A stretch of 64,000 nucleotides of DNA, taken from a virus. Made by a program: the position numbers and the translations under genes. The first letter of the stretch is position 1. Each line of letters starts with the position of its first letter. A model generated the notes under the pieces. It was not told where the DNA came from, did no database searches, and was given only the letters and a program-made list of their open reading frames with translations. The stretch covers positions 62,001 through 126,000 of the IMG/VR virus record IMGVR_UViG_3300040786_000030; one strand, given 5' to 3'. This document shows, in pieces, positions 1 through 64,000 of the stretch.

Positions 1-2596
1 GATGTTTATAAACTGATTTTGCTGCTCTTTACCCTAAAATTGAAATTACGCATGGTATTTTCCCAAATTTAGATATAAGTGGTGTAATGGAAGGTATTCT
101 TACTTATGTAGTTGATACTCGTGATAATTTTAAGTTTCTTACAGGTACAGAAAAATATTTATAAAGCATTGGAAAAAAGTTAAAAAGTGAAAGTGAAACA
201 TTAACAGATAGAGAGAAAATAACATTAAAAAAGAGATAGTTAAACATAAAGCTTTAGCTAACTTATATGATAAAAACAATTACCACTTAAAATACTAGCA
301 AACTCTTGGTTTGGTTCTTATGGTGCACCATATATTTTAATTGGGGTGATACAGATTGTGCTGAAGAAACCACTTGTCGTGGTCGTCAGTATTTAAGGCT
401 TATGGTTAAATTTTTCTATGGTAAGTATAATTTTAGACCTTTGGTTGGTGATACAGATGGTTTTAACTTTGCAGCCCCTAGTAATATTAATGATATTAAA
501 TATGTCGCAAAAGGTAGTCACTGGAAAACAACTAACGATGGTGGTAAAGAATTAGTCGGTATTTATGCCGCATTAGCGGAATTTAACGAAACATATATGG
601 AAGGTCGTATGGGTTTAGACCTAGATGATATTTGTAGTTCAACAATTAATTTTGCTAGGAAAATTATGCAAACGATATTGGTGGTAAAATTAAATTAGTT
701 GGTAACTCGGTTAAATCTAAGAGAATGTCAGTTTATATCGAAGATTTCTTAGGTAAATCTATTCGTATGTTATTAGATGGCGATGGACATTCCTTTATTA
801 ATTACTATTATGAGTATGTTGATAAGATTTATAATTATCAAATACCATTAGTTAAAATGGCATCAAAAGCTAGGGTTAAAGCTACTATGGTAGATTATAA
901 AAGAAAGCTTTAATGAAGAATAAAGCTGGTAATCCTATGCCTAAACAAGCACATATGGAATTAGCTTTTAACGCTGAATTAGATGTTACATTAGGTGATA
1001 CACTTTATTACATTAATACTGGTACCGCTAAATCACATGGTGATTTAAAACTACTGATAAAGTAAAGATGACTAAAAACAGAAAGACCTTTATTTCAAAG
1101 AAAATGGCGTTTACCCAATTGTTGAAAAAATTGTTGAATTAAATTGTAAGTTGATTGACCCAAGTATTATCGAGAAAGATTTTGAATTGATTAAAGAATT
1201 GGAAATGCTTAAAAGGCACTTGTAGCTATTGAAACCGATGATACTGATAATACTGATAAATCTTATATATCTATTAAAAATAAAATTGAAGAAATCAATG
1301 TTAGTTTATTTACTGATGAATATAATGTTGCTCGTTATTTAGATGCTTTTAATAAAAAGTTAAACCTTTATTAGTTTGTTTTAATTTAGACGTTCGTAAT
1401 GATATTTTATTAGATATTATAAAAATTAAAGATAAGCAAACTAAAGTTATTACCGAAAAATTAAAAGATAGGACTATCTTTACTATTGGTGAGTGTGAAT
1501 TAGTTTCTGGTATATCTAATAAGGTTGGTGACCAAGATTCATATGAAGATTTAATGCGTATGGAAGATAAGGAGATTAAGTTTTGGGTTAAAGTTGATAA
1601 ACTTCCTAACAATATGGAACAAGATGAATGGGAAGTTATTGTTACTGATTACCACGAGCGTTTACGTTTAGCTAAGATAGATGGTGTTAAATATGAAAAA
1701 GATTCATTAGATGATATTATTAAACACTTAGAAATTCACGAATTAGAAAATATAATTAAAATAGGTGAACTACCAATGGATATATTTGTATTTTCAGACA
1801 TCGCTGATGATGATTCAGGATTGTTAATTTCCAGAAAATGGAACGAACCATTATGTCATAGTTCAGAATTGTTTAAATATAGTGACGAAGCTAAGAAACG
1901 ATATGAATATTATCAATTATTAAATATTAATGATGATAATAACAAATATGAACAATATTTAGATTATTTAGCTGAACAAAAATTTATAACTGGTGATACT
2001 ATGACAATTATCATTGACGAAAATGACGAATCTGCTGGTGAAAAGAATTTATTGATTTAGAAGCTATTACTGACTTAATAAAGGTTAAATCACCTAAAAT
2101 GGTTATTAAATTACCTGAAGAAAAAAAAGAAAGTAAAACTTTCTGAAGATGATGAAGAAGAAGAAGATGACGTAAATGATGAGGTAATTAAATTAGACGA
2201 TGAGGTTGATGATACTGTTGCATCAATACCAGAGGAATACCTTGAATTATTTACTCTGAAGAAAAACAAGATATTACTAACACAGCCTTAGACGATATAC
2301 ATAAACTAAAAACGTAAAACAAGAGATAAAAGCTATTTAACCGATAATGGTTGGGAAGAAAAAGCGATAATTGTTGGGTTAAAACTGATTGGTTAGATGC
2401 TGGAGAAGGTGCTGAAAACCCAAATTGGTATAGATATGAAAATTTTGATAAAGCTTATGAGATTGCTTTATCTGAAGAAAGTAATAAAACAACACCTTGG
2501 GTTACGATACAAGAATGGAAACAATCTAAAGATAAAACAGAAACAGATGAATGGGTTTCTAATAATAATAAAGGGCCGTATGGTTTATTATTTTAA
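1..2596 (+). CDS. Family B DNA polymerase (gp43-like), 5' end outside window, several frameshifts
   Basis: Replicative DNA polymerase of the phage. All three palm motifs are visible once frames are joined: motif A as DFAALYP (about 20-40), motif B as KILANSWFGSYGAP (about 285-330) and motif C as GDTDG with the two catalytic aspartates (about 445-460). A thumb-like segment with NTGTAKSHGDLK follows near 1015-1050. The 3'-5' exonuclease domain would lie upstream of the window. After motif C about 710 residues remain, far more than the roughly 275 in T4 gp43. The tail includes a strongly acidic linker (about 2140-2215) and a Trp-rich C-terminus (2351-2596). Single-base frame changes occur near 200, 290, 660, 910, 1050, 1215, 1365, 2055, 2130, 2255 and 2320. 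It is possible that the last 250 bases are a separate small gene, but no start signal is evident. Family assignment is firm; continuity to 2596 is inferred. Confidence 0.88.
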
Positions 2597-3728
2597 TATA
2601 CCCAAAATCCTTGTGGGTGGAATTTTAAAGCTGTGTTTAAATCTTGTGCTTCTTTAGCGCTCTCTCTAATTGTGATGTTGTAGATAGTTTTAATAATCTA
2701 GCATCTAATCTTTCTAAAACTGCCCTTCTTTCATCATTACCTTCAGTTATTAATGTTTCGTAATCCATAGTCCTTTCAGCTTCTGGTGGACCTACAATAC
2801 CCCCAAATTTACTCTAGTTCTACCTAGAGCTCTTTTAGCCTCAGCAATAAATAATTGCCTTACAAGAGTTCTAGTAGGTTCATTAAAATCAACGTATTCT
2901 AATCTAGATAATTCAACTTGATTTGGCATTTTAATTATATCTGGATTATCTTTTAAACAAGCATCAACATTCTCTGGGTTAGTCTCATAATAGTAATACC
3001 AAACTTGACAACCAGTCATATTTATAGAGCTTGAAACACCGCCAACACCTTGACCAAATGAAATCTTAGAACCAGGCGTGGATAAAAGATGTAATAATTT
3101 AGTACCATTTGCACCAGCTGTTATTTTATAAACTAATTCACTTCTAACTATTCTATTTTTAAGATTCATATCAGCAGCTGTCAATAAGATATCAAAGGCT
3201 GGTGCGATATAGTAACCACTTCTTTGATTAGCACCACCAGTACCTACACCACCACCTACTTGTGCGAATCCACCACCAAAACCATAATCAATACCACCAT
3301 AATTGGCTAATAACGCTTGACTCATAGCTGGTGGGGTTATCCAAAGTACTTCATTTACCTCACGATTAGCTGGTATAGTATAAACTTGTCTACCATTTTC
3401 TAACTCTACAAAGTCTTTTTAATTCCCAAGGTCCATTAGTTTGATGACCAACTTGTTTAGAATACGCATAAGTATATTGATTTACATAATCTAGACTTCT
3501 AACACTTAAAGCAAATGCCATATCGGTTGTTCCTACAGTTTTACCTAATAATGATTGCCATTGATGTTCTATTAACCATTCTTGGACATATTGAGCGTAA
3601 TCCTCAATTGCAATTTCCAAGTAAGTACATAACATTTCATCAGTTACTTCTATTTGACGAATTGGCGCACCGATAGAATGTCTAAACTGTCTGAATAATT
3701 TTTCAGTATCTTTACTACTTATACTCAT
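2593..3728 (-). CDS. Probable neck / head-tail connector protein (gp13-like)
   Basis: Reads leftward from ATG at 3728. Joining two main frames (3390-3728 and 2792-3325) through a frameshift near 3400, and further frame changes near 2790 and 2650, gives about 375 residues ending in GFWVY. The N-terminus (KLFRQFRHSIGAPIRQ, then an acidic helix ending in EWLIEHQWQSLLGK) resembles gp13-type neck proteins of T4-like phages by eye only. The middle is Gly-rich (YGGIDYGFGGGFAQVGGG), and the C-terminal half carries EPTRTLVRQLFIAEAKRALGR. Position fits: gp14- and gp15-like genes lie 2.2 kb away on the other strand. The gene is preceded on its own strand by the late-promoter-like motif at 3742-3749. Its end overlaps the polymerase end by 4 nt, convergently. 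Function is moderately uncertain; that it is a structural gene is likely. Confidence 0.55.
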
Positions 3729-3741
3729 GTTTTCTTTTTAT

Positions 3742-3749
3742 TATAAATA
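3742..3749 (-). promoter_or_regulatory. Late-promoter-like motif TATTTATA (minus strand)
   Basis: On the minus strand this reads ATATTTATAATAAAA and ends 13 nt before the ATG of the gp13-like gene. It lies in the 34-nt gap after the glutaredoxin stop, so it would give the neck gene its own late transcript inside an otherwise early-looking antisense block. Confidence 0.5.
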
Positions 3750-3762
3750 TAATAAAAATATA

Positions 3763-4017
3763 TTAAATTAAAAAATTCTTAGTTAATTCAAAACCCTCTT
3801 TAATTGTTTTAAAAGAAACGTTAGGTATTAGTAACTGTTTACCAACTTTTATAACTGGTACTTCGTCTGACTTAGTTTTCTCATATATTAATCTATATTC
3901 TTCTTTATTTTCAGGTAAAAGAACATTAACATCTCTAAAGGTTATATTATCTTTAGTTAAAAACTCTTTTAATTCATTACAGTACCCACATTTTGGTACA
4001 CTATATATCGTTAACAT
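3763..4017 (-). CDS. Glutaredoxin-like thiol-disulfide oxidoreductase
   Basis: An 84-residue protein in one intact frame. It begins [20 protein letters not shown], so the CGYC dithiol sits at residues 10-13 at the start of the first helix, as in glutaredoxins. A second signature, EVPVIKVG, supplies the cis-proline loop around residue 54. Length matches the compact glutaredoxin/NrdH class. Such proteins reduce class I ribonucleotide reductase in T4-like phages, and nrdA/nrdB are present at 46-49 kb, although far away and on the other strand. Its start codon lies inside the 3' end of the SNF2 helicase gene, so the two are probably translated from one transcript. Confidence 0.85.
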   Translation of the reverse strand: MLTIYSVPKCGYCNELKEFLTKDNITFRDVNVLLPENKEEYRLIYEKTKSDEVPVIKVGKQLLIPNVSFKTIKEGFELTKNFLI

Positions 4018-5878
4018 ATTCTCCAGATATTAATTTATCAACCAATAAGGTTGTTATTTGTTCATCGTTTAGTTTTTATCACCCATGATTATTGAAATAT
4101 TATCAGTCTTTTCTTTTAATAATTCCCATATTCTAGTACTAATAGTATCATCAAATAACTGATAATAAACATTTACGTTATTTTTTGTCCAATACGGAAA
4201 GCCCTATCTTCTGCTTGTTCATTATTACCAGGCACCCAATCAAATGAGTTAAAAATAACCACAGTACCCTCAGTTAGTGTTATCCCAACACCAGCTGATA
4301 ATATATTACCAACAAAACCTTAATCTTGGGTTTTCCTGAAATGCATCAACTGATTTTTGTTTCATCTTAGTTGTCATAAGACCATTGTGTTTAACCGCTA
4401 GTTTACCAAAATGTTCTTGTATTGTTTCTAGTTCTTCAGTAAAACTAGTAAATATAATAACTTTGCGACCCATTTCAATCGCATTTTCAGCGATATCTAT
4501 AGTGTAAGGTATTGATATTGATGCAATGTATTGTCTTAATAATATTAATTCAACTAAATCTTTTTGTGTCTCTATTGATTTTTTACCTTGTAATTTTCTT
4601 TTTCAGTATAATCATCCCATAGTTTATCATATTGTATTAACTCTTTATGTGATAATTTTTGATACATAGGTGTAATTACTTTGTCAGGCATATCTAAAAC
4701 TTCAGTTTTAATCGCCTTAAAAATATGTTTTAGTCTTAGAGGCTAATTCTTCTAAATTACTAGCACCATCAGTTAACCATATCTGTTTTTTTTGCCCATT
4801 TTAAGCACTCTAAAGAACTGTTTACCTTCACAGTATCTTACGGCATAGTGTTTCCAATTTTGAGCAATAGGGGACTTAATAATCTTTAATAAATTAAAAT
4901 AATCCATTGGTCTATTAGCTACTGGGGTACCAGTTAATAACCAAACTTTATCTATATTATATTTTACAGATAATTCCACCATAATTTTACCACGAATACT
5001 CTCGTTATTCTTTAATTTATGTGCTTCATCTATTATACATAAATCAAAATTAGCGTTAACTAAATCATGATGTATTATAACTTCCTTTTATCTTTTTATT
5101 ATTCGGTAATGTGTGAAAATTTTTAAGTATGTCAAAGTTAATTATCACAAACTTAGCGTCACCCATTTATTACCATCAATTATTGTTGTATCATTACAAA
5201 ATGTATTAATCTCTCTTCCCAGTTAATTTTAGTTGATGATGGGCAAACTACTAGTATTTTTTTAGCACCACTTTCTAATGCCGCAATAATTGATTGCATG
5301 GATTTACCTAATCCCATATCATCACCTAATATAGCACCATTTCTAGACAATAAAATTTAATACCATCTTCTTGGTGTTGGTATAATTTTTTATTGTTTTG
5401 AGATAAGATATCATTATATTTACTAAAATCAACATCAACATTAATAGGTTCAAAATATGGGTCATCATATACTTGAGTTTTAGGTAGGAAATACATCTTA
5501 GATTTTTGTTTAGTTGTTAATTTACCATATACATGATATGTTTTATCATTTTCAGCTAACATAAACTCTATTAATATTTTTCTGGTGTGAAAGCTAGTTC
5601 TTCAGTTCTTTTAATTCTTGACCTATGTAACTAGATATTCTTATCACCCTATTTATTAACATAGGGTCTCGGTTATAATTACTAACTATATAATTAATTT
5701 GATTATCAGTTAATATTATTTTACCGTTTTTTATAAAACTTTCTTTTAATTTTCTTATATATGGATTTATACCATTATAGATTTTAAGTGCTCTAAGGCT
5801 GACCTTCCCTTTATATCTGCTAATTTTATCAATTCAAAATAGTTTATTTTTATGGTTATATTTATTAAATATAATCAT
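4001..5878 (-). CDS. SNF2-family DNA helicase/ATPase
   Basis: About 620 residues after joining frames. Helicase motifs in order on the minus strand: motif I as GDDMGLGKS (about 5330-5300), a [10 protein letters not shown] segment (about 5240), motif II as [10 protein letters not shown] (about 5040-5010), motif III as WLLTGTP (about 4950-4925), a helicase-C lobe with [11 protein letters not shown] (about 4465-4430) and [10 protein letters not shown] (about 4300-4260), and motif VI as [11 protein letters not shown] (about 4225-4190). The DEAH box and the RxGQ ending are typical of SNF2/Swi2-like translocases rather than of UvsW. The N-terminal about 160 residues show no domain I recognise. In phages such enzymes are usually tied to replication, recombination or repair; the exact role here is unknown. 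Its stop overlaps the glutaredoxin start by 17 nt. Frameshifts near 5835, 5765, 5590, 5335, 5200, 5090, 4780, 4735, 4600, 4320 and 4180 look like homopolymer errors. Confidence 0.88.
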
Positions 5879-5927
5879 TATTTAAATAAAAATCAAGTGT
5901 TAAATAGTTATTAACTAAAAAAGTAAA

Positions 5928-5935
5928 TATTTATT
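5928..5935 (+). promoter_or_regulatory. Late-promoter-like motif TATTTATT
   Basis: ATATTTATTAATAAAAA, one mismatch from the common form, ending 10-11 nt before the ATG of the gp14-like gene in the divergent gap next to the SNF2 helicase. Confidence 0.4.
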
Positions 5936-5945
5936 AATAAAAACT

Positions 5946-6469
5946 ATGCGTAATAACAAAATTATACCTATAACTCGTATAAATAAATTTTTTCTGAAGA
6001 AGATTTTAACTTAGAAATTGAGATGGGTCGTGAGGCAATTGAAGGTGATGGTAACTTTACAGTTATTCTATATCAAGTTGATAGAGAATTGACTGAATAT
6101 GATAGTGTTTATGGTGAAGCGTCTAAGGATGGTATTAGGTATTCACCACCAGTTGAGCTTAAGGTTATACCAATAATGGCAGCACCTGAAAATAAGTCTT
6201 ATAATTCGTCAAATGGTGGTTTAAGACATTTACAAGATGGTCAATTGACATTTGGTATTTATGATGCACAATTAACCGAATTAAATGTAGAGTTAAATTA
6301 TGGTGATTATATAGGTTATCCAGTAACTGAAACTGAAGTACGTTATTTTAGTGTTGTTAATGATGGATTAAAAAATTATGATAATAAACATACTATAATG
6401 GGGTATAAGGGTGCTTTTCGTACCGTTGTTTGTGCGACAGTAGATGGAAACGAATTTAGAGCATTGTAA
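5946..6469 (+). CDS. Probable neck protein (gp14-like)
   Basis: About 174 residues; one frameshift near 5990 in a T-run separates the start (MRNNKIIPITRINKFF) from the remaining frame. The C-terminal half, with LNYGDYIGYPVTETEVRYF followed by a segment with paired aromatic residues and a final IMGYKGAFRT, has the order of elements of the T4 gp14 barrel (GDLIYFP and onward) by eye. The gene directly precedes the gp15-like gene (12-nt gap), as 14 precedes 15 in T4-like phages. It is shorter than T4 gp14 (256 residues). I regard the gp14 call as plausible rather than proven. Structural role is supported by the late-type motif in front of it. Confidence 0.5.
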
Positions 6470-6481
6470 ATAAATTAAACT

Positions 6482-7540
6482 ATGGGAATGCAAAAGGTTA
6501 TAGAACCAACATAAATATTAAAAATCAAAAAATAGGTCCAGAACGTAGACAAGAAATATTAGATAATATATCTGATAAAGGAACTTTTCTACCTAGAGGT
6601 GTTTTGGAAGAAGATATGGACCAAACTTTTGTTGAGTATCTGAATTCAGATACTGGGTTGTCGATTAGTATCGATGGTGCTAAAGTGCCTGTAATTTTTT
6701 TAACAATACAAAGGTGGGTTGAATTCTCTAAAACTTGGCAATTTTCAGATAAATATAAAAATATATCATTACCATTTATAACAATAATTAGAAAACCAGA
6801 TATTCAACAAGGTCAAAACCAAGCTGGCTTATGGAATATCCCAGGAAACAGAACTTACACTTATACTAAAATACCAACATGGGATGGTATAAGAGAGGGT
6901 ATGGATTTATATAAAGTACCACAACCAACATCTGTAGATTTAATGTATGAGGTTAGATTATTTACCAATAAAATGAAAGATTTAAATAAGTTCAATAGAA
7001 AAATTCAAAGAGCTTTCCAGTCAAATCAATCATATATAAACGTTAATGGTCATCCAATGCCTTTAAAGTTAGAAAGTATCGGTGATGAAAGTAATATCGA
7101 AGATTTTGAAAATAGACGATTTTATGTTCAAATGTTTGAAATGAAATTACTAGGTTATATTTTAGATGAAGATGATTATGAAGTCGTACCAACAATAAAT
7201 AGAACCATGTTAACGATTGAAGTGGAAGAAACTAGAATAGTTTCAGATATTGTATTTGATACTGATAAAAAAGGGTAACACTGCGACTTATAGTTTTGTC
7301 TTTAAACCAAAATCAGATTCTAAATTTTCATTTACCGCACAATATGATATAACATTTACACAATTAATCGATATTCAAAACATTTCTAATATTAGTATTA
7401 GAGTTAATGGTGTGCTAGTATTAAATGGGTTAATAATGTCAAACTCAATAATATTAAAGTCTAGTGACATTGTTGAAATTAAAATAATAAAAAATAACTT
7501 GGTGACAGGTATATTTAAACCAATCGGAACTACTATATAA
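6482..7540 (+). CDS. Tail terminator / proximal sheath stabilizer (gp15-like)
   Basis: About 350 residues after joining three frames (changes near 6515 and 7270). Residues around 140-230 contain TSVDLMYEVRLFTNKMKDL, then NGHPMPLKLESIGDES, then NRRFYVQMFEMKLLGYI. This parallels the T4 gp15 order: a beta strand with IYELSIFTRYEDD, a FGNDIPFKRDIKI strand, and RRIEWSLTFEVNGW. In T4, gp15 caps the sheath and tube at the head-proximal end and binds gp14. The C-terminal about 95 residues after 7265 have no T4 counterpart that I recognise and look like a small beta domain. The stop and the next start overlap as TAATG, suggesting coupled translation. Confidence 0.68.
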
Positions 7541-7931
7541 TGAGTTGTAACACAAATTTATCAGATATTAACCAAACTTTTATCGTTGAGGCTATTATCA
7601 CAACTGATGCATATAGTGGTGCTTGTGATGGTGTTCATACTAACGAATTACTTAGTTGTGATGGTGACGCAACAATATATCTATCAACTGGTGAGACAAT
7701 TTTAATACTAGTATTACATCATCAGGAGATGGTGAAATTGATTTAGGTTTACCTGTTAGAAGATTTAGAAATATTAATACAATTAGTGGTGCGTCTACAG
7801 TTTGGATATCTAGTATTAAAATTATAACACCAACATTAGATTTAGGGTTAGATTCTGATGGTAATATTAGACAAATAACTGCAAATAATTCGGTTATTAG
7901 TTATGATGTTTTAGAAGGTGGCACATATTAA
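7540..7931 (+). CDS. Small structural protein of unknown function
   Basis: About 130 residues in two frames (change near 7700). Starts MSCNTNLSDINQTFIVEAII and ends in VISYDVLEGGTY. It is beta-strand rich with Asn/Thr/Ser bias and a repeated CDG element (ACDGVH and SCDGDA). It starts within the stop codon of the gp15-like gene and precedes the tail fibre cluster. A small fibre or tail-tip component would fit, but I do not recognise a family. Confidence 0.6.
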
Positions 7932-7966
7932 CATAAAAAATAAATAAATAAAGGTCAAAATTAACA

Positions 7967-7974
7967 TATTTATA
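7967..7974 (+). promoter_or_regulatory. Late-promoter-like motif TATTTATA
   Basis: ATATTTATATAAAAAA ending 16 nt before the ATG of the first tail fibre gene. Confidence 0.5.
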
Positions 7975-7990
7975 TAAAAAAGATAAAACA

Positions 7991-10174
7991 ATGGCAAAAA
8001 AGAAATGCGACATTAATAATTAAAAATAATGCAAATTCAAACGCACCATTTTCTGGTGCTTCGTTATATGCTGGTGAGGCTATTGTAAATACCGCTGGTG
8101 GTGTAATGATGTTCTCTGGTGTTACTAGTGGGTCAAATGATTGGGTACCAGCTGGTATTGGTGCTAATGCTAACTTTTTGAGGTTGGTTCTAATTTATAT
8201 AATTTAAAAATTAGAAACCAAATAAGTTCTTATAGTGGTTTAACTAATTTATCTGGTAAATTTTATCTGGTACTACAAATGGTTTTGTATTAGGTAATAT
8301 ATCTGCCATAGCTGGTATTGATACTTACCTTACTGGTGGTACATATAATAACCCAACTGGTACTGCTACGTATACTAATAATTTTGGTGGTATATTTAAT
8401 GTGAGTGGGTTTTACACTGGTGCAACTGATGTATTTATAACTGGCGCAACTACTAATAACTCAAATAAATCTTATAATTTCACAAATAATACTGGTGGAA
8501 CATTTAGTGTATCTGCATTAACTGATATATTTCTTACAGGTGGTACTCCTAATAACTCAACCAAATCTTATACTTTAACAAATAATACTGGTGGAACATT
8601 TAACGTATCAGCATTAACTGATATATTTCTTACTGGTGCAACCGCAAATAATATAACCAAAACTTATACATTCGCAAATAATACTGGTGGAACCTTTAAT
8701 GTGTCTGCATTAACTGATATATTTGTTAGTGGTGGAACATATTCAGCTGGAACAGCAACATTTACGAATAGTACTGGTGGAACATTTAATGTATCTGGGT
8801 TTAGCGCATTAGGTAATGATACCGTAGTAACAGGTGGTACACCTAATAACTCAACCAAATCTTATACTTTCGCAAATAATACTGGTGGTACATTTAACGT
8901 ATCAGCATTAACTGATATATTTCTTACTGGTGGTACACCTAATAACTCAACCAAATCTTATACTTTAACAAATAATACTGGTGGAACATTTAATGTATCC
9001 GCATTAACTGATATATTTCTTACTGGCGCAACTCCAAATAATATAACCAAAACATATAGTTTTGCAAATAATACTGGTGGAACCTTTAATGTGTCTGCAT
9101 TAACTGATATATTTGTTAGTGGTGGAACATATTCAACTGGAACAGCAACATTTAATAATAGTACTGGTGGAACATTTAATGTAGCTGGGTTTTACACTGG
9201 GGCAACTGATGTATTTGTTACTAGTGGTACTCTAATAACTCAACCAAAACTTATAGTTTTGCAAATAATACTGGTGGAACGTTTAATGTGTCAGCATTAA
9301 CTGATATATTTATTACAGGTGGTACTGCGAATAACATAACAAAACTTATACTTTAACAAATAATACTGGTGGAACATTTAATATATCAGCATTAACTGAT
9401 ATATTTGTTACTGGTGCTACATATAATGCTGGAACAACAACGTTTAGGAATAGTACGGGTGGTACTTTACCGCTACTGGTTATAATACTGGAGACACTTT
9501 ACAAGTGGATTCACATATTCATCAACCGAAAATAAATTAACGATTGCTAGAAATCAAGGTCAACCAGATTTAAGTGTTTTTATAACAACAGTATCTGGGT
9601 TAACAGTATCTGATTTATCAACCAATAGACTTGTCTATACAACAACTAATGGTAAATTAATAACTGGTACAGCAATATTTGATGGTACCAACATGTCATT
9701 ACCAAGTGCTGGTTCTTTAAGTGTCGGTACAGGTGGTTTAACTATTGGTACAGGTGGTTCGGCTGGTATTAGTGGTACAGGTGATTTAGTTGTTAATGGT
9801 AATTTAACAGTATTTGGTGGTAGTATCTCAGCATTTACATCACAATTATATGTTGAGGATAATAATATTACACTTAATTATAACCCTACTGGTAATACAA
9901 TATCAACATCTGTTGGTGCTGGTTGGACGATACAAGATGGTAATGGTATAATTGAGGTGATATCAGTATGGATATTAGAACCATGAGTACTTTAACGGGT
10001 ATTACCGCAACTCAAGTACCTAACATAACAGAGTATACTGGTTTAAATGGTTTTACAAATAGAGGTTTAGTAACTCAACTAAACGATATAGTTATTAGAA
10101 GTAACAACGTTACAATACCTAATGGTGTTAGAGTATTAGCCGAATTTGACATTTTAGATGGTGGTAGTTACTAA
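7991..10174 (+). CDS. Repeat-rich tail fibre / adhesin protein A
   Basis: About 730 residues after joining frames (changes near 8010, 8180, 8265, 9230, 9345, 9470 and 9955). The N-terminus (NNANSNAPFSGASLYAGEA after the first frame change) has the layout of phage fibre N-termini that attach to the baseplate. The centre (about residues 100-490) is about twelve copies of a roughly 32-residue Thr/Asn/Gly unit centred on NNTGGTFNVSALTDIF. A Gly/Thr-rich stretch (LSVGTGGLTIGTGGSAGISG) and a VNGNLTVFGGSISAF segment follow, the latter common in fibre stalks. No enzymatic domain, no intramolecular chaperone (S74) motif seen. Probable host-receptor binding fibre, first of three in tandem; closed by a strong terminator. 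Confidence 0.8.
8290..9460 (+). repeat. About 96-bp tandem repeats in fibre A
   Basis: About twelve copies encoding variants of TDIFLTGGTPNNSTKSYT plus NNTGGTFNVSAL. There is a higher order: the run at about 8520-8800 is repeated with few changes at about 8840-9190. A variant unit (VSGGTY plus GTATF plus NSTGGTFNVSGF) also occurs in fibre C at 12790-12870 and 16004-16500. Confidence 0.85.
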
Positions 10175-10194
10175 ATAATATAACTTAAATAATT

Positions 10195-10223
10195 AAAAGA
10201 GGCTTCGGTCTCTTTTTTTTTTG
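10195..10223 (+). terminator. Intrinsic terminator with UUCG tetraloop
   Basis: Stem AAAGAGGC, loop TTCG, then GTCTCTTT followed by a run of T to about 10222. A C(UUCG)G tetraloop is unusually stable. It closes the fibre A transcript 20 nt after its stop. Confidence 0.85.
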
Positions 10224-10251
10224 TTTTATCTAATAATCTTTAATTTACATA

Positions 10252-10259
10252 TATTTATA
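10252..10259 (+). promoter_or_regulatory. Late-promoter-like motif TATTTATA
   Basis: ATATTTATATTATAAT, 64 nt before the ATG of fibre B, so this transcript would have an unusually long leader containing the palindrome at 10266-10279. Confidence 0.45.
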
Positions 10260-10265
10260 TTATAA

Positions 10266-10279
10266 TGGTTATATAACCA
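10266..10279. repeat. 14-bp perfect palindrome in fibre B leader
   Basis: TGGTTATATAACCA, a perfect inverted repeat at the expected transcription start of the fibre B mRNA. It could be an operator site or a 5' stabilizing hairpin; nothing in the sequence decides between these. Confidence 0.4.
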
Positions 10280-10323
10280 AAAAATAATAACTCTAATATA
10301 GAGATTTACAAAATACCATATAT

Positions 10324-12377
10324 ATGGCAAATAGGAATAATACCTTTTATTAAAACGTTCAAATATACCAGGAAATAAACCATCATCTGGTCAAATACTT
10401 CTTGGTGAACTCGCTTTGAATACTTCAGATGCTATATTATATACTTCGGGTACAACAAGTAACTCTATATTACCAATTGGTTGGGACCGTATTTCTAGAA
10501 CTGGTGATACCATGACTGGAACGCTTTATACACCTAATTTGATATCAAATAATTTTAGTGGTGTTAGTCTTAATACAATTGATTATATAATATTTAATAC
10601 TGGTACTACAAGTGCTGCGACAGTTGCTGGTACAGTTTATTTTGATAATAAAGAAAAGCTTTATCGTATAATACATCTATTAATCAAAATGTTACAGTAA
10701 ATTTAGGTCAACAGAATTTTATTAGGGTTTTAATAATAGTGGTGTTGATATAGCTAGAGGTAAAGCGTTAGAAACATTGTCAGCATTTAGTGGTTTACCA
10801 TCTGTAACACTAGCAGTAAATAAACATTTAGGTTTTAATATTATAGGTGTTTCAGCTGAGATAATACCTAATGGTAAAGAAGGTATTGCAATTACTAACG
10901 GTATTATTAGTGATATAGCTTTAACTGGTATTACAGTTGGTCAATTAGCTTATGCTTCGGATACGGTTCCTGGTTTTTTTACTAATAGTGAAAAATATTT
11001 TTTACCCATTAACAGCCAGAACAAATAGTGTTGGTTATGTAGTTCAAACAGGTGTAACAACAGGTAAATTATTTGTTAAGATTGTTAATGAAAACCCTTA
11101 TTATCATTCACAGATATTGAAAGGAATATTTTAGAAGGTAATAATATATCAACTGGTGTGTATGAATTCAGTGGTATAACTAAAGCTAGTAATACCACAT
11201 TTAATATTGCATTGGTTAATGGTTGGGTAGCCTTAAATACTTATGCTAATGCAACAAACCCTAACACTATAAATTTAAATTTTAGTGGTCAAACTGGGTT
11301 AACAACACCATATTTAACCACTCATAGTTCAACATTTGTATCATTAAGTAGTGGTAATACGATAACTTTATCACCAAATTCACCAACACCACAAGAAAGA
11401 AGGTTAAGTATTTATTTGGGTAAAGTTATACACCCAAATAGACAAATAATTCAAAACGTAAATAACGTTACCGATTTTGATATTAGCCCTATGTCAACGA
11501 TTAGAGATTTATTTACACCAATAAAACTAATAAATACTGGTGTTATAATTACATCTAATGGTAGTAATTTATCGATTAATCAAAGTAGTGGTAATCTTTG
11601 GGGTTATGGTATCGGTTGGTTTACTGACCAGTTAAACCCTAATATGGTTTTGATTCCAAGTAACATACTAAAAACGTTTCAATATAGAACACAAACGGGT
11701 GGTACATTTTCAGACACAACTGTTATTGATAATTTATATTATGATGTTGGTGGTGTCAGAACTATTATACCTGGTAATACTGGTAGTCAATTTGGTAGAG
11801 CAACAAATCATCGTATTTATTTATTTCCAACAAACGTTGTTAGAATTCAATATGGTCAAAACTTTTATGAAACGCTTGGTGAAGCTATTGATAATATTCA
11901 AACCGAAAATTTTGTAGCAGAAAAAATATTAATGATAATGCTATTTTAATAGCCACTATTTCAGTTACTAGAAGTTGTACATCATTATCAGATTCATTAA
12001 CATCTAAAATTATATATGTATCAAAATTTGGTGAACTTGTAGGTGGTGGTGGTGGGGCTTCGATAGTAGCAGTATCACAATATAAATCATTAATATTAAC
12101 AAGTGGTACTATTTATAGTTTTACCAATTTTAACCTTGTTAATACATTATCAATAAATAAAACTATTAGTTCAGCAACTAGAGTTAATTTGAACCAAACA
12201 CCAAACCCTAATGATTTTTATGTCGTAAAAGATAGAAAAGGTGACGCACTTACAAATCCGATTACAATATCTGGTGGTTCATATACTATAGATGGAAATG
12301 CAACTGTAACTATGAACCAAATAAATAACCCATCATTAACATTTTTATTTGATGGTGAACAATATATAATAATATAA
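10324..12377 (+). CDS. Tail fibre protein B
   Basis: About 690 residues in several frames (changes near 10347, 10660, 10725, 11005, 11105, 11925). The joined N-terminus reads MANRNNTFLLKRSNIPG, then GQILLGELALNTSDAILYTS, the classic phage fibre N-terminal module found also in many siphovirus and myovirus fibres. A second typical block follows: FNNSGVDIARGKALE and IISDIALTGITVGQLAY (about residues 130-230). The distal part (11160-12377) includes SIYLGKVIHPNRQI and FYETLGEAIDNIQ. Unlike A and C it is not repetitive. No S74 chaperone or lyase motif seen. The next gene starts 1 nt after the stop, so B and C are probably one operon. Confidence 0.85.
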
Positions 12378-12378
12378 A

Positions 12379-15300
12379 ATGAGTTATACTCCAAATATCG
12401 AATTTTCTGGTGATGTTACATCACTTGGTAATATAACAACTATTACGTCTAATAAAGTTAGTGATACTATGCTTTCTAATGTTAATAATTTAACCTTTAA
12501 AGGTCGAATTTCTCCACTTTCAGGTTCTAGTGAAAACTTAACTGTTTCGCAAGCAACATCTATGTTAAATGTTTTCGTAGGTGATACGGGTTCTGGTAGT
12601 CTAAAAGGTCTAGTACCAGCAACTATTTCAGGTGATGGTGTGAAATATCTTAAAGGTGATGGGACATGGGGTATTATTAGTGGCTCAACATTTGGTGGTG
12701 GAACAGTAACTGGGCCTACACAATTTACTAATGGTTTAACAGCAAATACTATATCATCAACAAATTATTTAAATTTACCAACTGATGTTAGTGTAACTGG
12801 TGGTACGTATTCAAACGGAACCGCTATATTCGCTAATACTACTGGTGGTACATTTAATTTAACTGGTATAACTTCTACTAATATCCCAGTAAAATCTTTA
12901 GGTGTTGTTACATATAGTAAAATACAAGATTTTATTAACACTACTTTGTCTTCTGGTAGGATTAGTGGTGGTGAACTTGTTAATAATGGTAATGGTACTT
13001 TAAATATACTTTTAGGTTCTGGGATGATTAAAACTAGTGATATTATTGGTGAGACCGTATTTTTTAATTGGCCAACAACAAATAATATAACACCAGTTAA
13101 TAATGAAACATCTTACGTGTATGTTGATTATAATGGTGGTGTTCCAAGTATTTTATAACAACTAATTTTTTATTAATAACACAAACAACTCAGTTTGTTT
13201 TAGCTTCAATTTATAGACAAGATGATGTAATTTATACAGCTCAAACTGGTACTGAAATAAGTAATTTATCTAGAAAATACAAGAAGAATAACTGAAGCTT
13301 TTGGTTTTCAAAGAACTTCTGGTATTATCACGAGTGAATCTGGTGTTAGAGGTCTTAGAGTTTCTACTGGTATTATATGGGCTGGTTTAAATAGAAATGT
13401 GTTTCCAACTTTTAACACATCGTCTGGTAATACTTTTTCAATATTTTATAGAGATGGTGGAGCTGGGTTTACGGAAACTCAGAATAATGTACAATTAAAT
13501 AATTTATTTTATGATGATGGTAGTGGAATTCCAGCTATTGTATCTAATAGTAGATACGCATCTTATTTTATATTTGCATCACCTGGTGGTAAGGTTGTTG
13601 CTCTAATGGGTCAAACGAATGCTAACCTTAGTTCGACACAAGCTAGTTTTATACCTAGTAATTTACCAAAAATAATGTCTGATTTTAGTTTATTTATAGC
13701 TAAAGTAATTCTAGATAAGGGTGATTTGACAAAATTTACAGAGATTCAATTACCATATGATACTTTGATTTCTCAAAGTACTGCTAATGAACATAATCAA
13801 TTAGCTAATATACAAGGTGGTACAGTAAATGAATATTACCATATAACATCTAATGATTATAATAATGTTGTTAATTTAACAACATTATTAAATCAAAACT
13901 AATTTAACTGGTGCTACATTTACTGGGAGTTTAACAGCAAATACAATATCAGCGACAACTTATTTTAATTTACCGATAACAATTGAAAATACTTCAAACT
14001 TATTTTCAACTAGTTTAAATGCTGGTAGTGGTGCAACATTTGCTAGTGATTCAAATTTCTTTGGTCAAAATGCTGGTTATGGGGCAACAGGTGCTTCTAA
14101 TTCAAATTTCTTTGGTAAAATGCTGGTTATGGGGCAACAGGTGCTAAATTCTCAAATTTCTTGGGCCGACAAGCTGGTTATAGCGCAACAACCGCAAATA
14201 ACTCAAATTTTTTTAGGTGATAACGCTGGTTTTCAAGCAACAAATGCTGAATCATCAAATTTTGGGTTATCAAGCTGGGCGAAATGCGATAAATGCTTAT
14301 CAGTCAAATTTCATGGGTTATCAAGCTGGTTATAGCGCAACAGGTGCTTTTGATTCAAATTTCTTTGGGGCTTCTGCTGGTTATGAAGCAACAAATGCAA
14401 GTTTTCAAATTTCATTGGTCCTTACGCTGGTCAAAACGCAACAAACGCTGGTCAATCAAATTTCTTGGGTTATCAAGCTGGTTATAGTGCAACATCGGCA
14501 AATAATTCAAATTTATTTGGGTATAACGCTGGTTCTAGCGCAACAAATGCTAGTAATTCAAATTTCTTTGGGGCTTCTGCTGGTAATGAAGCAACAAATG
14601 CTGAATCATCAAATTTCTTTGGACAACTAGCTGGTAACCAAGCAACAGATGCATATCAATCAAACTTCTTTGGTAATAATGCTGGTAATGGTGCAACAAG
14701 TGCAAATGGTTCAAATTTCATTGGTCCTTACGCTGGTCAAGGTTCGACATTTGCTAATAACTCAAATTTCTTTGGTAATCAAGCTGGTTATCAAGCATCA
14801 GATGCTTCTTTTCAAATTTCTTGGGCCGACAAGCTGGTTATAGCGCAACAAGTGCTGGTGGTTCAAATTTCTTGGGCCGACAAGCTGGTTATAGCGCAAC
14901 AAGTGCTTATAACTCAAATTTTTAGGTGATAACGCTGGTTTTCAAGCAACAAATGCTGATAGTTCAAATTTCTTTGGACAACTAGCTGGTAGCCAAGCAA
15001 CAAATGCTAGTGGTTCAAATTTCTTTGGTATTACTGCTGGTATAAACGCAACAAATGCTTTTCACTCAAATTTCTTTGGGTTCCAAGTTGGTAATGGCGC
15101 AACAAATGCATATCAATCAAATTTCTTTGGTTATCAAGCTGGTAATGGCGCAATAGGTGCTAGTTATTCAAATTTCTTTGGACAACTAGCTGGTAACCAA
15201 GCAACAGATGCATATCAATCAAACTTCTTTGGTAATAATGCTGGTAATGGTGCAACAAATGCTTTCAACTCAAATTTTATTGGTCAAGAGGCTGGTTTTG

Positions 15301-16674
15301 GTGCGGACAATGGAAGTTCTTCAAATTACTTAGGTTATCAAGCTGGTTATAACGCATCACAATCTTATTCTTCAAATTTCTTTGGTACTCAAGCTGGTAT
15401 TAATACTACATTTGCTAATAACTCAAATTTCTTTGGTGACAACGCTGGTAATAATGCGGCAAGTGCTAATAACTCAAATTTTTGATTACAAGCTGGTAGT
15501 CAAGCAACATTTGCTAGTAATTCAAATTTCTTGGGTCAAAATGCTGGTAGTGGCGCAACAAACGCAAGAAACTCAAATTTCTTGGGTTTAAACTCTGGTT
15601 ATCAAGCATCAACCGCAAATAACTCAAATTTCTTTGGGGTTTCTGCTGGTTATAAAGCAACATCGGCAAATAATTCAACGTTGATTGGTTTTAATGTTGG
15701 TAATGCTAACGTTTTATCATCTATTGGTCCCAATAATATAATAATTGGTACTAATATAAGTTTATCAGCTGGAACAACAAATAGTATAAATTTAGGTGGT
15801 GTTTTATTTGCAAGGAACACATATTCAGCAACTACTGGAAATCAAGTATTCTCCCACAAACAAATGGTAGAATTGGTGTTAATGTGGTTAATCCAACGCA
15901 AACATTTGAGGTTAGTGGTACTACTATATTATATGGTGGTTTAACAGCAAATACAATATCAGCAACAACATATTTAAACTTACCATCAAGTGCTGGTGGT
16001 TCTGATATTAGAGTTACTGGTGGAACATATTCAAATGGAACTGCTCTATTTACCAATAATACTGGTGGTACATTCAACGTAACTGGATTTAGTACTGGTA
16101 GTACTTCTACTAATACCACCTTTACAGGTGGTACTGTAACTGGTAATACAGTATTTACTAATGGGGTTACAGCAAATACTGTATCAGCAACAACTTATTT
16201 TAATTTACCAACTGATATTAGAGTAACTGGTGGAACATATACAAATGGGACAGCTCTATTTACCAATAATACTGGTGGTACATTCAACGTAACTGGATTT
16301 AGTACTGGTAGTACTTCTACTAATAATACATTTACAGGTGGTACTGTAACTGGTGCCACGCAATTTACTAATGGTATTACTGCGAATACAATATCAGCAA
16401 CAACTTATTTTAATTTACCAACTGATATTAGAGTAACTGGTGGAACATATACAAATGGAACCGCTGTATTCAGTAATAATACTGGTGGGTAACTGGTTTT
16501 AGTACTGGAACATCTACTAATAATACATTTACAGGTGGTACTGTAACTGGTGCTACACAATTTACTAATGGGGTTACTGCAAATACTATCTCAACTACAA
16601 CAATATCAGCAACAACTTACCTTAATTTACCTTCCAGTGGTGGAGGGTTATCTTTGCTCAAATATATTCAATAA
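12379..16674 (+). CDS. Giant repeat-rich tail fibre protein C
   Basis: About 1,430 residues. N-terminus MSYTPNIEFSGDVTSLGNIT and the LKGDGTWGIISG motif are typical of long phage fibres. Residues about 240-500 (13100-13900) share the ILDKGDLTKFTEI and HNQLANIQGGTVNEYYHIT elements seen in fibre stalks and hubs. Then come about 32 copies of a 17-residue unit, S-N-F-[FLI]-G-x-x-A-G-x-x-A-T-x-A-x-x (14040-15690), expected to form a beta-roll like the NTxxGYxAG repeats of Bacteroidota surface proteins. Three 70-residue repeats follow (15990-16620). No S74 chaperone at the end. Frame changes occur at many points (about 13160, 13275, 13900, 14118, 14150, 14210, 14270, 14805, 14925, 15483, 15860, 16490). 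The extreme C-terminus (LSLLKYIQ) may itself be a frame error. Confidence 0.85.
14040..15690 (+). repeat. About 32 tandem 51-bp (17-residue) repeats
   Basis: Period of 51 bp with consensus SNFFGxxAGxxATxAxx. Some units are identical at DNA level over long stretches: the two-unit block at about 14622 recurs at about 15180 for some 80 bp, and one unit beginning TTGGGCCGACAAGC recurs at 14161, 14821 and 14872. That implies recent unequal exchange within the array. Breaks in the period are 1-base losses. Confidence 0.9.
15960..16620 (+). repeat. Three to four 210-bp repeats in fibre C
   Basis: The sequence GATATTAGAGTTACTGG and its variant start at 16004, 16214 and 16424, exactly 210 bp apart. 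Each unit encodes NGVTANTVSATTYFNLPT, then DIRVTGGTYTNGTALF, then NNTGGTFNVTGFSTGSTS. An earlier diverged copy lies at 12700-12880. Confidence 0.85.
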
Positions 16675-16694
16675 CAACATTAAATTTATAAATT

Positions 16695-17904
16695 ATGATT
16701 TTTTTAAACACAATAAATGAAACATTAGAACTTAAAACTAGTTCTACAGCTGACATCGATTTCCAAATTAATTATGTGGATATAATTCCAGCTTCATCGG
16801 CAACGCCTGGTAGTAATCAAGGTAAGTCAACTATTATTGGTACAATAATACTATTATCCGCACCTTCTTCAACTATTTCAAGACAAATTAAATCTGTATT
16901 TATTAGAAATAGAAATACGACAACATCAAATACCGTATCTATAATTAAAGACGTATCAGGTGTTGAATATTTATTAACTGGTGATATTTTATTACAAGCT
17001 GGTGCTACTATCACATATGAAAGTAATATAGGTTGGAGTCTTGGTACTATCTTAATAAATACACTTACTAATGATTACCATACCGCTTATCAAGACTGGC
17101 AAGCGATTATTGACCCTGTAGCTCCAGCTGCTGGTGATTTAAGGGTTTACGCAAAACCAGTATCTGGTAGAATGTTACCAAAATGGAAAGGTCCATCAGG
17201 TCTTGACACGCCATTTCAACCAGCTTTTTGGTAATAATATTGTAATGTGGAATCCAGGATTAACTTCTGGAGCTATGATTGGTGGCGTACAAGCAGTTAT
17301 AACTGCTGGTGTATCTACACTACCCAGTATTACTAGCAGATACTCTTCTTTGCGTAGAAGTGTTTTTACTTCAGCGACTGGGGTAAATACAATGAATAGT
17401 CTTAGAAGTGAAGCAGCTTTTTAGAGGCTCTACTACTGGTGCTGGTGGTTTCTTTTCTTTTGTAGATTTGGTTTTACAACTTGGACAATGGGTGATAGAT
17501 TATTTGTTGGAATGTGTGTCGATACTACAGCTTTATTAACCGCTGACCCATCCGCTAAATTTAATACTTTAGGGTTTGGTGTTGATGCTGCTGATATCGC
17601 TATTTCATTTATGCATAATGATAGTGTTGGTATAGCAACTAAAGACGCAATTGCTGGTCAACCAGCTTTATCTAGTAATAACGCATATGATGCTTATATT
17701 TTTTGTAGACCTAATGATACTACAGTTTTATAGATTAGATGACGTAACAGGTGGTACGACACTTATAGATACATCTACAAGTGTTGACCTTCAATATCTA
17801 CGACTATGTTAATTGCAACTTGTGGTATTGGGAGTGGATTAAATGCTACAGCTGGTGCTGCAGCTATTGGTTTAAATAGAATGTATATAGAGTCTGATTA
17901 TTAA
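16695..17904 (+). CDS. Tail surface / fibre-associated structural protein
   Basis: About 400 residues in four frames (changes near 17225, 17420, 17465, 17730, 17795). Contains PVSGRMLPKWKGPSGLDTPF, MWNPGLTSGAMIGG, GDRLFVGMCVDTTALLTADP, FGVDAADIAISFMHND and a terminal LNRMYIESDY. This layout (jelly-roll-like, ending in LPISTTMLIATCGIG and IGLNRMYIESDY) is familiar from tail-fibre or capsid-decorating proteins of several phages, but I cannot give it a firm family name. It lies 20 nt behind fibre C and is likely co-transcribed. Confidence 0.7.
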
Positions 17905-17945
17905 AAATAGAATTAAAATAATTTACATTAATAAATAAAAACAAT

Positions 17946-18414
17946 ATGTTTGGAGTAAAAACACTTTTTCTTACAAGATTCAATTATATTAGCTAATAAA
18001 CGAAACCAATTAATTTTTTATTAAAAGATATTTGGGATAGAAATAACATAGTAACTTCTTTTATTTAGAAGCTTATGATTTCTTTTGTATTAACCCAAAA
18101 GAATTTGATGGTGCGACAATAGTTAAAGATTTAAAAGTATACCTAATCTTGATATTCACGCTATGATTCATGATTATTTATATATAAAATATAAAGTATC
18201 TGTTAATTTTAAATATAAATGGTATGCAGATTTAATCTACGCAAAAGAAATGGAGTTAATGGGTGCGTCAGCTTATTCAACATGGAGTAGGTTTATAGGG
18301 TTAACAATATTTGGTGGGTTATTCTTTACACCAATAATGTATTTTTCTGGTAATAGAATGTCTAGAGATAAAAGAGTAGTTTTAAAACTTTATACTTTTT
18401 TAAGTCATAATTAG
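17946..18414 (+). CDS. DUF1353 family protein
   Basis: About 156 residues in several frames (changes near 17968, 17999, 18065, 18145). Shows the DUF1353 signature: FDGATIVKDLKVY (usual form TDGAS), then DIHAMIHDYLYIKYK with the conserved HD, then YADLIYAKEMELMG. The family is common in phages and prophages, often near tail or lysis genes, and its biochemical activity is not established. The His-Asp pair and second Asp suggest a metal site. A C-terminal hydrophobic stretch (FIGLTIFGGLFFTPIMYF) may be a membrane segment. Confidence 0.78.
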
Positions 18415-18484
18415 TCTTCATCATATATACCTTTTTTGGTAAGCACTTATCATTAATAAGTTTTCAACAAATGAAAACATCTTT

Positions 18485-18532
18485 AACCCATTTTCTTCAC
18501 AATATTTTTAAGTGTAGAATGGGTTTTGTTGT
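18485..18532 (+). terminator. Probable terminator after DUF1353 gene
   Basis: Long imperfect hairpin: AACCCATT at 18485-18492 pairs with AATGGGTT at 18518-18525, with further pairing inside (CTTCAC with GTG), followed by a T-rich stretch. Confidence 0.6.
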
Positions 18533-18594
18533 TATTTTAATATTCTTATCTCGTTTCATTATAGTGTTTACGTATAAATATAGTAAAGTATGAA

Positions 18595-18624
18595 AAAAGT
18601 ATGATAGAATACATACTTTTAAAA
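18595..18624. terminator. Hairpin AAAAGTATG ... CATACTTTT
   Basis: Nine-base perfect stem with an 8-nt loop (ATAGAATA). A-rich on one side and T-rich on the other, so it could terminate transcription in either direction, isolating the sheath unit. Confidence 0.45.
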
Positions 18625-18662
18625 TTAAATTTTATTAAGTCTCTACTTTGTAAAAAACTGAA

Positions 18663-18670
18663 TATTTATA
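18663..18670 (+). promoter_or_regulatory. Late-promoter-like motif TATTTATA
   Basis: ATATTTATAATAAAG, 43 nt before the sheath ATG. The leader between them is almost pure A with a few T and G, typical of highly translated Bacteroidota mRNAs. Confidence 0.55.
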
Positions 18671-18713
18671 ATAAAGAAAAGAATAAAGTAAATAAATAAA
18701 AAAAAGAAATAAT

Positions 18714-21549
18714 ATGTCACAAAATGTATTCGTTAGTCCTGGTGTTTATACTTCAGAAAAAGACATTTCATTCATAACACGTCAAGTAGGTGTAACCGCA
18801 CTTGGGTTAGTTGGTGAAACAACTATTGGTCCAGCTTTCCAGCCAATATTTATAACAAATTATGGTGAGTTTCAGTCATTCTTTGGTGGTTTAAATGCTA
18901 CTAAAAAGATACTGGTGCTCCACAATATGAATTACCATATATTGCAAAATCATATTTATCACAAGCTAATCAATTATTTGTAACTAGAGTTTTAGGGTTT
19001 TCTGGTTTCAAAGCTGGCGAAGCTTGGGAATAACATTGATGCAGCTATTGACCCTGAAACAGAGGTTGTAACACAAACAGCTACAAATGTACCAACATTA
19101 TTTACATTTCAATCAACAACTGGTGCAACAGGTAGTGTAACTAGTTTAACTTCAAGTAATCCAAGAATTCAAACATTATTTAATGCTGGTATATTAGACA
19201 CAGCATTAACTGGGTTAAATCTTGCAACTGTAGGTATGACTGGAACTACAGGTACAGAACCATTATATTATAAAATAGCTAGTAATTTTAGTGGTATTAG
19301 TTTTACTTTTAGAGTTGGTTCAGTTGGTACTAGCGGTACTTTATTAACTGGTTCTACTAGTGGTGTAACAATTCAATACAGTGGAACATCATATACTGAT
19401 TGTGAGAATCAATTAGTTGCTTTAATTCGTTCTAGAGGTACAATTAACTCTTCAACTGAATTACCAGCATTTGAGGTAACTGGTTCGACTGGTGTTGCTT
19501 TTGACCCATCTTATTTAGATGCGACTATGGACGCTAAAGGTGATTTTCACTTAGTGGTAACTCAACACTACAGGGTTTATTCGATTATAACTTATCATTA
19601 GATTCAACAAAAATGAATTATATGCCTAGAGTATTAGGTGTTAGTGCACAAGATGGTAAAACAGCTTTATTCGTAGAAGAATTATATGGTAATTTATTTA
19701 ATGATTTATATACTGCTGGTAAAATTATCGGTGTAAAACAAACATTAGTAAAATACGGTAAAACATTTGAAGAATATCGTACTCAATATCAATCAGCTGA
19801 AACTCCTTATGTTGTTTCAGAATTACGTGGTAATAAAGTATTAAGATTATTTAAATTTATAACTATTTCTGATGGTAACGCAGCAAATGAACAATTTAAA
19901 ATATCAATCATTAATATTAAACCAGATGCTAGAGAATTTGATGTTTTAGTACGTAGTTTTTATGATACCGATGCACAGCCAGTAATATTAGAAAGTTATA
20001 GCCGTTGTACTATGGACCCTACTTCAGATAAATTTATTGGTAGAAGAATTGGTACTGTTGATGGTTTATATGTTTCTAAATCATCTTACATTGTAGTTGA
20101 ATTAGACGAGTCTTCAGATACTAGCGGTGCATTTCCAGCTGGTTTTGTTGGTCTACCAGTTAGAGATTATAAATCAAATAGTAACACAACAGTTATTGAA
20201 CCATCATTAACTTATAAAAGACATATGGTGCATTTGAGAATAAACGTAAATATTATTTAGGTCTTTCAAATACTCAAGGTATTGATGCTGACTTTTTGAT
20301 TATAAAGGTATGCCATCTAATCTATCTTATGATAGTTGGACAGGTTTAACTAAAGGTTTCCACATGGATATTGATGCTTCTGGTGTTACTATTGATAACG
20401 TGGTTTTACCATTAGGTACTGGTGGTACTTACAACCCAATATTTGAGTTTGAAACGGGTAATGCTCAATTTAGAACAGATAATGGATTAACTGGTACTGA
20501 TTATGAAAAAATTTATGCTCGTAAATTTACATTCACTTTTATGGTGGTTTTGATGGGTGGGATGTTTATCGTACAAGTAGAACAAATAAAGATACATACA
20601 TAGTTAATGGTGCAAAGGGTATTAGTGGTAGAATTTCTGGTGCTTTTCTTATAAAACATTAACAAACGGTGATATTGGTATAAATTCAGATTACTACGCT
20701 TATTTAGAAGCTATCTATACATTCAAAACCCAGAAGCGGTAAATATTAATGTATTTGCAACGCCTGGAATTGATAATGTTGATAACACTAACTTGATTGA
20801 AGCTGCAATAGAAATGGTAGAACAAGATAGAGCAGATTCACTTTATATTATGACAACACCAGATGTAAATAGTGGTGGTGATATTATGAGTGTCGAAGAC
20901 GTTGTTGGTTTATTAGATGGTGGTTTTGATAGTAATTATTCTGCAACATATTGGCCTTGGGTACAAATAAACGATACTGAAAATAATGTATTAATTTATG
21001 TTCCACCAACAAGAGATGTTGTTAGAAATATAGCATTCACAGATAATATCGCATTCCCATGGTTTGCAGCGGCTGGTATAAATAGAGGTGATGTTGACGC
21101 AATTAAAGCTAGAAAAAATTAACACTAGCTGAGAGAGATGTTCTTTATGAAAATAGAATTAACCCTGTTGCAACATTTACATCTGATGGTATAAAATATG
21201 GGGTAATAAAACACTTCAAGTTAAAGAATCAGCACTTAACAGAATTAATGTTAGAAGATTATTATTACAATCAAGAAAACTTATATCTGCAGTTTCTATC
21301 AGATTATTATTTGAACAAAATGATTCAGTTGTTAGAAACCAATTCTTAGGACTTGTTAACCCGATATTAGAAAATATCAGAAGTGAAAGAGGTCTTACTG
21401 ACTTTAGAGTACAACTTTCAAATAGCCCAGAAGATATTGATAGAAATCAATTAACTGGTCAAATATTCTTGAAACCAACACGTGCTCTTGAATTTATTAA
21501 ATTAGAATTTGTAATTATGAATACTGGAGCTTCGTTCTCTAACATTTAA
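18714..21549 (+). CDS. Contractile tail sheath protein (gp18-like)
   Basis: About 940 residues after joining frames (changes near 18908, 19028, 19560, 20232, 20298, 20545, 20645, 20725, 21117, 21200). N-terminus MSQNVFVSPGVYTSEKDISF and GLVGETTIGPAF are typical sheath openings (SPGVxxxExD, GxTxxGP). The C-terminal core has the hallmark block YWPWVQI, IYVPPTRDVVRNIAFTDN, FPWFAAAGINRG, then RKLISAVSIRLLFEQND and the closing KPTRALEFIKLEFVI. T4 gp18 has 659 residues; the excess lies in a Thr/Gly/Ser-rich inserted region (19080-19600) that would face outward. The protein polymerizes around the tube and contracts at infection. Closed by a terminator. Confidence 0.95.
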
Positions 21550-21569
21550 TAGAATATAATAAATAATTA

Positions 21570-21594
21570 AACCTCTATTTTTAGAGGTTTTTTA
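21570..21594 (+). terminator. Intrinsic terminator after sheath gene
   Basis: AACCTCTA, loop TTTT, TAGAGGTT, then a T-run. 20 nt after the stop. Confidence 0.85.
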
Positions 21595-21606
21595 TTTTAT
21601 TAGATA

Positions 21607-21614
21607 TATTTATA
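21607..21614 (+). promoter_or_regulatory. Late-promoter-like motif TATTTATA
   Basis: ATATTTATAATAAAC ending 13 nt before the ATG at 21628, directly after the sheath terminator. Confidence 0.5.
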
Positions 21615-21627
21615 ATAAACCAATGAT

Positions 21628-22031
21628 ATGACTAAAATTAGAATAACAGAAAAACAATATGAGGTGATTCTTTCATATAAATCTTTATTGAAAGAGGGTG
21701 ATGATGCGATTAAAACTGATTTAAAGGTTATTTTAGCTATTAGTGTGTTAATTGGGTTGAATATTACTGGCCATAATAAAATAATGGCTGATATGGCTTT
21801 TAAAGACAAAACAATATTTACTAAAATAAAAGAAACGTTAGAATCTAAAGATGATTTAGAAGAATTAGTAAAAGCTTTAGAGATAAAGGGACTTAAGAAA
21901 CCAGAAAAAAATTAAAAGATGTTATGGGTTCACTTATTAGTAAATTCAATACTTTATCAAATGAAAATGGTTTTAATATCAAATTATCACCAACTGCTAT
22001 GGTAAATTTAAATAATCTAGATTCAGAATAA
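21628..22031 (+). CDS. Small phage protein with ITEKQY N-terminus
   Basis: About 134 residues; one frameshift near 21910. Begins MTKIRITEKQYEVILSYKSL, similar to the start of the gene at 24895 (KLKISESQYNTLQKYL). A hydrophobic stretch (VILAISVLIGLNITG, residues about 34-48) may be membrane-associating. C-terminus contains VMGSLISKFNTLSNENGF. Sits between the sheath and tube genes with its own late-type motif. Function not recognised. Confidence 0.65.
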
Positions 22032-22067
22032 AAATAAAATAAATTATTTATAAAAAAAAAATATGAA

Positions 22068-22075
22068 TATTTATA
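22068..22075 (+). promoter_or_regulatory. Late-promoter-like motif TATTTATA
   Basis: ATATTTATAAATAATAAT, 34 nt before the tube ATG. The 12-mer TATTTATAAATA is palindromic and so contains the T4-type TATAAATA on the same strand. Confidence 0.5.
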
Positions 22076-22109
22076 AATAATAATAACAATAAATTAAAAC
22101 AAAAACAAC

Positions 22110-22597
22110 ATGGCTGATTTACTAATGAAAATGCCCTTACCATACGAACCTAAAAAGAAAAATCGTTGGTTAATTACATTCCCAGCTGATTTAGGTATCC
22201 AACAATGGTGGTTATCAACAGCTTCAAGACCTTCTATAACACAAAATGAAGTCGAAATTCAATTTTAAATACATCTACATGGGTTTTAGGTAGATTTACT
22301 TGGGAATCAATCGATGTGGTATTCCGTGACCCTATTGGACCATCAGCAACACAAGCTATTATGGAATGGGTACGTTTACATTCTGAGTCTATTACTGGTC
22401 GTCAAGGTTATGCTGCTGGTTATAAAAGACCTGTTGAACTTGAAATGCTTGACCCTACTGGTGTTGTAGTTGAGAAATGGTTATTAGATGGAACTATGTT
22501 AACTAACGTTGGTTTTGGTGATTTAGCTATGGATGATGATAGTATTGCTGAAGTTACAACAACACTTAGATTTGATAGAGCTATTCTACTTTTCTAA
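22110..22597 (+). CDS. Tail tube protein (gp19-like)
   Basis: About 162 residues; one frameshift near 22265. Sequence elements match T4-like tube proteins: KKKNRWLITFPADLGIQQW, an ASRPSITQNEVEIQ strand, WESIDVVFRDPIGPSATQAI, MEWVRLHSESITGRQGYAAG, KRPVELEMLDPTGVVVEKW and the final TTTLRFDRAIL. Length is as for T4 gp19 (163). It polymerizes into the inner tube through which DNA passes. Start chosen at 22110 because MADLLMKMPLPYEP continues into the body and the late motif lies upstream. Confidence 0.93.
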
Positions 22598-22616
22598 AAT
22601 TTAAATTTAAAAAAAT

Positions 22617-23175
22617 ATGAGAAAAATTGATAAATCATTAAATATAGCAAAAGCTAATTTATTATCAGAACAAAGATATTTAACATCTAAGGGTATTATA
22701 CGTGAAAGTGTTGAAAATGATGGTGCTGATGGTGATGAAACTGATATGATTAACTACATTAAAAGTTTAGGTGGATTAAAGGAAGAACCATTAAATGAAT
22801 TATCACCAGAGTTAAAACAGAGAGCTTTTGATTCAGCTTCTGATGAAGCTAGTAAATTAAAAATAGTGGGGATAAGGATAACTATAATCCATTAAAGGTG
22901 ATAGAAGATTACAACAAGCTAACACTATTGGTAACACGGTTGACCCAAAATTTATTAAAGTTGCTAACGATATTGGAACTTATTTAGGACTTCAAGCTAC
23001 AGTAAAAAAGGTTTCAGACCCAAGAGGTGATAAAATAAGTCTTAGTTTTCATAAAGGTGGTGAAGTTGGTACATATGATAAGATTTTATTATATACTATA
23101 ACTAAAAATGGTTATGATGATTATGTTAAAATGTCCAATTACCAGAAAACTTCGCTAGGAGAATTGAGAGGTTAA
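22617..23175 (+). CDS. Tail-module protein of unknown function
   Basis: About 186 residues with frameshifts near 22865 and 22890. N-terminus MRKIDKSLNIAKANLLSEQR is basic and amphipathic; an acidic patch (ENDGADGDETD) follows. The C-terminal half, AVKKVSDPRGDKISLSF-like, with KILLYTITKNGYDDYVKMS, looks like a small folded domain. Immediately downstream a 15-codon frame (23178-23225, MALQQNELAGEQTAR) may be the real C-terminus if one base was lost near 23172. Co-transcribed with the tube gene (19-nt gap). No family recognised. Confidence 0.6.
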
Positions 23176-23246
23176 TAATGGCACTTCAACAAAATGAGTT
23201 AGCTGGAGAACAAACAGCAAGATAATACACATATTAAATAAAATTA

Positions 23247-23276
23247 AAACCACTTAGAAATAAGTGGTTTTTTTTT
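23247..23276 (+). terminator. Intrinsic terminator after tube unit
   Basis: AAACCACTTA, loop GAAA (a GNRA tetraloop), TAAGTGGTTT and a run of T. Confidence 0.9.
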
Positions 23277-23318
23277 ACGTTAATTTTAATAGTCTTTACA
23301 AAAAAATAAAATTATATA

Positions 23319-23326
23319 TATTTATT
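23319..23326 (+). promoter_or_regulatory. Late-promoter-like motif TATTTATT
   Basis: ATATTTATTTTAAAG, one mismatch, 32 nt before the ATG at 23359. Confidence 0.35.
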
Positions 23327-23358
23327 TTAAAGAGTTATAAAAAATAAATAGTTTTAAT

Positions 23359-24721
23359 ATGGAAAACCACAAGTATTCCCAAGCAAGGAACAAATAGACA
23401 TAGCTAACGCTGAAAAATTAAAACGCAAAATTATCAAACTGAAAAAGCTGCAGCTGTAAATGATATTTATGTTGGTCCTACAACCTTAGAAGACACACCA
23501 GAGGGGCATAAAGACGCATTGACTATGATGCAAGAACATACCGCTAGACAAATGGAACAAAAGCAAAATTTGGTAAAGTAGTTGAACTGATTATGCTGAA
23601 AAACAGAAGAAGGTAATAGATTTGTCGCACAGAATTACAATTCTCAAATTGAACTTCGTGATAAACAATTAGAAATGAATAAACAACAAACACAAAATTA
23701 CCAAAAATTAGCTGAAGAAGCTTCAAATAGACAAATACCAGAAAAGAAAATGCAAGAACCGTATGTAGCTCCAGTACAACCATCATCACCATCATCACAA
23801 CCATTAGTTGCAAATAATGTTAGTTATGGTCAACCAACACCTAGTGTAACACCATATATATTAGAAATTAGTCAACCTAATTATAATTCACCATTTGATG
23901 TTATCCCTTTACCTTCATTAGGTAAAACCTATAGAAATAAGAAACCAAATGTTAGACTTGGTTATATGACAACTGCTGATGAAAATATTTTAACTAGTCC
24001 AAATTTATTACAAAGTGGGGAATTTTTAAATGTATTAATTAATAGAAAAATTCTAGAACCAGACTTGAGATATAATGACTTATTAGTCGGTGATAGAAAT
24101 GCAATCATGATATGGTTAAGAGCAACAGGTTATGGTGAAATGTACCCAGTTACCCTTTTAGATGAAAATGGTGATGCATTCGATACTGAATTGAATCTTA
24201 ACGAATTAAAAACTAAAGAATTAGGTGCTGAACCAGATGATGAGGGGTTATTTGATTATACATTTAAATTAGCTAGAGCACAAGTTAAATTCAAATTATT
24301 AACGTGTGTGATATTGACGCTATTGGTTAGTAGAGAAAAAGAAAACGGTGTTTTAATTGATAATACAACCACATATACATTGGAAAAACGTATTGTAGAA
24401 ATTAATGGTTCTAGAGATAAACATACCATTAAAGAATTTTCAAACGTAATCAGAGTACAAGATGGAAAAGATTTTAACAAATATTTAGATATGGTCGAAC
24501 CTGGGATTGATTTAAATATTACGGTTGGAACCCAGGAGGTGGTTCCGTTAATACATTTCTTCCACTTAACATCAGCTTTTTTTGCTTTCGAGTATAAGGT
24601 TTCTTTATTAGAAGAAATTTATTTATGTACCCAACACTTAGATGGTTTTGGGTATAGTGATGTTTTACTATTACCAGTTTATGAAAGAAGATTTTATTTG
24701 AATTTAAAACTAGAGATGTAA
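23359..24721 (+). CDS. Baseplate hub / tail assembly protein (gp26-like)
   Basis: About 455 residues; frame changes near 23372, 23440, 23570 and 23600 in the N-terminus, then one long frame from about 23640. A charged coiled-coil-like N-terminal part (about 125 residues, Gln/Lys/Glu-rich) and a Pro/Ser linker precede the folded part. That part has FDVIPLPSLGKTYRNKKP, VRLGYMTTADENILTSPNLL, RNAIMIWLRATGYGEMYPV and a final EEIYLCTQHLDGFGYSDVLL, then LPVYERRFYLNLK. This is the layout of T4 gp26-type baseplate hub proteins (IPLPSxGxxYxxxxP, MTTxDEDxL, ending in a short helical chaperone-like unit). T4 gp26 is only about 208 residues, so the N-terminus is an extension. Confidence 0.72.
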
Positions 24722-24798
24722 TGAAACAAAATAAAACAGCGACTGATAATCAACCAAGAGGTAAACAAAATAAACTTAGCGGTGATAATCTAAAATAG
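24721..24798 (+). CDS. 25-residue micro-ORF coupled to the gp26-like gene
   Basis: ATG overlaps the preceding stop as TAATG. Encodes MKQNKTATDNQPRGKQNKLS plus GDNLK, hydrophilic and basic. Two hairpins follow at once. Coding status is uncertain; it may be a terminal piece of the upstream protein read in another frame. Confidence 0.3.
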   Translation: MKQNKTATDNQPRGKQNKLSGDNLK

Positions 24799-24803
24799 AA
24801 TGA

Positions 24804-24860
24804 ATAATGGTGATATACCATTATTATAATAATACCTGTAATTAATTACGGGTATTTTGT
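24804..24860 (+). terminator. Tandem hairpins ending the gp26-like unit
   Basis: First hairpin ATAATGGT / ACCATTAT (24804-24824), second AATACCTGTAAT / ATTACGGGTATT (24831-24856) followed by TTGTTTT. The second is the better terminator. Confidence 0.75.
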
Positions 24861-24869
24861 TTTATAAGA

Positions 24870-24877
24870 TATTTATA
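24870..24877 (+). promoter_or_regulatory. Late-promoter-like motif TATTTATA
   Basis: ATATTTATAATCAAAT ending 17 nt before the ATG at 24895. Confidence 0.5.
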
Positions 24878-24894
24878 ATCAAATACTATTAAAA

Positions 24895-26002
24895 ATGGCT
24901 AAAAAATTAAAATTAGTGAATCACAATATAATACATTACAAAAATATTTGGTTGAGACACCTTATGATGAAGTATATAAAAGTATTAAAGTGGATGATAT
25001 AATAGAAATCGAAAACAAGGGTAATATTTCTAAATATAAAGTAATGTATTTTGGTGGTAATCAAAATGTTGTTTTATCTGGGTAACACCAAATGTTAATA
25101 AATATTATTTTGCAATGAATAAAAACGATTTTTATAATGGAACTTTAAAAGCTAGGTTTATACCAAAAGACGAATTTATCGCAAATAGAGATATTGACAC
25201 TTGGAAAGAATATAGTATGAATATTACCAGTTTCAAACTAATCAGAAATAATTCAATTATTGACACTGTAGATATTAATGATTCAACACAGGAACCAGAA
25301 GAACCGCAAACACCACAAGGTGATGTAGTATCAGAACCAATAGATTTAAATCCTAAAATACTAGCCCTGAAGCTATTGCTGCTGAAAAGGATGAAGAAGA
25401 TAAAAAGAAGCGGCTAAAAGAAGCTGAAATTAAAGCTGCTGGTCAAAGAGCTTTAGAGGCGATTATTAATGATAAAGACTTACAAGCAGCTTTTATAGAC
25501 AACCTAGTTTTGGAAATTTGTTGCTGATATGACTGGAACAAAAGCGGTAGGTAAAGGTATAGTACCAACAGTTATTGGTTTAGTTAATAGATATAAAAAT
25601 AAAGAAACTAATGAGAAAGCTTATGAAGATTTTAAACGACATAGAATAGCTGATTTTAGTGTTTTAGAATTAGTTGAAATTATAGCTACTGGTGACCAAA
25701 ATCCGTTTTTTGCAATTGAACCTAATGTTGATTTAAACGCTACAGTTCAAGATTATTTTGAACCAACTACTGGAATGTTAAATTAGTTAATAATAAAATT
25801 AGTCCTGATAGACCAAATGGTTTTCTATGTATGTTAGAGGTATAACTAATGAAGAAAACGTATATCTATGTGATTTTGAAACAACTAGGGATGAGGTTGA
25901 TAAGGTTACTGATACAAGGATTAAAAACAAATATAAAACAAAACTCCAGTTAAAGTTAGATTTAACGTATCTGCTGGATATATCCCACAAAAAAATAAAT
26001 AA
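24895..26002 (+). CDS. Conserved tail-module protein, unknown function
   Basis: About 368 residues after joining frames (changes near 24902, 25085, 25367, 25410, 25500, 25785, 25830, 25945). N-terminus MAKKLKISESQYNTLQKYLV matches the ITEKQY-type start of the 21628 gene. A charged central helix (EKDEEDKKKAAKEAEIKAAG) leads to a block with FWKFVADMTGTKAVGKGIVP and VIGLVNRYKNKETNEKAYED that I associate with conserved proteins of large Bacteroidota phages. C-terminus VRFNVSAGYIPQKNK. It precedes the tape measure by 2 nt. Role not known. Confidence 0.6.
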
Positions 26003-26004
26003 AG

Positions 26005-28434
26005 ATGGCAGCATTAACACCAGAAGAATTAGCTAAACTAGCGTTAGAGCAGACGAAATTAGCTACGATACAATTAAAAGAACAAGCAAAAATTAGAGCT
26101 GAGTTAAGTAATAGTCTTGATGGTTATATCAAGGGTATTAAGGATTTAAAAGCTATTCAAGATACTATAAAATATAATGAGGAAAAATATTAAAGTTAAA
26201 AAATGATGGTATTACAAGAACTGATGAGGAACTAGCAATACATGAAGCTAAACTTAAAATATTAGAAGAACAAACAAAATATTAAGAACTCAAGGTGTTG
26301 AATTAAAAGCAGCGCTTAAAACCGTAAACACAACAAATTTAGCTATGTCTAAAATTGCATCTTCAGCGGTTAAAGGTTTGGCCCAATTACCAGGTATTAT
26401 ACAAAACTCATTTGGTAAACTTAAAGGTTATGGGTTATTTGAAATGGATAAGGCAATTAAAATGTCAGCATTACAAATGGGTCTTTTAGGTAAAGAAGGT
26501 GATGAATTTAATAAGACAATGATTAGGGTCGCTGGTGATACTAACAATATTGGTGTTACTGTTGAGAAATTAAGCGCTTTACAAGCTGATTTTAATTATA
26601 ATCTAGGTAGAACTCTTATGCTTAGTGATAAGAACCTTAAAGCTATGGCAGCGATGTCAGTGGCTACAGGTTTAAGTTCTGAAGATGTAGTCAAATGGCT
26701 TCTGATATGGATGAACAAGGTAAGTCAGTATCAGAAACCAGTAAGTATTTAGAGGACAGTATGAATAGTAGTCACGCAATGGGTCTTAATGCTACTAAAG
26801 TTATTAAGAATATTCAATCAAATATGAAATTACTTAATAAAACTAATTTTAAAGATGGTGTTAAAGGTTTAGAAGCTATGGGTAAATTAGCAACTAAATT
26901 AGGTGTTAAAATGGATTTTGCTGCTGGTATGAGTGATAAACTATGGGATATCGAAGGTGCTGTAGATATGTCTGCTCAATTGCAAGTTATGGGCGGTGCT
27001 TGCTAAACTAGCTGACCCATTCCATTTAATGTATATGGCTCGTAATGATATGAAAGGTTTAACTGAAGAAATAGCAAATGCTTCAAGCATCTATGCATTT
27101 AGGTAAAGATGGTGGAATAGAAATGACTTCAATGGAAATGTCTAGACTTAAAATTGTAGCTAAAGAGGCTAATTTGGAATATGATGACTTAGTTAAATCT
27201 GGAAAAGAACTCTTTAAAATGAATAAAGTAAAACAACAGATTGGTTTTCAAGTTGACCCAGAAACTAAAGAATTTATAGCAAATACAGCCCAATTAAATA
27301 AAAAAGTAAAGCAGAAATTGATATTAAAGGTTATACTAAATTAATGTCACAATTAACATCTGCAGATGTTAATTATTTAAAAACTAAAACATTAGAAAAG
27401 CAAGTTTAGAAGAACGAGCTAAAGCATCGCAAAATTTTGACGATAAGGTTACAAATTTTATTAATATGGTCAAAACATATATGTTACCAATTATTGATGG
27501 AATTAATGATGTGTTAAGTCCAATCGTAGATAAATTTATGAAAGGTGATTTTAAAGGTGAAATACGTAAAATTGGTGAAAGTATTGGTAACTCTATAATA
27601 GCTGTAAAACCAGTTTTGACGCTATTGGTAATTTTATAAACATGTTAGGACCAGGTAAAACTTTAGGGTTATTATTTGGTGGTAAAATACTATTTGATGT
27701 GGCTTTATGGGCTTTGAATGGTGTTAGTTTAGGTCAAGCATTTTAGCAACAACTAAAAGTTTTGAAATGGAATGCCTGGTGCGTCAAGTTCATGGACACC
27801 AGGTCAATCTGGAAACGGTAAAGGTTGGTCTATGGGTAAAAGAGTTGGTGCTGGTGTTGGTCTAGGCGTTGCTGGTATGGGAGCTGATTATTTAACAGAT
27901 AAATACACTGAAGAAGGTAGTAACGCTAATATTGGTGGTAAAGCACTGTCTGGTGCTTTATCTGGCGCTGCTATGGGTGCAATGTTAGGTCCTTGGGGTT
28001 AGCTGGTGGTGCATTAATTGGTGGATTATATGGTGGTATAACAGCAGCAATGAAAGAACCAAAAAATAAAATAAATGGAGTTAATAACCCAACAATAAAA
28101 CAACCAATTAATGATGGAATATCTAAAAGTGGTTATAGTAGAGGTATTTTAGCTGGTGGGACTATTACACCAATTAGTAATAAAGATGATTTAATGTCTT
28201 TTAAATCTAAAGGTCTTATTGATAATGCTTTAAATAAAAATGCAAATGTTCCAAGTACAATGAAAATTGAGTTTGGTGAGATTAAATTTGGTGGTGAATT
28301 AAAATTAACAACACCAGGTTCTCCTGGTCAAGGTATAGATTTACTTAAAACCAAGATTTCATTAGAAACATGACTACGTTGATACATTCTGAAACACAAA
28401 ACAAATTAATGGTGGAAAAATAAAGGTTAATTAG
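26005..28434 (+). CDS. Tail tape measure protein (probable)
   Basis: About 810 residues; frame changes near 26192, 26280, 26695, 27000, 27078, 27305, 27405, 27615, 27745, 27770, 28000 and 28360. Long N-terminal helical part (LTPEELAKLALEQTKLATIQ, then Lys/Glu-rich) and a hydrophobic Gly/Ala-rich region (VGAGVGLGVAGMGADY, GGKALSGALSGAAMGAMLGP, GLAGGALIGGLYGGI), as usual in tape measure proteins whose central part can insert in membranes. Located after the tube and hub genes and before the baseplate set. By the common ratio of about 0.15 nm per residue a tail near 120 nm would be expected. I did not see a metallopeptidase motif. Confidence 0.7.
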
Positions 28435-28470
28435 TGTTGATTATCAGTTGATTAACTTTTATTTTTTTTT
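28422..28470 (+). terminator. Terminator overlapping the tape measure stop
   Basis: AAAGGTTAAT (28422-28431) pairs with ATTAACTTTT (28451-28460), with a T-rich run to 28470. Confidence 0.7.
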
Positions 28471-28495
28471 AATTATAAATTAATGTTTAAATAGC

Positions 28496-28526
28496 TTGAC
28501 ATTGTGAAATAAATTCCGTAAATTTG
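28496..28526 (+). promoter_or_regulatory. Bacteroidota-type promoter TTG-20-TAAATTTG
   Basis: TTG at 28496-28498 and TAAATTTG at 28519-28526, spacing 20 nt. Matches the Bacteroidota primary-sigma consensus (TTG around -33, TAnnTTTG around -7). Confidence 0.65.
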
Positions 28527-28532
28527 CTATTA

Positions 28533-28653
28533 TAATATAATTAAATAAATAATAAAATATATAAATAAATAATATATAAAAAATAATATAGATAAATAAT
28601 TATATATAATATAAATATATAATTAATAAAAAGGTGCTAATAGTACCTTTTTT
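28533..28653 (+). ncRNA. Candidate small RNA between promoter and terminator
   Basis: From the expected start of the 28496-28526 promoter to the strong terminator at 28628-28653 there is a transcript of about 120 nt with no ORF. The body is about 95 % A/T and would be unstructured except for the terminator stem. Either a phage small RNA or a remnant of a lost early gene. Confidence 0.3.
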
Positions 28654-28655
28654 AT
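28628..28655 (+). terminator. Intrinsic terminator, 11-bp stem
   Basis: AAAAAGGTGCT, loop AAT, AGTACCTTTTT; one G-T wobble. It terminates nothing but the candidate small RNA. Confidence 0.8.
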
Positions 28656-28714
28656 TTTAAACCAATTTCAATTATAAAGAAACATTTATTTTAGTTAAAT
28701 TTTTAGTATCATAA

Positions 28715-28730
28715 TATTTATATATAAATA
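28715..28730 (+). promoter_or_regulatory. Late-promoter-like motif in a 16-bp palindrome
   Basis: TATTTATATATAAATA is a perfect palindrome and combines TATTTATA with the T4-type TATAAATA. The identical 16-mer recurs at 39739-39754. Ends 6 nt (TATTTATA half 14 nt) before the ATG at 28737. Confidence 0.5.
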
Positions 28731-28736
28731 AATCTT

Positions 28737-31700
28737 ATGGCAATATTTTATAATACTAATAATCCAACACCATCTTCATTAAATACTATCAATAGTGTTT
28801 CAATGAATATTAGAGATTTTCTATTAACTAAAACATATCTTCAACATATCCTCAAATTGGCACAAGTATAAATGGTAGTCCTCAAATTGGTGAACCAGTA
28901 TTAGATACACAATCAAATTTATTAAATACTTACCCACATCAACAACTAACAGGTGATATTCAAGCAATTCAAAACCTCGATGTTTTAGGTAGTGTATTGA
29001 ATGGTCAAGGAATTGGGTTAGGTAGTAAAGGTATTGTACCAAACTTCGATATTAGGGGTTCTTTAGCTGGAAGAATATTAGGTGCTACAGGTCTTTTAAG
29101 CGATACTAAGATAGGAACTATAGCTGGACAACAATTAGCTTTAGCTTTAGCTAATAATGCCACATTTAACGTAGAACAGAGTTTATTTGGTAAATTAAAC
29201 GCTGCGGATAATTTATTAAGTTTAGTAAAGAATGGTACACTAGCTGGTTTTAGACCAGATTATAAAATAACAGTACCATCAAGCACTATTGGTGTTGTTG
29301 GTGAGTTCACTAGTAGAATGTTAGGGTTTACAGTACCTAGAAGTTATTTAAATGATTCTGGTTCTATATTTCAAAATGAAAATAAAGGTGTTGGTAATAT
29401 AGAACGAGCTAATAGTATGTTACTAAACACTGGTAAGGGTCAAGTTTTATCATTATTAAAAATATAAAAAAGTAACATAGGTCCAATAAAATCAGTATTT
29501 AGAAGTGGATACGCACCAGGTTTTACAAATAATAAAGGTGTTAGACAAATTAGTGAAGAAGAAAGTAATGTTTATGCTTTTGATAAATTAGGGCAAAATA
29601 TTAATCTATTAAGTAATTCTATTGATGGTATAATACCAGATTTAATGCATAATAGTGAAGATAATGTCAGTAATTATGGTTTTACTAGTCCAGAAATGAA
29701 TGGTACTGGCCCTTATGGTATATTGGATATGATAATAGAAAAGTTAGTGATATCGGTTTTACTTGGACGACAAATAATGGTGATGCTGTAAATACAACAA
29801 CTGATAATGATGAAATTATTGGTGATAAAAAATCGTTATTGGTAAAACACAACAATTATTCAATAGTAAAGGTTTGAAAAGTATGATATCAGTAAAAGGT
29901 GATATGAAAGCTGTATCTAATCAATTACAAACAACAAATGGTGGTGGTTTATCTAAAGGTAGTGCGGTATTAAGTGGTTCAATGTATAAAAAGATGGTAC
30001 ATATGTTGGTAATAATTCATCAGCTAATGATACATACTGTAGAAGTTGGACAACATTAGATAGATACGATACTGTTAATAAATTAATTAGAAATAATGGT
30101 TTAGATGAAAATTCTGTATATGGTAAGAAAAATATACCATATAGGTTTCAAACTGAGGGTAGTGTATTAGATACTAATGGATTCCCTAAAATAGCACCAT
30201 ATAGAGATGACCAACCAGAAGACCCTAAAAAATTTATGTTTTCACTTGAAAATTTAGCATGGTCTGATAATATTGCTGATTTACCTCAAAGTGAAATTGG
30301 TTCTGGTGATATCGCTAATGATAAAAAAAGGTAGGATTATGTGGTTTCCACCATACGACATCACGTTTAGTGAAAATAATTCAGTAAATTGGGAATCTAC
30401 AAATTTTATAGGTAGAGGTGAACCAATATATACGTATAATAATACTGAAAGGTCAGGTACATTAGGTTTTAAGGTAATTGTAGACCATCCTAGCAACGTA
30501 AATGCTTTTAGAGGTGATAAGGGTCCAAGTGATAATTATGTTGCCTCATACTTCGCTGGTTGTGTTGAACCAAATAAATTTTGGAGAAATAAATTAACAA
30601 TTAATCAAACTAATCAATTAATTAATGAAAATACTAATACACCACAATCAGCTGTAATTACAAAGAAAAAGCTCCAGATATAAAAATTATTTTTTATTTC
30701 CCAAATGATAATGCTATAATACCAAATAATTATGAAAATGGTTTAAGTGGACCGTTAATTACTGATTTAATAGATTACACTAATAACCCACGTGGAGATG
30801 GATATGGTATTGATTTATATAAATCAGATGGTTTTACATCTGGTATTCATCAAAAAGTGGGTTGGTATGATAATACTAATTTTGGTTTAAACGCTTCTAG
30901 TCAATATTCTACTGGTGTTGTTTTTAATGGTGTCACATATATGGGTTTAAGGGATGTAAGTAGTTTAATGGTGGCTTTAAATACGTATATTAATGATGAA
31001 TGTCCAAGTTGTGTTGTTAATATATCTGGATATGCTAGTGAGCAAGGTGTTGAGAGTTCAAATAATCGATTAATTAAAAGTAGAGGTGAATATATTACAA
31101 ATATACTTAAAGGTGGATTATTTAAAAAACTAACAGATTCTGATAAAAATAAAAGGTTTAAAATTGTTGATGGTGGTATTATAAAATCTGCTGGTTGTAA
31201 AGTTGGAGTTGAAGAAGATATTGACCAAAAGGCTTGTAAAGAGGCTAGAAGGGTTGAAGTAACATTTAAATTTGATGCAAATATAGCTGCAGAATCTATA
31301 GTTAAACCAAATATTAAAATTAAAACTGAAAATAAAGTGTTAGTCAAAAATAATTAACGAGTATTATAATGAAACATTATATTTTGATAGGTTAAAAGAA
31401 AGTGACCCTTTGTTTTTGATTCATTTAGGGAGAAAATTAAATATTTTCACCCAGCATTTCATTCAACTACACCAGAGGGTTTAAATTCAAGACTTAACTT
31501 TTTTATTACAATGTACGAGACAAGGACCAACATCAGAATTACAAGGGCCAAATAATTTAGCATTTGGTAGAGCACCTGTATGTATTCTTAGAATTGGTGA
31601 TTTTATAATACTAAAATTGTTATTGATAATATTGGAATTACGTATGAACCTTTAGTTTGGGATTTAAACCCAGAAGGTATTGGGGTACAACCAATGATAG

Positions 31701-32378
31701 CTGTTGTAGATATAACATTTAAATTTTTTAGGTGGTTCTGCACTTATGGGTCCAATGAATAAGTTACAAAATGCGTTATCATTTAACTATTTTGCTAATA
31801 CTCAAGTATATGACCCTAGAGCTGATTATTTATCTAAAAAAAGACCTAGCTATAAAACCAAGACTAAAGATGGTAAAGAGATAACGGTAAATGCGAAAGA
31901 AACAATAAGTGGTTATTATATTAATGATGGTCAAAAGGTGGATTCTAGGTTAGAACTACCTAGACCAGAAATTGTTGTTGATGATATTGACCAAATTAAA
32001 ATTAATGATGAAATTTTTACTGGTTTAGAAATAACACCAACTGATGTTACTGATGTTGATAAAAAATTAATATTAATGTTAGTTTTGTCGGTATTAGAAC
32101 GTATGAACCAGAAATTGCTGATGGTACTGTTTATTTAAAATTACAACACCAGTTGCGTTAACAAGTGAATATAGTTTTAAATTAGTGATATTTGATACTA
32201 AAAATAACCCAAAAGATATTGGTATTGGTAAATTAAGTATTAGTACTACTGAACAAGTATTTGCATTTAACACAATATTAAATATTGATAATTTAGTATT
32301 ACGTCTGACGTTAATACTTATCAATATAAATTAGAAATAACAAATTTAAAACCAGTTTCTGGTACTATAAGTTTATAA
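28737..32378 (+). CDS. Large baseplate protein with embedded OmpA-like domain
   Basis: About 1,210 residues after joining frames (changes near 28832, 29465, 29722, 29838, 29990, 30330, 30670, 31348, 31405, 31500, 31605, 31730, 32080, 32140, 32305). The middle (about 30920-31290, residues 725-850) is an OmpA/MotB-type fold: LMVALNTYINDECPSCVVNI, SGYASEQGV, NNRLIKSRGEYITNIL and the closing ARRVEVTFKFD. Such domains bind peptidoglycan non-covalently. The last third has PAFHSTTPEGLNSRLTFLLQ, VWDLNPEGIGVQPMIAVVDI and LQNALSFNYFANTQVYDPRA, a block I associate with conserved baseplate proteins of large Bacteroidota phages. Followed 18 nt later by the gp53-like gene. Role: baseplate component able to anchor to the cell wall (inference). 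Confidence 0.75.
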
Positions 32379-32396
32379 TAATAAAAATAATTTAAG

Positions 32397-32717
32397 ATGG
32401 CTAAATATTATGACCGATATTCAAAATTCAGAAACAATGCTGACATGAAACCAGTACCTGGAATTACTATTCAAGAAATTGGTTCAGATAAATACAACAC
32501 ATATAAACAAGGAGTCACTAGACTTGACAAATTGAGTAATATGTACTATAATAACCCATATGGTGGTTGGTTAATTATGTTAGCTAACCCTGAATTTGGT
32601 GGTTTAGAATTTAATATTCCAAATCAAACAGTTATCAGAATACCATTCCCTTTCGATAGTGCAATTGAAAGATATATTATAGAAGTTACAAATCACCAAA
32701 AATTATATGGAGAATAA
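32397..32717 (+). CDS. Baseplate wedge protein (gp53-like, LysM-like)
   Basis: A 106-residue protein in one intact frame. TRLDKLSNMYYNNPYGGWLI plus MLANPE, then IPNQTVIRIPFP, is the LysM-like pattern of gp53 wedge proteins (xxDxLAxxYYGDPxxWWxIxxAN ... GxxLxIP). Starts MAKYYDRYSKFRNNADMKPV. T4 gp53 is 196 residues, so this is the minimal core. It is followed by the hub gene whose ATG lies 11 nt inside its 3' end. Confidence 0.75.
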   Translation: MAKYYDRYSKFRNNADMKPVPGITIQEIGSDKYNTYKQGVTRLDKLSNMYYNNPYGGWLIMLANPEFGGLEFNIPNQTVIRIPFPFDSAIERYIIEVTNHQKLYGE

Positions 32718-35700
32718 TAGAATAGGTTGCCGTTCTGGTAGAACAAAAATAGTAGACCCAAATAAATTTGATAATCAATCATCATCCAATAATGTACCAG
32801 TACCATTAGAAGATTTGAATATTTCAGTAATATTACAAACGTTTAAAAGGTAGAACAGTATTAAGTGCTGGTCCCAAGACTAGCTCTGTTGAAAGTACGG
32901 AAGATTTAACTGTTAATTTTATTAATGGTTCTAATATTAATGGTAAAAAGTATTAACAACTAATTATAGTGATTTAACGACCATTTTTTGGTGATTCTGA
33001 AACAGAGGGGTTAGGTATTACTAATATTAGTATAGATTTTAATAGTTCTATGTCACCTATAGTCGTTATTGATTTTATAGATGTTAGAGGTAGCGCTATT
33101 TTTCAAAATGAGGCAAACTTAAAAAATGGTACTAATAAATACAGTACTTTTTCCAATTACCATATCCATTATTTGAATTAACGATTAAGGGTTATTATGG
33201 TAAACCAGTTAAATATTGTTTACACTTAACTAAATTTAATTCAAAATTTAATTCACAAACTGGTAATTTCGAAATAACCACAAATTTTATGGTTACACCT
33301 TTGCTATGTTATCCGATATGCTTATTGGTTATCTTAAAGCTATACCGTATACAAAGATAGGTGCTGAAAGATATGCTATTGTTAATAATGCTAGAGCAGC
33401 TGTTAATCCACCATTACCAGAGATTTTAAACTTAAATGAGTTAATGATTAAAATCTCTAACATTAATGAAGAAATAGAAAAGTTTCAGCGGATGACCCTG
33501 ATTCTGCTTTATTAGGTAATATCGATAATAAGAAAGATATACTATTAACAATAGAAAACAATGTAAGAGCACTTGGTATTGATTTAGACACTAGAGGTGA
33601 TACAAATGAAAATTATGAATACATCATATCAACACCTATTAATATAAAAGAAAATAAATCAATAATAGATAAATTCACAAAAATAGTATTACCAAATATT
33701 GAATTATTTAATAAAGATAATCTTGTTGGTTTAGATGTGAGTGCATTTAAAATACCTAATTTAGATAGTCCAAATAAAAATTGGGTTGGTATAGATAAAA
33801 ATAATATAATTAGAAGTACTGATATTGGAGATGTAAACCTTTTAAAATATATAAATAATAACTCTAAAAATATTAGTTTATTAGATAACACTAAATTTGA
33901 TGCATGGGATTTAACTGGTATATATGCTACTATAAACTCGGCTAAAAATGGGTTAGAAGTTAACTATGCTTCAGCTAAAAGAGTTTAGCGATAAGTGTAC
34001 AATCTAAAATTAGAGAAGTTATAGGGTTTGACCCAACAGTTAGAAATATTATTGAAGTATTTACAACAGCAGTTGAGGTTTTATGGAAACTATTTTACTG
34101 TATCTAAAAGTGCTGAAGAAGATGTTAATAAACTTAGAGAAAACAATTAGCCCCAAAATTTAAAAGTAAAAAAAATACTGATTTAAAATACTTACTGAAA
34201 TTTTCCATGGCCAGATTATAGAGAAAGTACTGAAGTTGGTTTACATGAGGCTTATACTGAAAAATATTTAGGTGCGACTAATGTTTTAACTACACCTACT
34301 GATGTTCATGAATTAAATTTTATTGATGACTTATTACGAGCTTTTCTTATCGCACAACAAAAGTTGATGAAGCTATAAATAACACTAATAAAGAAAATTG
34401 GATACCAGTTAGCCCTGTAGATACCCGTTTATTTAATATTGGTAAAGCACCATATTCTAGAATTGAAGGTACTAGTAAGGCTGAGGTGATAAAATTATTA
34501 TTAATTAGGGTATGACTTTTTTAGGTTATACTAATAGTAATTTAACAGGTAAAGAAATTGATACTATGGCTGATAGTGAATTTAACGATGTAATGTTAAA
34601 TTTAAGTGATGATTCCTTGTCAACAGTAAAACTAGTTTAAGTACTTTAACTTTAGATGATTTTACTAGTGTTAAAAGTGATGTTAAAATAGATGATACTA
34701 TTAAAAAAGATAAATCAATAGTATCTTATGATGATAAAAATGAGGTGTATTTTTATCACTATATAACTTATAGTAATAATGAAAAATTACCTAACACTAT
34801 AGATAATTATACTATAGGCACAAGTGTTATACCTATTGATAGTGGTTTTAGTTCTGATACAAATTGGCCACTTTCTGATGAATCAGCACTGGAGTTTAAA
34901 AGTGATTATAATTTATTTTTAACTAACGTTAATGGTGGTAACCCTAATATAGGTAGTAAAGCTAATGGTGGTGTTTATTTTAAATTAATAAAACCTTCTG
35001 ATTTTAATACAACAGTATCATTACCAGATACTTTTATCGCTACCACAAGTAGTAAATTTATATTAGAAAAATTAATTGGTAAAATTGGTTCAAATCCACA
35101 AGCTGAAGCTGCTGGTTTTAATGCTTTTGCTGGTAAATACGGGATTCAAGAATTTGAAAACTTAGATTATGGTGAACCTGATTTAGATGGTCTACCATTG
35201 ATGTATGTATTCTATGCTGATGGTGTTCACTCACCATCAGAAACTAGATTAAGTGGTAAATATGGAATAACTTATAATAAATCTGGATTAGCTTATCCTA
35301 GAACAAATAATGACGTTACTGATTATGATTTTAAAGATAGATTTAAATTTGTTGATTTTAATTATATAACTAAAAACATTATAAAGTCTAATGAACACGA
35401 TAATTATACAAAAAATAGAGCGCTTTTAATGAAAGACTTAAAGGTGATGATAAAATAATGTATCCATATGTTAATCAAATTATAAGAGCAAAAGCTAGTG
35501 TTATTTCAGTACGTAGTGAAGAATCACATAGTTTATTTGGTTCTAGATTATATTATGGTCAAGAACAAAGTGGATTACATTACCCTACTGAAACACCTGA
35601 TGAAAAATATGAAACTAATAACATAGCTAAAGCATTATTATTTTTAGGTACTTTTACCTTGGAATGGTTTACCGTTCGAGTTAAATGAAATCAGACACTT

Positions 35701-38700
35701 ATTTAATATTAGTGGTTTTGTACATGCACCTAAATTATGGACTGTTTATGTTGGTGGGTTAATCTGGAGACATCAATATTATGAAAAAATAGTGTTGACC
35801 CAATTAGGTGGTTTAATAGTAATGGTACTTCATTTGTAAAACAAATAAATGATATAATTTTTAAACCACCAGGTCATGCCTATCAATATAATAAATTATA
35901 TTATGATGATAAAGGTGATATATATAAAAATTACCAATTGAATTACTATCAGGTGATAATAATGTTTTGATGTATTTATTGATGCATTTTTAGAATTTGT
36001 TAATGGACCTTGGGAAACTTTAAAGACAAATTGTGAAATAATTAAAAGTGGTAGTTTAGTTGATTTTGACGAAATAATCCATCATTTCTATGATGAAGGT
36101 CGTTACGATGGTGATTTAGATGTGTTAGAAACTGTGATAAGAGCACAATTACCTAAACTAATTAATTATGATAAATATAAAATATTTTCACCAGTTGAAA
36201 TAGGTAAAGGTAGAGAATTTTTCTTAGAATTTAATAGTGATGCTGTTGGTTATAACCCGTCTAAAGAAATTGTTAAATTATTAACAGAGGAAATAATAAT
36301 ATCAAATTCTTCATATAGAACATTTATAAATGATACTAGTAATACTAATAAAATTTACCTATAACAGTAAATCCTGATTATTTTGAAAGATATTTTAACC
36401 GTATAATTAAGAATTTCTTACCAAATATAACAGCACAAACAACAATTAAAAAAGAACAAGAACAAGAAATTTTGGTACGAGTAATGAAGAAATAATAAAA
36501 TTACAATTATATAGAACATGTAAAAATATATATGATAAATGGTTAGGTGGTACAACAGATGTTGATAATTTAATATTCCAATGTGGTGAATCTGGAACTA
36601 GAAATAATAAAGATTCTGAATTAGCAAACTTTTATCGACCAGGTGACAAACCAAGATTAATTGATAGTTTTAGGTTTGTTGATAGGGCTTTTGGTGATAT
36701 AGGTGATAAATTATACGTTAACCCAATACCTGTTAATGACTATTTAATAAATAGCCCAAATACTAGTTTCTATGATGCTGTGGGTCACTTGTTAACATCA
36801 AATAATTTTAATTTCATAGCTTTACCTACATTTATTAACTATAATGATGATAAGGAATTAAACGCTATGTTTGAACCATTTGAAAATTATGATAAAGCTG
36901 TTGAAGATGGTATTTGTGGTCCATCATTTGTTTGTATGTATGTTGGACAAACATCAAAACATTTAGATTTTGGTGGTTCTAATTATAGTAATGATGGTAT
37001 TGATTTTCATTGTAATAACGATGGAAACCTTATTGACGTGCCATTAGATTATTCAGCCACAGCTAATGAATATGATAATGATGTAGCTGTTTTTAACGTT
37101 AATTATTCACAACAAAACCAAAATATATTTAAAGATATTACTTTGGACCAAAATGAATTTACCGAAACTGATGAGTCATTACAAGTAACTGATATGATTG
37201 CAAGTAAAGGTACTGAAAATAACAGAACATTAGCTGGTCAAAATATTTATAATGTTTATTCGGTTAGAAGTTATAAAGCTGAAGTTGAAATGTTAGGTAA
37301 TGCTATGATTCAACCAATGATGCATTTTCAATTAAATAATATTCCAATGTTTCATGGTGGGTATTTAATTACACGTGTTAAACATAACATAAAACCAAAC
37401 CACATGACAACAAGTTTTACTGGCGTTAGGGTTAGGTACCCAAAGACTAAATTACTTGATGGTGCTGAGTTTTATATGAGCATGCTCGATTCGTTAAATC
37501 TAACAAATACAATTGGTGGTGGTGGTGGTAGTAGTAGCGTATCACCAATAGTACAAGTAATTAAACGAAATGGTGGTGTTAACGGTGATTTTGCCAAGGG
37601 TAATATTAAAATCCAATAATACCAATATTAAAACAATGGTGTACATTGGGATATTGGTGGTGATAAATTAAAAATATTATGAAGCTCAAGCACCATTAAT
37701 TGAAATGTTAAATGATTGGGTTACTTGGATGAAAAGTAATGGATTTAAGGGTAATAATGGAAATTATATTTCAGTTATTAGTGGGTATAGAACAGTAGAA
37801 ACACAAGAAGAAATTAAAAATCACGCACCTAATAGTTCAGCAATACCTGGAACATCTATGCATGGTTGGGGTATTGCGGTAGATTTAATTTTTATAATAA
37901 AGATGGTAAGTTAGTTAAAAACTATATTAATAATAGCAAACCAAACTTAACTGAAGGTTATAATTTAAAAACTAATCCAGCGCTAGAGTGGTTATATGAC
38001 CATTCATATCAATATGGTTGGATAATACCAGAGGGTTTAAGAAATGACTTTGGTGTTGAAGAATTTTGGCATTTGAGTATCATGGTAAGTCAGCACTTTG
38101 TATTTTAAAACAAAGACCATTAATAAAGGGTCATTTATGTGTATTAACTAACCCTATAAAACCATCAGTAATAAACCCTCAAACCCAGGTACTCCAGCTA
38201 AAGAAGCTGATTTAAGTAACTGTAATTATGTATATGTGGGTAATGGTGATGGTTTACCAGTATCTTCACATTTATTTAATGGTGATTTGGCACAAAATCA
38301 ATTAGAGGTTAAGAATTTCTTTAAAGCTTTAGGTTTAACAAAATTACAAACAGCTGCAATTATGGGGAATATTCATTATGAAAGTGGTTATGACACATCT
38401 TCAAAATATCTAGAAAAATCGGGTCATTATAGTAGGGGACTTTTCATGTTTAACACTAGATATTATCAAGCTAGTGACTTTGGTACGACACTAGAATCAC
38501 AATTAAATTATGTGTTAAAAATTGGGTATTATAAAATTGGCTTAAATATGACCCACAACAAAGTGTTATACAATTAACATTTTATTCGCTAGAGATTTGG
38601 AAAGGTGTTATAATTGTCAAGAATTAATACCTTTGAAAATAGTGATAGCGGTAAAGGTAGAATTGGTTTTGCTATAGACACCCATAATAGGTTTAATAGT

Positions 38701-38724
38701 GCTGGGGATAAATTATTTTGGTAA
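32707..38724 (+). CDS. Giant baseplate hub protein with M15 peptidase and tail lysozyme domains
   Basis: About 2,000 residues if the joined frames are one gene; start MENNRIGCRSGRTKIVDPNK overlaps the gp53-like gene. Residues about 60-1630 are hub-like structure, with GYLKAIPYTKIGAERYAI, PWDYRES-like loops and, near 37260-37450, EVEMLGNAMIQPMMHFQLNN, IPMFHGGYLITRVKHNI, typical of tail hub cores. An M15 (VanY-type) peptidase domain follows (about 37620-38110): GTSMHGWGIAVD and EEFWHFEYHG supply the two His, the Asp and the catalytic Glu. Then a phage tail lysozyme domain (Phage_lysozyme2 type, about 38230-38700): TKLQTAAIMGNIHYESGYD with the catalytic Glu and HYSRGLFMFNTRYY. It is the functional counterpart of T4 gp5/gp27. 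About twenty frame changes, for example at 32850, 32950, 33300, 33490, 33990, 34150, 34360, 35450, 35680, 36360, 37615, 37640 and 38540. Continuity between hub and enzymes at 37600-37690 depends on two or three indel corrections. Confidence 0.75.
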
Positions 38725-38748
38725 TTTAATAATAAAATAGTATATTTG
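38718..38748 (+). promoter_or_regulatory. Bacteroidota-type promoter TTG-20-TATATTTG
   Basis: TTG at 38718-38720 and TATATTTG at 38741-38748, spacing 20. The -33 element overlaps the stop of the hub gene. The ATG at 38753 is only 4 nt beyond the -7 box, so the mRNA would be leaderless or nearly so, or translation starts at a later codon. Confidence 0.65.
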
Positions 38749-38752
38749 CAAA

Positions 38753-39710
38753 ATGATAAAAATTGCAAACATTGTTTCAGAGAATACGGTAAATGTTTCA
38801 GAAATTTTAATGTGGTAAAGACTATGGGTGAAGTAATTCATGGTCTACCTACATTAATTATTGATTATAACTATGTGGAGAAGAATTACCCTAATTTTGA
38901 TATTGGGACTAATTGTTTATCTAAAGATTTATATTGGACGTTTAAAAAAACCAAGACAGGGATAAACACGCTGAAGATTTAAAATTTTTATAAATAAAAT
39001 TTATGTTGACTTACTTAATAATGTACCATATTTTTTTGTTGATTTAATTAACTACCAATCAAAAACAATAATTAAAGTAATTAAAAAATTAATAATTTTA
39101 AAAAATTATATACATATCGTAATGGTGAAATGTTATACCTTTATGGTGATAATATAATTTTGGTATTGATTTAAAATTATTAAAATTTATGGGGATAAAC
39201 ACCGATAAGGTATTAAATAAAATTAAATTAAAAGTACGGTGTTTTATGATGAAATTGAGATACTTATTGAATATAAAATGTTTTGATTGAAATCGATAAT
39301 CAAATCAGATACATACCTTATTTATTATCAATATTCAATGAAAAAAACATTACTATTAGCAACATTCATATTCCATAAGAGGCTTGAGTGGTTCTTAAAT
39401 TATTTAGAAGTTAATTTTAAAATAACAAAAGAAAAGTTTTATCTATAAAAAATTTAGATGATAATACTAAATTAATTATCACTTTTAGGGTAGATATTAA
39501 TAATGGTGAACATTTAAATATTAAAACATTATTCCCTAATGCGATATTAATACATAAAACGGTAACGCCATTTATACCATAAACGCATTAAATAAAATGA
39601 TTGATAAAATGGTTGGTGATTTGACAATTAATAATTCGGAAATTAAAATAGATTGGAGTGAATATCAAAATAAAATGATTTTAACTAATAGAGGTGAATT
39701 AACCTTTTAA
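38753..39710 (+). CDS. Unknown protein with its own host-type promoter
   Basis: About 315 residues after joining frames (changes near 38815, 38965, 39120, 39160, 39235, 39285, 39340, 39375, 39440, 39560). Reads MIKIANIVSENTVNVSE and FNVVKTMGEVIHGLPTLIID, then NYPNFDIGTNCLSKDLYWTF; C-terminus contains KLIITFRVDINNGEHLNIKT and NKMILTNRGELTF. It is the only gene of the 28-40 kb stretch with a host-type promoter, so it is probably expressed early, unlike its structural neighbours. No family recognised; no membrane segment or nuclease motif visible. Starting at 38753 gives a nearly leaderless message. Confidence 0.6.
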
Positions 39711-39738
39711 ATATAAGTAGGGTTTTAACTAATTGGGA

Positions 39739-39754
39739 TATTTATATATAAATA
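39739..39754 (+). promoter_or_regulatory. Late-promoter-like motif in a 16-bp palindrome
   Basis: TATTTATATATAAATA, identical to 28715-28730, ending 21 nt before the ATG at 39776. Confidence 0.5.
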
Positions 39755-39775
39755 ACGTAATTTAAAATATACATT

Positions 39776-39961
39776 ATGACAACAGAGAATGAAAATAAAA
39801 ATGAAAAATAAATAAAGCTAAAAGTACATTTTAGGTAGTGAAAATACAAACCCAGATTTAGATTGTTCATCAGGTGTTTGTGTAATTAAAGGTGATAAAA
39901 GCCTTGTTGAAAGAATAAACAAAAAATAATTACTGAAGATGGTAGACAATTATTATTTTAA
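39776..39961 (+). CDS. Small conserved phage protein
   Basis: About 61 residues with frame changes near 39812 and 39833: MTTENENKNEK, then NPDLDCSSGVCVIKGDKSLV and ERINKKIITEDGRQLLF. The CSSGVC pair of cysteines could bind metal or form a disulfide. Sits 5 nt before the next virion-type gene under a late-type motif. Function unknown. Confidence 0.55.
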
Positions 39962-39966
39962 TATAA

Positions 39967-40709
39967 ATGAAAAAGAAATTTAACCCAGAATTATTAAAAG
40001 AAGAACTTAAAAATTTAGACTTATTTCAGAATATACTTTTGAAACTAAGGGCTATAATTCAGATAACCCATATACTGATGATAAATTATTATATGGTAAC
40101 TCTACGATAGATGAAGTTGATGAAAATCCAGATGCTGCTGATGAAATAGGTAAAGATTTAGGTTTACCACCTGAACAAGACATGGGTGGGATGCCAGATA
40201 CAAATGGAGCACCAGAACAAAACCCTGGAAATGCTATTGATGAACCAGCTCCAGAACCAGCTCCAGAACCAGCTCCAGAACCAGCTCCAGAAAGTGATGG
40301 TGTTGAGGTTGATGTTACTTCACTTGTTAATTCTAGTGAAGAAGCTAAAGAATCAGCCGATAGTGCTAGTGAAAAATCAGACATGATATTACAAAAAATT
40401 ATAGATTTGGAATCACGAATCAGTAATATGGATAAAATCACTAATAAAATTGAAAACCTAGAACAAGAAATAATCAAAAGAAATCCGACAGAGGTTGAAA
40501 AATTAGAAATGCGTTCATTAAATTCTTTCCCTTATAGTCAAAAAATTAACTGACTATTGGGCAGATAAAGAAGGTCAATATGATGTTATGGGTGATAATA
40601 AGCAAGAATATATTTTAACCAAAGATGATGTTAATTCAGATTATAGTGATAATAACATAAAACAAAGTTTTACTGTTAAAACGATGAATACGAAGAGGAA
40701 GATATTTAA
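39967..40709 (+). CDS. Acidic structural (virion) protein with Pro-Ala-Pro-Glu repeats
   Basis: About 247 residues; frame changes near 40020, 40548 and 40680. Starts MKKKFNPELLKEELKKFRLI (after the first frame change) and has four exact PAPE repeats, a coiled-coil segment (EEAKESADSASEKSDMILQK, then LESRISNMDKITNKIENLEQ) and a folded end with KLTDYWADKEGQYDVMGDNK and EYILTKDDV. Layout suggests an extended scaffold-like or internal virion protein. A long open frame on the opposite strand (40052-40477) is only its shadow. Ends just before a terminator. Confidence 0.65.
40242..40289 (+). repeat. Four 12-bp repeats (PAPE)
   Basis: GAACCAGCTCCA four times in a row without a change, encoding EPAP. 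A slippage-prone hinge in the virion protein. Confidence 0.95.
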
Positions 40710-40717
40710 ATAAATTT

Positions 40718-40745
40718 AACCCCTTATAATTAAGGGTTTTTATTT
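40718..40745 (+). terminator. Intrinsic terminator
   Basis: AACCCCTTA, loop TAAT, TAAGGGTT, then T-rich. Separates the virion gene from the replication promoters. Confidence 0.8.
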
Positions 40746-40767
40746 TATAAAATAAAAAAAATATGAC

Positions 40768-40798
40768 TTGTTATTTCTTAAAATTAATAGTAACTTTG
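40768..40798 (+). promoter_or_regulatory. Bacteroidota-type promoter, distal of a tandem pair
   Basis: TTG at 40768-40770 and TAACTTTG at 40791-40798, spacing 20. Confidence 0.6.
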
Positions 40799-40842
40799 TA
40801 AAAAATATCTTAAAAATTATTAAAAAAAAATGAAAATACTAC

Positions 40843-40871
40843 TTGACTTTAATAAATAATTAGTATATTTG
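40843..40871 (+). promoter_or_regulatory. Bacteroidota-type promoter, proximal of a tandem pair
   Basis: TTGAC at 40843-40847 and TATATTTG at 40864-40871, spacing 18. About 50 nt of leader precede the ssb ATG at 40927. Two promoters in tandem point to strong early expression of the replication operon. Confidence 0.7.
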
Positions 40872-40926
40872 TACAAGAATAATAATATAATAAATAACAT
40901 AATAATTAATATAATAACTGAACACA

Positions 40927-41831
40927 ATGAAAAATGGAAAATCAGCTTTAGAAGCAATGTTAGCACAATACGAAACGAATAACAAACCAAAATATGAAAA
41001 AAACAGAAAGTTCTTTTGTTTTAATAAAACGCATATTTTACGATTTACGACTTACCTGATGGTGTAGATTCAATGACAAAAGAAATTAGACTATTACCTA
41101 ATTTCAATGGTGGTTCCCATTGGTAGAATATCATGGACATACAGCACCACTAGAAGGTAAAAAATAAAACATTTGCATGTTTACAACACGAAAAGGCACA
41201 GCTTGCCCATTCTGTGAAGCTAGAGAAGAATTATTATCTAGTGGTGATGCGCAAGATAAAGAATTTGCGAAAAAATACTACCCTAAAAAATTATATGTTG
41301 CTAAAGTAATCGATAGAGCACATGAAGACCATGGTGTTAAATATTGAGATTTAACCATGATTTCCGTAAAGAGGGTGTTTTTTGATAAAATTGTAGGTAT
41401 AAGTACAAACCTTAAGAAAAACAAAGATTTATCAAATCCATTAGAAGGTCGTGATTTATCTATTTTTATTAATAGAAACCAACAAAAATTCCAGTAATTA
41501 CAACATTGTCACATCAAGACCCAACAGTTTTATCTGAAGATAAAGAATTAATGGATACATGGTTAGCTGATGAAGGTACATGGGAAAGTGTATTTCCAGT
41601 TAAATCTTATGAGTATTTAGAGATTATCGTTAGAGGTGACACACCAGTTTGGGATAGAGAAAATAAATGTTTTGTTAGTAAAGAAGCACAAGTTGAAGGT
41701 GAAGATAATTCAGAAAAACTTTAGACTCTGAATTAACACTACAAGTTGAAAATGTTAAATCTAATGTTAAAGCAGCTGACGTTGTTTTAAAACCAGTAGT
41801 TGAAGAAGAAGAAGACGATTTACCGTTTTAA
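40927..41831 (+). CDS. Single-stranded DNA-binding protein (gp32-like)
   Basis: About 300 residues; frame changes near 41010, 41035, 41120, 41170, 41345, 41385, 41487 and 41722. Features of T4 gp32-type SSB: basic N-terminus (MKNGKSALEAMLAQYE), a zinc-knuckle-like HEKGTACPFCEAREELL, WRFNHDFRKEGVFDKI in the OB fold, and an acidic C-terminal tip EEEEDDLPF that in SSBs contacts other replication proteins. The gene heads the replication operon behind two promoters. A weak terminator follows, which would raise its yield relative to uvsX and later genes. Confidence 0.85.
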
Positions 41832-41855
41832 TAAATAAATAAAAATAATTAACAT

Positions 41856-41886
41856 AAAAAAAAGGTGAGAAATTGCCTTTTTTTTA
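41856..41886 (+). terminator. Weak intrinsic terminator / attenuator after ssb
   Basis: A-run plus GGT, 9-nt loop, GCC plus T-run of eight. Stem of few G-C pairs, so read-through into uvsX is likely. Confidence 0.55.
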
Positions 41887-41918
41887 TCTAAAATAACGAA
41901 AAATAATTAAGATTTAAA

Positions 41919-43015
41919 ATGTCTCAAAACCAGAAAAAAAACCAATAACAAAACCATTTGATAATTCAGATTTTAAAAAAGTCTAGGTTTAGGTAAGCAA
42001 GTAATAAAAGAAAAGAAATAACTTGGATACCGTTTAAAAGCTTTCACGATGCTGTTGGTGTACCTGGTGTGGCTAGAGGTTATACAACACAATTTAGAGG
42101 TTTTCAGATGTTGGAAAATCTACTGGTATCTACGAATCGTTAGCTGGTAATCAAAATTAGGTGATTATTCTATTATAATTGACACTGAGGGTAGTTTTAA
42201 TTGGGAGCACGCTAAATTAGTTGGTTTTAATTATCAAGAAATATTTGATGAAGAAACTGGTGAGATTATAGATTATGATGGTGACGATTTTATGTATTTT
42301 GGTGGTAGAGACTTATTAAATTTATATCAAAATTTTGATTATAAAGATGCTAAAATGAAAACAACACCATTAAGATATGTTCCAGTTGTTGAAGATATTG
42401 CACGTTTAATTAATGAGATTTTAGATAAACAAGAAAAGGTGAATTCCCACATAATATTACATTTTATGGGATTCAATAGGTTCTATTGGTTGTTTTCAAG
42501 GTGCAGTATCTAATACTAATAATAATCAATGGACAGCTGGTGCGTTAAAAGAGAATTTGAATCAATATTAAATTTCAGAATACCAGATTCTAGAAGATTA
42601 TCATCAAAGTATACCAACACATTTGTTGCTGTACAAAAAATATGGTTAAGACCAAATGCTGTTGGACAACCAACAATTATGCATAATGGTGGTGAAGGGT
42701 TTAAATATGGTGTTAGAATGATTTTTCACATGGGTGGTAAATCAACATCATCAACTAAAAAATTAGAAGCTGTAAATGCTGGTAGAAGCTATAATTTTGG
42801 TGTCACAACTGAAATACAATGTGTTAAAATCACGTTAATGGTATTGAACTAATGGGGACTATTTGTTCAACACCACATGGTTTTCTTAATCCATCAGAAA
42901 AAATGCATACGTTTCAGCAAATAAGGGTTTTATCAATGCTAAACTAGGTACTAATTTCTCTGATTTTGAAGTTGTCGAGGAAGAATTAGACACTGATGCT
43001 TACTCAAAAGATTAA
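41919..43015 (+). CDS. RecA-like recombinase (UvsX)
   Basis: About 365 residues in several frames (changes near 41932, 41985, 42020, 42105, 42155, 42465, 42530, 42835, 42900). Walker A is GFSDVGKST after GYTTQFR, Walker B region as YSIIIDTEGSFNWEHAKLVG, and FYWDSIGSIG is the second aspartate block. HMGGKSTSSTKKLEAVNAG and IELMGTICSTPHGFL form the C-terminal part. These match UvsX-type recombinases of T4-like phages, which load on SSB-covered single strands for recombination-dependent replication. Position directly after ssb fits. Confidence 0.85.
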
Positions 43016-43052
43016 AAGTAGTAAAAAAAGTATTAACCATTAAAGTTTTAAA

Positions 43053-44085
43053 ATGGGTACAAAACCACCAAAAGAGGTGAAAAAATAGAAAAAAACAAAA
43101 CACATTAGTAGATGGAAATGCCCTATTTAAAACGGGCTTTTCGGTGCTAAGAATGTCTACAACAAAGATGGTCAACACATAGGTGGACTATATCAATTTT
43201 TAACAATACTAAGAAAAATGTTAGTTGATGATTTATATCACAGAGTTTATGTATTCTGGGATGGTAATCTAAGCGGTAAACTTAGATATGATTTTATAAA
43301 CCATATAAAAGTGACCGTGGTAAAGACTTTATAAATGGAACTCACCCAATAGATGCTTCCGAACTATCTCAACGTAAAATACTTTGGGAATATTAACGAA
43401 ATGTATATCAGACAACTAAAACATGAAATTATCGAAGGTGATGATTTTATAGCTTACTACTGTCTAACAAAAAAAGAAAACGAAAAGATTACCATATGTA
43501 CTAATGATACTGACATGGCCCAATTAATAAATGAAGATGTAAAAATTTATTACCTACATTTAAAGAATTATGTTGATAATGTCAATTATTCTTCGTACTT
43601 TAGCCATCATCAGAGCAATGCTCTTTTAGTTAAATCAATAATAGGTGACACTGCTGATTCTATAAAAGGTATAAAGGGTGTGGGTGAATCAACACTACTA
43701 ACTAACTTTCCAGAATTAAAAGAAAAGAGTTGACTATTGATGAGATAATAAAACAAGCTAAGGTTATACAAGAAAATAGAAAACAAGGTAAGAAACCACC
43801 TCTTAAAGCGTTGACAAATATCATTGAGTCTATAACGGATGGTGTACAAGGAAAAGATATATATGCAATTAATAAAAAATTGATAAATCTTAAAGAACCT
43901 TTGATGACTAAAGATGGTATAAGGCAATTAGAAGATTTAATAGAAGGTACGTTAGATTCTTCAGGTAGAGAGTTAAAAACGTCATGGCTATGATGAAACG
44001 TGATGGTATAGATAAAGAAATTGGTGATTACAGATACCCTGATTATCTGGTACCATTTAAACAATTAGTAACAAGAGAAAAATAG
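43053..44085 (+). CDS. 5'-3' exonuclease / RNase H (FEN family, T4 Rnh-like)
   Basis: About 340 residues; frame changes near 43085, 43135, 43300, 43375, 43728 and 43982. Metal-site motifs: LVDGNALFK (N-terminal Asp), EGDDFIAYYC, CTNDTDMAQLI, and the helix-three-turn-helix GDTADSIKGIKGVGEST. This order defines the FEN/RNase H family that removes RNA primers and flaps at the lagging strand. The C-terminal part (about 43740-44085) is helical, as in T4 Rnh (305 residues). Between uvsX and dnaB, in keeping with a replication role. Confidence 0.88.
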
Positions 44086-44117
44086 AACAATTAAAAACAA
44101 TTAAAAACAAAAACAAA

Positions 44118-44675
44118 ATGGTACTAAACACTAAAAAAATGGAAGAACAAGTATTTGACGAACCAAGATTCGAATTTTTATTATATGTAAATAATAATTA
44201 TTTGTCAAAGAGGTTTTAATATCCGTGATTATGATGAAAAATTCACAGATGTTGTTGAGTCTAATGAGGTTAGACAATTTCAGAGTTTGATGAAATTAAA
44301 ACATTAATCGATTCACTTACTGGTATGAATAATGGTGAGTTTGGGGAGTTAGGTATGATACCTAACCATTTAAAACAAAATCTATTACCTATCTTTGGGA
44401 TAATTATAATCCATTCCAATATCAAGGTGTTGATTCTTATAAATCACCAAATAAAAGGTGATACATTCCAATTTGAGATAAAAGCTGATAATTACATTTT
44501 AGCAAAAGTGAATTTTCTAACGAATTTTTTACATTAAACCCAAAATAAACGTTGATATTAGAGAAATTATACCAGAAATCATCAAAGAGATTAGGTATTA
44601 TTTATCTTCAAAATTATTCAAAGTGTTGGTTTAACCAATACTTTTGTATATTATAATAACAATGTTTTAAAATAG
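44118..44675 (+). CDS. Unknown protein in the replication operon
   Basis: About 185 residues; frame changes near 44200, 44282, 44392, 44450, 44505 and 44610. Contains MEEQVFDEPRFEFLLYVNNN, VVESNEVRQFSEFDEIKTLI, NYNPFQYQGVDSYKSPNKKG and INVDIREIIPEIIKEIRYYL; ends VYYNNNVLK. Flanked by rnh and dnaB with 32-nt and 9-nt gaps. A helicase loader or primase partner would fit the place, but no sequence feature shows it. Confidence 0.55.
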
Positions 44676-44684
44676 TAGACTATA

Positions 44685-46096
44685 ATGGCGAATATAGATA
44701 AGAATAATTTAGGTTACTTAGGGGCAGATTACCAATTACGATTAGTTGCTCAAATACTTACTGATAGAAAATTTGGTGAATTAATAATCGACATATTGAA
44801 CCTAATTACTTTCAAGATGAATATGTTAGAATAGTTGTGGCGGCAATTAAAAACGCAAAACAAGTATATGATGTGTTACCAGATATGGGTAGTCTTGAAG
44901 CTAGATTATTAGATGAAATTTCAGGTGATGTTCAAAGAAGATATGCAATTTCTCAACTTAGAAAAATACAAGAAGCAAGTTTAAATGACACTATTTGGGT
45001 TCAAGACACTGCTATGCGTTTTTGTAAACAACAAGAACTAATAAAATCAGTACAAGAGATTAATAGAATCATTAGTAAGGGTGATAATGAAACTTATGAA
45101 GAATGTGCTATAATATTAAGAAAAGCGTTAGACCATGGTGATTCTAAGGATGATGGTATGGATATCTTTCACGATATTGAACATGTATTAGAGGATGATT
45201 TTAGAAAACCAATTAGAACTGGTATTCATGGTTTAGATGATATTATGGATGGTGGTTTAGCTAGGGTGAGTTAGCGGTTGTATTAGCACCGTTTGGTGTT
45301 GGTAAAACAACCATGTTAACTAAAATTGCTAATACAGCAATGACTGATGGGTTGAAAGTTTTACAAATTTTCTTTGAAGATAACCCGAAAGTTATTCAAA
45401 GAAAACATTTAGCTTGTTGGTCTAAGATTAGTTTAAATGAATTGTCAACACACAGAGAAGATATTATGGATATTGTAACTGAAATGACAGCTAAAAAGGT
45501 GTGTTAAAACTTAAGAAATTTTCTAGTGATGGTACAACAATACCAGTTATTAGACAATATATTAGAAAATTAACAGCGCAAGGGTTTAAACCTGATATTT
45601 TAGTGTTAGATTATATTGACTGTGTTGAACCATCTAGAACATTTAGTGATGTAAATGTAGGTGAAGGTAGTGTGATGAGACAATTTGAAACTTTATTACA
45701 TGAATTAGATATAGCTGGATGGACAGCTGTACAAGGTAATAGAAGCTCTATTTCAGCTTCAGTTGTTGAGGCTAACAAATGGGTGGTTCGATTAAAAAGG
45801 GCAAATTGGGCATTTTGTTGTATCTATTGCTAAAACATTAGACCAAAAGAAAATGGCACCGCTACTATGGCGATACTTAAATCTCGTTTCGGTAAGGATG
45901 GGGTTGTATTTGAAGATATAGTTTTCAATAATGCAACGATTCAAATTGATATGGGTGAAAAAGATAGAGGTCATACACGTGTAGAGTATAAAGTCGTTGA
46001 GACACAAGAAAAAAGCGAAAGCTAATAGAATAATGGATGCTGCTAAACAAAGAAAAAAGTCTTTTAGGTGGTGTTTCAGATGAAGAAAACAATTAA
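44685..46096 (+). CDS. Replicative DNA helicase (DnaB family, gp41-like)
   Basis: About 470 residues; frame changes near 44790, 45267, 45500, 45780, 45822, 45850, 46015 and 46060. N-terminal DnaB-like helical domain (LGYLGADYQLRLVAQILTDR), then the RecA-like motor: GELAVVLAPFGVGKTTMLTK (Walker A), DILVLDYIDCVEPSR (Walker B), WTAVQGNRSSIS (sensor) and VVSIAKTLDQKENG with ILKSRFGKDG near the arginine finger region. Drives the fork on the lagging strand. Separate primase not seen in the window. Confidence 0.9.
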
Positions 46097-46118
46097 TAAT
46101 AAAAAAAAAATAATAATA

Positions 46119-47059
46119 ATGATTGAACCTATATTAAAAGAAAACGACAATAGATTTGTAATTTTCCAATTGAACACCAAGATATTTTGACATGTACTTA
46201 ACCCAAAAGCGGCTATGTGGACAGTTGAAGAAATTGATTTATCAAAGATATTGAACATTGGAATAAAAATTAAGTAATGATGAAAGATATTTTATTAAGA
46301 ACATATTAGCATTTTTGCCGCTTCAGATGGTATTGTAAATGAGAATTTAGCTATTAATTTTCTTAATGAAGTACAATATGCTGAAGCTAAATTTTTCTAT
46401 GGTTTTCAAATTATGATGGAAAATATTCATAGTCATATGTATTCCTTATTGATTGACACATATGTAAAGGATATCAAAGAGAGAAATGAATGTTTCAAAG
46501 CTATTGAGTATATGCCAGTTAAGAAAAAAGCTGAATGGGCTCTTAATTGGGTTGATTCACCTAATTTTGTTGAAAGACTTATAGCATTTGTTGCCGTTGA
46601 AGGTATTTTCTTCTCTGGTAGTTTTGTAGTATCTTTTATCTTAAGTCTAGAGGTTTAATGCCTGGATTATGTGATTCAAATGTTTTTATTTCTAGAGATG
46701 AAGCAATGCATGCTGATTTTGCGATACATTTAATCAATAACCATATTGTTAATAAACCATCTAAAGAAAAATTAGAGAAATATTTTTATCTGCTTTAGTA
46801 ATTGAAAAGAATTTATTACTGAGTCATTACCTGTAAGTTTAATCGGTATGAATTCTGGATTAATGAAACAATACTTAGAATTTGTTGTTGATGGTTTGTT
46901 AGTACAATTAAAATGTGAAAAGAATTTAACTCAAAGAATCCATTTGAATTTATGAATCAGATAGCATTAAAAACAAAACAGAATTTCTTTGAAGGTCGCT
47001 CAACTGAGTATAAAGCTGCAGATTTATCTGGTGCTATATCATTTGACGAAGAAATATAA
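46119..47059 (+). CDS. nrdB: Ribonucleotide reductase class I, small subunit
   Basis: About 313 residues; frame changes near 46160, 46180, 46235, 46275, 46630, 46785 and 46920. Di-iron and radical residues are all visible: [11 protein letters not shown] (Asp and Glu), [11 protein letters not shown] with E-x2-H and the radical Tyr three residues on, then VEGIFFSG and [14 protein letters not shown] (Glu, His). Generates the tyrosyl radical used by NrdA to make deoxyribonucleotides. Shorter than E. coli NrdB (376), as usual for phages. Stands 22 nt after dnaB and 17 nt before nrdA. Confidence 0.93.
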
Positions 47060-47076
47060 AATATAAAAATAAAAAT

Positions 47077-49375
47077 ATGCAAGTAATAAAAGAAATGGTC
47101 AAAAAATTGACTTTAATCCGAATAAAATATTAATAAGAATAAAAAACAATCATCAGGTTAAAAGTTAACCCTGATGAGGTATTTTAAAAGTTACACAGGG
47201 TATCGCTGACAATATGACAACAAATCAAGTTGATGATTTAATATCTGTTGTTTCTGAGTCTCTTTCAATGAACCACCCAGATTATTCAATTTTAGCTGCT
47301 AATATATCTATTAGTAAGTTACATAAAGAAACTGAGGATTCATTTATGAAAGCAACTAAAAACTATATAATGCTGGGTTATTAAGTGATGTTTATTTTAA
47401 TAAGGTAAAAGAAAATTACGAATTTATAGAAACAGTTATTGATTATAGTCGAGATTTTAATTTTGATTATTTTGGTTGGTGTTCACTAAAAGATATTTAT
47501 TTACTTAAAATTGGTGATTTAATAGCTGAGAGACCACAACAACTTTATGTTAGGGTAGCGCTTATGGTTACAAACACGCCAGAAGATTTTATAGAAAAAT
47601 ATAATGATTTAAGTAATCAAAGAGAATCTCCAGCAACACCAATTAAGATTAATATTGGAACTAAAATAGGTCAAATAGCTTCTTGTAATTTATCTATCGT
47701 TCCAGATGATTCAACTGATGGTTTATTAGAAATGTTAGGTAGAATATCAATTTCTTCATCTAAAGCTGAGGGTATTGGTCTAGCAGTATCAAATATTCGT
47801 TCAAAAGAAAGTAACGTTGGTAAATCTAATGGTAAAGCTGGTGGTATTTTAAAATATCTTAAAGTTGTAAATGAAGCTCTTAGATTTTGGAATCAAAGGG
47901 TAAAAGACCTGGTTCTTGTGCTGTTTATATAGAACCATGGCATAAAGATATATTTGATGTTTTAGATATGAGAAAGAAAACTGGTGATGAAAATCTAAGG
48001 GCTAGAGATTTATTTTCAGCACTTTGGGTACCAGATAATTTTATGAGAGCAGTTGAGGATAATGGTGATTGGTACTTATTTTGTCCAAATGATATTAAAG
48101 TATCTGGTTTAAAACCATTTTATGAGATTTATGGTGCTGAATATGAGGAAGAATATAATAAAGCTGTAGAACTAGGTATTGGTACTAAAATAAAAGCGCA
48201 TGACTTATGGTTAAAAATACTTGAATCACAAATCGAGAGTGGTATGCCATATATGTGTTTTAAGGATTCTGCGAATATGAAATCAAACCAAAAAAATATG
48301 GGTATGATTCACTCAAGTAATCTTTGTGCTGAAATTATGGAAGTGACCGATGCTAAAACAACAGCTATTTGTACTCTTACAAGTATTCCACTTCAAAAGT
48401 TTATTAAAGATAATGAATATGATTATTTAGGTTTAGGTCGTGTTACTCGCTCAATAACTAAATCTCTTAACATTGCTTTGGAGATAAACGAGTATTCAAC
48501 TATAGAAGGACGTAAAGGTGGTTTAGAACAAAGAGCTTTAGGAATTGGTACACAAGGATTAGCTGATGTATTTGCGTTACTTAAAGTAGGGTTTACATCA
48601 CCAGAAGCTAGATTATTAAATAAGAATATATATGAAACAATATATTTTAATGCGTTAAGAGAATCTTGTGATTTAGCAAAAGAAACTGGTTTAACATATG
48701 ATGGTTATGAGGGTTCACCAATTTCTAAAGGTGTATTTCAATGGGAAATGTGGGATTTAAAGGAAAGTGATTTATCTGGGATGCATAATTGGAAACAATT
48801 GCGTAAGGATATAATTAAATATGGTGTTAGAAATTCATTAGTTACTTGTGAACCACCAACAGCTAGTTCAGCTCGTGTTATTGGTTCTAATGAAGCTTTT
48901 GAACCATTTACTTCAAATTTATATGTTCGTAGAGTAACTGGTGGTGAATTTGCAATGGTAAATAAACACTTAGTTAGGGAATTAGAAGAAGCTGGAATTT
49001 GGGATAGACAAACACTTAATGAATTAATTAAAAATGATGGTAGTGTTCAGAATATACCAATTATTAGCGAAGAACTTAAAGATAGGTATAAAACTGTTTG
49101 GGAAATATCTCAAAAATCTTTAATTGAAATGTCAGCTGATAGAGGACCTTTATCGACCAATCACAAAGTCTTAACATATTCTTTTCAACACCTACAGTAG
49201 GTAAATTAACTACCGCACATACACTTGGTTGGAAGTTAGGTCTTAAAACTGGTCAGTATTATTTGAGAAGCCAATCCGTTGATAATAAAGCTAAACATTT
49301 AGCGATTGACATGGATACTGTTAAAGTCGAAAACCAATTGACAGTCAGTTTGAGTGTTTTGGTTGTTCATCATAA
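47077..49375 (+). CDS. nrdA: Ribonucleotide reductase class I, large subunit
   Basis: About 765 residues; frame changes near 47090, 47145, 47190, 47365, 47905, 49165, 49290 and 49340. Start MQVIKRNGQKIDFNPNKILI is the ATP-cone-like opening. Catalytic residues are present: ASCNLSIVPDD (first redox Cys), SSNLCAEIMEV with the N-x-C-x-E triad, TAICTLTSIPL (second redox Cys), TGQYYLRSQS with the radical-transfer Tyr pair, and the C-terminal ECFGCSS dithiol that accepts electrons from glutaredoxin or thioredoxin. The glutaredoxin at 3763 is a natural donor. Ends the operon with a strong terminator. Confidence 0.93.
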
Positions 49376-49392
49376 TATAAAAATAGATAAAT

Positions 49393-49418
49393 AGGACCCA
49401 TAATAGGGTCCTTTTTTA
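49393..49418 (+). terminator. Intrinsic terminator of the replication/RNR operon
   Basis: AGGACCC, loop ATAATA, GGGTCCT and a T-run. Confidence 0.9.
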
Positions 49419-49453
49419 TTACCATATTTACTTATAAAAATAAAATATTATTA

Positions 49454-49461
49454 TATTTATC
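49454..49461 (+). promoter_or_regulatory. Late-promoter-like motif TATTTATC
   Basis: ATATTTATCTAATAAAG, one mismatch, ending 13 nt before the gp25 ATG. It would drive the whole second baseplate operon, since no other promoter or terminator is evident to 64000. Confidence 0.45.
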
Positions 49462-49474
49462 TAATAAAGAAGGT

Positions 49475-49853
49475 ATGGCAAAATATATAAATATAAATTA
49501 TCCATTTAAAGATAGTCCTAAAGGGTTCTTTTAGATTTAAATAGTGATGATGCATCAGCTATAAAAGCTGACCTTATGCATTTAATACTAACCAGAAAGG
49601 GTCAGAGACTATATAGTCCAGATTTTGGTACCGATTTGTTAAAATTTATTTTGAACCTGAAGATGGGTTAACGCTTAATGGTATTAAAAGTGAAATAACT
49701 ACAGTTGTTAAACGTTATCTACCAAAATTACAAATAGATGAGATAACAGTACTCCAATCAGACGAAAGCGAATATGCTGCGGTAGTAACGTTAAAATACA
49801 CAATAACAGATGATGTCTTTACAACTACTGATATCGTAATAATAAATATATAA
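49475..49853 (+). CDS. Baseplate wedge protein (gp25-like)
   Basis: About 126 residues; frame changes near 49530 and 49645. Typical gp25 (lysozyme-unrelated, W family) pattern: YPFKDSPKGFFLDLN, IKADLMHLILTRKGQRLYSP, DFGTDLLKFIFEPED and a terminal strand IDEITVLQSDE. The FEPED sequence corresponds to the EPR-type element of this family. In contractile tails gp25 joins wedge to sheath initiation. Stop overlaps the next ATG by 1 nt. Confidence 0.88.
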
Positions 49854-51664
49854 TGGGAAATAATGGAATTAATTATACGTCACGAAATTTCGTAGACATA
49901 CGTACAGATTTGGTTAATATGGTAAAACAATATTATCCAGATATTTTTGGTGATTTTAACGATGCGTCAGTTGGTATGATGATACTTGAACTAAATGCTG
50001 CTGTTGGGGATATGTTATCAGTCAATACTGATAGGATGTTTCAAGAAACACAAATAGATTACGCTAAAGAAAGAAAGTCAATATTAGCAATGGCTAGGAC
50101 TTTCGGTTTAAACGTACCAGGCAAAAGGCCAAGCATAACAATAGTTGATTTCAGTGTAACTGTCCCAGTATTTGGTGATAGCTTTAACGTAGCATATGCT
50201 CCAATAATTAGAAGTGGCTCACAAGTAACAGGTGCTGGTAAAGTGTTTGAGGTTGAAACTGATATCGACTTTTCAAACCCGTTTAATATTAATGGAATTC
50301 CAAATAGAATAATAATACCAAATCTAGATTCAAATTCTAATTTGATTAATTATACGTTAACTAAGAGAGATAGTTAAAATGGGACTTCTAAAGTGTTTAA
50401 AAGAGTAATTAGTAGTTCAGATGTTAAACCATTCTTAGAAATTATTTTACCAGAAGATAACGTTATATCTGTTGAATCGATAATAACACTTAATGGTACT
50501 AATTACTCTAAAATTCTAATTTAGAAGATTTTACAAATTTAGATAATAGATGGTTTGAAATGGACGCACTAGCTGAAGATAAAGTTTTATTGAAGATAAC
50601 TCTATTATAAGTGATAACTCAAGTCTAAGACCAGGTAAATGGATATCTGTAACTAGAAAATTTATTAGAGAATACACTGATTTAGGTTTTACAAAGATAA
50701 TATTAGGTGGTGGGACACAAGATACTAGTAGCCTTTGTGATTTTGATACAAATATTGCTTTAGTTAATCAAATTGGTGATTTTATTAATAATTTATCATT
50801 AGGTGTTACACCTAGCGCAAATACTACTATGTTTATTAAATATAGAGTTGGTGGTGGTTCTGATAGTAATGTTGGTCCAAATGTTTTAACTTCATTAGGT
50901 ATTGTTAATATGAACGTTAATGGACCAGATGCTACATTAAATAGTGCGGTTAAAACATCTTTAAAAGTTAATAATACATTTCCAGCTTTAGGTGGTAAAG
51001 ATACCCCAAGTGTTGAAGAAATTAGAAATTTAGTTAGATATAACTTTTCATCGCAAAACAGAGCAGTAACAATAAAAGATTACCATACAAGAATTGCTCA
51101 AATGCCAGGTAATTTTGGTGTACCTTTTAGATGTGGTGTTTTCGAACAACAAAATAAAGTTAAAGTATATGTTTTAAGTTTAGATTCAAGTTCAAAATTA
51201 ACTAATTCTTCTACTAGTATCTTAAGAGATAATATATCAACTTATTTATCTGAATATAGAATGCTTAATGATTATGTTGAAGTAACAAACGGTAAAATAA
51301 TAAATTTATCGTTTCAGGTAGATTTAATGATTGATAAAAAATTACCACAAGCTCAAATAATGGGTCAAGTTATTAGTGTTGTTGAACAATATATGAATAT
51401 TAATAAATACCAAATGGGTGAGAATATATATTTATCTTCACTTATTGAATTAATTAACAATGTAGGTGGAGTTTTAAACGTTGTTGATTTAAGGATTTAT
51501 AATAAAATTGGTCAGGGTGTGTATAGTCTTAACGAAATATCGCAACCATATATCAATTTAACGACTAGACAAGTTAATATTTCTGATTACACCCTTTTGG
51601 TGACCCAATTAGTATGTTTGAAATACGTAGACCAAGTGTGGATATTATTGTTAGGGTTAAATAA
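49853..51664 (+). CDS. Baseplate wedge protein (gp6-like / baseplate J)
   Basis: About 605 residues; frame changes near 50375, 50520, 50590, 51595. N-terminus INYTSRNFVDIRTDLVNMVK and GDFNDASVGMMILELNAAVG are the standard gp6/gpJ opening (YxxRdFxxIxxxL, FND). Later ALGGKDTPSVEEIRNLVRYN and RAVTIKDYHTRIAQMPGNFG, then CGVFEQQNKVKVYVLS, correspond to the conserved baseplate J core. The end reads GDPISMFEIRRPSVDIIVRV in the frame restored near 51595. Forms the iris of the baseplate together with the gp7-like partner, which may be the protein at 60253. Confidence 0.88.
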
Positions 51665-51708
51665 GATTTTTATTTAAAAAATGTCTTATATTAAAAGAAA
51701 ACACGTAT

Positions 51709-52058
51709 ATGGGTTGTAATTGTAAAAATGAAAATGGAAGTATTGAGGATTTGTTAAATAACAATGAACCAAGTAAAAAAATTAAATATCGTACAAACAA
51801 TAATTAAATATTCACTAAAAATATTAGGGTTTTAATTATGTTAGTGTTTTTACCAATAATTAATCTAGGAATAATCTGGATAATTTTAGGACTTTAATTT
51901 TAAATAAAAATGTTGATTTTAAACCTTTATTAACTAAAATTGGTGGACTATTTCAATCTAAAGAATATGATGACGATGACGACGATGATGATGAAGAATA
52001 TAATGAAGATAACTTCACAATGTTAAACGTTGAAGATATAACAAAAAAAAGTAAATAA
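51709..52058 (+). CDS. Small membrane protein with MGCNCK start
   Basis: About 115 residues in two to four frames (changes near 51785, 51825, 51885). Starts MGCNCKNENGSIEDLLNNNE, then a basic segment, one hydrophobic span (ILGFLIMLVFLPIINLGIIW), and an extremely acidic tail (a run of Asp, DEEYNEDNFTMLNVEDITKK). One transmembrane helix with the acidic tail on the other side is likely. The N-terminal CxC could be lipidated or bind metal, though it lacks a signal peptide. Found in the baseplate operon between gp6 and the giant proteins; function unknown. An ATG at 51681 was not chosen because its frame closes after twelve codons. Confidence 0.55.
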
Positions 52059-52061
52059 AAT

Positions 52062-55000
52062 ATGGCTGATACCATTAGAATAAGAACAACACCAAACGGT
52101 GAGGATAAATATATTAAAATTAATGTAGAACAAAATTTGATTTTATTGAGGTTTTGTCGTTAAAATTATCCCAAGAAGATGCCTATAGAAAATTCTGCTC
52201 AGATTATGGTGTAATTGTGGGTCGAGTTTCCGTTAATAATGGTTTTGGTGTACCTAATGCTATGGTTAGTGTTTTATTCCGTTAGATGATATTGATAAAA
52301 ATAACCCTGAAATAAAGGGGTTATATCCATATGAGATAATAACAGACACTAATAGTAATGGTGTTAGATATAATCTTTACCTAAAGAAGGTAATAAGGGG
52401 AATAAATGTAGTACACCAATAGGTACATTCCGAATAAACGTGAAGTTTTAGATAATGAAATTTTAACAGACATTTATAGTAAATATTATAAATTTACCAC
52501 TACAACAAATCATGCTGGTGATTATATGATATTTGGTGTACCCTTAGGTAACTACACAGTACATGTAGATGTTGACATTTCTGATATTGGAATAATTTCA
52601 CAAAGACCTTATGATTTAATCAGTCAAGGTACTCCTACATCAATGTTCGGTAGTTCAACTAAATTTAAAGGTAGTAAAAAAATAGATACGTTAATACAAG
52701 TTAAAACTTTTAATTCAGGCGTTAACGTACAACCATTTTAGTGACATTGAAAATTGTGATATTGGTATTAATAGATTAGATTTTGATTTAAATTATAATA
52801 TAACACCATCAGCAATTTTCATTGGTAGTATATATGGTGACCAAGATAAATATAGTATTAGTAAAATTGCCGTCCAAGAAATAACGTTGGTAATTTATGT
52901 GACCAAGTATCTGGACCAGGCTCTGTTAATATGATTAGAAAACTTTGATGGTAAAATTGAACGTTTTGATGTTGATGGTGGTAGAGTAATAGATGATAAC
53001 GGGGCATGGGCTTATCAAATACCAATGAATTTAGATTATATGATAACCAGTGAGGATGGTACCTTAATATATTCACAGGACCCAAATATTGGTATAGCAA
53101 CAAGGTCTAGTGTTAGATTTAACATTGGTATGGATGATAGTGGTGGTGATGGTAGACTTAGAACTAGGGCTAGATATTTAGTACCTAATAACCCAACAGA
53201 TGTTTCACAAATTGATTATGAATTTGGGGTTAACACTAAAGAAACTAGTTTCAGAGATTTATATTGGAATAAAATTTACTCAGTTTCAAATTATATATCT
53301 AGATTTCAACCAAATAACGGTGTGGAAAATAGGAATATTACTGGTATTAAAAGTGTGGATGAATGTGCTGGTGATAAAACACCATTCCCATATAATAGAG
53401 TAGATACTAAGGGTAACCCTATATTTAGTATTGTATTATCATAAATATAATAGTATTAGTAATATCGATAATTAATAAATTTATAATACCTGTAATTAAC
53501 GGTATTATATCGGTATTTAATTTTTTATTTGAAAAACTTTGTGGCATTAAAATATTTAGAACAAGAATTTTCGGTTTTGCTTGTAAACTAATAATAGATT
53601 ATCTTACTTGTATTCACATAGAATGTGATAAAACTAACTATGCCCCATCATGTAGTGGTAGGGTTATGATGAATTAGAAAAATTGGGATTACCAGTTAAA
53701 AAACTGGTTTAGCTGATTGTGAAGCTTTTGAAATTGCTAAAATTCTAAACTTATTTAAATTTGATTTTATAATGACTGGGTACATGGTTCACTTTCTTCT
53801 TTCTACTAAAATATAAAAGACTAAAAATAAAACTAAATTTTGTGATTATGATTGTGATTCGTCTGATAATAGATGTGATAATAGTTATTTATTAGATAGT
53901 TGTTATGATAATAATAATTCTGAAAATAAAAGCTATTCAACAAAGATAAATGAAGGTTTAATTAAAAAAATAATAACCAACTATATTATGCGGCTACTAC
54001 ACGTAATGCTACTAATAAAATGTTTGCAACTGAAATAGTAAATTTAGGTTCCGTATTTGATTGTGACTGGCAAGGTATACCTAAAATAAGTGATTTATTA
54101 ATACCTACAACATATAAAATACCCCAGATACTGAAGAATTTAATGAGACTAATACAATTGTTGAGACTTGTGGTATGGTTAAGATAAATAGTTCTAGTAG
54201 TTTATTTTTTTAGTGTTAACTGTGTGGGTATTGATGTTACTTATGGTGGTTGTTTAAATCTAAGACATATATGTGAAATGGGTGTAAATATTGATGAAAC
54301 TGATTTTGATGTTGCTGGTAATGTTATACGAGCAAGTGATTGTATAATAGGTTCTAACGATATTGACAGTGATAGAGGTAAATGGTTTAGAGATGTATTT
54401 TATGGTCTAAACAAATACACATCAACACCTTGGATTGGTTTAGATAATTTGACAATACCATCAAATGGTTACGCTACAAATTTTAACACACAAAACATAT
54501 CAACATATGATTTTGCTAGTACTGTTAATAACGGGTTGATTATATTAAGGGGTATCCTACTAATGGTGCGTCAGCATTTGGTCAAACTAAAACTCATATT
54601 ATTTCTATTTTGGTCTAGAGCCAGGAAAAACAGCTATCGATAAAATGAATAGTAAATTTTTCTCTGAGTGTGAGGTTATTTCTGAAAATGATGTTTTAAT
54701 TGATTCATCATCAATACCAGATAGTAACTTAGATAACACAGGTTCAATTACGTTTACATTTGTTGGCGGTAACCCACCATTTGATTATACGATAGTTGGT
54801 CCTAATAATTATTTAATTATTGGTACTAGTGTAATTAATCAAACAACAACTATAAATAATTTAGCTGCTGGTGTTTATACAATAAGTGGTGTCGGTGTAT
54901 TTGGTATTCCAATATCTGAAATCATTACAGTTTATGGACCTCAAGCGTTAGCTGCAACTGCTATAGTTTCAAAATCTTCAACAACGGATATTAGTAATGA

Positions 55001-55956
55001 TGGTGAAATAACAATCACTAATGTTATTGGTGGTGTATCACCTTATACTTATACTTTATTAGATTATGCTATACCATTAAATCTTGGAGCTATTATAGAG
55101 GGACCTTCACTATTAAATACTCTAAAATAATACAAAACCTAGAAGTAAGACCTATTAATGGTTATACTGTAATGGTTACGGATAATGTAGGAACAAATTT
55201 TATTTCTGGTTAATAGTTACTGGTTTACCTATATTAGGTGCAACATTTGTAGTAGTTAATAATGAATGTTTTAATAGTTTTAGTGGTGAAATATCAATGA
55301 CGATAAATGGTGGTCAATTACCATACACGATAGAAACAACAGGACCTGACAATTATTCAACTAGTGTGGCTAATCTTAAACTATTAGTGAATGGTTCCTA
55401 CGTGACTACAATTACTGACTCACTAAATAATTCAGTTCAATATACTAATACTATAACATCAATTGGAAATACTGAAATAACATTAAACTTGGCATTACCA
55501 AGTGTTTTAAGGAAACAATGTAACCCATCGTATCATACTATTACAACATATGTTTCATATAATACAACACCACCATCTTTCGTTAATTTTAGTTATTTAG
55601 ATATTGATGATGTATGGCAACCATTAACACAAGTTACTTATGTTAATAGTAGTACACCAGTTATATTTACCGTTCCATCTATTAACGCTAACAATGGTCT
55701 TACTATTGCGGTTAAAGTTGGTAACTGTTATAGTGAATCACAATTTATTACTTTAGGTGATGTCGAGAAACCAATAACAACCTTAGCTGGTAACATTTCA
55801 AAATCAGGACCATCTAGTGGTGTATATACTTATGTGGTGACTAGTAGTGGTGGTATTGGTGGTGTTTTCGGTGTTGGTACCTTTACAAGTACTTTAGCAA
55901 CATATACAGCTACACTAACTGATAGTGTTGGGTGTCAAATAACAGTAACTATATAA
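52062..55956 (+). CDS. Giant tail/baseplate protein with SprB-like repeats
   Basis: About 1,300 residues; about fifteen frame changes (for example 52140, 52285, 52375, 52440, 52738, 52885, 53445, 53668, 53700, 53810, 53965, 54125, 54205, 54545, 55125, 55210). N-terminus MADTIRIRTTPNGEDKYIKI leads to a carboxypeptidase-regulatory-type beta domain (GRVSVNNGFGVPNAMVSVF, YMIFGVPLGNYTVHVDVD). A hydrophobic stretch lies in the middle (IIVLVISIINKFIIPVINGI, about 53450-53530), followed by a Cys-rich part. The C-terminal third (54690-55956) holds three to four SprB-like beta repeats: GSITFTFVGGNPPFDYTIVG with NLAAGVYTISG; GEITITNVIGGVSPYTYTLL; GEISMTINGGQLPYTIETTG. Such repeats are known from the gliding adhesin SprB of Flavobacterium. 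Probable baseplate-attached host-contact protein. Confidence 0.75.
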
Positions 55957-55957
55957 T

Positions 55958-57716
55958 ATGGATAGGATAAAACAAAAACTAGGGGTAGAGATATCAAAAC
56001 AGTCGGTAAATAAAGACACATTTTAAAGTTAAATATTGAAAATAGTAGTAAAATATTACCAACAAATGATATTAATAAAGTGATAAATTTAGGTGATAGA
56101 TTTAACGTAGAAAGACAAAGAAGTTCGTTTTATAGAATATTAGGTACAATAAACCCAATAATGTCTAATGTGTTATTTAATTTAAACGATATTAACTTTG
56201 CTAATAAACAAACATTTGCTGGTTTTAATGATTATAGCTTTTTAGATGCGTCATACCCAAAAAATAATAATTTGTCTGATTTAACAGATATTAATTTTTT
56301 AGATTCTATCAGTAGTAATTTAAAAGAAGTTAATGGTTGGTTTGGTTATTTTAACCCAATCAAAAGTAATGTTGGTTTATGTGATTTTTCGATATGGAAC
56401 CTAGTAGAGAACGTTTTCATTCATCCCAGATACTAAACCATTTTCAGGTAGTTTGACACCAGTTAAAATTGGGAGTTAACAATAACATATCCAAGTAGTA
56501 CAGATTCAACACATAATATTGTTAATGGTGGTTTATTAATAATTAATGCTTTATCAGTAACCTCATCAACAAGAACGATGGTAGCTTTCGGTGTCGCATG
56601 TAAACATAACTTAAGTGTTGGTACTACGGTTAAAATAACTGGTACGACTGGTTATGATGGTTCTTATGATGTCGTTAGACTTGGATTAGATAATGGCGAT
56701 TTGATTGATTATTATTTTGTTATTGATTTACCACCAACAGGAATTATAGATGGGAGTTCTAGAATGGTTAGGGTATATGGTGGTCAAGATTCTGAATATT
56801 ATTTTAGGAAATTTAGAAAAATTAAAACTAGGATTACAAACGTAATAGGAATAGACGATTATGAAACATATAAATTATCTTTTAGTGAGAATTCATTCAG
56901 TGATTCAATCTCTCAATTTGTTTTTAATGAAGATATCGATATATCAGAATTAACTGATAATCTAGGTAGACCATTAACGGAATTATATTTAACCACTATC
57001 AAAACTGATAGTGATAGTTTGTTTAGTAGTGTTTCATCGGGTATTGATACACCGTTTATGGATATTTTAATTAGTAGTAACAATACTAACCCACATTTAA
57101 GAAATGTTCCAGTAATAAATAGGATACATAATGGTACTACACCATTTACCTCACACATACCATTAGAAACGAATATTAATATAAATAACGTTGAATTTTA
57201 TGGTGATTTAGTTGAATTTAATAAATTTGAAGTAAAAGAAACAGTGTTAATTGATGTTACACATAGGTTTAATACAAATAATAGGGAAACTGGTGCTAAT
57301 ATTAGTTATGTTTCTGTTATAGGTGAATCACCAATAACTACAAATATTGATTTAGGTCCAAGACAAGAGGGTTACGTTTATAAACCACATTCATTAATAA
57401 CGATTAGGAGTTTATCTAGTTATATTGAACAAGGTGATACTAGTGTAGTGGGAATACCAGATTATGCGACTGATTTAGGTGATGGTAGATTTTATGGCGA
57501 GACATATTAGATATTGGTTTTAATGAAAATGGTAGTACTATTATTGACTATCCATTTTAAATGGTTGTCATTACATGTATCAAAATAGTCTTTTATGTTA
57601 AAAGACAGGATGCATTTAGTCAATGGGGTTTATTTTACAGTAAATTTCCAGCTGACCCAATTGGTGAGCAAATTATAAATAACTTTACAATTAATTCAGA
57701 AAATAATGTTTGTTAA
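55958..57716 (+). CDS. Baseplate/tail structural protein
   Basis: About 585 residues; frame changes near 56000, 56022, 56393, 56470, 57502 and 57560. N-terminus MDRIKQKLGVEISKQSVNKD; middle has VNGWFGYFNPIKSNVGLCDF and a beta domain with GTTVKITGTTGYDGSYDVV. The C-terminus YKPHSLITIRSLSSYIEQGD, WRDILDIGFNENG, IDYPFLNGCHYMYQNSLFYV and KRQDAFSQWGLFYS is a block I associate with baseplate-operon proteins of large Bacteroidota phages. Overlaps the next gene by 11 nt. Precise role unknown. Confidence 0.65.
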
Positions 57717-58523
57717 ATATCAAATTAATCTATCAACAGTACCTAGTGGAACTACAGCGACAACAATTAATGTACCTATTAATATGGATTTCCATTTTGT
57801 GGGTCAATCTGAAGAAATTGAAGAAAAATTTGTAGCAGTAGAAACAGAAAAAGCCATCAACCCAATAATAGATTATGAAAAGGTAAGGGTAACACCAACA
57901 GATTTAAACGGTATAATTACTAGTAAAATAAGGTATAATGTTAATTTAAATGGTAATACCAGTTACGGTTCAATTGGATTCAGCGATGAAGATATTCGAT
58001 ATGAAAAACAATTTTAAACAAACGTTTTAAATTTAAATTTTACGACACGGATAACCCAATGAGTCAAATATTAGTTTCTTATATAACACTTTTTTCATAT
58101 TTGAAACCTACAGATTTACATCAAAAGGTAGTACTTCTAGAAACTACGGGACAACTAAACCAGCTAATGAGATATCATTAAATTTTGATGTTGAAAACCC
58201 AGTTTTAAACTTTAATAGTTTATCTGAAGGTTATCACCTATATGATTATAAAGATGAATTAAATATTGGTGAAACTAAGTATTTATATATGAGGGCAAGT
58301 TTTAAAAACGCTAAATCAGGTAAAAGTGACAATTTAATGATACAAAGCGAACCAGATACGATAGATAAGATAATACACAAGCTTTATACACGATATAAGC
58401 TAACAAGAACGACAACTGGGTATTACTACTCAATAGATGATAGTTATTCATCTAACGTTACATACGACAAATAACAATGGAAATGACATAACTGTTAATC
58501 TATATCAATTAAAAGTATTATAA
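57706..58523 (+). CDS. Baseplate-operon structural protein, unknown
   Basis: About 270 residues; frame changes near 58012, 58070, 58120, 58470. Starts MFVKYQINLSTVPSGTTATT inside the 3' end of the preceding gene. Contains FHFVGQSEEIEEKFVAVETE and IPPVIDYE-like INPIIDYEKVRVTPTDL; the C-terminus ends VNLYQLKVL. Beta-rich, no recognised family. Stop and next start overlap as TAATG. Confidence 0.6.
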
Positions 58524-59302
58524 TGGAATTGATTAAACGTAAAATATTATTGGAAGATAGTATAGATAGAAACTACGATAGCTTAACTTGGGGTCAAGTT
58601 ACAGCAACAACATTCTATATTAATGTTATGGTTACTCAAAATATTGATAATATGGGTATGTTTAAAGATATCACATTTATTGAGAATATTACGGGTCAAA
58701 CAATTACTAACTTAACTGAAACTGAAAGATTAACATTAAGATTACCATCTAAAACAATAGATAAGTATTATACTTTTGGTAATAGTATTATAACTGGTGC
58801 TACTGATAGTAAAATTGAAGATGTTAGGTCTTATAATGCGGTTACACCATTTATACCTAACTTTGATATAAATAAGAGTGAATATTTAAACTATAATAAT
58901 ATATTAGTCAATGGTGTTGATAGGGTTAAATCATTAGATGAACCAAAAATATATGTTTTTGATACTGACGATAATTTAAATTTAGGTACTATAAACCAAA
59001 CGTCTGGGTTAAAATTTTCAGATTATAGCGGTATCACTAGAAATGTTACTATTAATGATACTAATGTTAATATACCATTAACTACTGTTAGTTATATTGG
59101 TGAGGGTTTCAATGAAACGAATACCTCACTATCTGCATCTATTAAAGAAGAATATTTATTTGGAATTATTTCTCCACCAGAAGTGGAAAACCAAGTATTT
59201 ATAGATAGAGGTGTAGTATCAATAATGGATATGCATTTAAGGTTATCCGAAATAAAAGATTTAGGTCAACTAAGCCGTTATGGTAATGGTTTTATAAAAT
59301 AA
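58523..59302 (+). CDS. Baseplate-operon structural protein, unknown
   Basis: A 259-residue frame that is intact. Begins MELIKRKILLEDSIDRNYDS and continues LTWGQVTATTFYINVMVTQN; the end reads GVVSIMDMHLRLSEIKDLGQ, LSRYGNGFIK. Coupled to the previous gene by TAATG and followed by a 22-nt A-rich gap. I associate this LxRYGNGFxK ending with conserved proteins of the same phage group, but no function is known to me. Confidence 0.65.
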   Translation: MELIKRKILLEDSIDRNYDSLTWGQVTATTFYINVMVTQNIDNMGMFKDITFIENITGQTITNLTETERLTLRLPSKTIDKYYTFGNSIITGATDSKIEDVRSYNAVTPFIPNFDINKSEYLNYNNILVNGVDRVKSLDEPKIYVFDTDDNLNLGTINQTSGLKFSDYSGITRNVTINDTNVNIPLTTVSYIGEGFNETNTSLSASIKEEYLFGIISPPEVENQVFIDRGVVSIMDMHLRLSEIKDLGQLSRYGNGFIK

Positions 59303-59324
59303 ATAAACAATAAAATAAAATATT

Positions 59325-60242
59325 ATGAGTCAAGGAACATACGGTACAATAAGACCAGCAGACATTACACCAGCAGATGTGGAGATATTTTACCATTTTA
59401 CACCATCTAGGAGTAGTATTGGTAATACTATGTTACAAAAATTAGACCCAAATGAGGTTTTAATAAAGATGGATAACCCTAATAAAGTACAATCTAACGT
59501 AACAGGTACTGAAATTTTTGGTGGTATGTATACTTTAAAATTACCTGTAAGTGTGTTCGGAACTAAAGGTTTTATACCATAATGATTAAACCAATAGAAA
59601 TTCGTACAAAATTACTGATGTTGGTGTGTTATCAGCATATCCTGACATTAAAGGGATTGTATTTGATATTGCAACACTACCAACTGGGTTTTAAATAATT
59701 TTGAAAATAATGGGTTAGTTGGGTATAGAATTGAGTATTTAACGCCAAATTCATCTAGTTCTGACGCTAAAGTTAATAATTTTTTTAGAATTATAACATC
59801 TAATAATAGAGCTGAACCAGTTAATCAAAACTTAACTAATACTAACCAAAAGCTATAAGATATAGGTTTAACGACAATTCAACATTAACATATTGTACTG
59901 TAACGCCAAGTTCAACATCTAACGTTAAAGCAAATGTTTTACCATTTATAGGTCAACCAAATCAAGAGGTGATAATTACAAATACTTTTTAATCCAATTA
60001 TGATTGAAGTAGAAATGGTACAACATGATATTGAAACTATTGCGTATTCTTTATTTGGAAATCAAACTAAATCCCTTGATGATGGAATTTATACTATTTA
60101 TAATTTTAATAACGATATTTATAAACAATATAACTTGTATGAAATCAAAGACGTATATAGTGGTACACCATTATTTGAGGTAAGAGAAGAAAGAGCAAGT
60201 ATTGATTTTAATAAAACATTTACTAATATAACAACAATATAA
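59325..60242 (+). CDS. Conserved baseplate-operon protein
   Basis: About 305 residues; the stop at 59582 is a frameshift artefact (T-run in GGTTTTATACC), since the next frame continues with IKPIEIRTKI and TDVGVLSAYPDIKGIVFDIA. Further changes near 59612, 59690, 59850 and 59990. Other segments: YRIEYLTPNSSSSDAKVNNF, SNNRAEPVNQNLTNTNQKA, YRFNDNSTLTYCTVTPSS, EVEMVQHDIETIAYSLFGNQ and YNFNNDIYKQYNLYEIKDVY. The family looks conserved in large Bacteroidota phages (from memory). Structural role inferred from context. Confidence 0.65.
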
Positions 60243-60252
60243 GGAACAAATA

Positions 60253-63200
60253 ATGAGTAATTCTAAAATTAAGGTAGCTGGTTACGCAAAAGAGAACTTT
60301 TGGTAATGGTATTGAATATCGTCCATTTTCACCAGATTTAGTTGGTGTTCAAATAGCTAGTGATGGTGGTACACCCTTATTTACTATGGGTAATTTTAGT
60401 ATTACTACTAATATGGACCCAAAAGTGATAAGAATTTTGTAACTAATAATTTTTCTAACTTTACTACATTAACTGATTTAGATTTAACATTAATTAACCA
60501 AAATAATCTTTTAAGAGATAAATATGGCGTAATTCTTAATTTAAATAATAATAATTTAGATAATTACGCTCTTTTTGGTTCATTAAGTGAATTTATTAGA
60601 GTGTCGTTAGAGAATATTATAACAAAATGGCCAGCATCATTATTTGTTAATACAACAACTTTTCTACTGATGGTTATATTATTAATGGTGATACTTATAA
60701 CAATTATTCATATGATAGTTTAAGTGATTCGTCAAGTTTTAGAGTTAATACAACATTTATTAATAATAAGTTCCAATTAAATATACTTAAAAATGGAACA
60801 ATATTAGATACTTTTAATGTAAGTAACACTTTAAGAAATGTTACAGTTAATTATACTAATTACTCAGTTTTATTTAATAACGTTGAATATAATGTTGTTG
60901 GGTTTACTGGTGCAACTTCAGATATTAATGACTATATTTACTTAAAAGTTAAGGTGACCCATTTTCTGGGCAACTATCAACAATAGAATACCATATTAAA
61001 CCTAATAAAATAAATGAAGAAATATTTTTAGTGAAATACCAAAATTTGAAAAATACTTATTAAATCGTTTAATAACGCCAAAATATACTGCAGAATTTAA
61101 TTATAGTTTAAAATCTGATACTGGTATATTGTTATACAGTACAGAATCGGTTACTTGGCCAACAAGTGATGGTTATAATATTGATTTTGATACTACAGCT
61201 TACACGGATTATGCTATTAAGTTAGTTGAAATTTCAACTAATAATGATTTATATACTAGCGATTTAATGAATAGATTTTTAGTGTCTGAATCAATATCAT
61301 CTTTGATACAGCACCCGTTAATTTAGGTTATTTAGACCAAGATTCTACGGGTCAAAAAATGAATAAAACGCTACATATTTATGGTAGAAATTTTGACGAG
61401 ATAAACAAATATATAAAAGGGATTTCATTTTCAAATGTTGTTACGTATGATAAACAAGATAACACACCAGATATATATTTAAAAAATTTAGCTAGTGTTT
61501 TAGGTTGGGATTTAATTTCATCGGTTGTTGAAAATGGTTTATTATCAAGTTATGTTACATCAACAAAAGTACTTATTCTGGACATACTGTTGGATTAACA
61601 GCTATTGAGGCAGATACTGAATTATGGCGAAGATTAATTTTAAACTCACCTTGGATATGGAAATCAAAAGGTACCAGAAAATCTATAGAGTTTATACTTA
61701 AATTTATTGGTGCTCCAATTGGGTTATTAACATTTAATGAATATATCTATAAAGGTGATGGACCAATAGATATAGATTTATTTAAAAAAGTTTTAGTACT
61801 AAATGGTTTAGATAGTGATGATTTATCTATATACCCAATTGATTCTGATGGTTACCCATCTCCATTAAGTGACTCATCAGACATGTATTTTCAAAATAAC
61901 GGTCTTTGGTATAGAGAAACTGGTGGTAGTAATGCCACTATTGATATTTTAACTGGTAATAACCCACACTTAGGACCATATGATGGTGGTTTTAAATATA
62001 TAAATCAATTTAAATCATTAATACCTAATTTTTCAGCTGTAACTATTACTTCTGAAACTTTAACAATTAATTCAAGCAATTTATATATAAATAATGAATC
62101 AGGTACGTTTAATAAATCGGTAGAAAATTCAATATTGATAGTGTTATTTTTACAAGTGTTAATGGTCGTAATATAAGTACTTGTTATGATTTTAACGCTA
62201 CAGTTAAAATAGACCCATTACCTACAGAAATAAGTAATAAATGTGGTTGTATTACTGGTGAAATTGATAAAATTATGAGTCTTTGTATAGTACAAAAAAG
62301 AACAGAATAATTCACAATCTACAATTTGTACGGATAAAATGATTAAGGTTACTGAAGATAATGAAAATGGTGTTTATATTTTGATTATTACCAATATAAC
62401 CCAGATGGTTCGATATTCCCAAGTGGTGGGGAACCAATACCTAATACTTCAAATTATGTAACTTCTGGTTGTTGTGAATATATAGGTGGTATACCAATGT
62501 ATACTGAGATGTTTGAAAATAATGTGCTGGTTAATGCTGGTTATTTTGTCAAATTAAAGGGTTTGTTACTAATAACATAATAATTGCTAATAATGATATG
62601 GCATCGACTGTTAATGGTAGTTCTGGTGGTCAATCATTAAATAATGTGTTATCTAACGATACGGTAAATGGTTCACCAGCAACACTAAATGATGTAACAC
62701 TTACTCAGATAAGTACTACAAATTACAATGCGAATATTAACGTATTAGATGGTTCTGTTAATGTTAATAGTGGTAGTAATGGTAGTTATACGATTGTATA
62801 TGAAATATGTCAGATTGATAATATAACTAATTGCGCAACAGCAACAGTTAATGGTAATATATTTACTAGTGCAATAGTGGCTACTAATGATTCTGGTAAC
62901 CCTGTTACTGGAACAACTGGTGGTGTTTCAGTTTCAAATGTATTAATAAATGATACACTTAACGGTAATCAAGCGACATTATCAAATGTTACTTTAACAC
63001 AAATAAGTACAACTAATAACGGTGTTAACCTTAATGTTAGTAATGGTTCGGTTAATGTTAATAGTGGTGTTCCAGTTGGTGATTACGTAGTTTATTATCA
63101 GATATGTGAAATAGGTAACCCTACTAATTGTAATACCGCTACAGTAACAGTACCAGTTAAACCAGAAGATGCACCATTTGTGGTGGAAGCTGATTATATG

Positions 63201-64000
63201 GTATTAACTTATGAGTTTACAGATGGTCAAGATTTAGATACGAGAACAAGAGTTGTAACACCAATTATTGGTCAAACAACAACTTGTGAATATGTTGGAT
63301 GGGATAAACGTAATTCATTCCCAATTAATAATACTTGGTCATCAACAGTAATCCCAACTGGTTATTTAGTTGATTGGGCTGGTGATAATACTGGGAATGG
63401 TTTTGAATCTGTTTTAATCAATTTAAAACAAATAAGGTTAAATAACCCGACTCAAAATGAGTTAGTTGTAGATTGTAGAGCTTTTGGTATACAACTAAAG
63501 GTAACAACCCAGTTAATGTAAAAGCAACGTTCTATCTAGGTGGTACGATGGTTAAAGGTTCACCAGCGACATTTAAATATACTAATACTGGTTATACTAG
63601 TACTTTTGAATATTTAGCTACAGGTGTAGAGGTAACTCAACTTAACACAGCATTTTCACAAATTAATGGTCAAAGAATAACAACATTTAACTATAATTTT
63701 ACTAATAATGTTGGTTACTTTAATAATAATGATGTATCAACACCACTACCAAGTGCGTGTGGTATTGAGTATTCATTCTCAACAGGTACAACAGCTTCAG
63801 GGTCAGCTTGTTTTGAAACTGAATTCCAACTTTAAAATATTCGCATGATGCGCCACTAGTTGTTAATTCATTAATATATAACGATAAAAAAGAAACAACA
63901 TTATTTAATGGTGGTAATTTATATTATAAATTAGGTGATAATTCTTATAGAATAACAGCTAACGGTGTTATTAGTGAAATTTATGATTGTACTACTCGTA
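60253..64000 (+). CDS. Giant baseplate protein (tail protein I-like core) with flavobacterial adhesin repeats, 3' end outside window
   Basis: At least 1,250 residues; AAGGA at 60241-60245 is a rare visible Shine-Dalgarno here. Opening MSNSKIKVAGYAKRTFFGNG and IEYRPFSPDLVGVQIASDGG. Around 61470-61735 the segment LKNLASVLGWDLISSVVENG followed by ELWRRLILNSPWIWKSKGTR and KSIEFILKFIGAPIGLL resembles tail protein I (P2 gpI, T4 gp7 region): a Leu/Trp helix, RRL, then KGTRxxIE. From 62590 to 63160 two about 94-residue repeats follow, each with SNDTVNGSPATLNDVTLTQI, NGSVNVNSG and YQICEIGNPTNCNTATVTV, as in surface adhesins of Flavobacteriia. Frame changes near 60290, 60425, 60655, 60955, 61030, 61300, 61575, 62130, 62310, 62383, 62545, 63493 and 63833; the frame is open to the window end. 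Confidence 0.75.
62590..63165 (+). repeat. Two about 94-residue adhesin-type repeats
   Basis: Copy 1 about 62590-62865, copy 2 about 62870-63160. Shared marks: NDT-NG-PATL, VTLTQISTTN, GSVNVNSG, YEIC or YQIC, and TNC-TATV. Confidence 0.8.

Follow-up and report, generated by a model that had tools for sequence, protein, structure and literature searches.

A geneless promoter and A/T tract conserved before one gene of an uncultured phage family: a candidate transcript-primed replication origin

The origins oriF and oriG of phage T4 are the closest described counterparts of the locus analysed in this work. According to the account in PMC3016281, about 100 bp are needed at these origins, comprising a promoter together with an unwinding element rich in A+T; the R-loops formed there do not depend on a particular sequence, and the unwinding element can be replaced by a foreign one. 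The same account gives oriF as ori(uvsY) and oriG as ori(34), named after gene 34, and places several T4 origins near a switch of the transcribed strand and of base skew, two being without it. In mitochondrial DNA, a split G tract is proposed to end transcription prematurely and to give R-loop primers, as described in PMC5027508. Two further systems share parts of the layout: bacterial small RNAs with intrinsic terminators, which are short non-coding units with their own promoter and hairpin, and the sigma-A promoters of Bacteroidota. The latter are defined by an upstream TTG element and its spacing to the -7 box. In Flavobacterium psychrophilum the -7 box TAnnTTTG was located at -12 to -5, as reported in PMC9723704.

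The window, i.e. the whole stretch of 64,000 nucleotides that was analysed, covers positions 62001-126000 of a virus record 193,180 bases long, and all positions refer to it unless another contig is named. Its assembly is rich in small indels relative to the related contig L004 (99.0% identity across 10.4 kb, where 96 gap positions but 6 mismatches were counted), and most long genes are broken over window 1-64000. Because of these indels, the end of the gene upstream of the spacer was placed at 28428-28430, and not at 28373. We read this gene as tape-measure-like, from its size and place; its pieces and its L018 relative gave no family match. The downstream gene, called DN, starts at 28737 and encodes 1218 aa in L004; its one family match was OmpA, below threshold. 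The first-pass annotation had put the spacer between two late structural units; the label “late structural” rests, for both neighbours, on position and these weak matches. No DNA relative of 26500-31000 was found among isolated phages, and the six loci found in bacterial genomes were in mixed bins (two Bacteroidota MAGs, a Mycoplasmatota MAG, Prochlorococcus and a Holophagaceae MAG), which were uninformative on the host. The features of the locus were as follows:

28428-28430, + strand: stop codon of the upstream gene, read in the L004 frame
28437-28446, no strand assigned: palindrome TTGATTATCA, upstream of the promoter
28496-28526, + strand: promoter of the Bacteroidota sigma-A type, TTGAC and then the -7 box TAAATTTG at 28519-28526
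28527-28627, + strand: A/T tract, proposed unwinding element, with 62 A, 37 T and 2 G/C in 101 nt
28531-28656, + strand: predicted non-coding RNA of about 125 nt, its start taken from the -7 box and its end from the T tract
28628-28658, + strand: hairpin (28628-28652) and T tract, intrinsic terminator, with 11 pairs, 3 of them G-C, and a loop of 3
28684-28724, no strand assigned: conserved 41-nt box ATTTATTTTnnnnAAAnTTnnnnTAnnATAGTATTTATATA, the window copy ending in ATAATATTTATATA
28737-28871, + strand: start of DN, its frame broken in the window

As at oriF and oriG, a promoter is followed by an A+T-rich element, about 100 bp in total, and as there the tract is conserved by its composition and not by its sequence. 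Since the promoter, the composition, the place and a single-copy box are conserved and the sequence of the RNA is not, we favour, by analogy and at slightly less than even confidence, the reading of the spacer as a transcript-primed (R-loop) replication origin working like the two T4 origins. The first-pass annotation had listed a small phage RNA, a decoy and the scar of a deleted early gene; an origin, absent from that list, fits conservation of composition only better.

The promoter had been called host-type by the first-pass annotation. This holds as a sigma-70 match (TTGACA-N17-TAAATT at 28496-28524, 10/12 to consensus), but the Bacteroidota sigma-A type (TTG-N20-TAnnTTTG) appears to be the better reading of 28496-28526: a -7 box TAnnTTTG with a TTG about 20 nt upstream was found in the window and in 17/17 loci fetched with a piece of DN (two pairs of which, L007/L008 and L019/L020, nearly duplicate each other), all 17 having exactly one TTG-N20-T[AT]NNTTTG upstream of DN in the region searched. 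The place of the -7 box in F. psychrophilum puts the predicted RNA start at about 28531. The unit shares the -7 box and the upstream TTG with Bacteroidota sigma-A promoters but differs from them in its extended conserved spacer letters (TGT, CCG), in its fixed N20 and in the mostly geneless DNA downstream.

Consensus matches by themselves were not significant: in 3.5 kb, 20 promoter-like sites were found vs. 22.8 expected, and 2 terminators by the bare criterion vs. 1.1 expected. The pattern TTGA-N17-20-TAnnTTTG was likewise weak in its bare form, with 15 matches in the record vs. 13 for the reversed control. Counts no higher than in shuffled DNA are what chance matches within A/T-rich DNA would give, but this explanation is scarcely credible, being refuted by conservation at one place; the promoter and the terminator were accepted as real because they are conserved in relatives, not from their likeness to a consensus.

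This conservation was followed in a larger sample, obtained with a DN alignment search (the best 80 of 582 loci). Old and new loci with the DN start present and at least 300 nt upstream numbered 51, and 38 of them had the strict promoter at most 400 nt upstream of DN (0.63 expected from a first-order Markov control). Removal of the duplicates L008, L020, L058 and L114, which were also left out of the gap and hybrid-energy comparisons below, gave a set of 47 loci; all of these have the DN N-terminus and 300 nt or more before it, and the close pairs L018/L019, L010/L013 and L061/L065 are still among them. Conservation of both elements in relatives, on which the first-pass annotation had made its reading depend, was found for the promoter (strict form in 34/47 loci) but in only about half of the loci for the terminator (22/47). 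Once the seven loci fetched by means of the promoter (L037, L038, L040, L043, L044, L052 and L053) were removed, 27/40 had the strict promoter; among the 13/47 lacking it, two carry one further upstream, past an insert.

Scanning viral contigs with the 31-nt form TTGACNNTGTNNNNNAAANNNCGTANNTTTG gave 22 matches, 20 of which were in the spacer before DN (19 placed by tblastn to a flanking gene, L042 by eye) and two outside it (L045 and L047); nine of the 20 were redundant (L048 copies L044, L049 copies L040, and seven had already been DN-fetched). With up to 2 mismatches allowed, the 31-nt form was single-copy at the unit in five of seven long records, two of these five having one extra match each, before an ORF (L144, L145); one record matched only off the unit, again before an ORF (L140), and one had no match.

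Seven of the 14 other TTGA-N17-20-TAnnTTTG sites of the record were inspected, and showed A/T-rich leaders before genes; these sites precede, among others, sigma-factor-like and ssDNA-binding-protein-like genes (by eye), a tmRNA (Rfam) and, about 370 nt on, tRNAs. The same promoter type was seen from L031:1530 onward (record base ~145280), before a primary sigma-70-like gene (by eye). The phage's own sigma might read these promoters. The tmRNA at L033:1593-2031 (record ~165247-165685) scored 49.9 bits in Rfam vs. a cut-off of 47, ARAGORN reporting none, and directly after it there is an HDV-like self-cleaving ribozyme (HDV-F-prausnitzii, 46.2 bits vs. 44); further on, L034 holds two tRNA-Met genes.

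The description of the spacer body as almost only A/T was confirmed for 28527-28627. The segment 28529-28628 was the least stable 100-mer of the 64-kb window (-0.831 kcal/mol per step vs. a mean of -1.175, sd 0.064). In 15 of the first 17 loci the least stable 60-mer began at most 200 nt behind the -7 box, and in 44/47 relatives the spacer before DN held the 60-mer with the lowest stability in the locus, a count that includes L066, whose minimum sits behind an inserted gene and outside the unit. The three exceptions were L059, L072 and L074, where an insert or gene separates the unit from DN; in L059 and L074 an A/T tract and promoter are still beside the upstream gene, as are an A/T tract and a promoter-like sequence in L072. 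The letters of the tract differ between relatives while its composition is kept (by eye). Of 34 loci examined, 20 had further non-coding gaps of 60 nt or more (41 in total), and the unit was GC-poorer than all of them in 18/20 loci, tied in one and richer in one (L073) (Wilcoxon p = 8e-5); a 60-mer at least as GC-poor as the unit was found in 3/41 other gaps. In the window, the short gap that precedes the ORF at 22111 holds the second least stable 60-mer, 22027-22086, with a single G/C.

At the end of the tract, the window has a hairpin that contains G+C and runs into a T tract, and the first-pass description of a promoter and an 11-bp-stem terminator with no gene between them proved accurate. 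A hairpin with a T tract was present in 22/47 loci (0.00 expected, Markov, 20 draws per locus), three of the 22 (L066, L072 and L074) coming after an inserted gene; it was absent in 25/47 by this criterion, which overlooked the L009 hairpin (short T tract). Both arms of the stem differ from locus to locus (GGTGCT/AGTACC, GACACG/TGTGTC, GGCAC/GTGCC, GCCCG/TGGGC), with pairing preserved. The predicted RNAs were 79-144 nt long in 20 hairpin-bearing loci, and had no ATG frame longer than 16 codons in these 20 relatives; in the window, 28531-28627 has no start codon (ATG, GTG or TTG). A short protein-coding gene was ruled out on these two grounds. A search for tRNA and tmRNA found none in the window, and Rfam 15 (tRNA, tmRNA, structured RNAs) gave no match there at the gathering threshold.

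The small phage RNA proposed by the first-pass annotation is borne out as far as promoter and terminator appear to form a conserved short non-coding unit; the transcript itself is predicted. That such an RNA acts in trans, as a regulator, sponge or decoy of about 80-145 nt for host or phage RNA or protein, with an A/U-only 5′ part and a terminator hairpin, is distinctly unlikely. In its favour, the unit is discrete, with its own promoter and, in 22/47 loci, its own terminator, and the lengths predicted are those given above. Bacterial small RNAs with intrinsic terminators share this layout; here, in contrast with them, no RNA sequence is conserved except the hairpin, itself missing from about half of the loci, and the lack of an Rfam match in the window also speaks against this explanation.

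Genes were found behind the promoter in some relatives. L066, L072 and L074 have an ORF of 160-190 aa between the unit and DN, with UvrB/UvrC-like repeats in our reading by eye, followed by the hairpin and T tract; in L160 and L163 a short ORF comes after the tract. With an ORF behind the tract in these five loci, the promoter may serve a gene there. ORFs at this same place are what a deleted early gene would predict, its promoter and terminator having outlasted it, as the first-pass annotation had suggested. Such a scar is very improbable. In a FastTree tree built from 54 DN proteins, each of the clade's two main branches has loci with the strict promoter, those bearing the UvrB/UvrC-like ORF were nested in two places, and the geneless units of both branches keep the promoter spacing and the extreme A/T composition, which a scar would lose. 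In addition, 34 more distant loci had spacers of 25-66 nt and the strict promoter in none. Since the ORF loci are nested twice and the distant loci have short promoterless spacers, the inserted gene, judged from these sequences, was more likely gained than ancestral. Two other ORFs were seen by eye next to the unit: a TnpB-like ORF at L059:5286-7000, which seems to have entered the box region, stands between DN and the promoter with its tract, and an HNH endonuclease-like ORF at L012:288-670 adjoins the promoter upstream, in the place taken by the upstream structural gene in other loci.

Conserved sequence extends beyond the unit of the first-pass annotation, up to 28724, as a 41-nt box about 10-18 nt before DN. 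The box pattern was found in 25 viral contigs, which overlap the contigs found earlier, and DN came next in 25/25 (20 by blastp, 5 by blastx). The strict promoter was present at most 300 nt upstream of the box in 16/25 of these contigs, a sampling based on the box and independent of the promoter (L248 has 100 nt only). With up to 3 mismatches allowed, the box was single-copy in each of 6/7 records; the reversed control matched once. A short form (AGTATTTAT or GTATTTATA) was found at most 70 nt before 27/39 DN genes, vs. 1/148 other ORFs of at least 120 aa on the + strand and 0/31 on the - strand. The box was therefore ruled out as a general late promoter, being near DN almost exclusively and single-copy per record. 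At the place of window 28709-28740, the box end ATAGTATTT is in many relatives complementary to AAATACTATG, which overlaps the start codon (by eye); a hairpin over the DN start is possible.

A leader or attenuator of DN was also considered: the promoter would provide extra mRNA with a long A/U leader, the hairpin, where present, would be a conditional terminator, and the box before the start codon would set translation or late transcription. We regard this as unlikely, although the unit directly precedes DN in most loci, the 25/47 loci without hairpin could let transcripts continue into DN, the box is always beside the DN start, with many copies pairing with the start-codon region by eye, and other such promoters of this genome precede genes with A/T-rich leaders too. 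Against a leader, the tract is much more A/T-pure than other gaps, the TnpB-like insert of L059 separates promoter and tract from DN, and a host-type promoter for a structural gene makes no evident sense.

A palindrome (TTGATWATCA or TGATWATCAA) was present upstream of the promoter in 14/47 loci vs. 0.15 expected. The palindrome stretch folded better than shuffled sequence in L004 (-18.6 vs. -11.3, sd 2.2) and L013 (-14.5 vs. -10.1, sd 2.5); as a terminator of the upstream gene it found no backing in the 7 other loci tried, which fold no better than shuffled sequence.

Under the favoured origin reading, the spacer would be no gene, nor what is left of one, but a transcription unit dedicated to a role in cis. 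Host RNA polymerase with sigma-A, or with a phage sigma, would start at about 28531 and make an RNA of about 125 nt, crossing in the A/T tract the easiest-to-open DNA of the region and halting at the hairpin before DN. We infer a course like that at T4 oriF and oriG: this RNA would remain hybridized to its template in an R-loop and, by its 3′ end or by one made through cutting, prime the synthesis of a leading strand to the right, and the phage helicase would enter by way of the displaced strand. The palindrome and the 41-nt box would act as accessory sites. The promoter, the composition of the tract, the terminator with compensated stems where present, the single-copy box, their place and the lack of a gene are features of the sequence; transcription, R-loop formation, priming and origin activity are what they would imply under this reading.

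The unit also differs from oriF and oriG. A MotA middle promoter is used in T4, and TTGAC with TAnnTTTG, of the host sigma-A type, is found here; as no MotA-type promoter was seen, the unit would only work alike and was not filed as a member of the T4 type. A dedicated terminator or G runs are present in part of the phage family, and the unit has a single-copy 41-nt box; its role as an origin is here a proposed one. No strand switch was found near the unit, and from 17 kb onward GC skew was positive throughout the window. The model paper PMC6442632 places most R-loops in G-rich places, which counts against an origin in an A/T tract. The RNA-DNA hybrid was favoured for + RNA over - RNA in 29/34 loci (p = 1e-5) because A exceeds T in the tract; the hybrid-minus-duplex energy of the tract was at the 37.8th percentile of the window, an ordinary value, and hybrid energy was dropped as an R-loop signal because it is not distinctive within the window.

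Among replication proteins, a DnaB_C helicase domain was found in 7/7 records, PolB in 5/7, and PolA in 0/7; a 5′-3′ exonuclease was found in the window. The search for gp32 missed its controls too and was uninformative on gp32. Neither a T4-type polymerase nor a T4-like replisome was established; PolB was not found in this record, and its best match in the phage collection was to a Salinibacter phage, at 24.5%.

A sub-clade of nine loci (L018, L019, L073, L076, L157, L159, L160, L163 and L164, those of L018/L019, L157/L159 and L160/L163 being alike) has two runs of 5-6 G, 4-7 nt apart, lying 9-12 nt after the -7 box. This pair is unique within each of the nine loci and was seen elsewhere in the set only in L080; the hairpin was absent in all four G-run loci scored for hairpins. 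The human mitochondrial light-strand promoter with conserved sequence block 2, a promoter followed by a split G tract, resembles this sub-clade alone: G runs are absent from the window and from most relatives, polymerase and genome are unrelated, and the phage runs are 4-7 nt apart where PMC5027508 gives one base for the mitochondrial ones. That an uncultured family of large phages, probably of Bacteroidota, has one conserved transcript-primed origin, made up of a host-type promoter, an A/T-only unwinding tract, a device for ending the transcript and the single-copy 41-nt box, and that this device is a hairpin in part of the lineages and a split G tract in another, is conceivable but doubtful; if true, a single phage family would have found two solutions to one primer problem.

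The case for novelty is that the L009 DN protein had no tblastn match in the phage collection, that Rfam had none in the window, and that no title on such a unit was among the literature matches listed for the terms used. Dozens of relatives form a natural series in which promoter and composition are kept, letters vary, and G runs replace the hairpin in one sub-clade; such a series would let the rules be read from evolution and tried on plasmids, and the 31-nt promoter together with the 41-nt box would flag a candidate origin in the genomes of uncultured phages.

Follow-up and report, generated by a model that had tools for sequence, protein, structure and literature searches.

The combination of two wall-degrading activities within one tail-tip protein is already known from phi29 gp13, a tail-knob protein (PDB 3CSQ/3CSR) that likewise joins a lysozyme of the same family as the one described here to a zinc peptidase in a single polypeptide. 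However, gp13 belongs to a Gram-positive podovirus, in which it is a knob protein of its own and far smaller, and its lysozyme precedes a peptidase of the M23 type, whereas at the locus analysed here an M15 peptidase comes first and both enzymes are fused to a core of ~1,600 residues. T4 gp27 and gp5 have in common with this locus a central baseplate location, a role as entry lysozyme (which we infer here from gene order) and T4-like replication genes, but they are two proteins with a GH24 lysozyme only and without a peptidase, rather than one polypeptide with two enzymes. The OB and beta-helix parts of gp5 were not seen in this protein, which gave no Pfam matches to the gp5 parts (OB domain, GH24 lysozyme, beta-helix), and the record gave no PF00959 match. 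Virion lysins of Gram-negative phages typically have a single catalytic domain, whereas endopeptidase virion lysins are almost exclusive to Gram-positive phages, among which two catalytic domains are frequent (PMC6116005). Domain shuffling has been reported for endolysins, tail fibres, spikes and other proteins (Smug et al. 2023, PMC10684548), and there, too, enzymatic domains have been exchanged recently while the other half stayed conserved; in contrast to that study, the text of which does not contain the word 'hub', we describe a structural core that is 99–100% identical while up to three entry enzymes change. As far as we found within open-licence PMC literature, the fusion of such enzyme pairs to a hub-like core of this size, in probable Bacteroidota phages, and a cassette cleanly replaced among phages that are otherwise nearly identical are new.

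The locus lies in a 64,000-nucleotide stretch of an IMG/VR virus record (the window). Our preferred reading, to which we give a probability of about 0.7, is that its long gene encodes the tail-tip hub, or a hub-like protein at the centre of the baseplate, of a large T4-like phage, probably contractile and probably infecting a Bacteroidota host, with entry enzymes fused at the C-terminus. The features in the window are as follows.

32397..32717, plus strand: gp53-like baseplate wedge gene, 106 aa (L001 copy: PHROG 7145 'baseplate wedge subunit', E 3.2e-4)
32707..38724, plus strand: hub-like gene, 2,017 codons plus stop in contig L001, with 38 indels here (L001 alignment)
32707..33484, plus strand: conserved N-terminal domain, tube/baseplate-like (P0001 residues 9-270; conservation over 53 sequences, best fold match E 0.03)
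33485..36375, plus strand: variable middle region (residues 271-1239; conservation profile)
36376..37532, plus strand: conserved C-terminal core domain (residues 1240-1625; 52% mean column identity over 47 sequences, PHROG 52)
37693..38107, plus strand: slot 1, predicted VanY/M15 zinc peptidase (Pfam VanY 3.3e-12; LdcB 4ox3)
38311..38721, plus strand: slot 2, predicted phi29-gp13-type lysozyme (Phage_lysozyme2; Pfam 2.9e-5; family profile against 3csr)
38741..38748, plus strand: putative promoter box TATATTTG, Bacteroidota-type (site with ATG 38741-38755; present in most relatives)

As printed, the stretch 32707-38724 contains stops throughout its single-frame translation, and the list of open reading frames holds only fragments of it. 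We therefore compared it with L001 (IMG/VR 3300040771_000255), a near-identical contig retrieved with a core fragment as query, which is 99.1% identical to the window over 16 kb, the window having 3 mismatches, 128 missing bases and 12 extra ones. The missing bases fall mostly (105 of 128) in homopolymers of 3 or more, and this indel pattern is long-read-type error. The hub-gene stretch alone has 37 bases missing, 1 extra and 1 mismatch relative to L001, that is, 38 single-base indels, whereas in L001 it is one ORF from ATG to stop, of 2,017 codons, the ends of which map exactly to window positions 32707 and 38724. Complete homologous single ORFs of 1,664–2,378 codons (stop to stop) were also present in many of the relatives fetched. 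Across 37590-37700, where the window has 5 indels, the L001 frame is open, and a stop followed by a new start at 37600-37690 was looked for and was absent from L001 and from the fused relatives. The single frame of about 2,000 residues that the preliminary description had joined from the fragments was thus borne out, as was its statement that the protein is larger than T4 gp5 and gp27 together (2,017 aa compared with about 575 for gp5 plus 391 for gp27). That the open frame is artefactual and two or three genes are in fact present is hardly conceivable: the many stops in the window and the split versions that occur in relatives would fit such an arrangement, but it is contradicted by L001, which is open throughout, and by the concentration of the indels in homopolymers; an artefactual single frame was ruled out by L001 and the relatives together. 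Over window positions 28001-44000 as a whole, we observed about one indel per 115 bases relative to L001, mostly missing homopolymer bases, so that split-gene or frameshift readings elsewhere in that interval need comparison with L001-like records.

The setting of the gene is that of a T4-like tail locus. The gp53-like gene adjoins it directly upstream, overlapping its start by 11 bases, and a tape-measure-like ORF (PHROG 794, 1.9e-5) lies further upstream; downstream are genes for ssDNA-binding, UvsX-like, exonuclease and DnaB-like proteins, and the record also holds gp25-like and weakly gp19-like genes. No match to a tail sheath was found in this indel-ridden record. In L001, a 1,218-aa ORF (1918-5574) upstream of the gp53-like gene had no PHROG or Pfam match; relatives also contain a long ORF nearby, the size of which differs among them and reaches about 1,770 codons.

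The identity of the core as a hub, claimed earlier from the sequence alone, held up in part. Gene position was favourable, the best solved folds for the N-terminal half were mostly tube or baseplate proteins (E 0.03 or worse), 22 of 47 core sequences matched the 'tail protein' family PHROG 52 (best 1.3e-3) and one family member matched a YQBQ-like protein; model confidence was low over the hub part. Similarity to T4 gp27 was not significant, with hhalign E values of 0.88 and 0.36 (PF09097/PF09096), and gp27 homology is thus not supported by profile; gp27 itself scores 465 bits with its own Pfam model. The profile comparison with gp27 does pair an equivalent C-terminal motif, without significance. 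The core motif GNAMIQPMMHFQLNN lies at 37296-37340. Because gene order and weak matches stand beside a non-significant gp27 comparison, we call the protein hub-like, and it is quite probably the actual hub. A different central baseplate or tail-tip protein, not of the gp27 type, that would still display the enzymes at the tip is unlikely; the non-significant gp27 and PDB comparisons and a variable middle region of 969 residues without known counterpart speak for it, but the weak matches all point to tube or baseplate folds, PHROG 52 tail proteins and the one YQBQ-like protein, and the gene order points the same way. Among named phages, nothing matched the core, and the only matches were to the M15 domain (Listeria, Synechococcus). 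Two BFVD entries, A0A8S5LAH1 ('Lysozyme [Myoviridae sp. ctPuP5]') and A0A6J5L837, resembled the N-terminal half in structure (3.6e-23 and 8.8e-26), and members of the family are therefore already deposited in databases, annotated as lysozyme or uncharacterised; we found no description of the fusion or the cassette for them.

The C-terminal core domain ends at a Gly-rich linker, GGGGGSSS (37515-37538), and the first enzyme domain follows. Pfam VanY (PF02557) matched residues 1702-1813 of P0001 with 46.8 bits, above the cut-off of 25, and the zinc ligands (HxxxxxxD and ExWH, with the catalytic Glu) are complete in this copy, in SMHGWGIAVD (37855-37883) and EEFWHFEYHG (38058-38086), and kept in 27/27 VanY tails. 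An AlphaFold model of residues 1101-2025, built from an alignment with 33 relatives, had pLDDT values mostly of 75–94 over M15, blocks mostly of 70–94 over both enzyme domains, and poor values over the core. Foldseek with the slot-1 model returned the LD-carboxypeptidase LdcB (4ox3, E 1.2e-5), that is, the M15 fold. Profile and model together support slot 1 as an M15/VanY zinc peptidase of predicted activity.

For slot 2, Phage_lysozyme2 (PF18013) scored 24.7–27.3 bits, just under its cut-off of 28.2, with the 24.7-bit match at P0001 residues 1883-1934. The family matched in 16 of 53 tails (best 8.9e-29), a profile of 13 lysozyme members matched the N-domain of phi29 gp13 (3csr) at 1.4e-14 with the Glu aligned, and Foldseek with the slot-2 model returned phi29 gp13 (3csq, 1.4e-3). 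The catalytic Glu, within GNxxxES, is present in 13/13 lysozyme relatives, aligned with that of gp13, and lies in this copy in NIHYESGYD (38368-38394). GLxQW is near-invariant in the relatives and reads GLFMF here (MF for QW), so that predicted activity is less certain for this copy than for its relatives; the motif, which is not known to be strictly required, was not taken as defining. The evidence thus supports a phi29 gp13-type lysozyme domain of predicted activity. Both the complete zinc site and the lysozyme domain with its Glu had been proposed in the preliminary description, and each was supported; every motif that it named was found where it had been placed.

On the preferred reading, the hub-like protein would carry the cassette into the periplasm upon tail contraction, where the peptidase may trim or open peptide cross-links and the lysozyme may cut glycan strands, giving a local opening in the peptidoglycan for the tube. 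A role of the cassette mainly in lysis, as an endolysin whose fusion to the hub is incidental, is very unlikely. A search of the 193-kb record for five families, with VanY found as positive control, gave no separate endolysin, but the indels of the record and the few families searched make this negative weak; moreover, the fusion is to a large structural-type protein beside tape-measure and baseplate genes, and virion proteins that carry peptidase and lysozyme domains for entry have precedents. It is also possible, if rather doubtful, that the fused protein is cut after assembly, as T4 gp5 is, so that the virion would carry a separate hub, peptidase and lysozyme and the fusion would serve fixed-ratio delivery. 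Linkers rich in Gly/Ser and Pro/Gly set the core, M15 and lysozyme apart, and some relatives have a stand-alone enzyme gene in this position: in L010, L013 and L044 the hub stops after the core and a separate ORF of 321–344 aa follows (overlapping or 6 nt on; GH19-like in L010, 6.6e-5), and L038 and L046 encode their second enzyme in an ORF of its own. Against cleavage, the linkers vary freely and hold no conserved or identified cleavage site.

The preferred reading, of entry enzymes fused to a hub-like core, extends to a family in which the enzymes vary. We compared 53 distinct tails, taken after core residue 1585, using local profiles and Pfam, and found 21 architectures; everything past residue ~1,620 is, on this comparison, an exchangeable cassette. 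The commonest were M15 with Lyz2 (11) and M15 with D16 (5, and 2 more that add an alpha/beta-hydrolase-like third domain), followed by DUF2272 with Lyz2 (4) and M23 with Hydrolase_2 (4); other tails combined M15 with D7, D17, Hydrolase_2, GH24 or D63 and SGNH, or had DUF2272 with Hydrolase_2, D49 with or without SGNH, Lyz2 with SGNH, and further combinations. The labels DUF2272, SGNH and alpha/beta-hydrolase of some members come from local module profiles seeded from few Pfam matches. A peptidase (M15, M23, DUF2272) usually occupies slot 1 and a lysozyme-like module or Hydrolase_2 usually slot 2, with an esterase-like domain occasionally in slot 3. In tails with both of the first two slots filled, this order (peptidase-like, then lysozyme-like or Hydrolase_2) is kept nearly always, a rule that is in part provisional because several slot-2 modules have no secure family. 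Nothing secure was found in Pfam or PHROGs for D7, D16, D17, D28, D63 and D70, nor in PDB for D16 and D17, whereas D49 matched an endolysin PHROG (9.7e-13) and, weakly, SLT; the term glycosidase for all of these slot-2 modules therefore reflects their place and motifs. In L059 and L067, the third domain after M15 and D16 (tail residues about 480-657; GFSGGG/GFSAGG) is alpha/beta-hydrolase-like, a motif-based label, and the tails of L036, L055, L063, L064 and L068 end in SGNH-type domains. Such third-slot domains are possibly de-acetylating or esterase entry enzymes.

Aligned sequences of close relatives demonstrate precise swaps of the C-terminal modules with the core unchanged. L058 and L062 have 96–99% DNA identity in both flanks and core proteins 99–100% identical, and they differ almost only in the stretch 10735-11990 compared with 10735-11909, which is the whole cassette to a few bases past the stop; L055-L057 carry the same cassette as L058. 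L035 (also L033 and L034) and L037 have core identities of 90–98% and an identical slot 1 (100%), slot 2 being the one part replaced, and the pairs L042/L050, L054/L048 and L004/L002 show the same pattern of exchange at 75–80% core identity. A core tree of 47 rows required no fewer than 29 architecture changes (19 for slot 1, 24 for slot 2), whereas shuffled labels required 35.4 and the minimum is 19; architecture labels are thus only partly clustered. Such swaps would arise by homologous recombination between co-infecting phages, with the conserved core as one flank and the conserved promoter and next gene as the other; in relatives, the swapped cassette has its right border between the stop of the hub gene and the promoter box.

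This box, TAnnTTTG, was found within 60 nt upstream of the post-hub gene at 46 of 48 loci, against an expectation of 2.8; its distance to the ATG is usually exactly 4 nt, and 38 loci have a TTG 17–23 nt further up. In the window, TATATTTG stands 4 nt ahead of the next gene's ATG. With the 4-nt spacing, it occurs almost only before the post-hub gene, and within the window there was no enrichment of TAnnTTTG before genes in general. The consensus of the Bacteroides housekeeping promoter is TAnnTTTG at -7 and TTTG near -33, and the -7 element has also been confirmed in Flavobacterium (PMC7366714). The spacing of the box suggests a leaderless or nearly leaderless mRNA. Genome collections gave a single relative, a 286-kb contig from a Bacteroidales bin with a 1,748-aa hub that ends in an M15_3-like domain, and this relative and the box together make a Bacteroidota host likely.

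A phage group, probably on diderm Bacteroidota, thus appears to fuse two and sometimes three predicted wall-active domains to a hub-like protein and to swap them. One tentative reading, to which we give somewhat less than an even chance, is that the C-terminus is a fast-diversifying entry-enzyme cassette, in which peptidase, glycosidase and esterase modules are recombined on a constant tail machine under selection by inhibitors of tail enzymes or by change in host peptidoglycan. In T4, the gp5 tail lysozyme is blocked by Spackle, which has a part in superinfection exclusion (PMC7677548), and escape from Spackle-like exclusion by rival phages, or from host lysozyme inhibitors, is therefore a testable idea for what may drive the exchange. 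The matched pairs, in which the same phage body carries different entry enzymes, offer a natural means to ask what selects tail enzymes, the candidates being host wall chemistry, host inhibitors and exclusion by other phages, and the family is a source of compact peptidase-glycosidase combinations (predicted activities). With this cassette as query, only one copy was found in the record in a search for silent copies. In L010, a 380-aa ORF (5949-7091), TnpB-like by eye with a CSNCG...CNNC zinc finger, is inserted after the hub operon.
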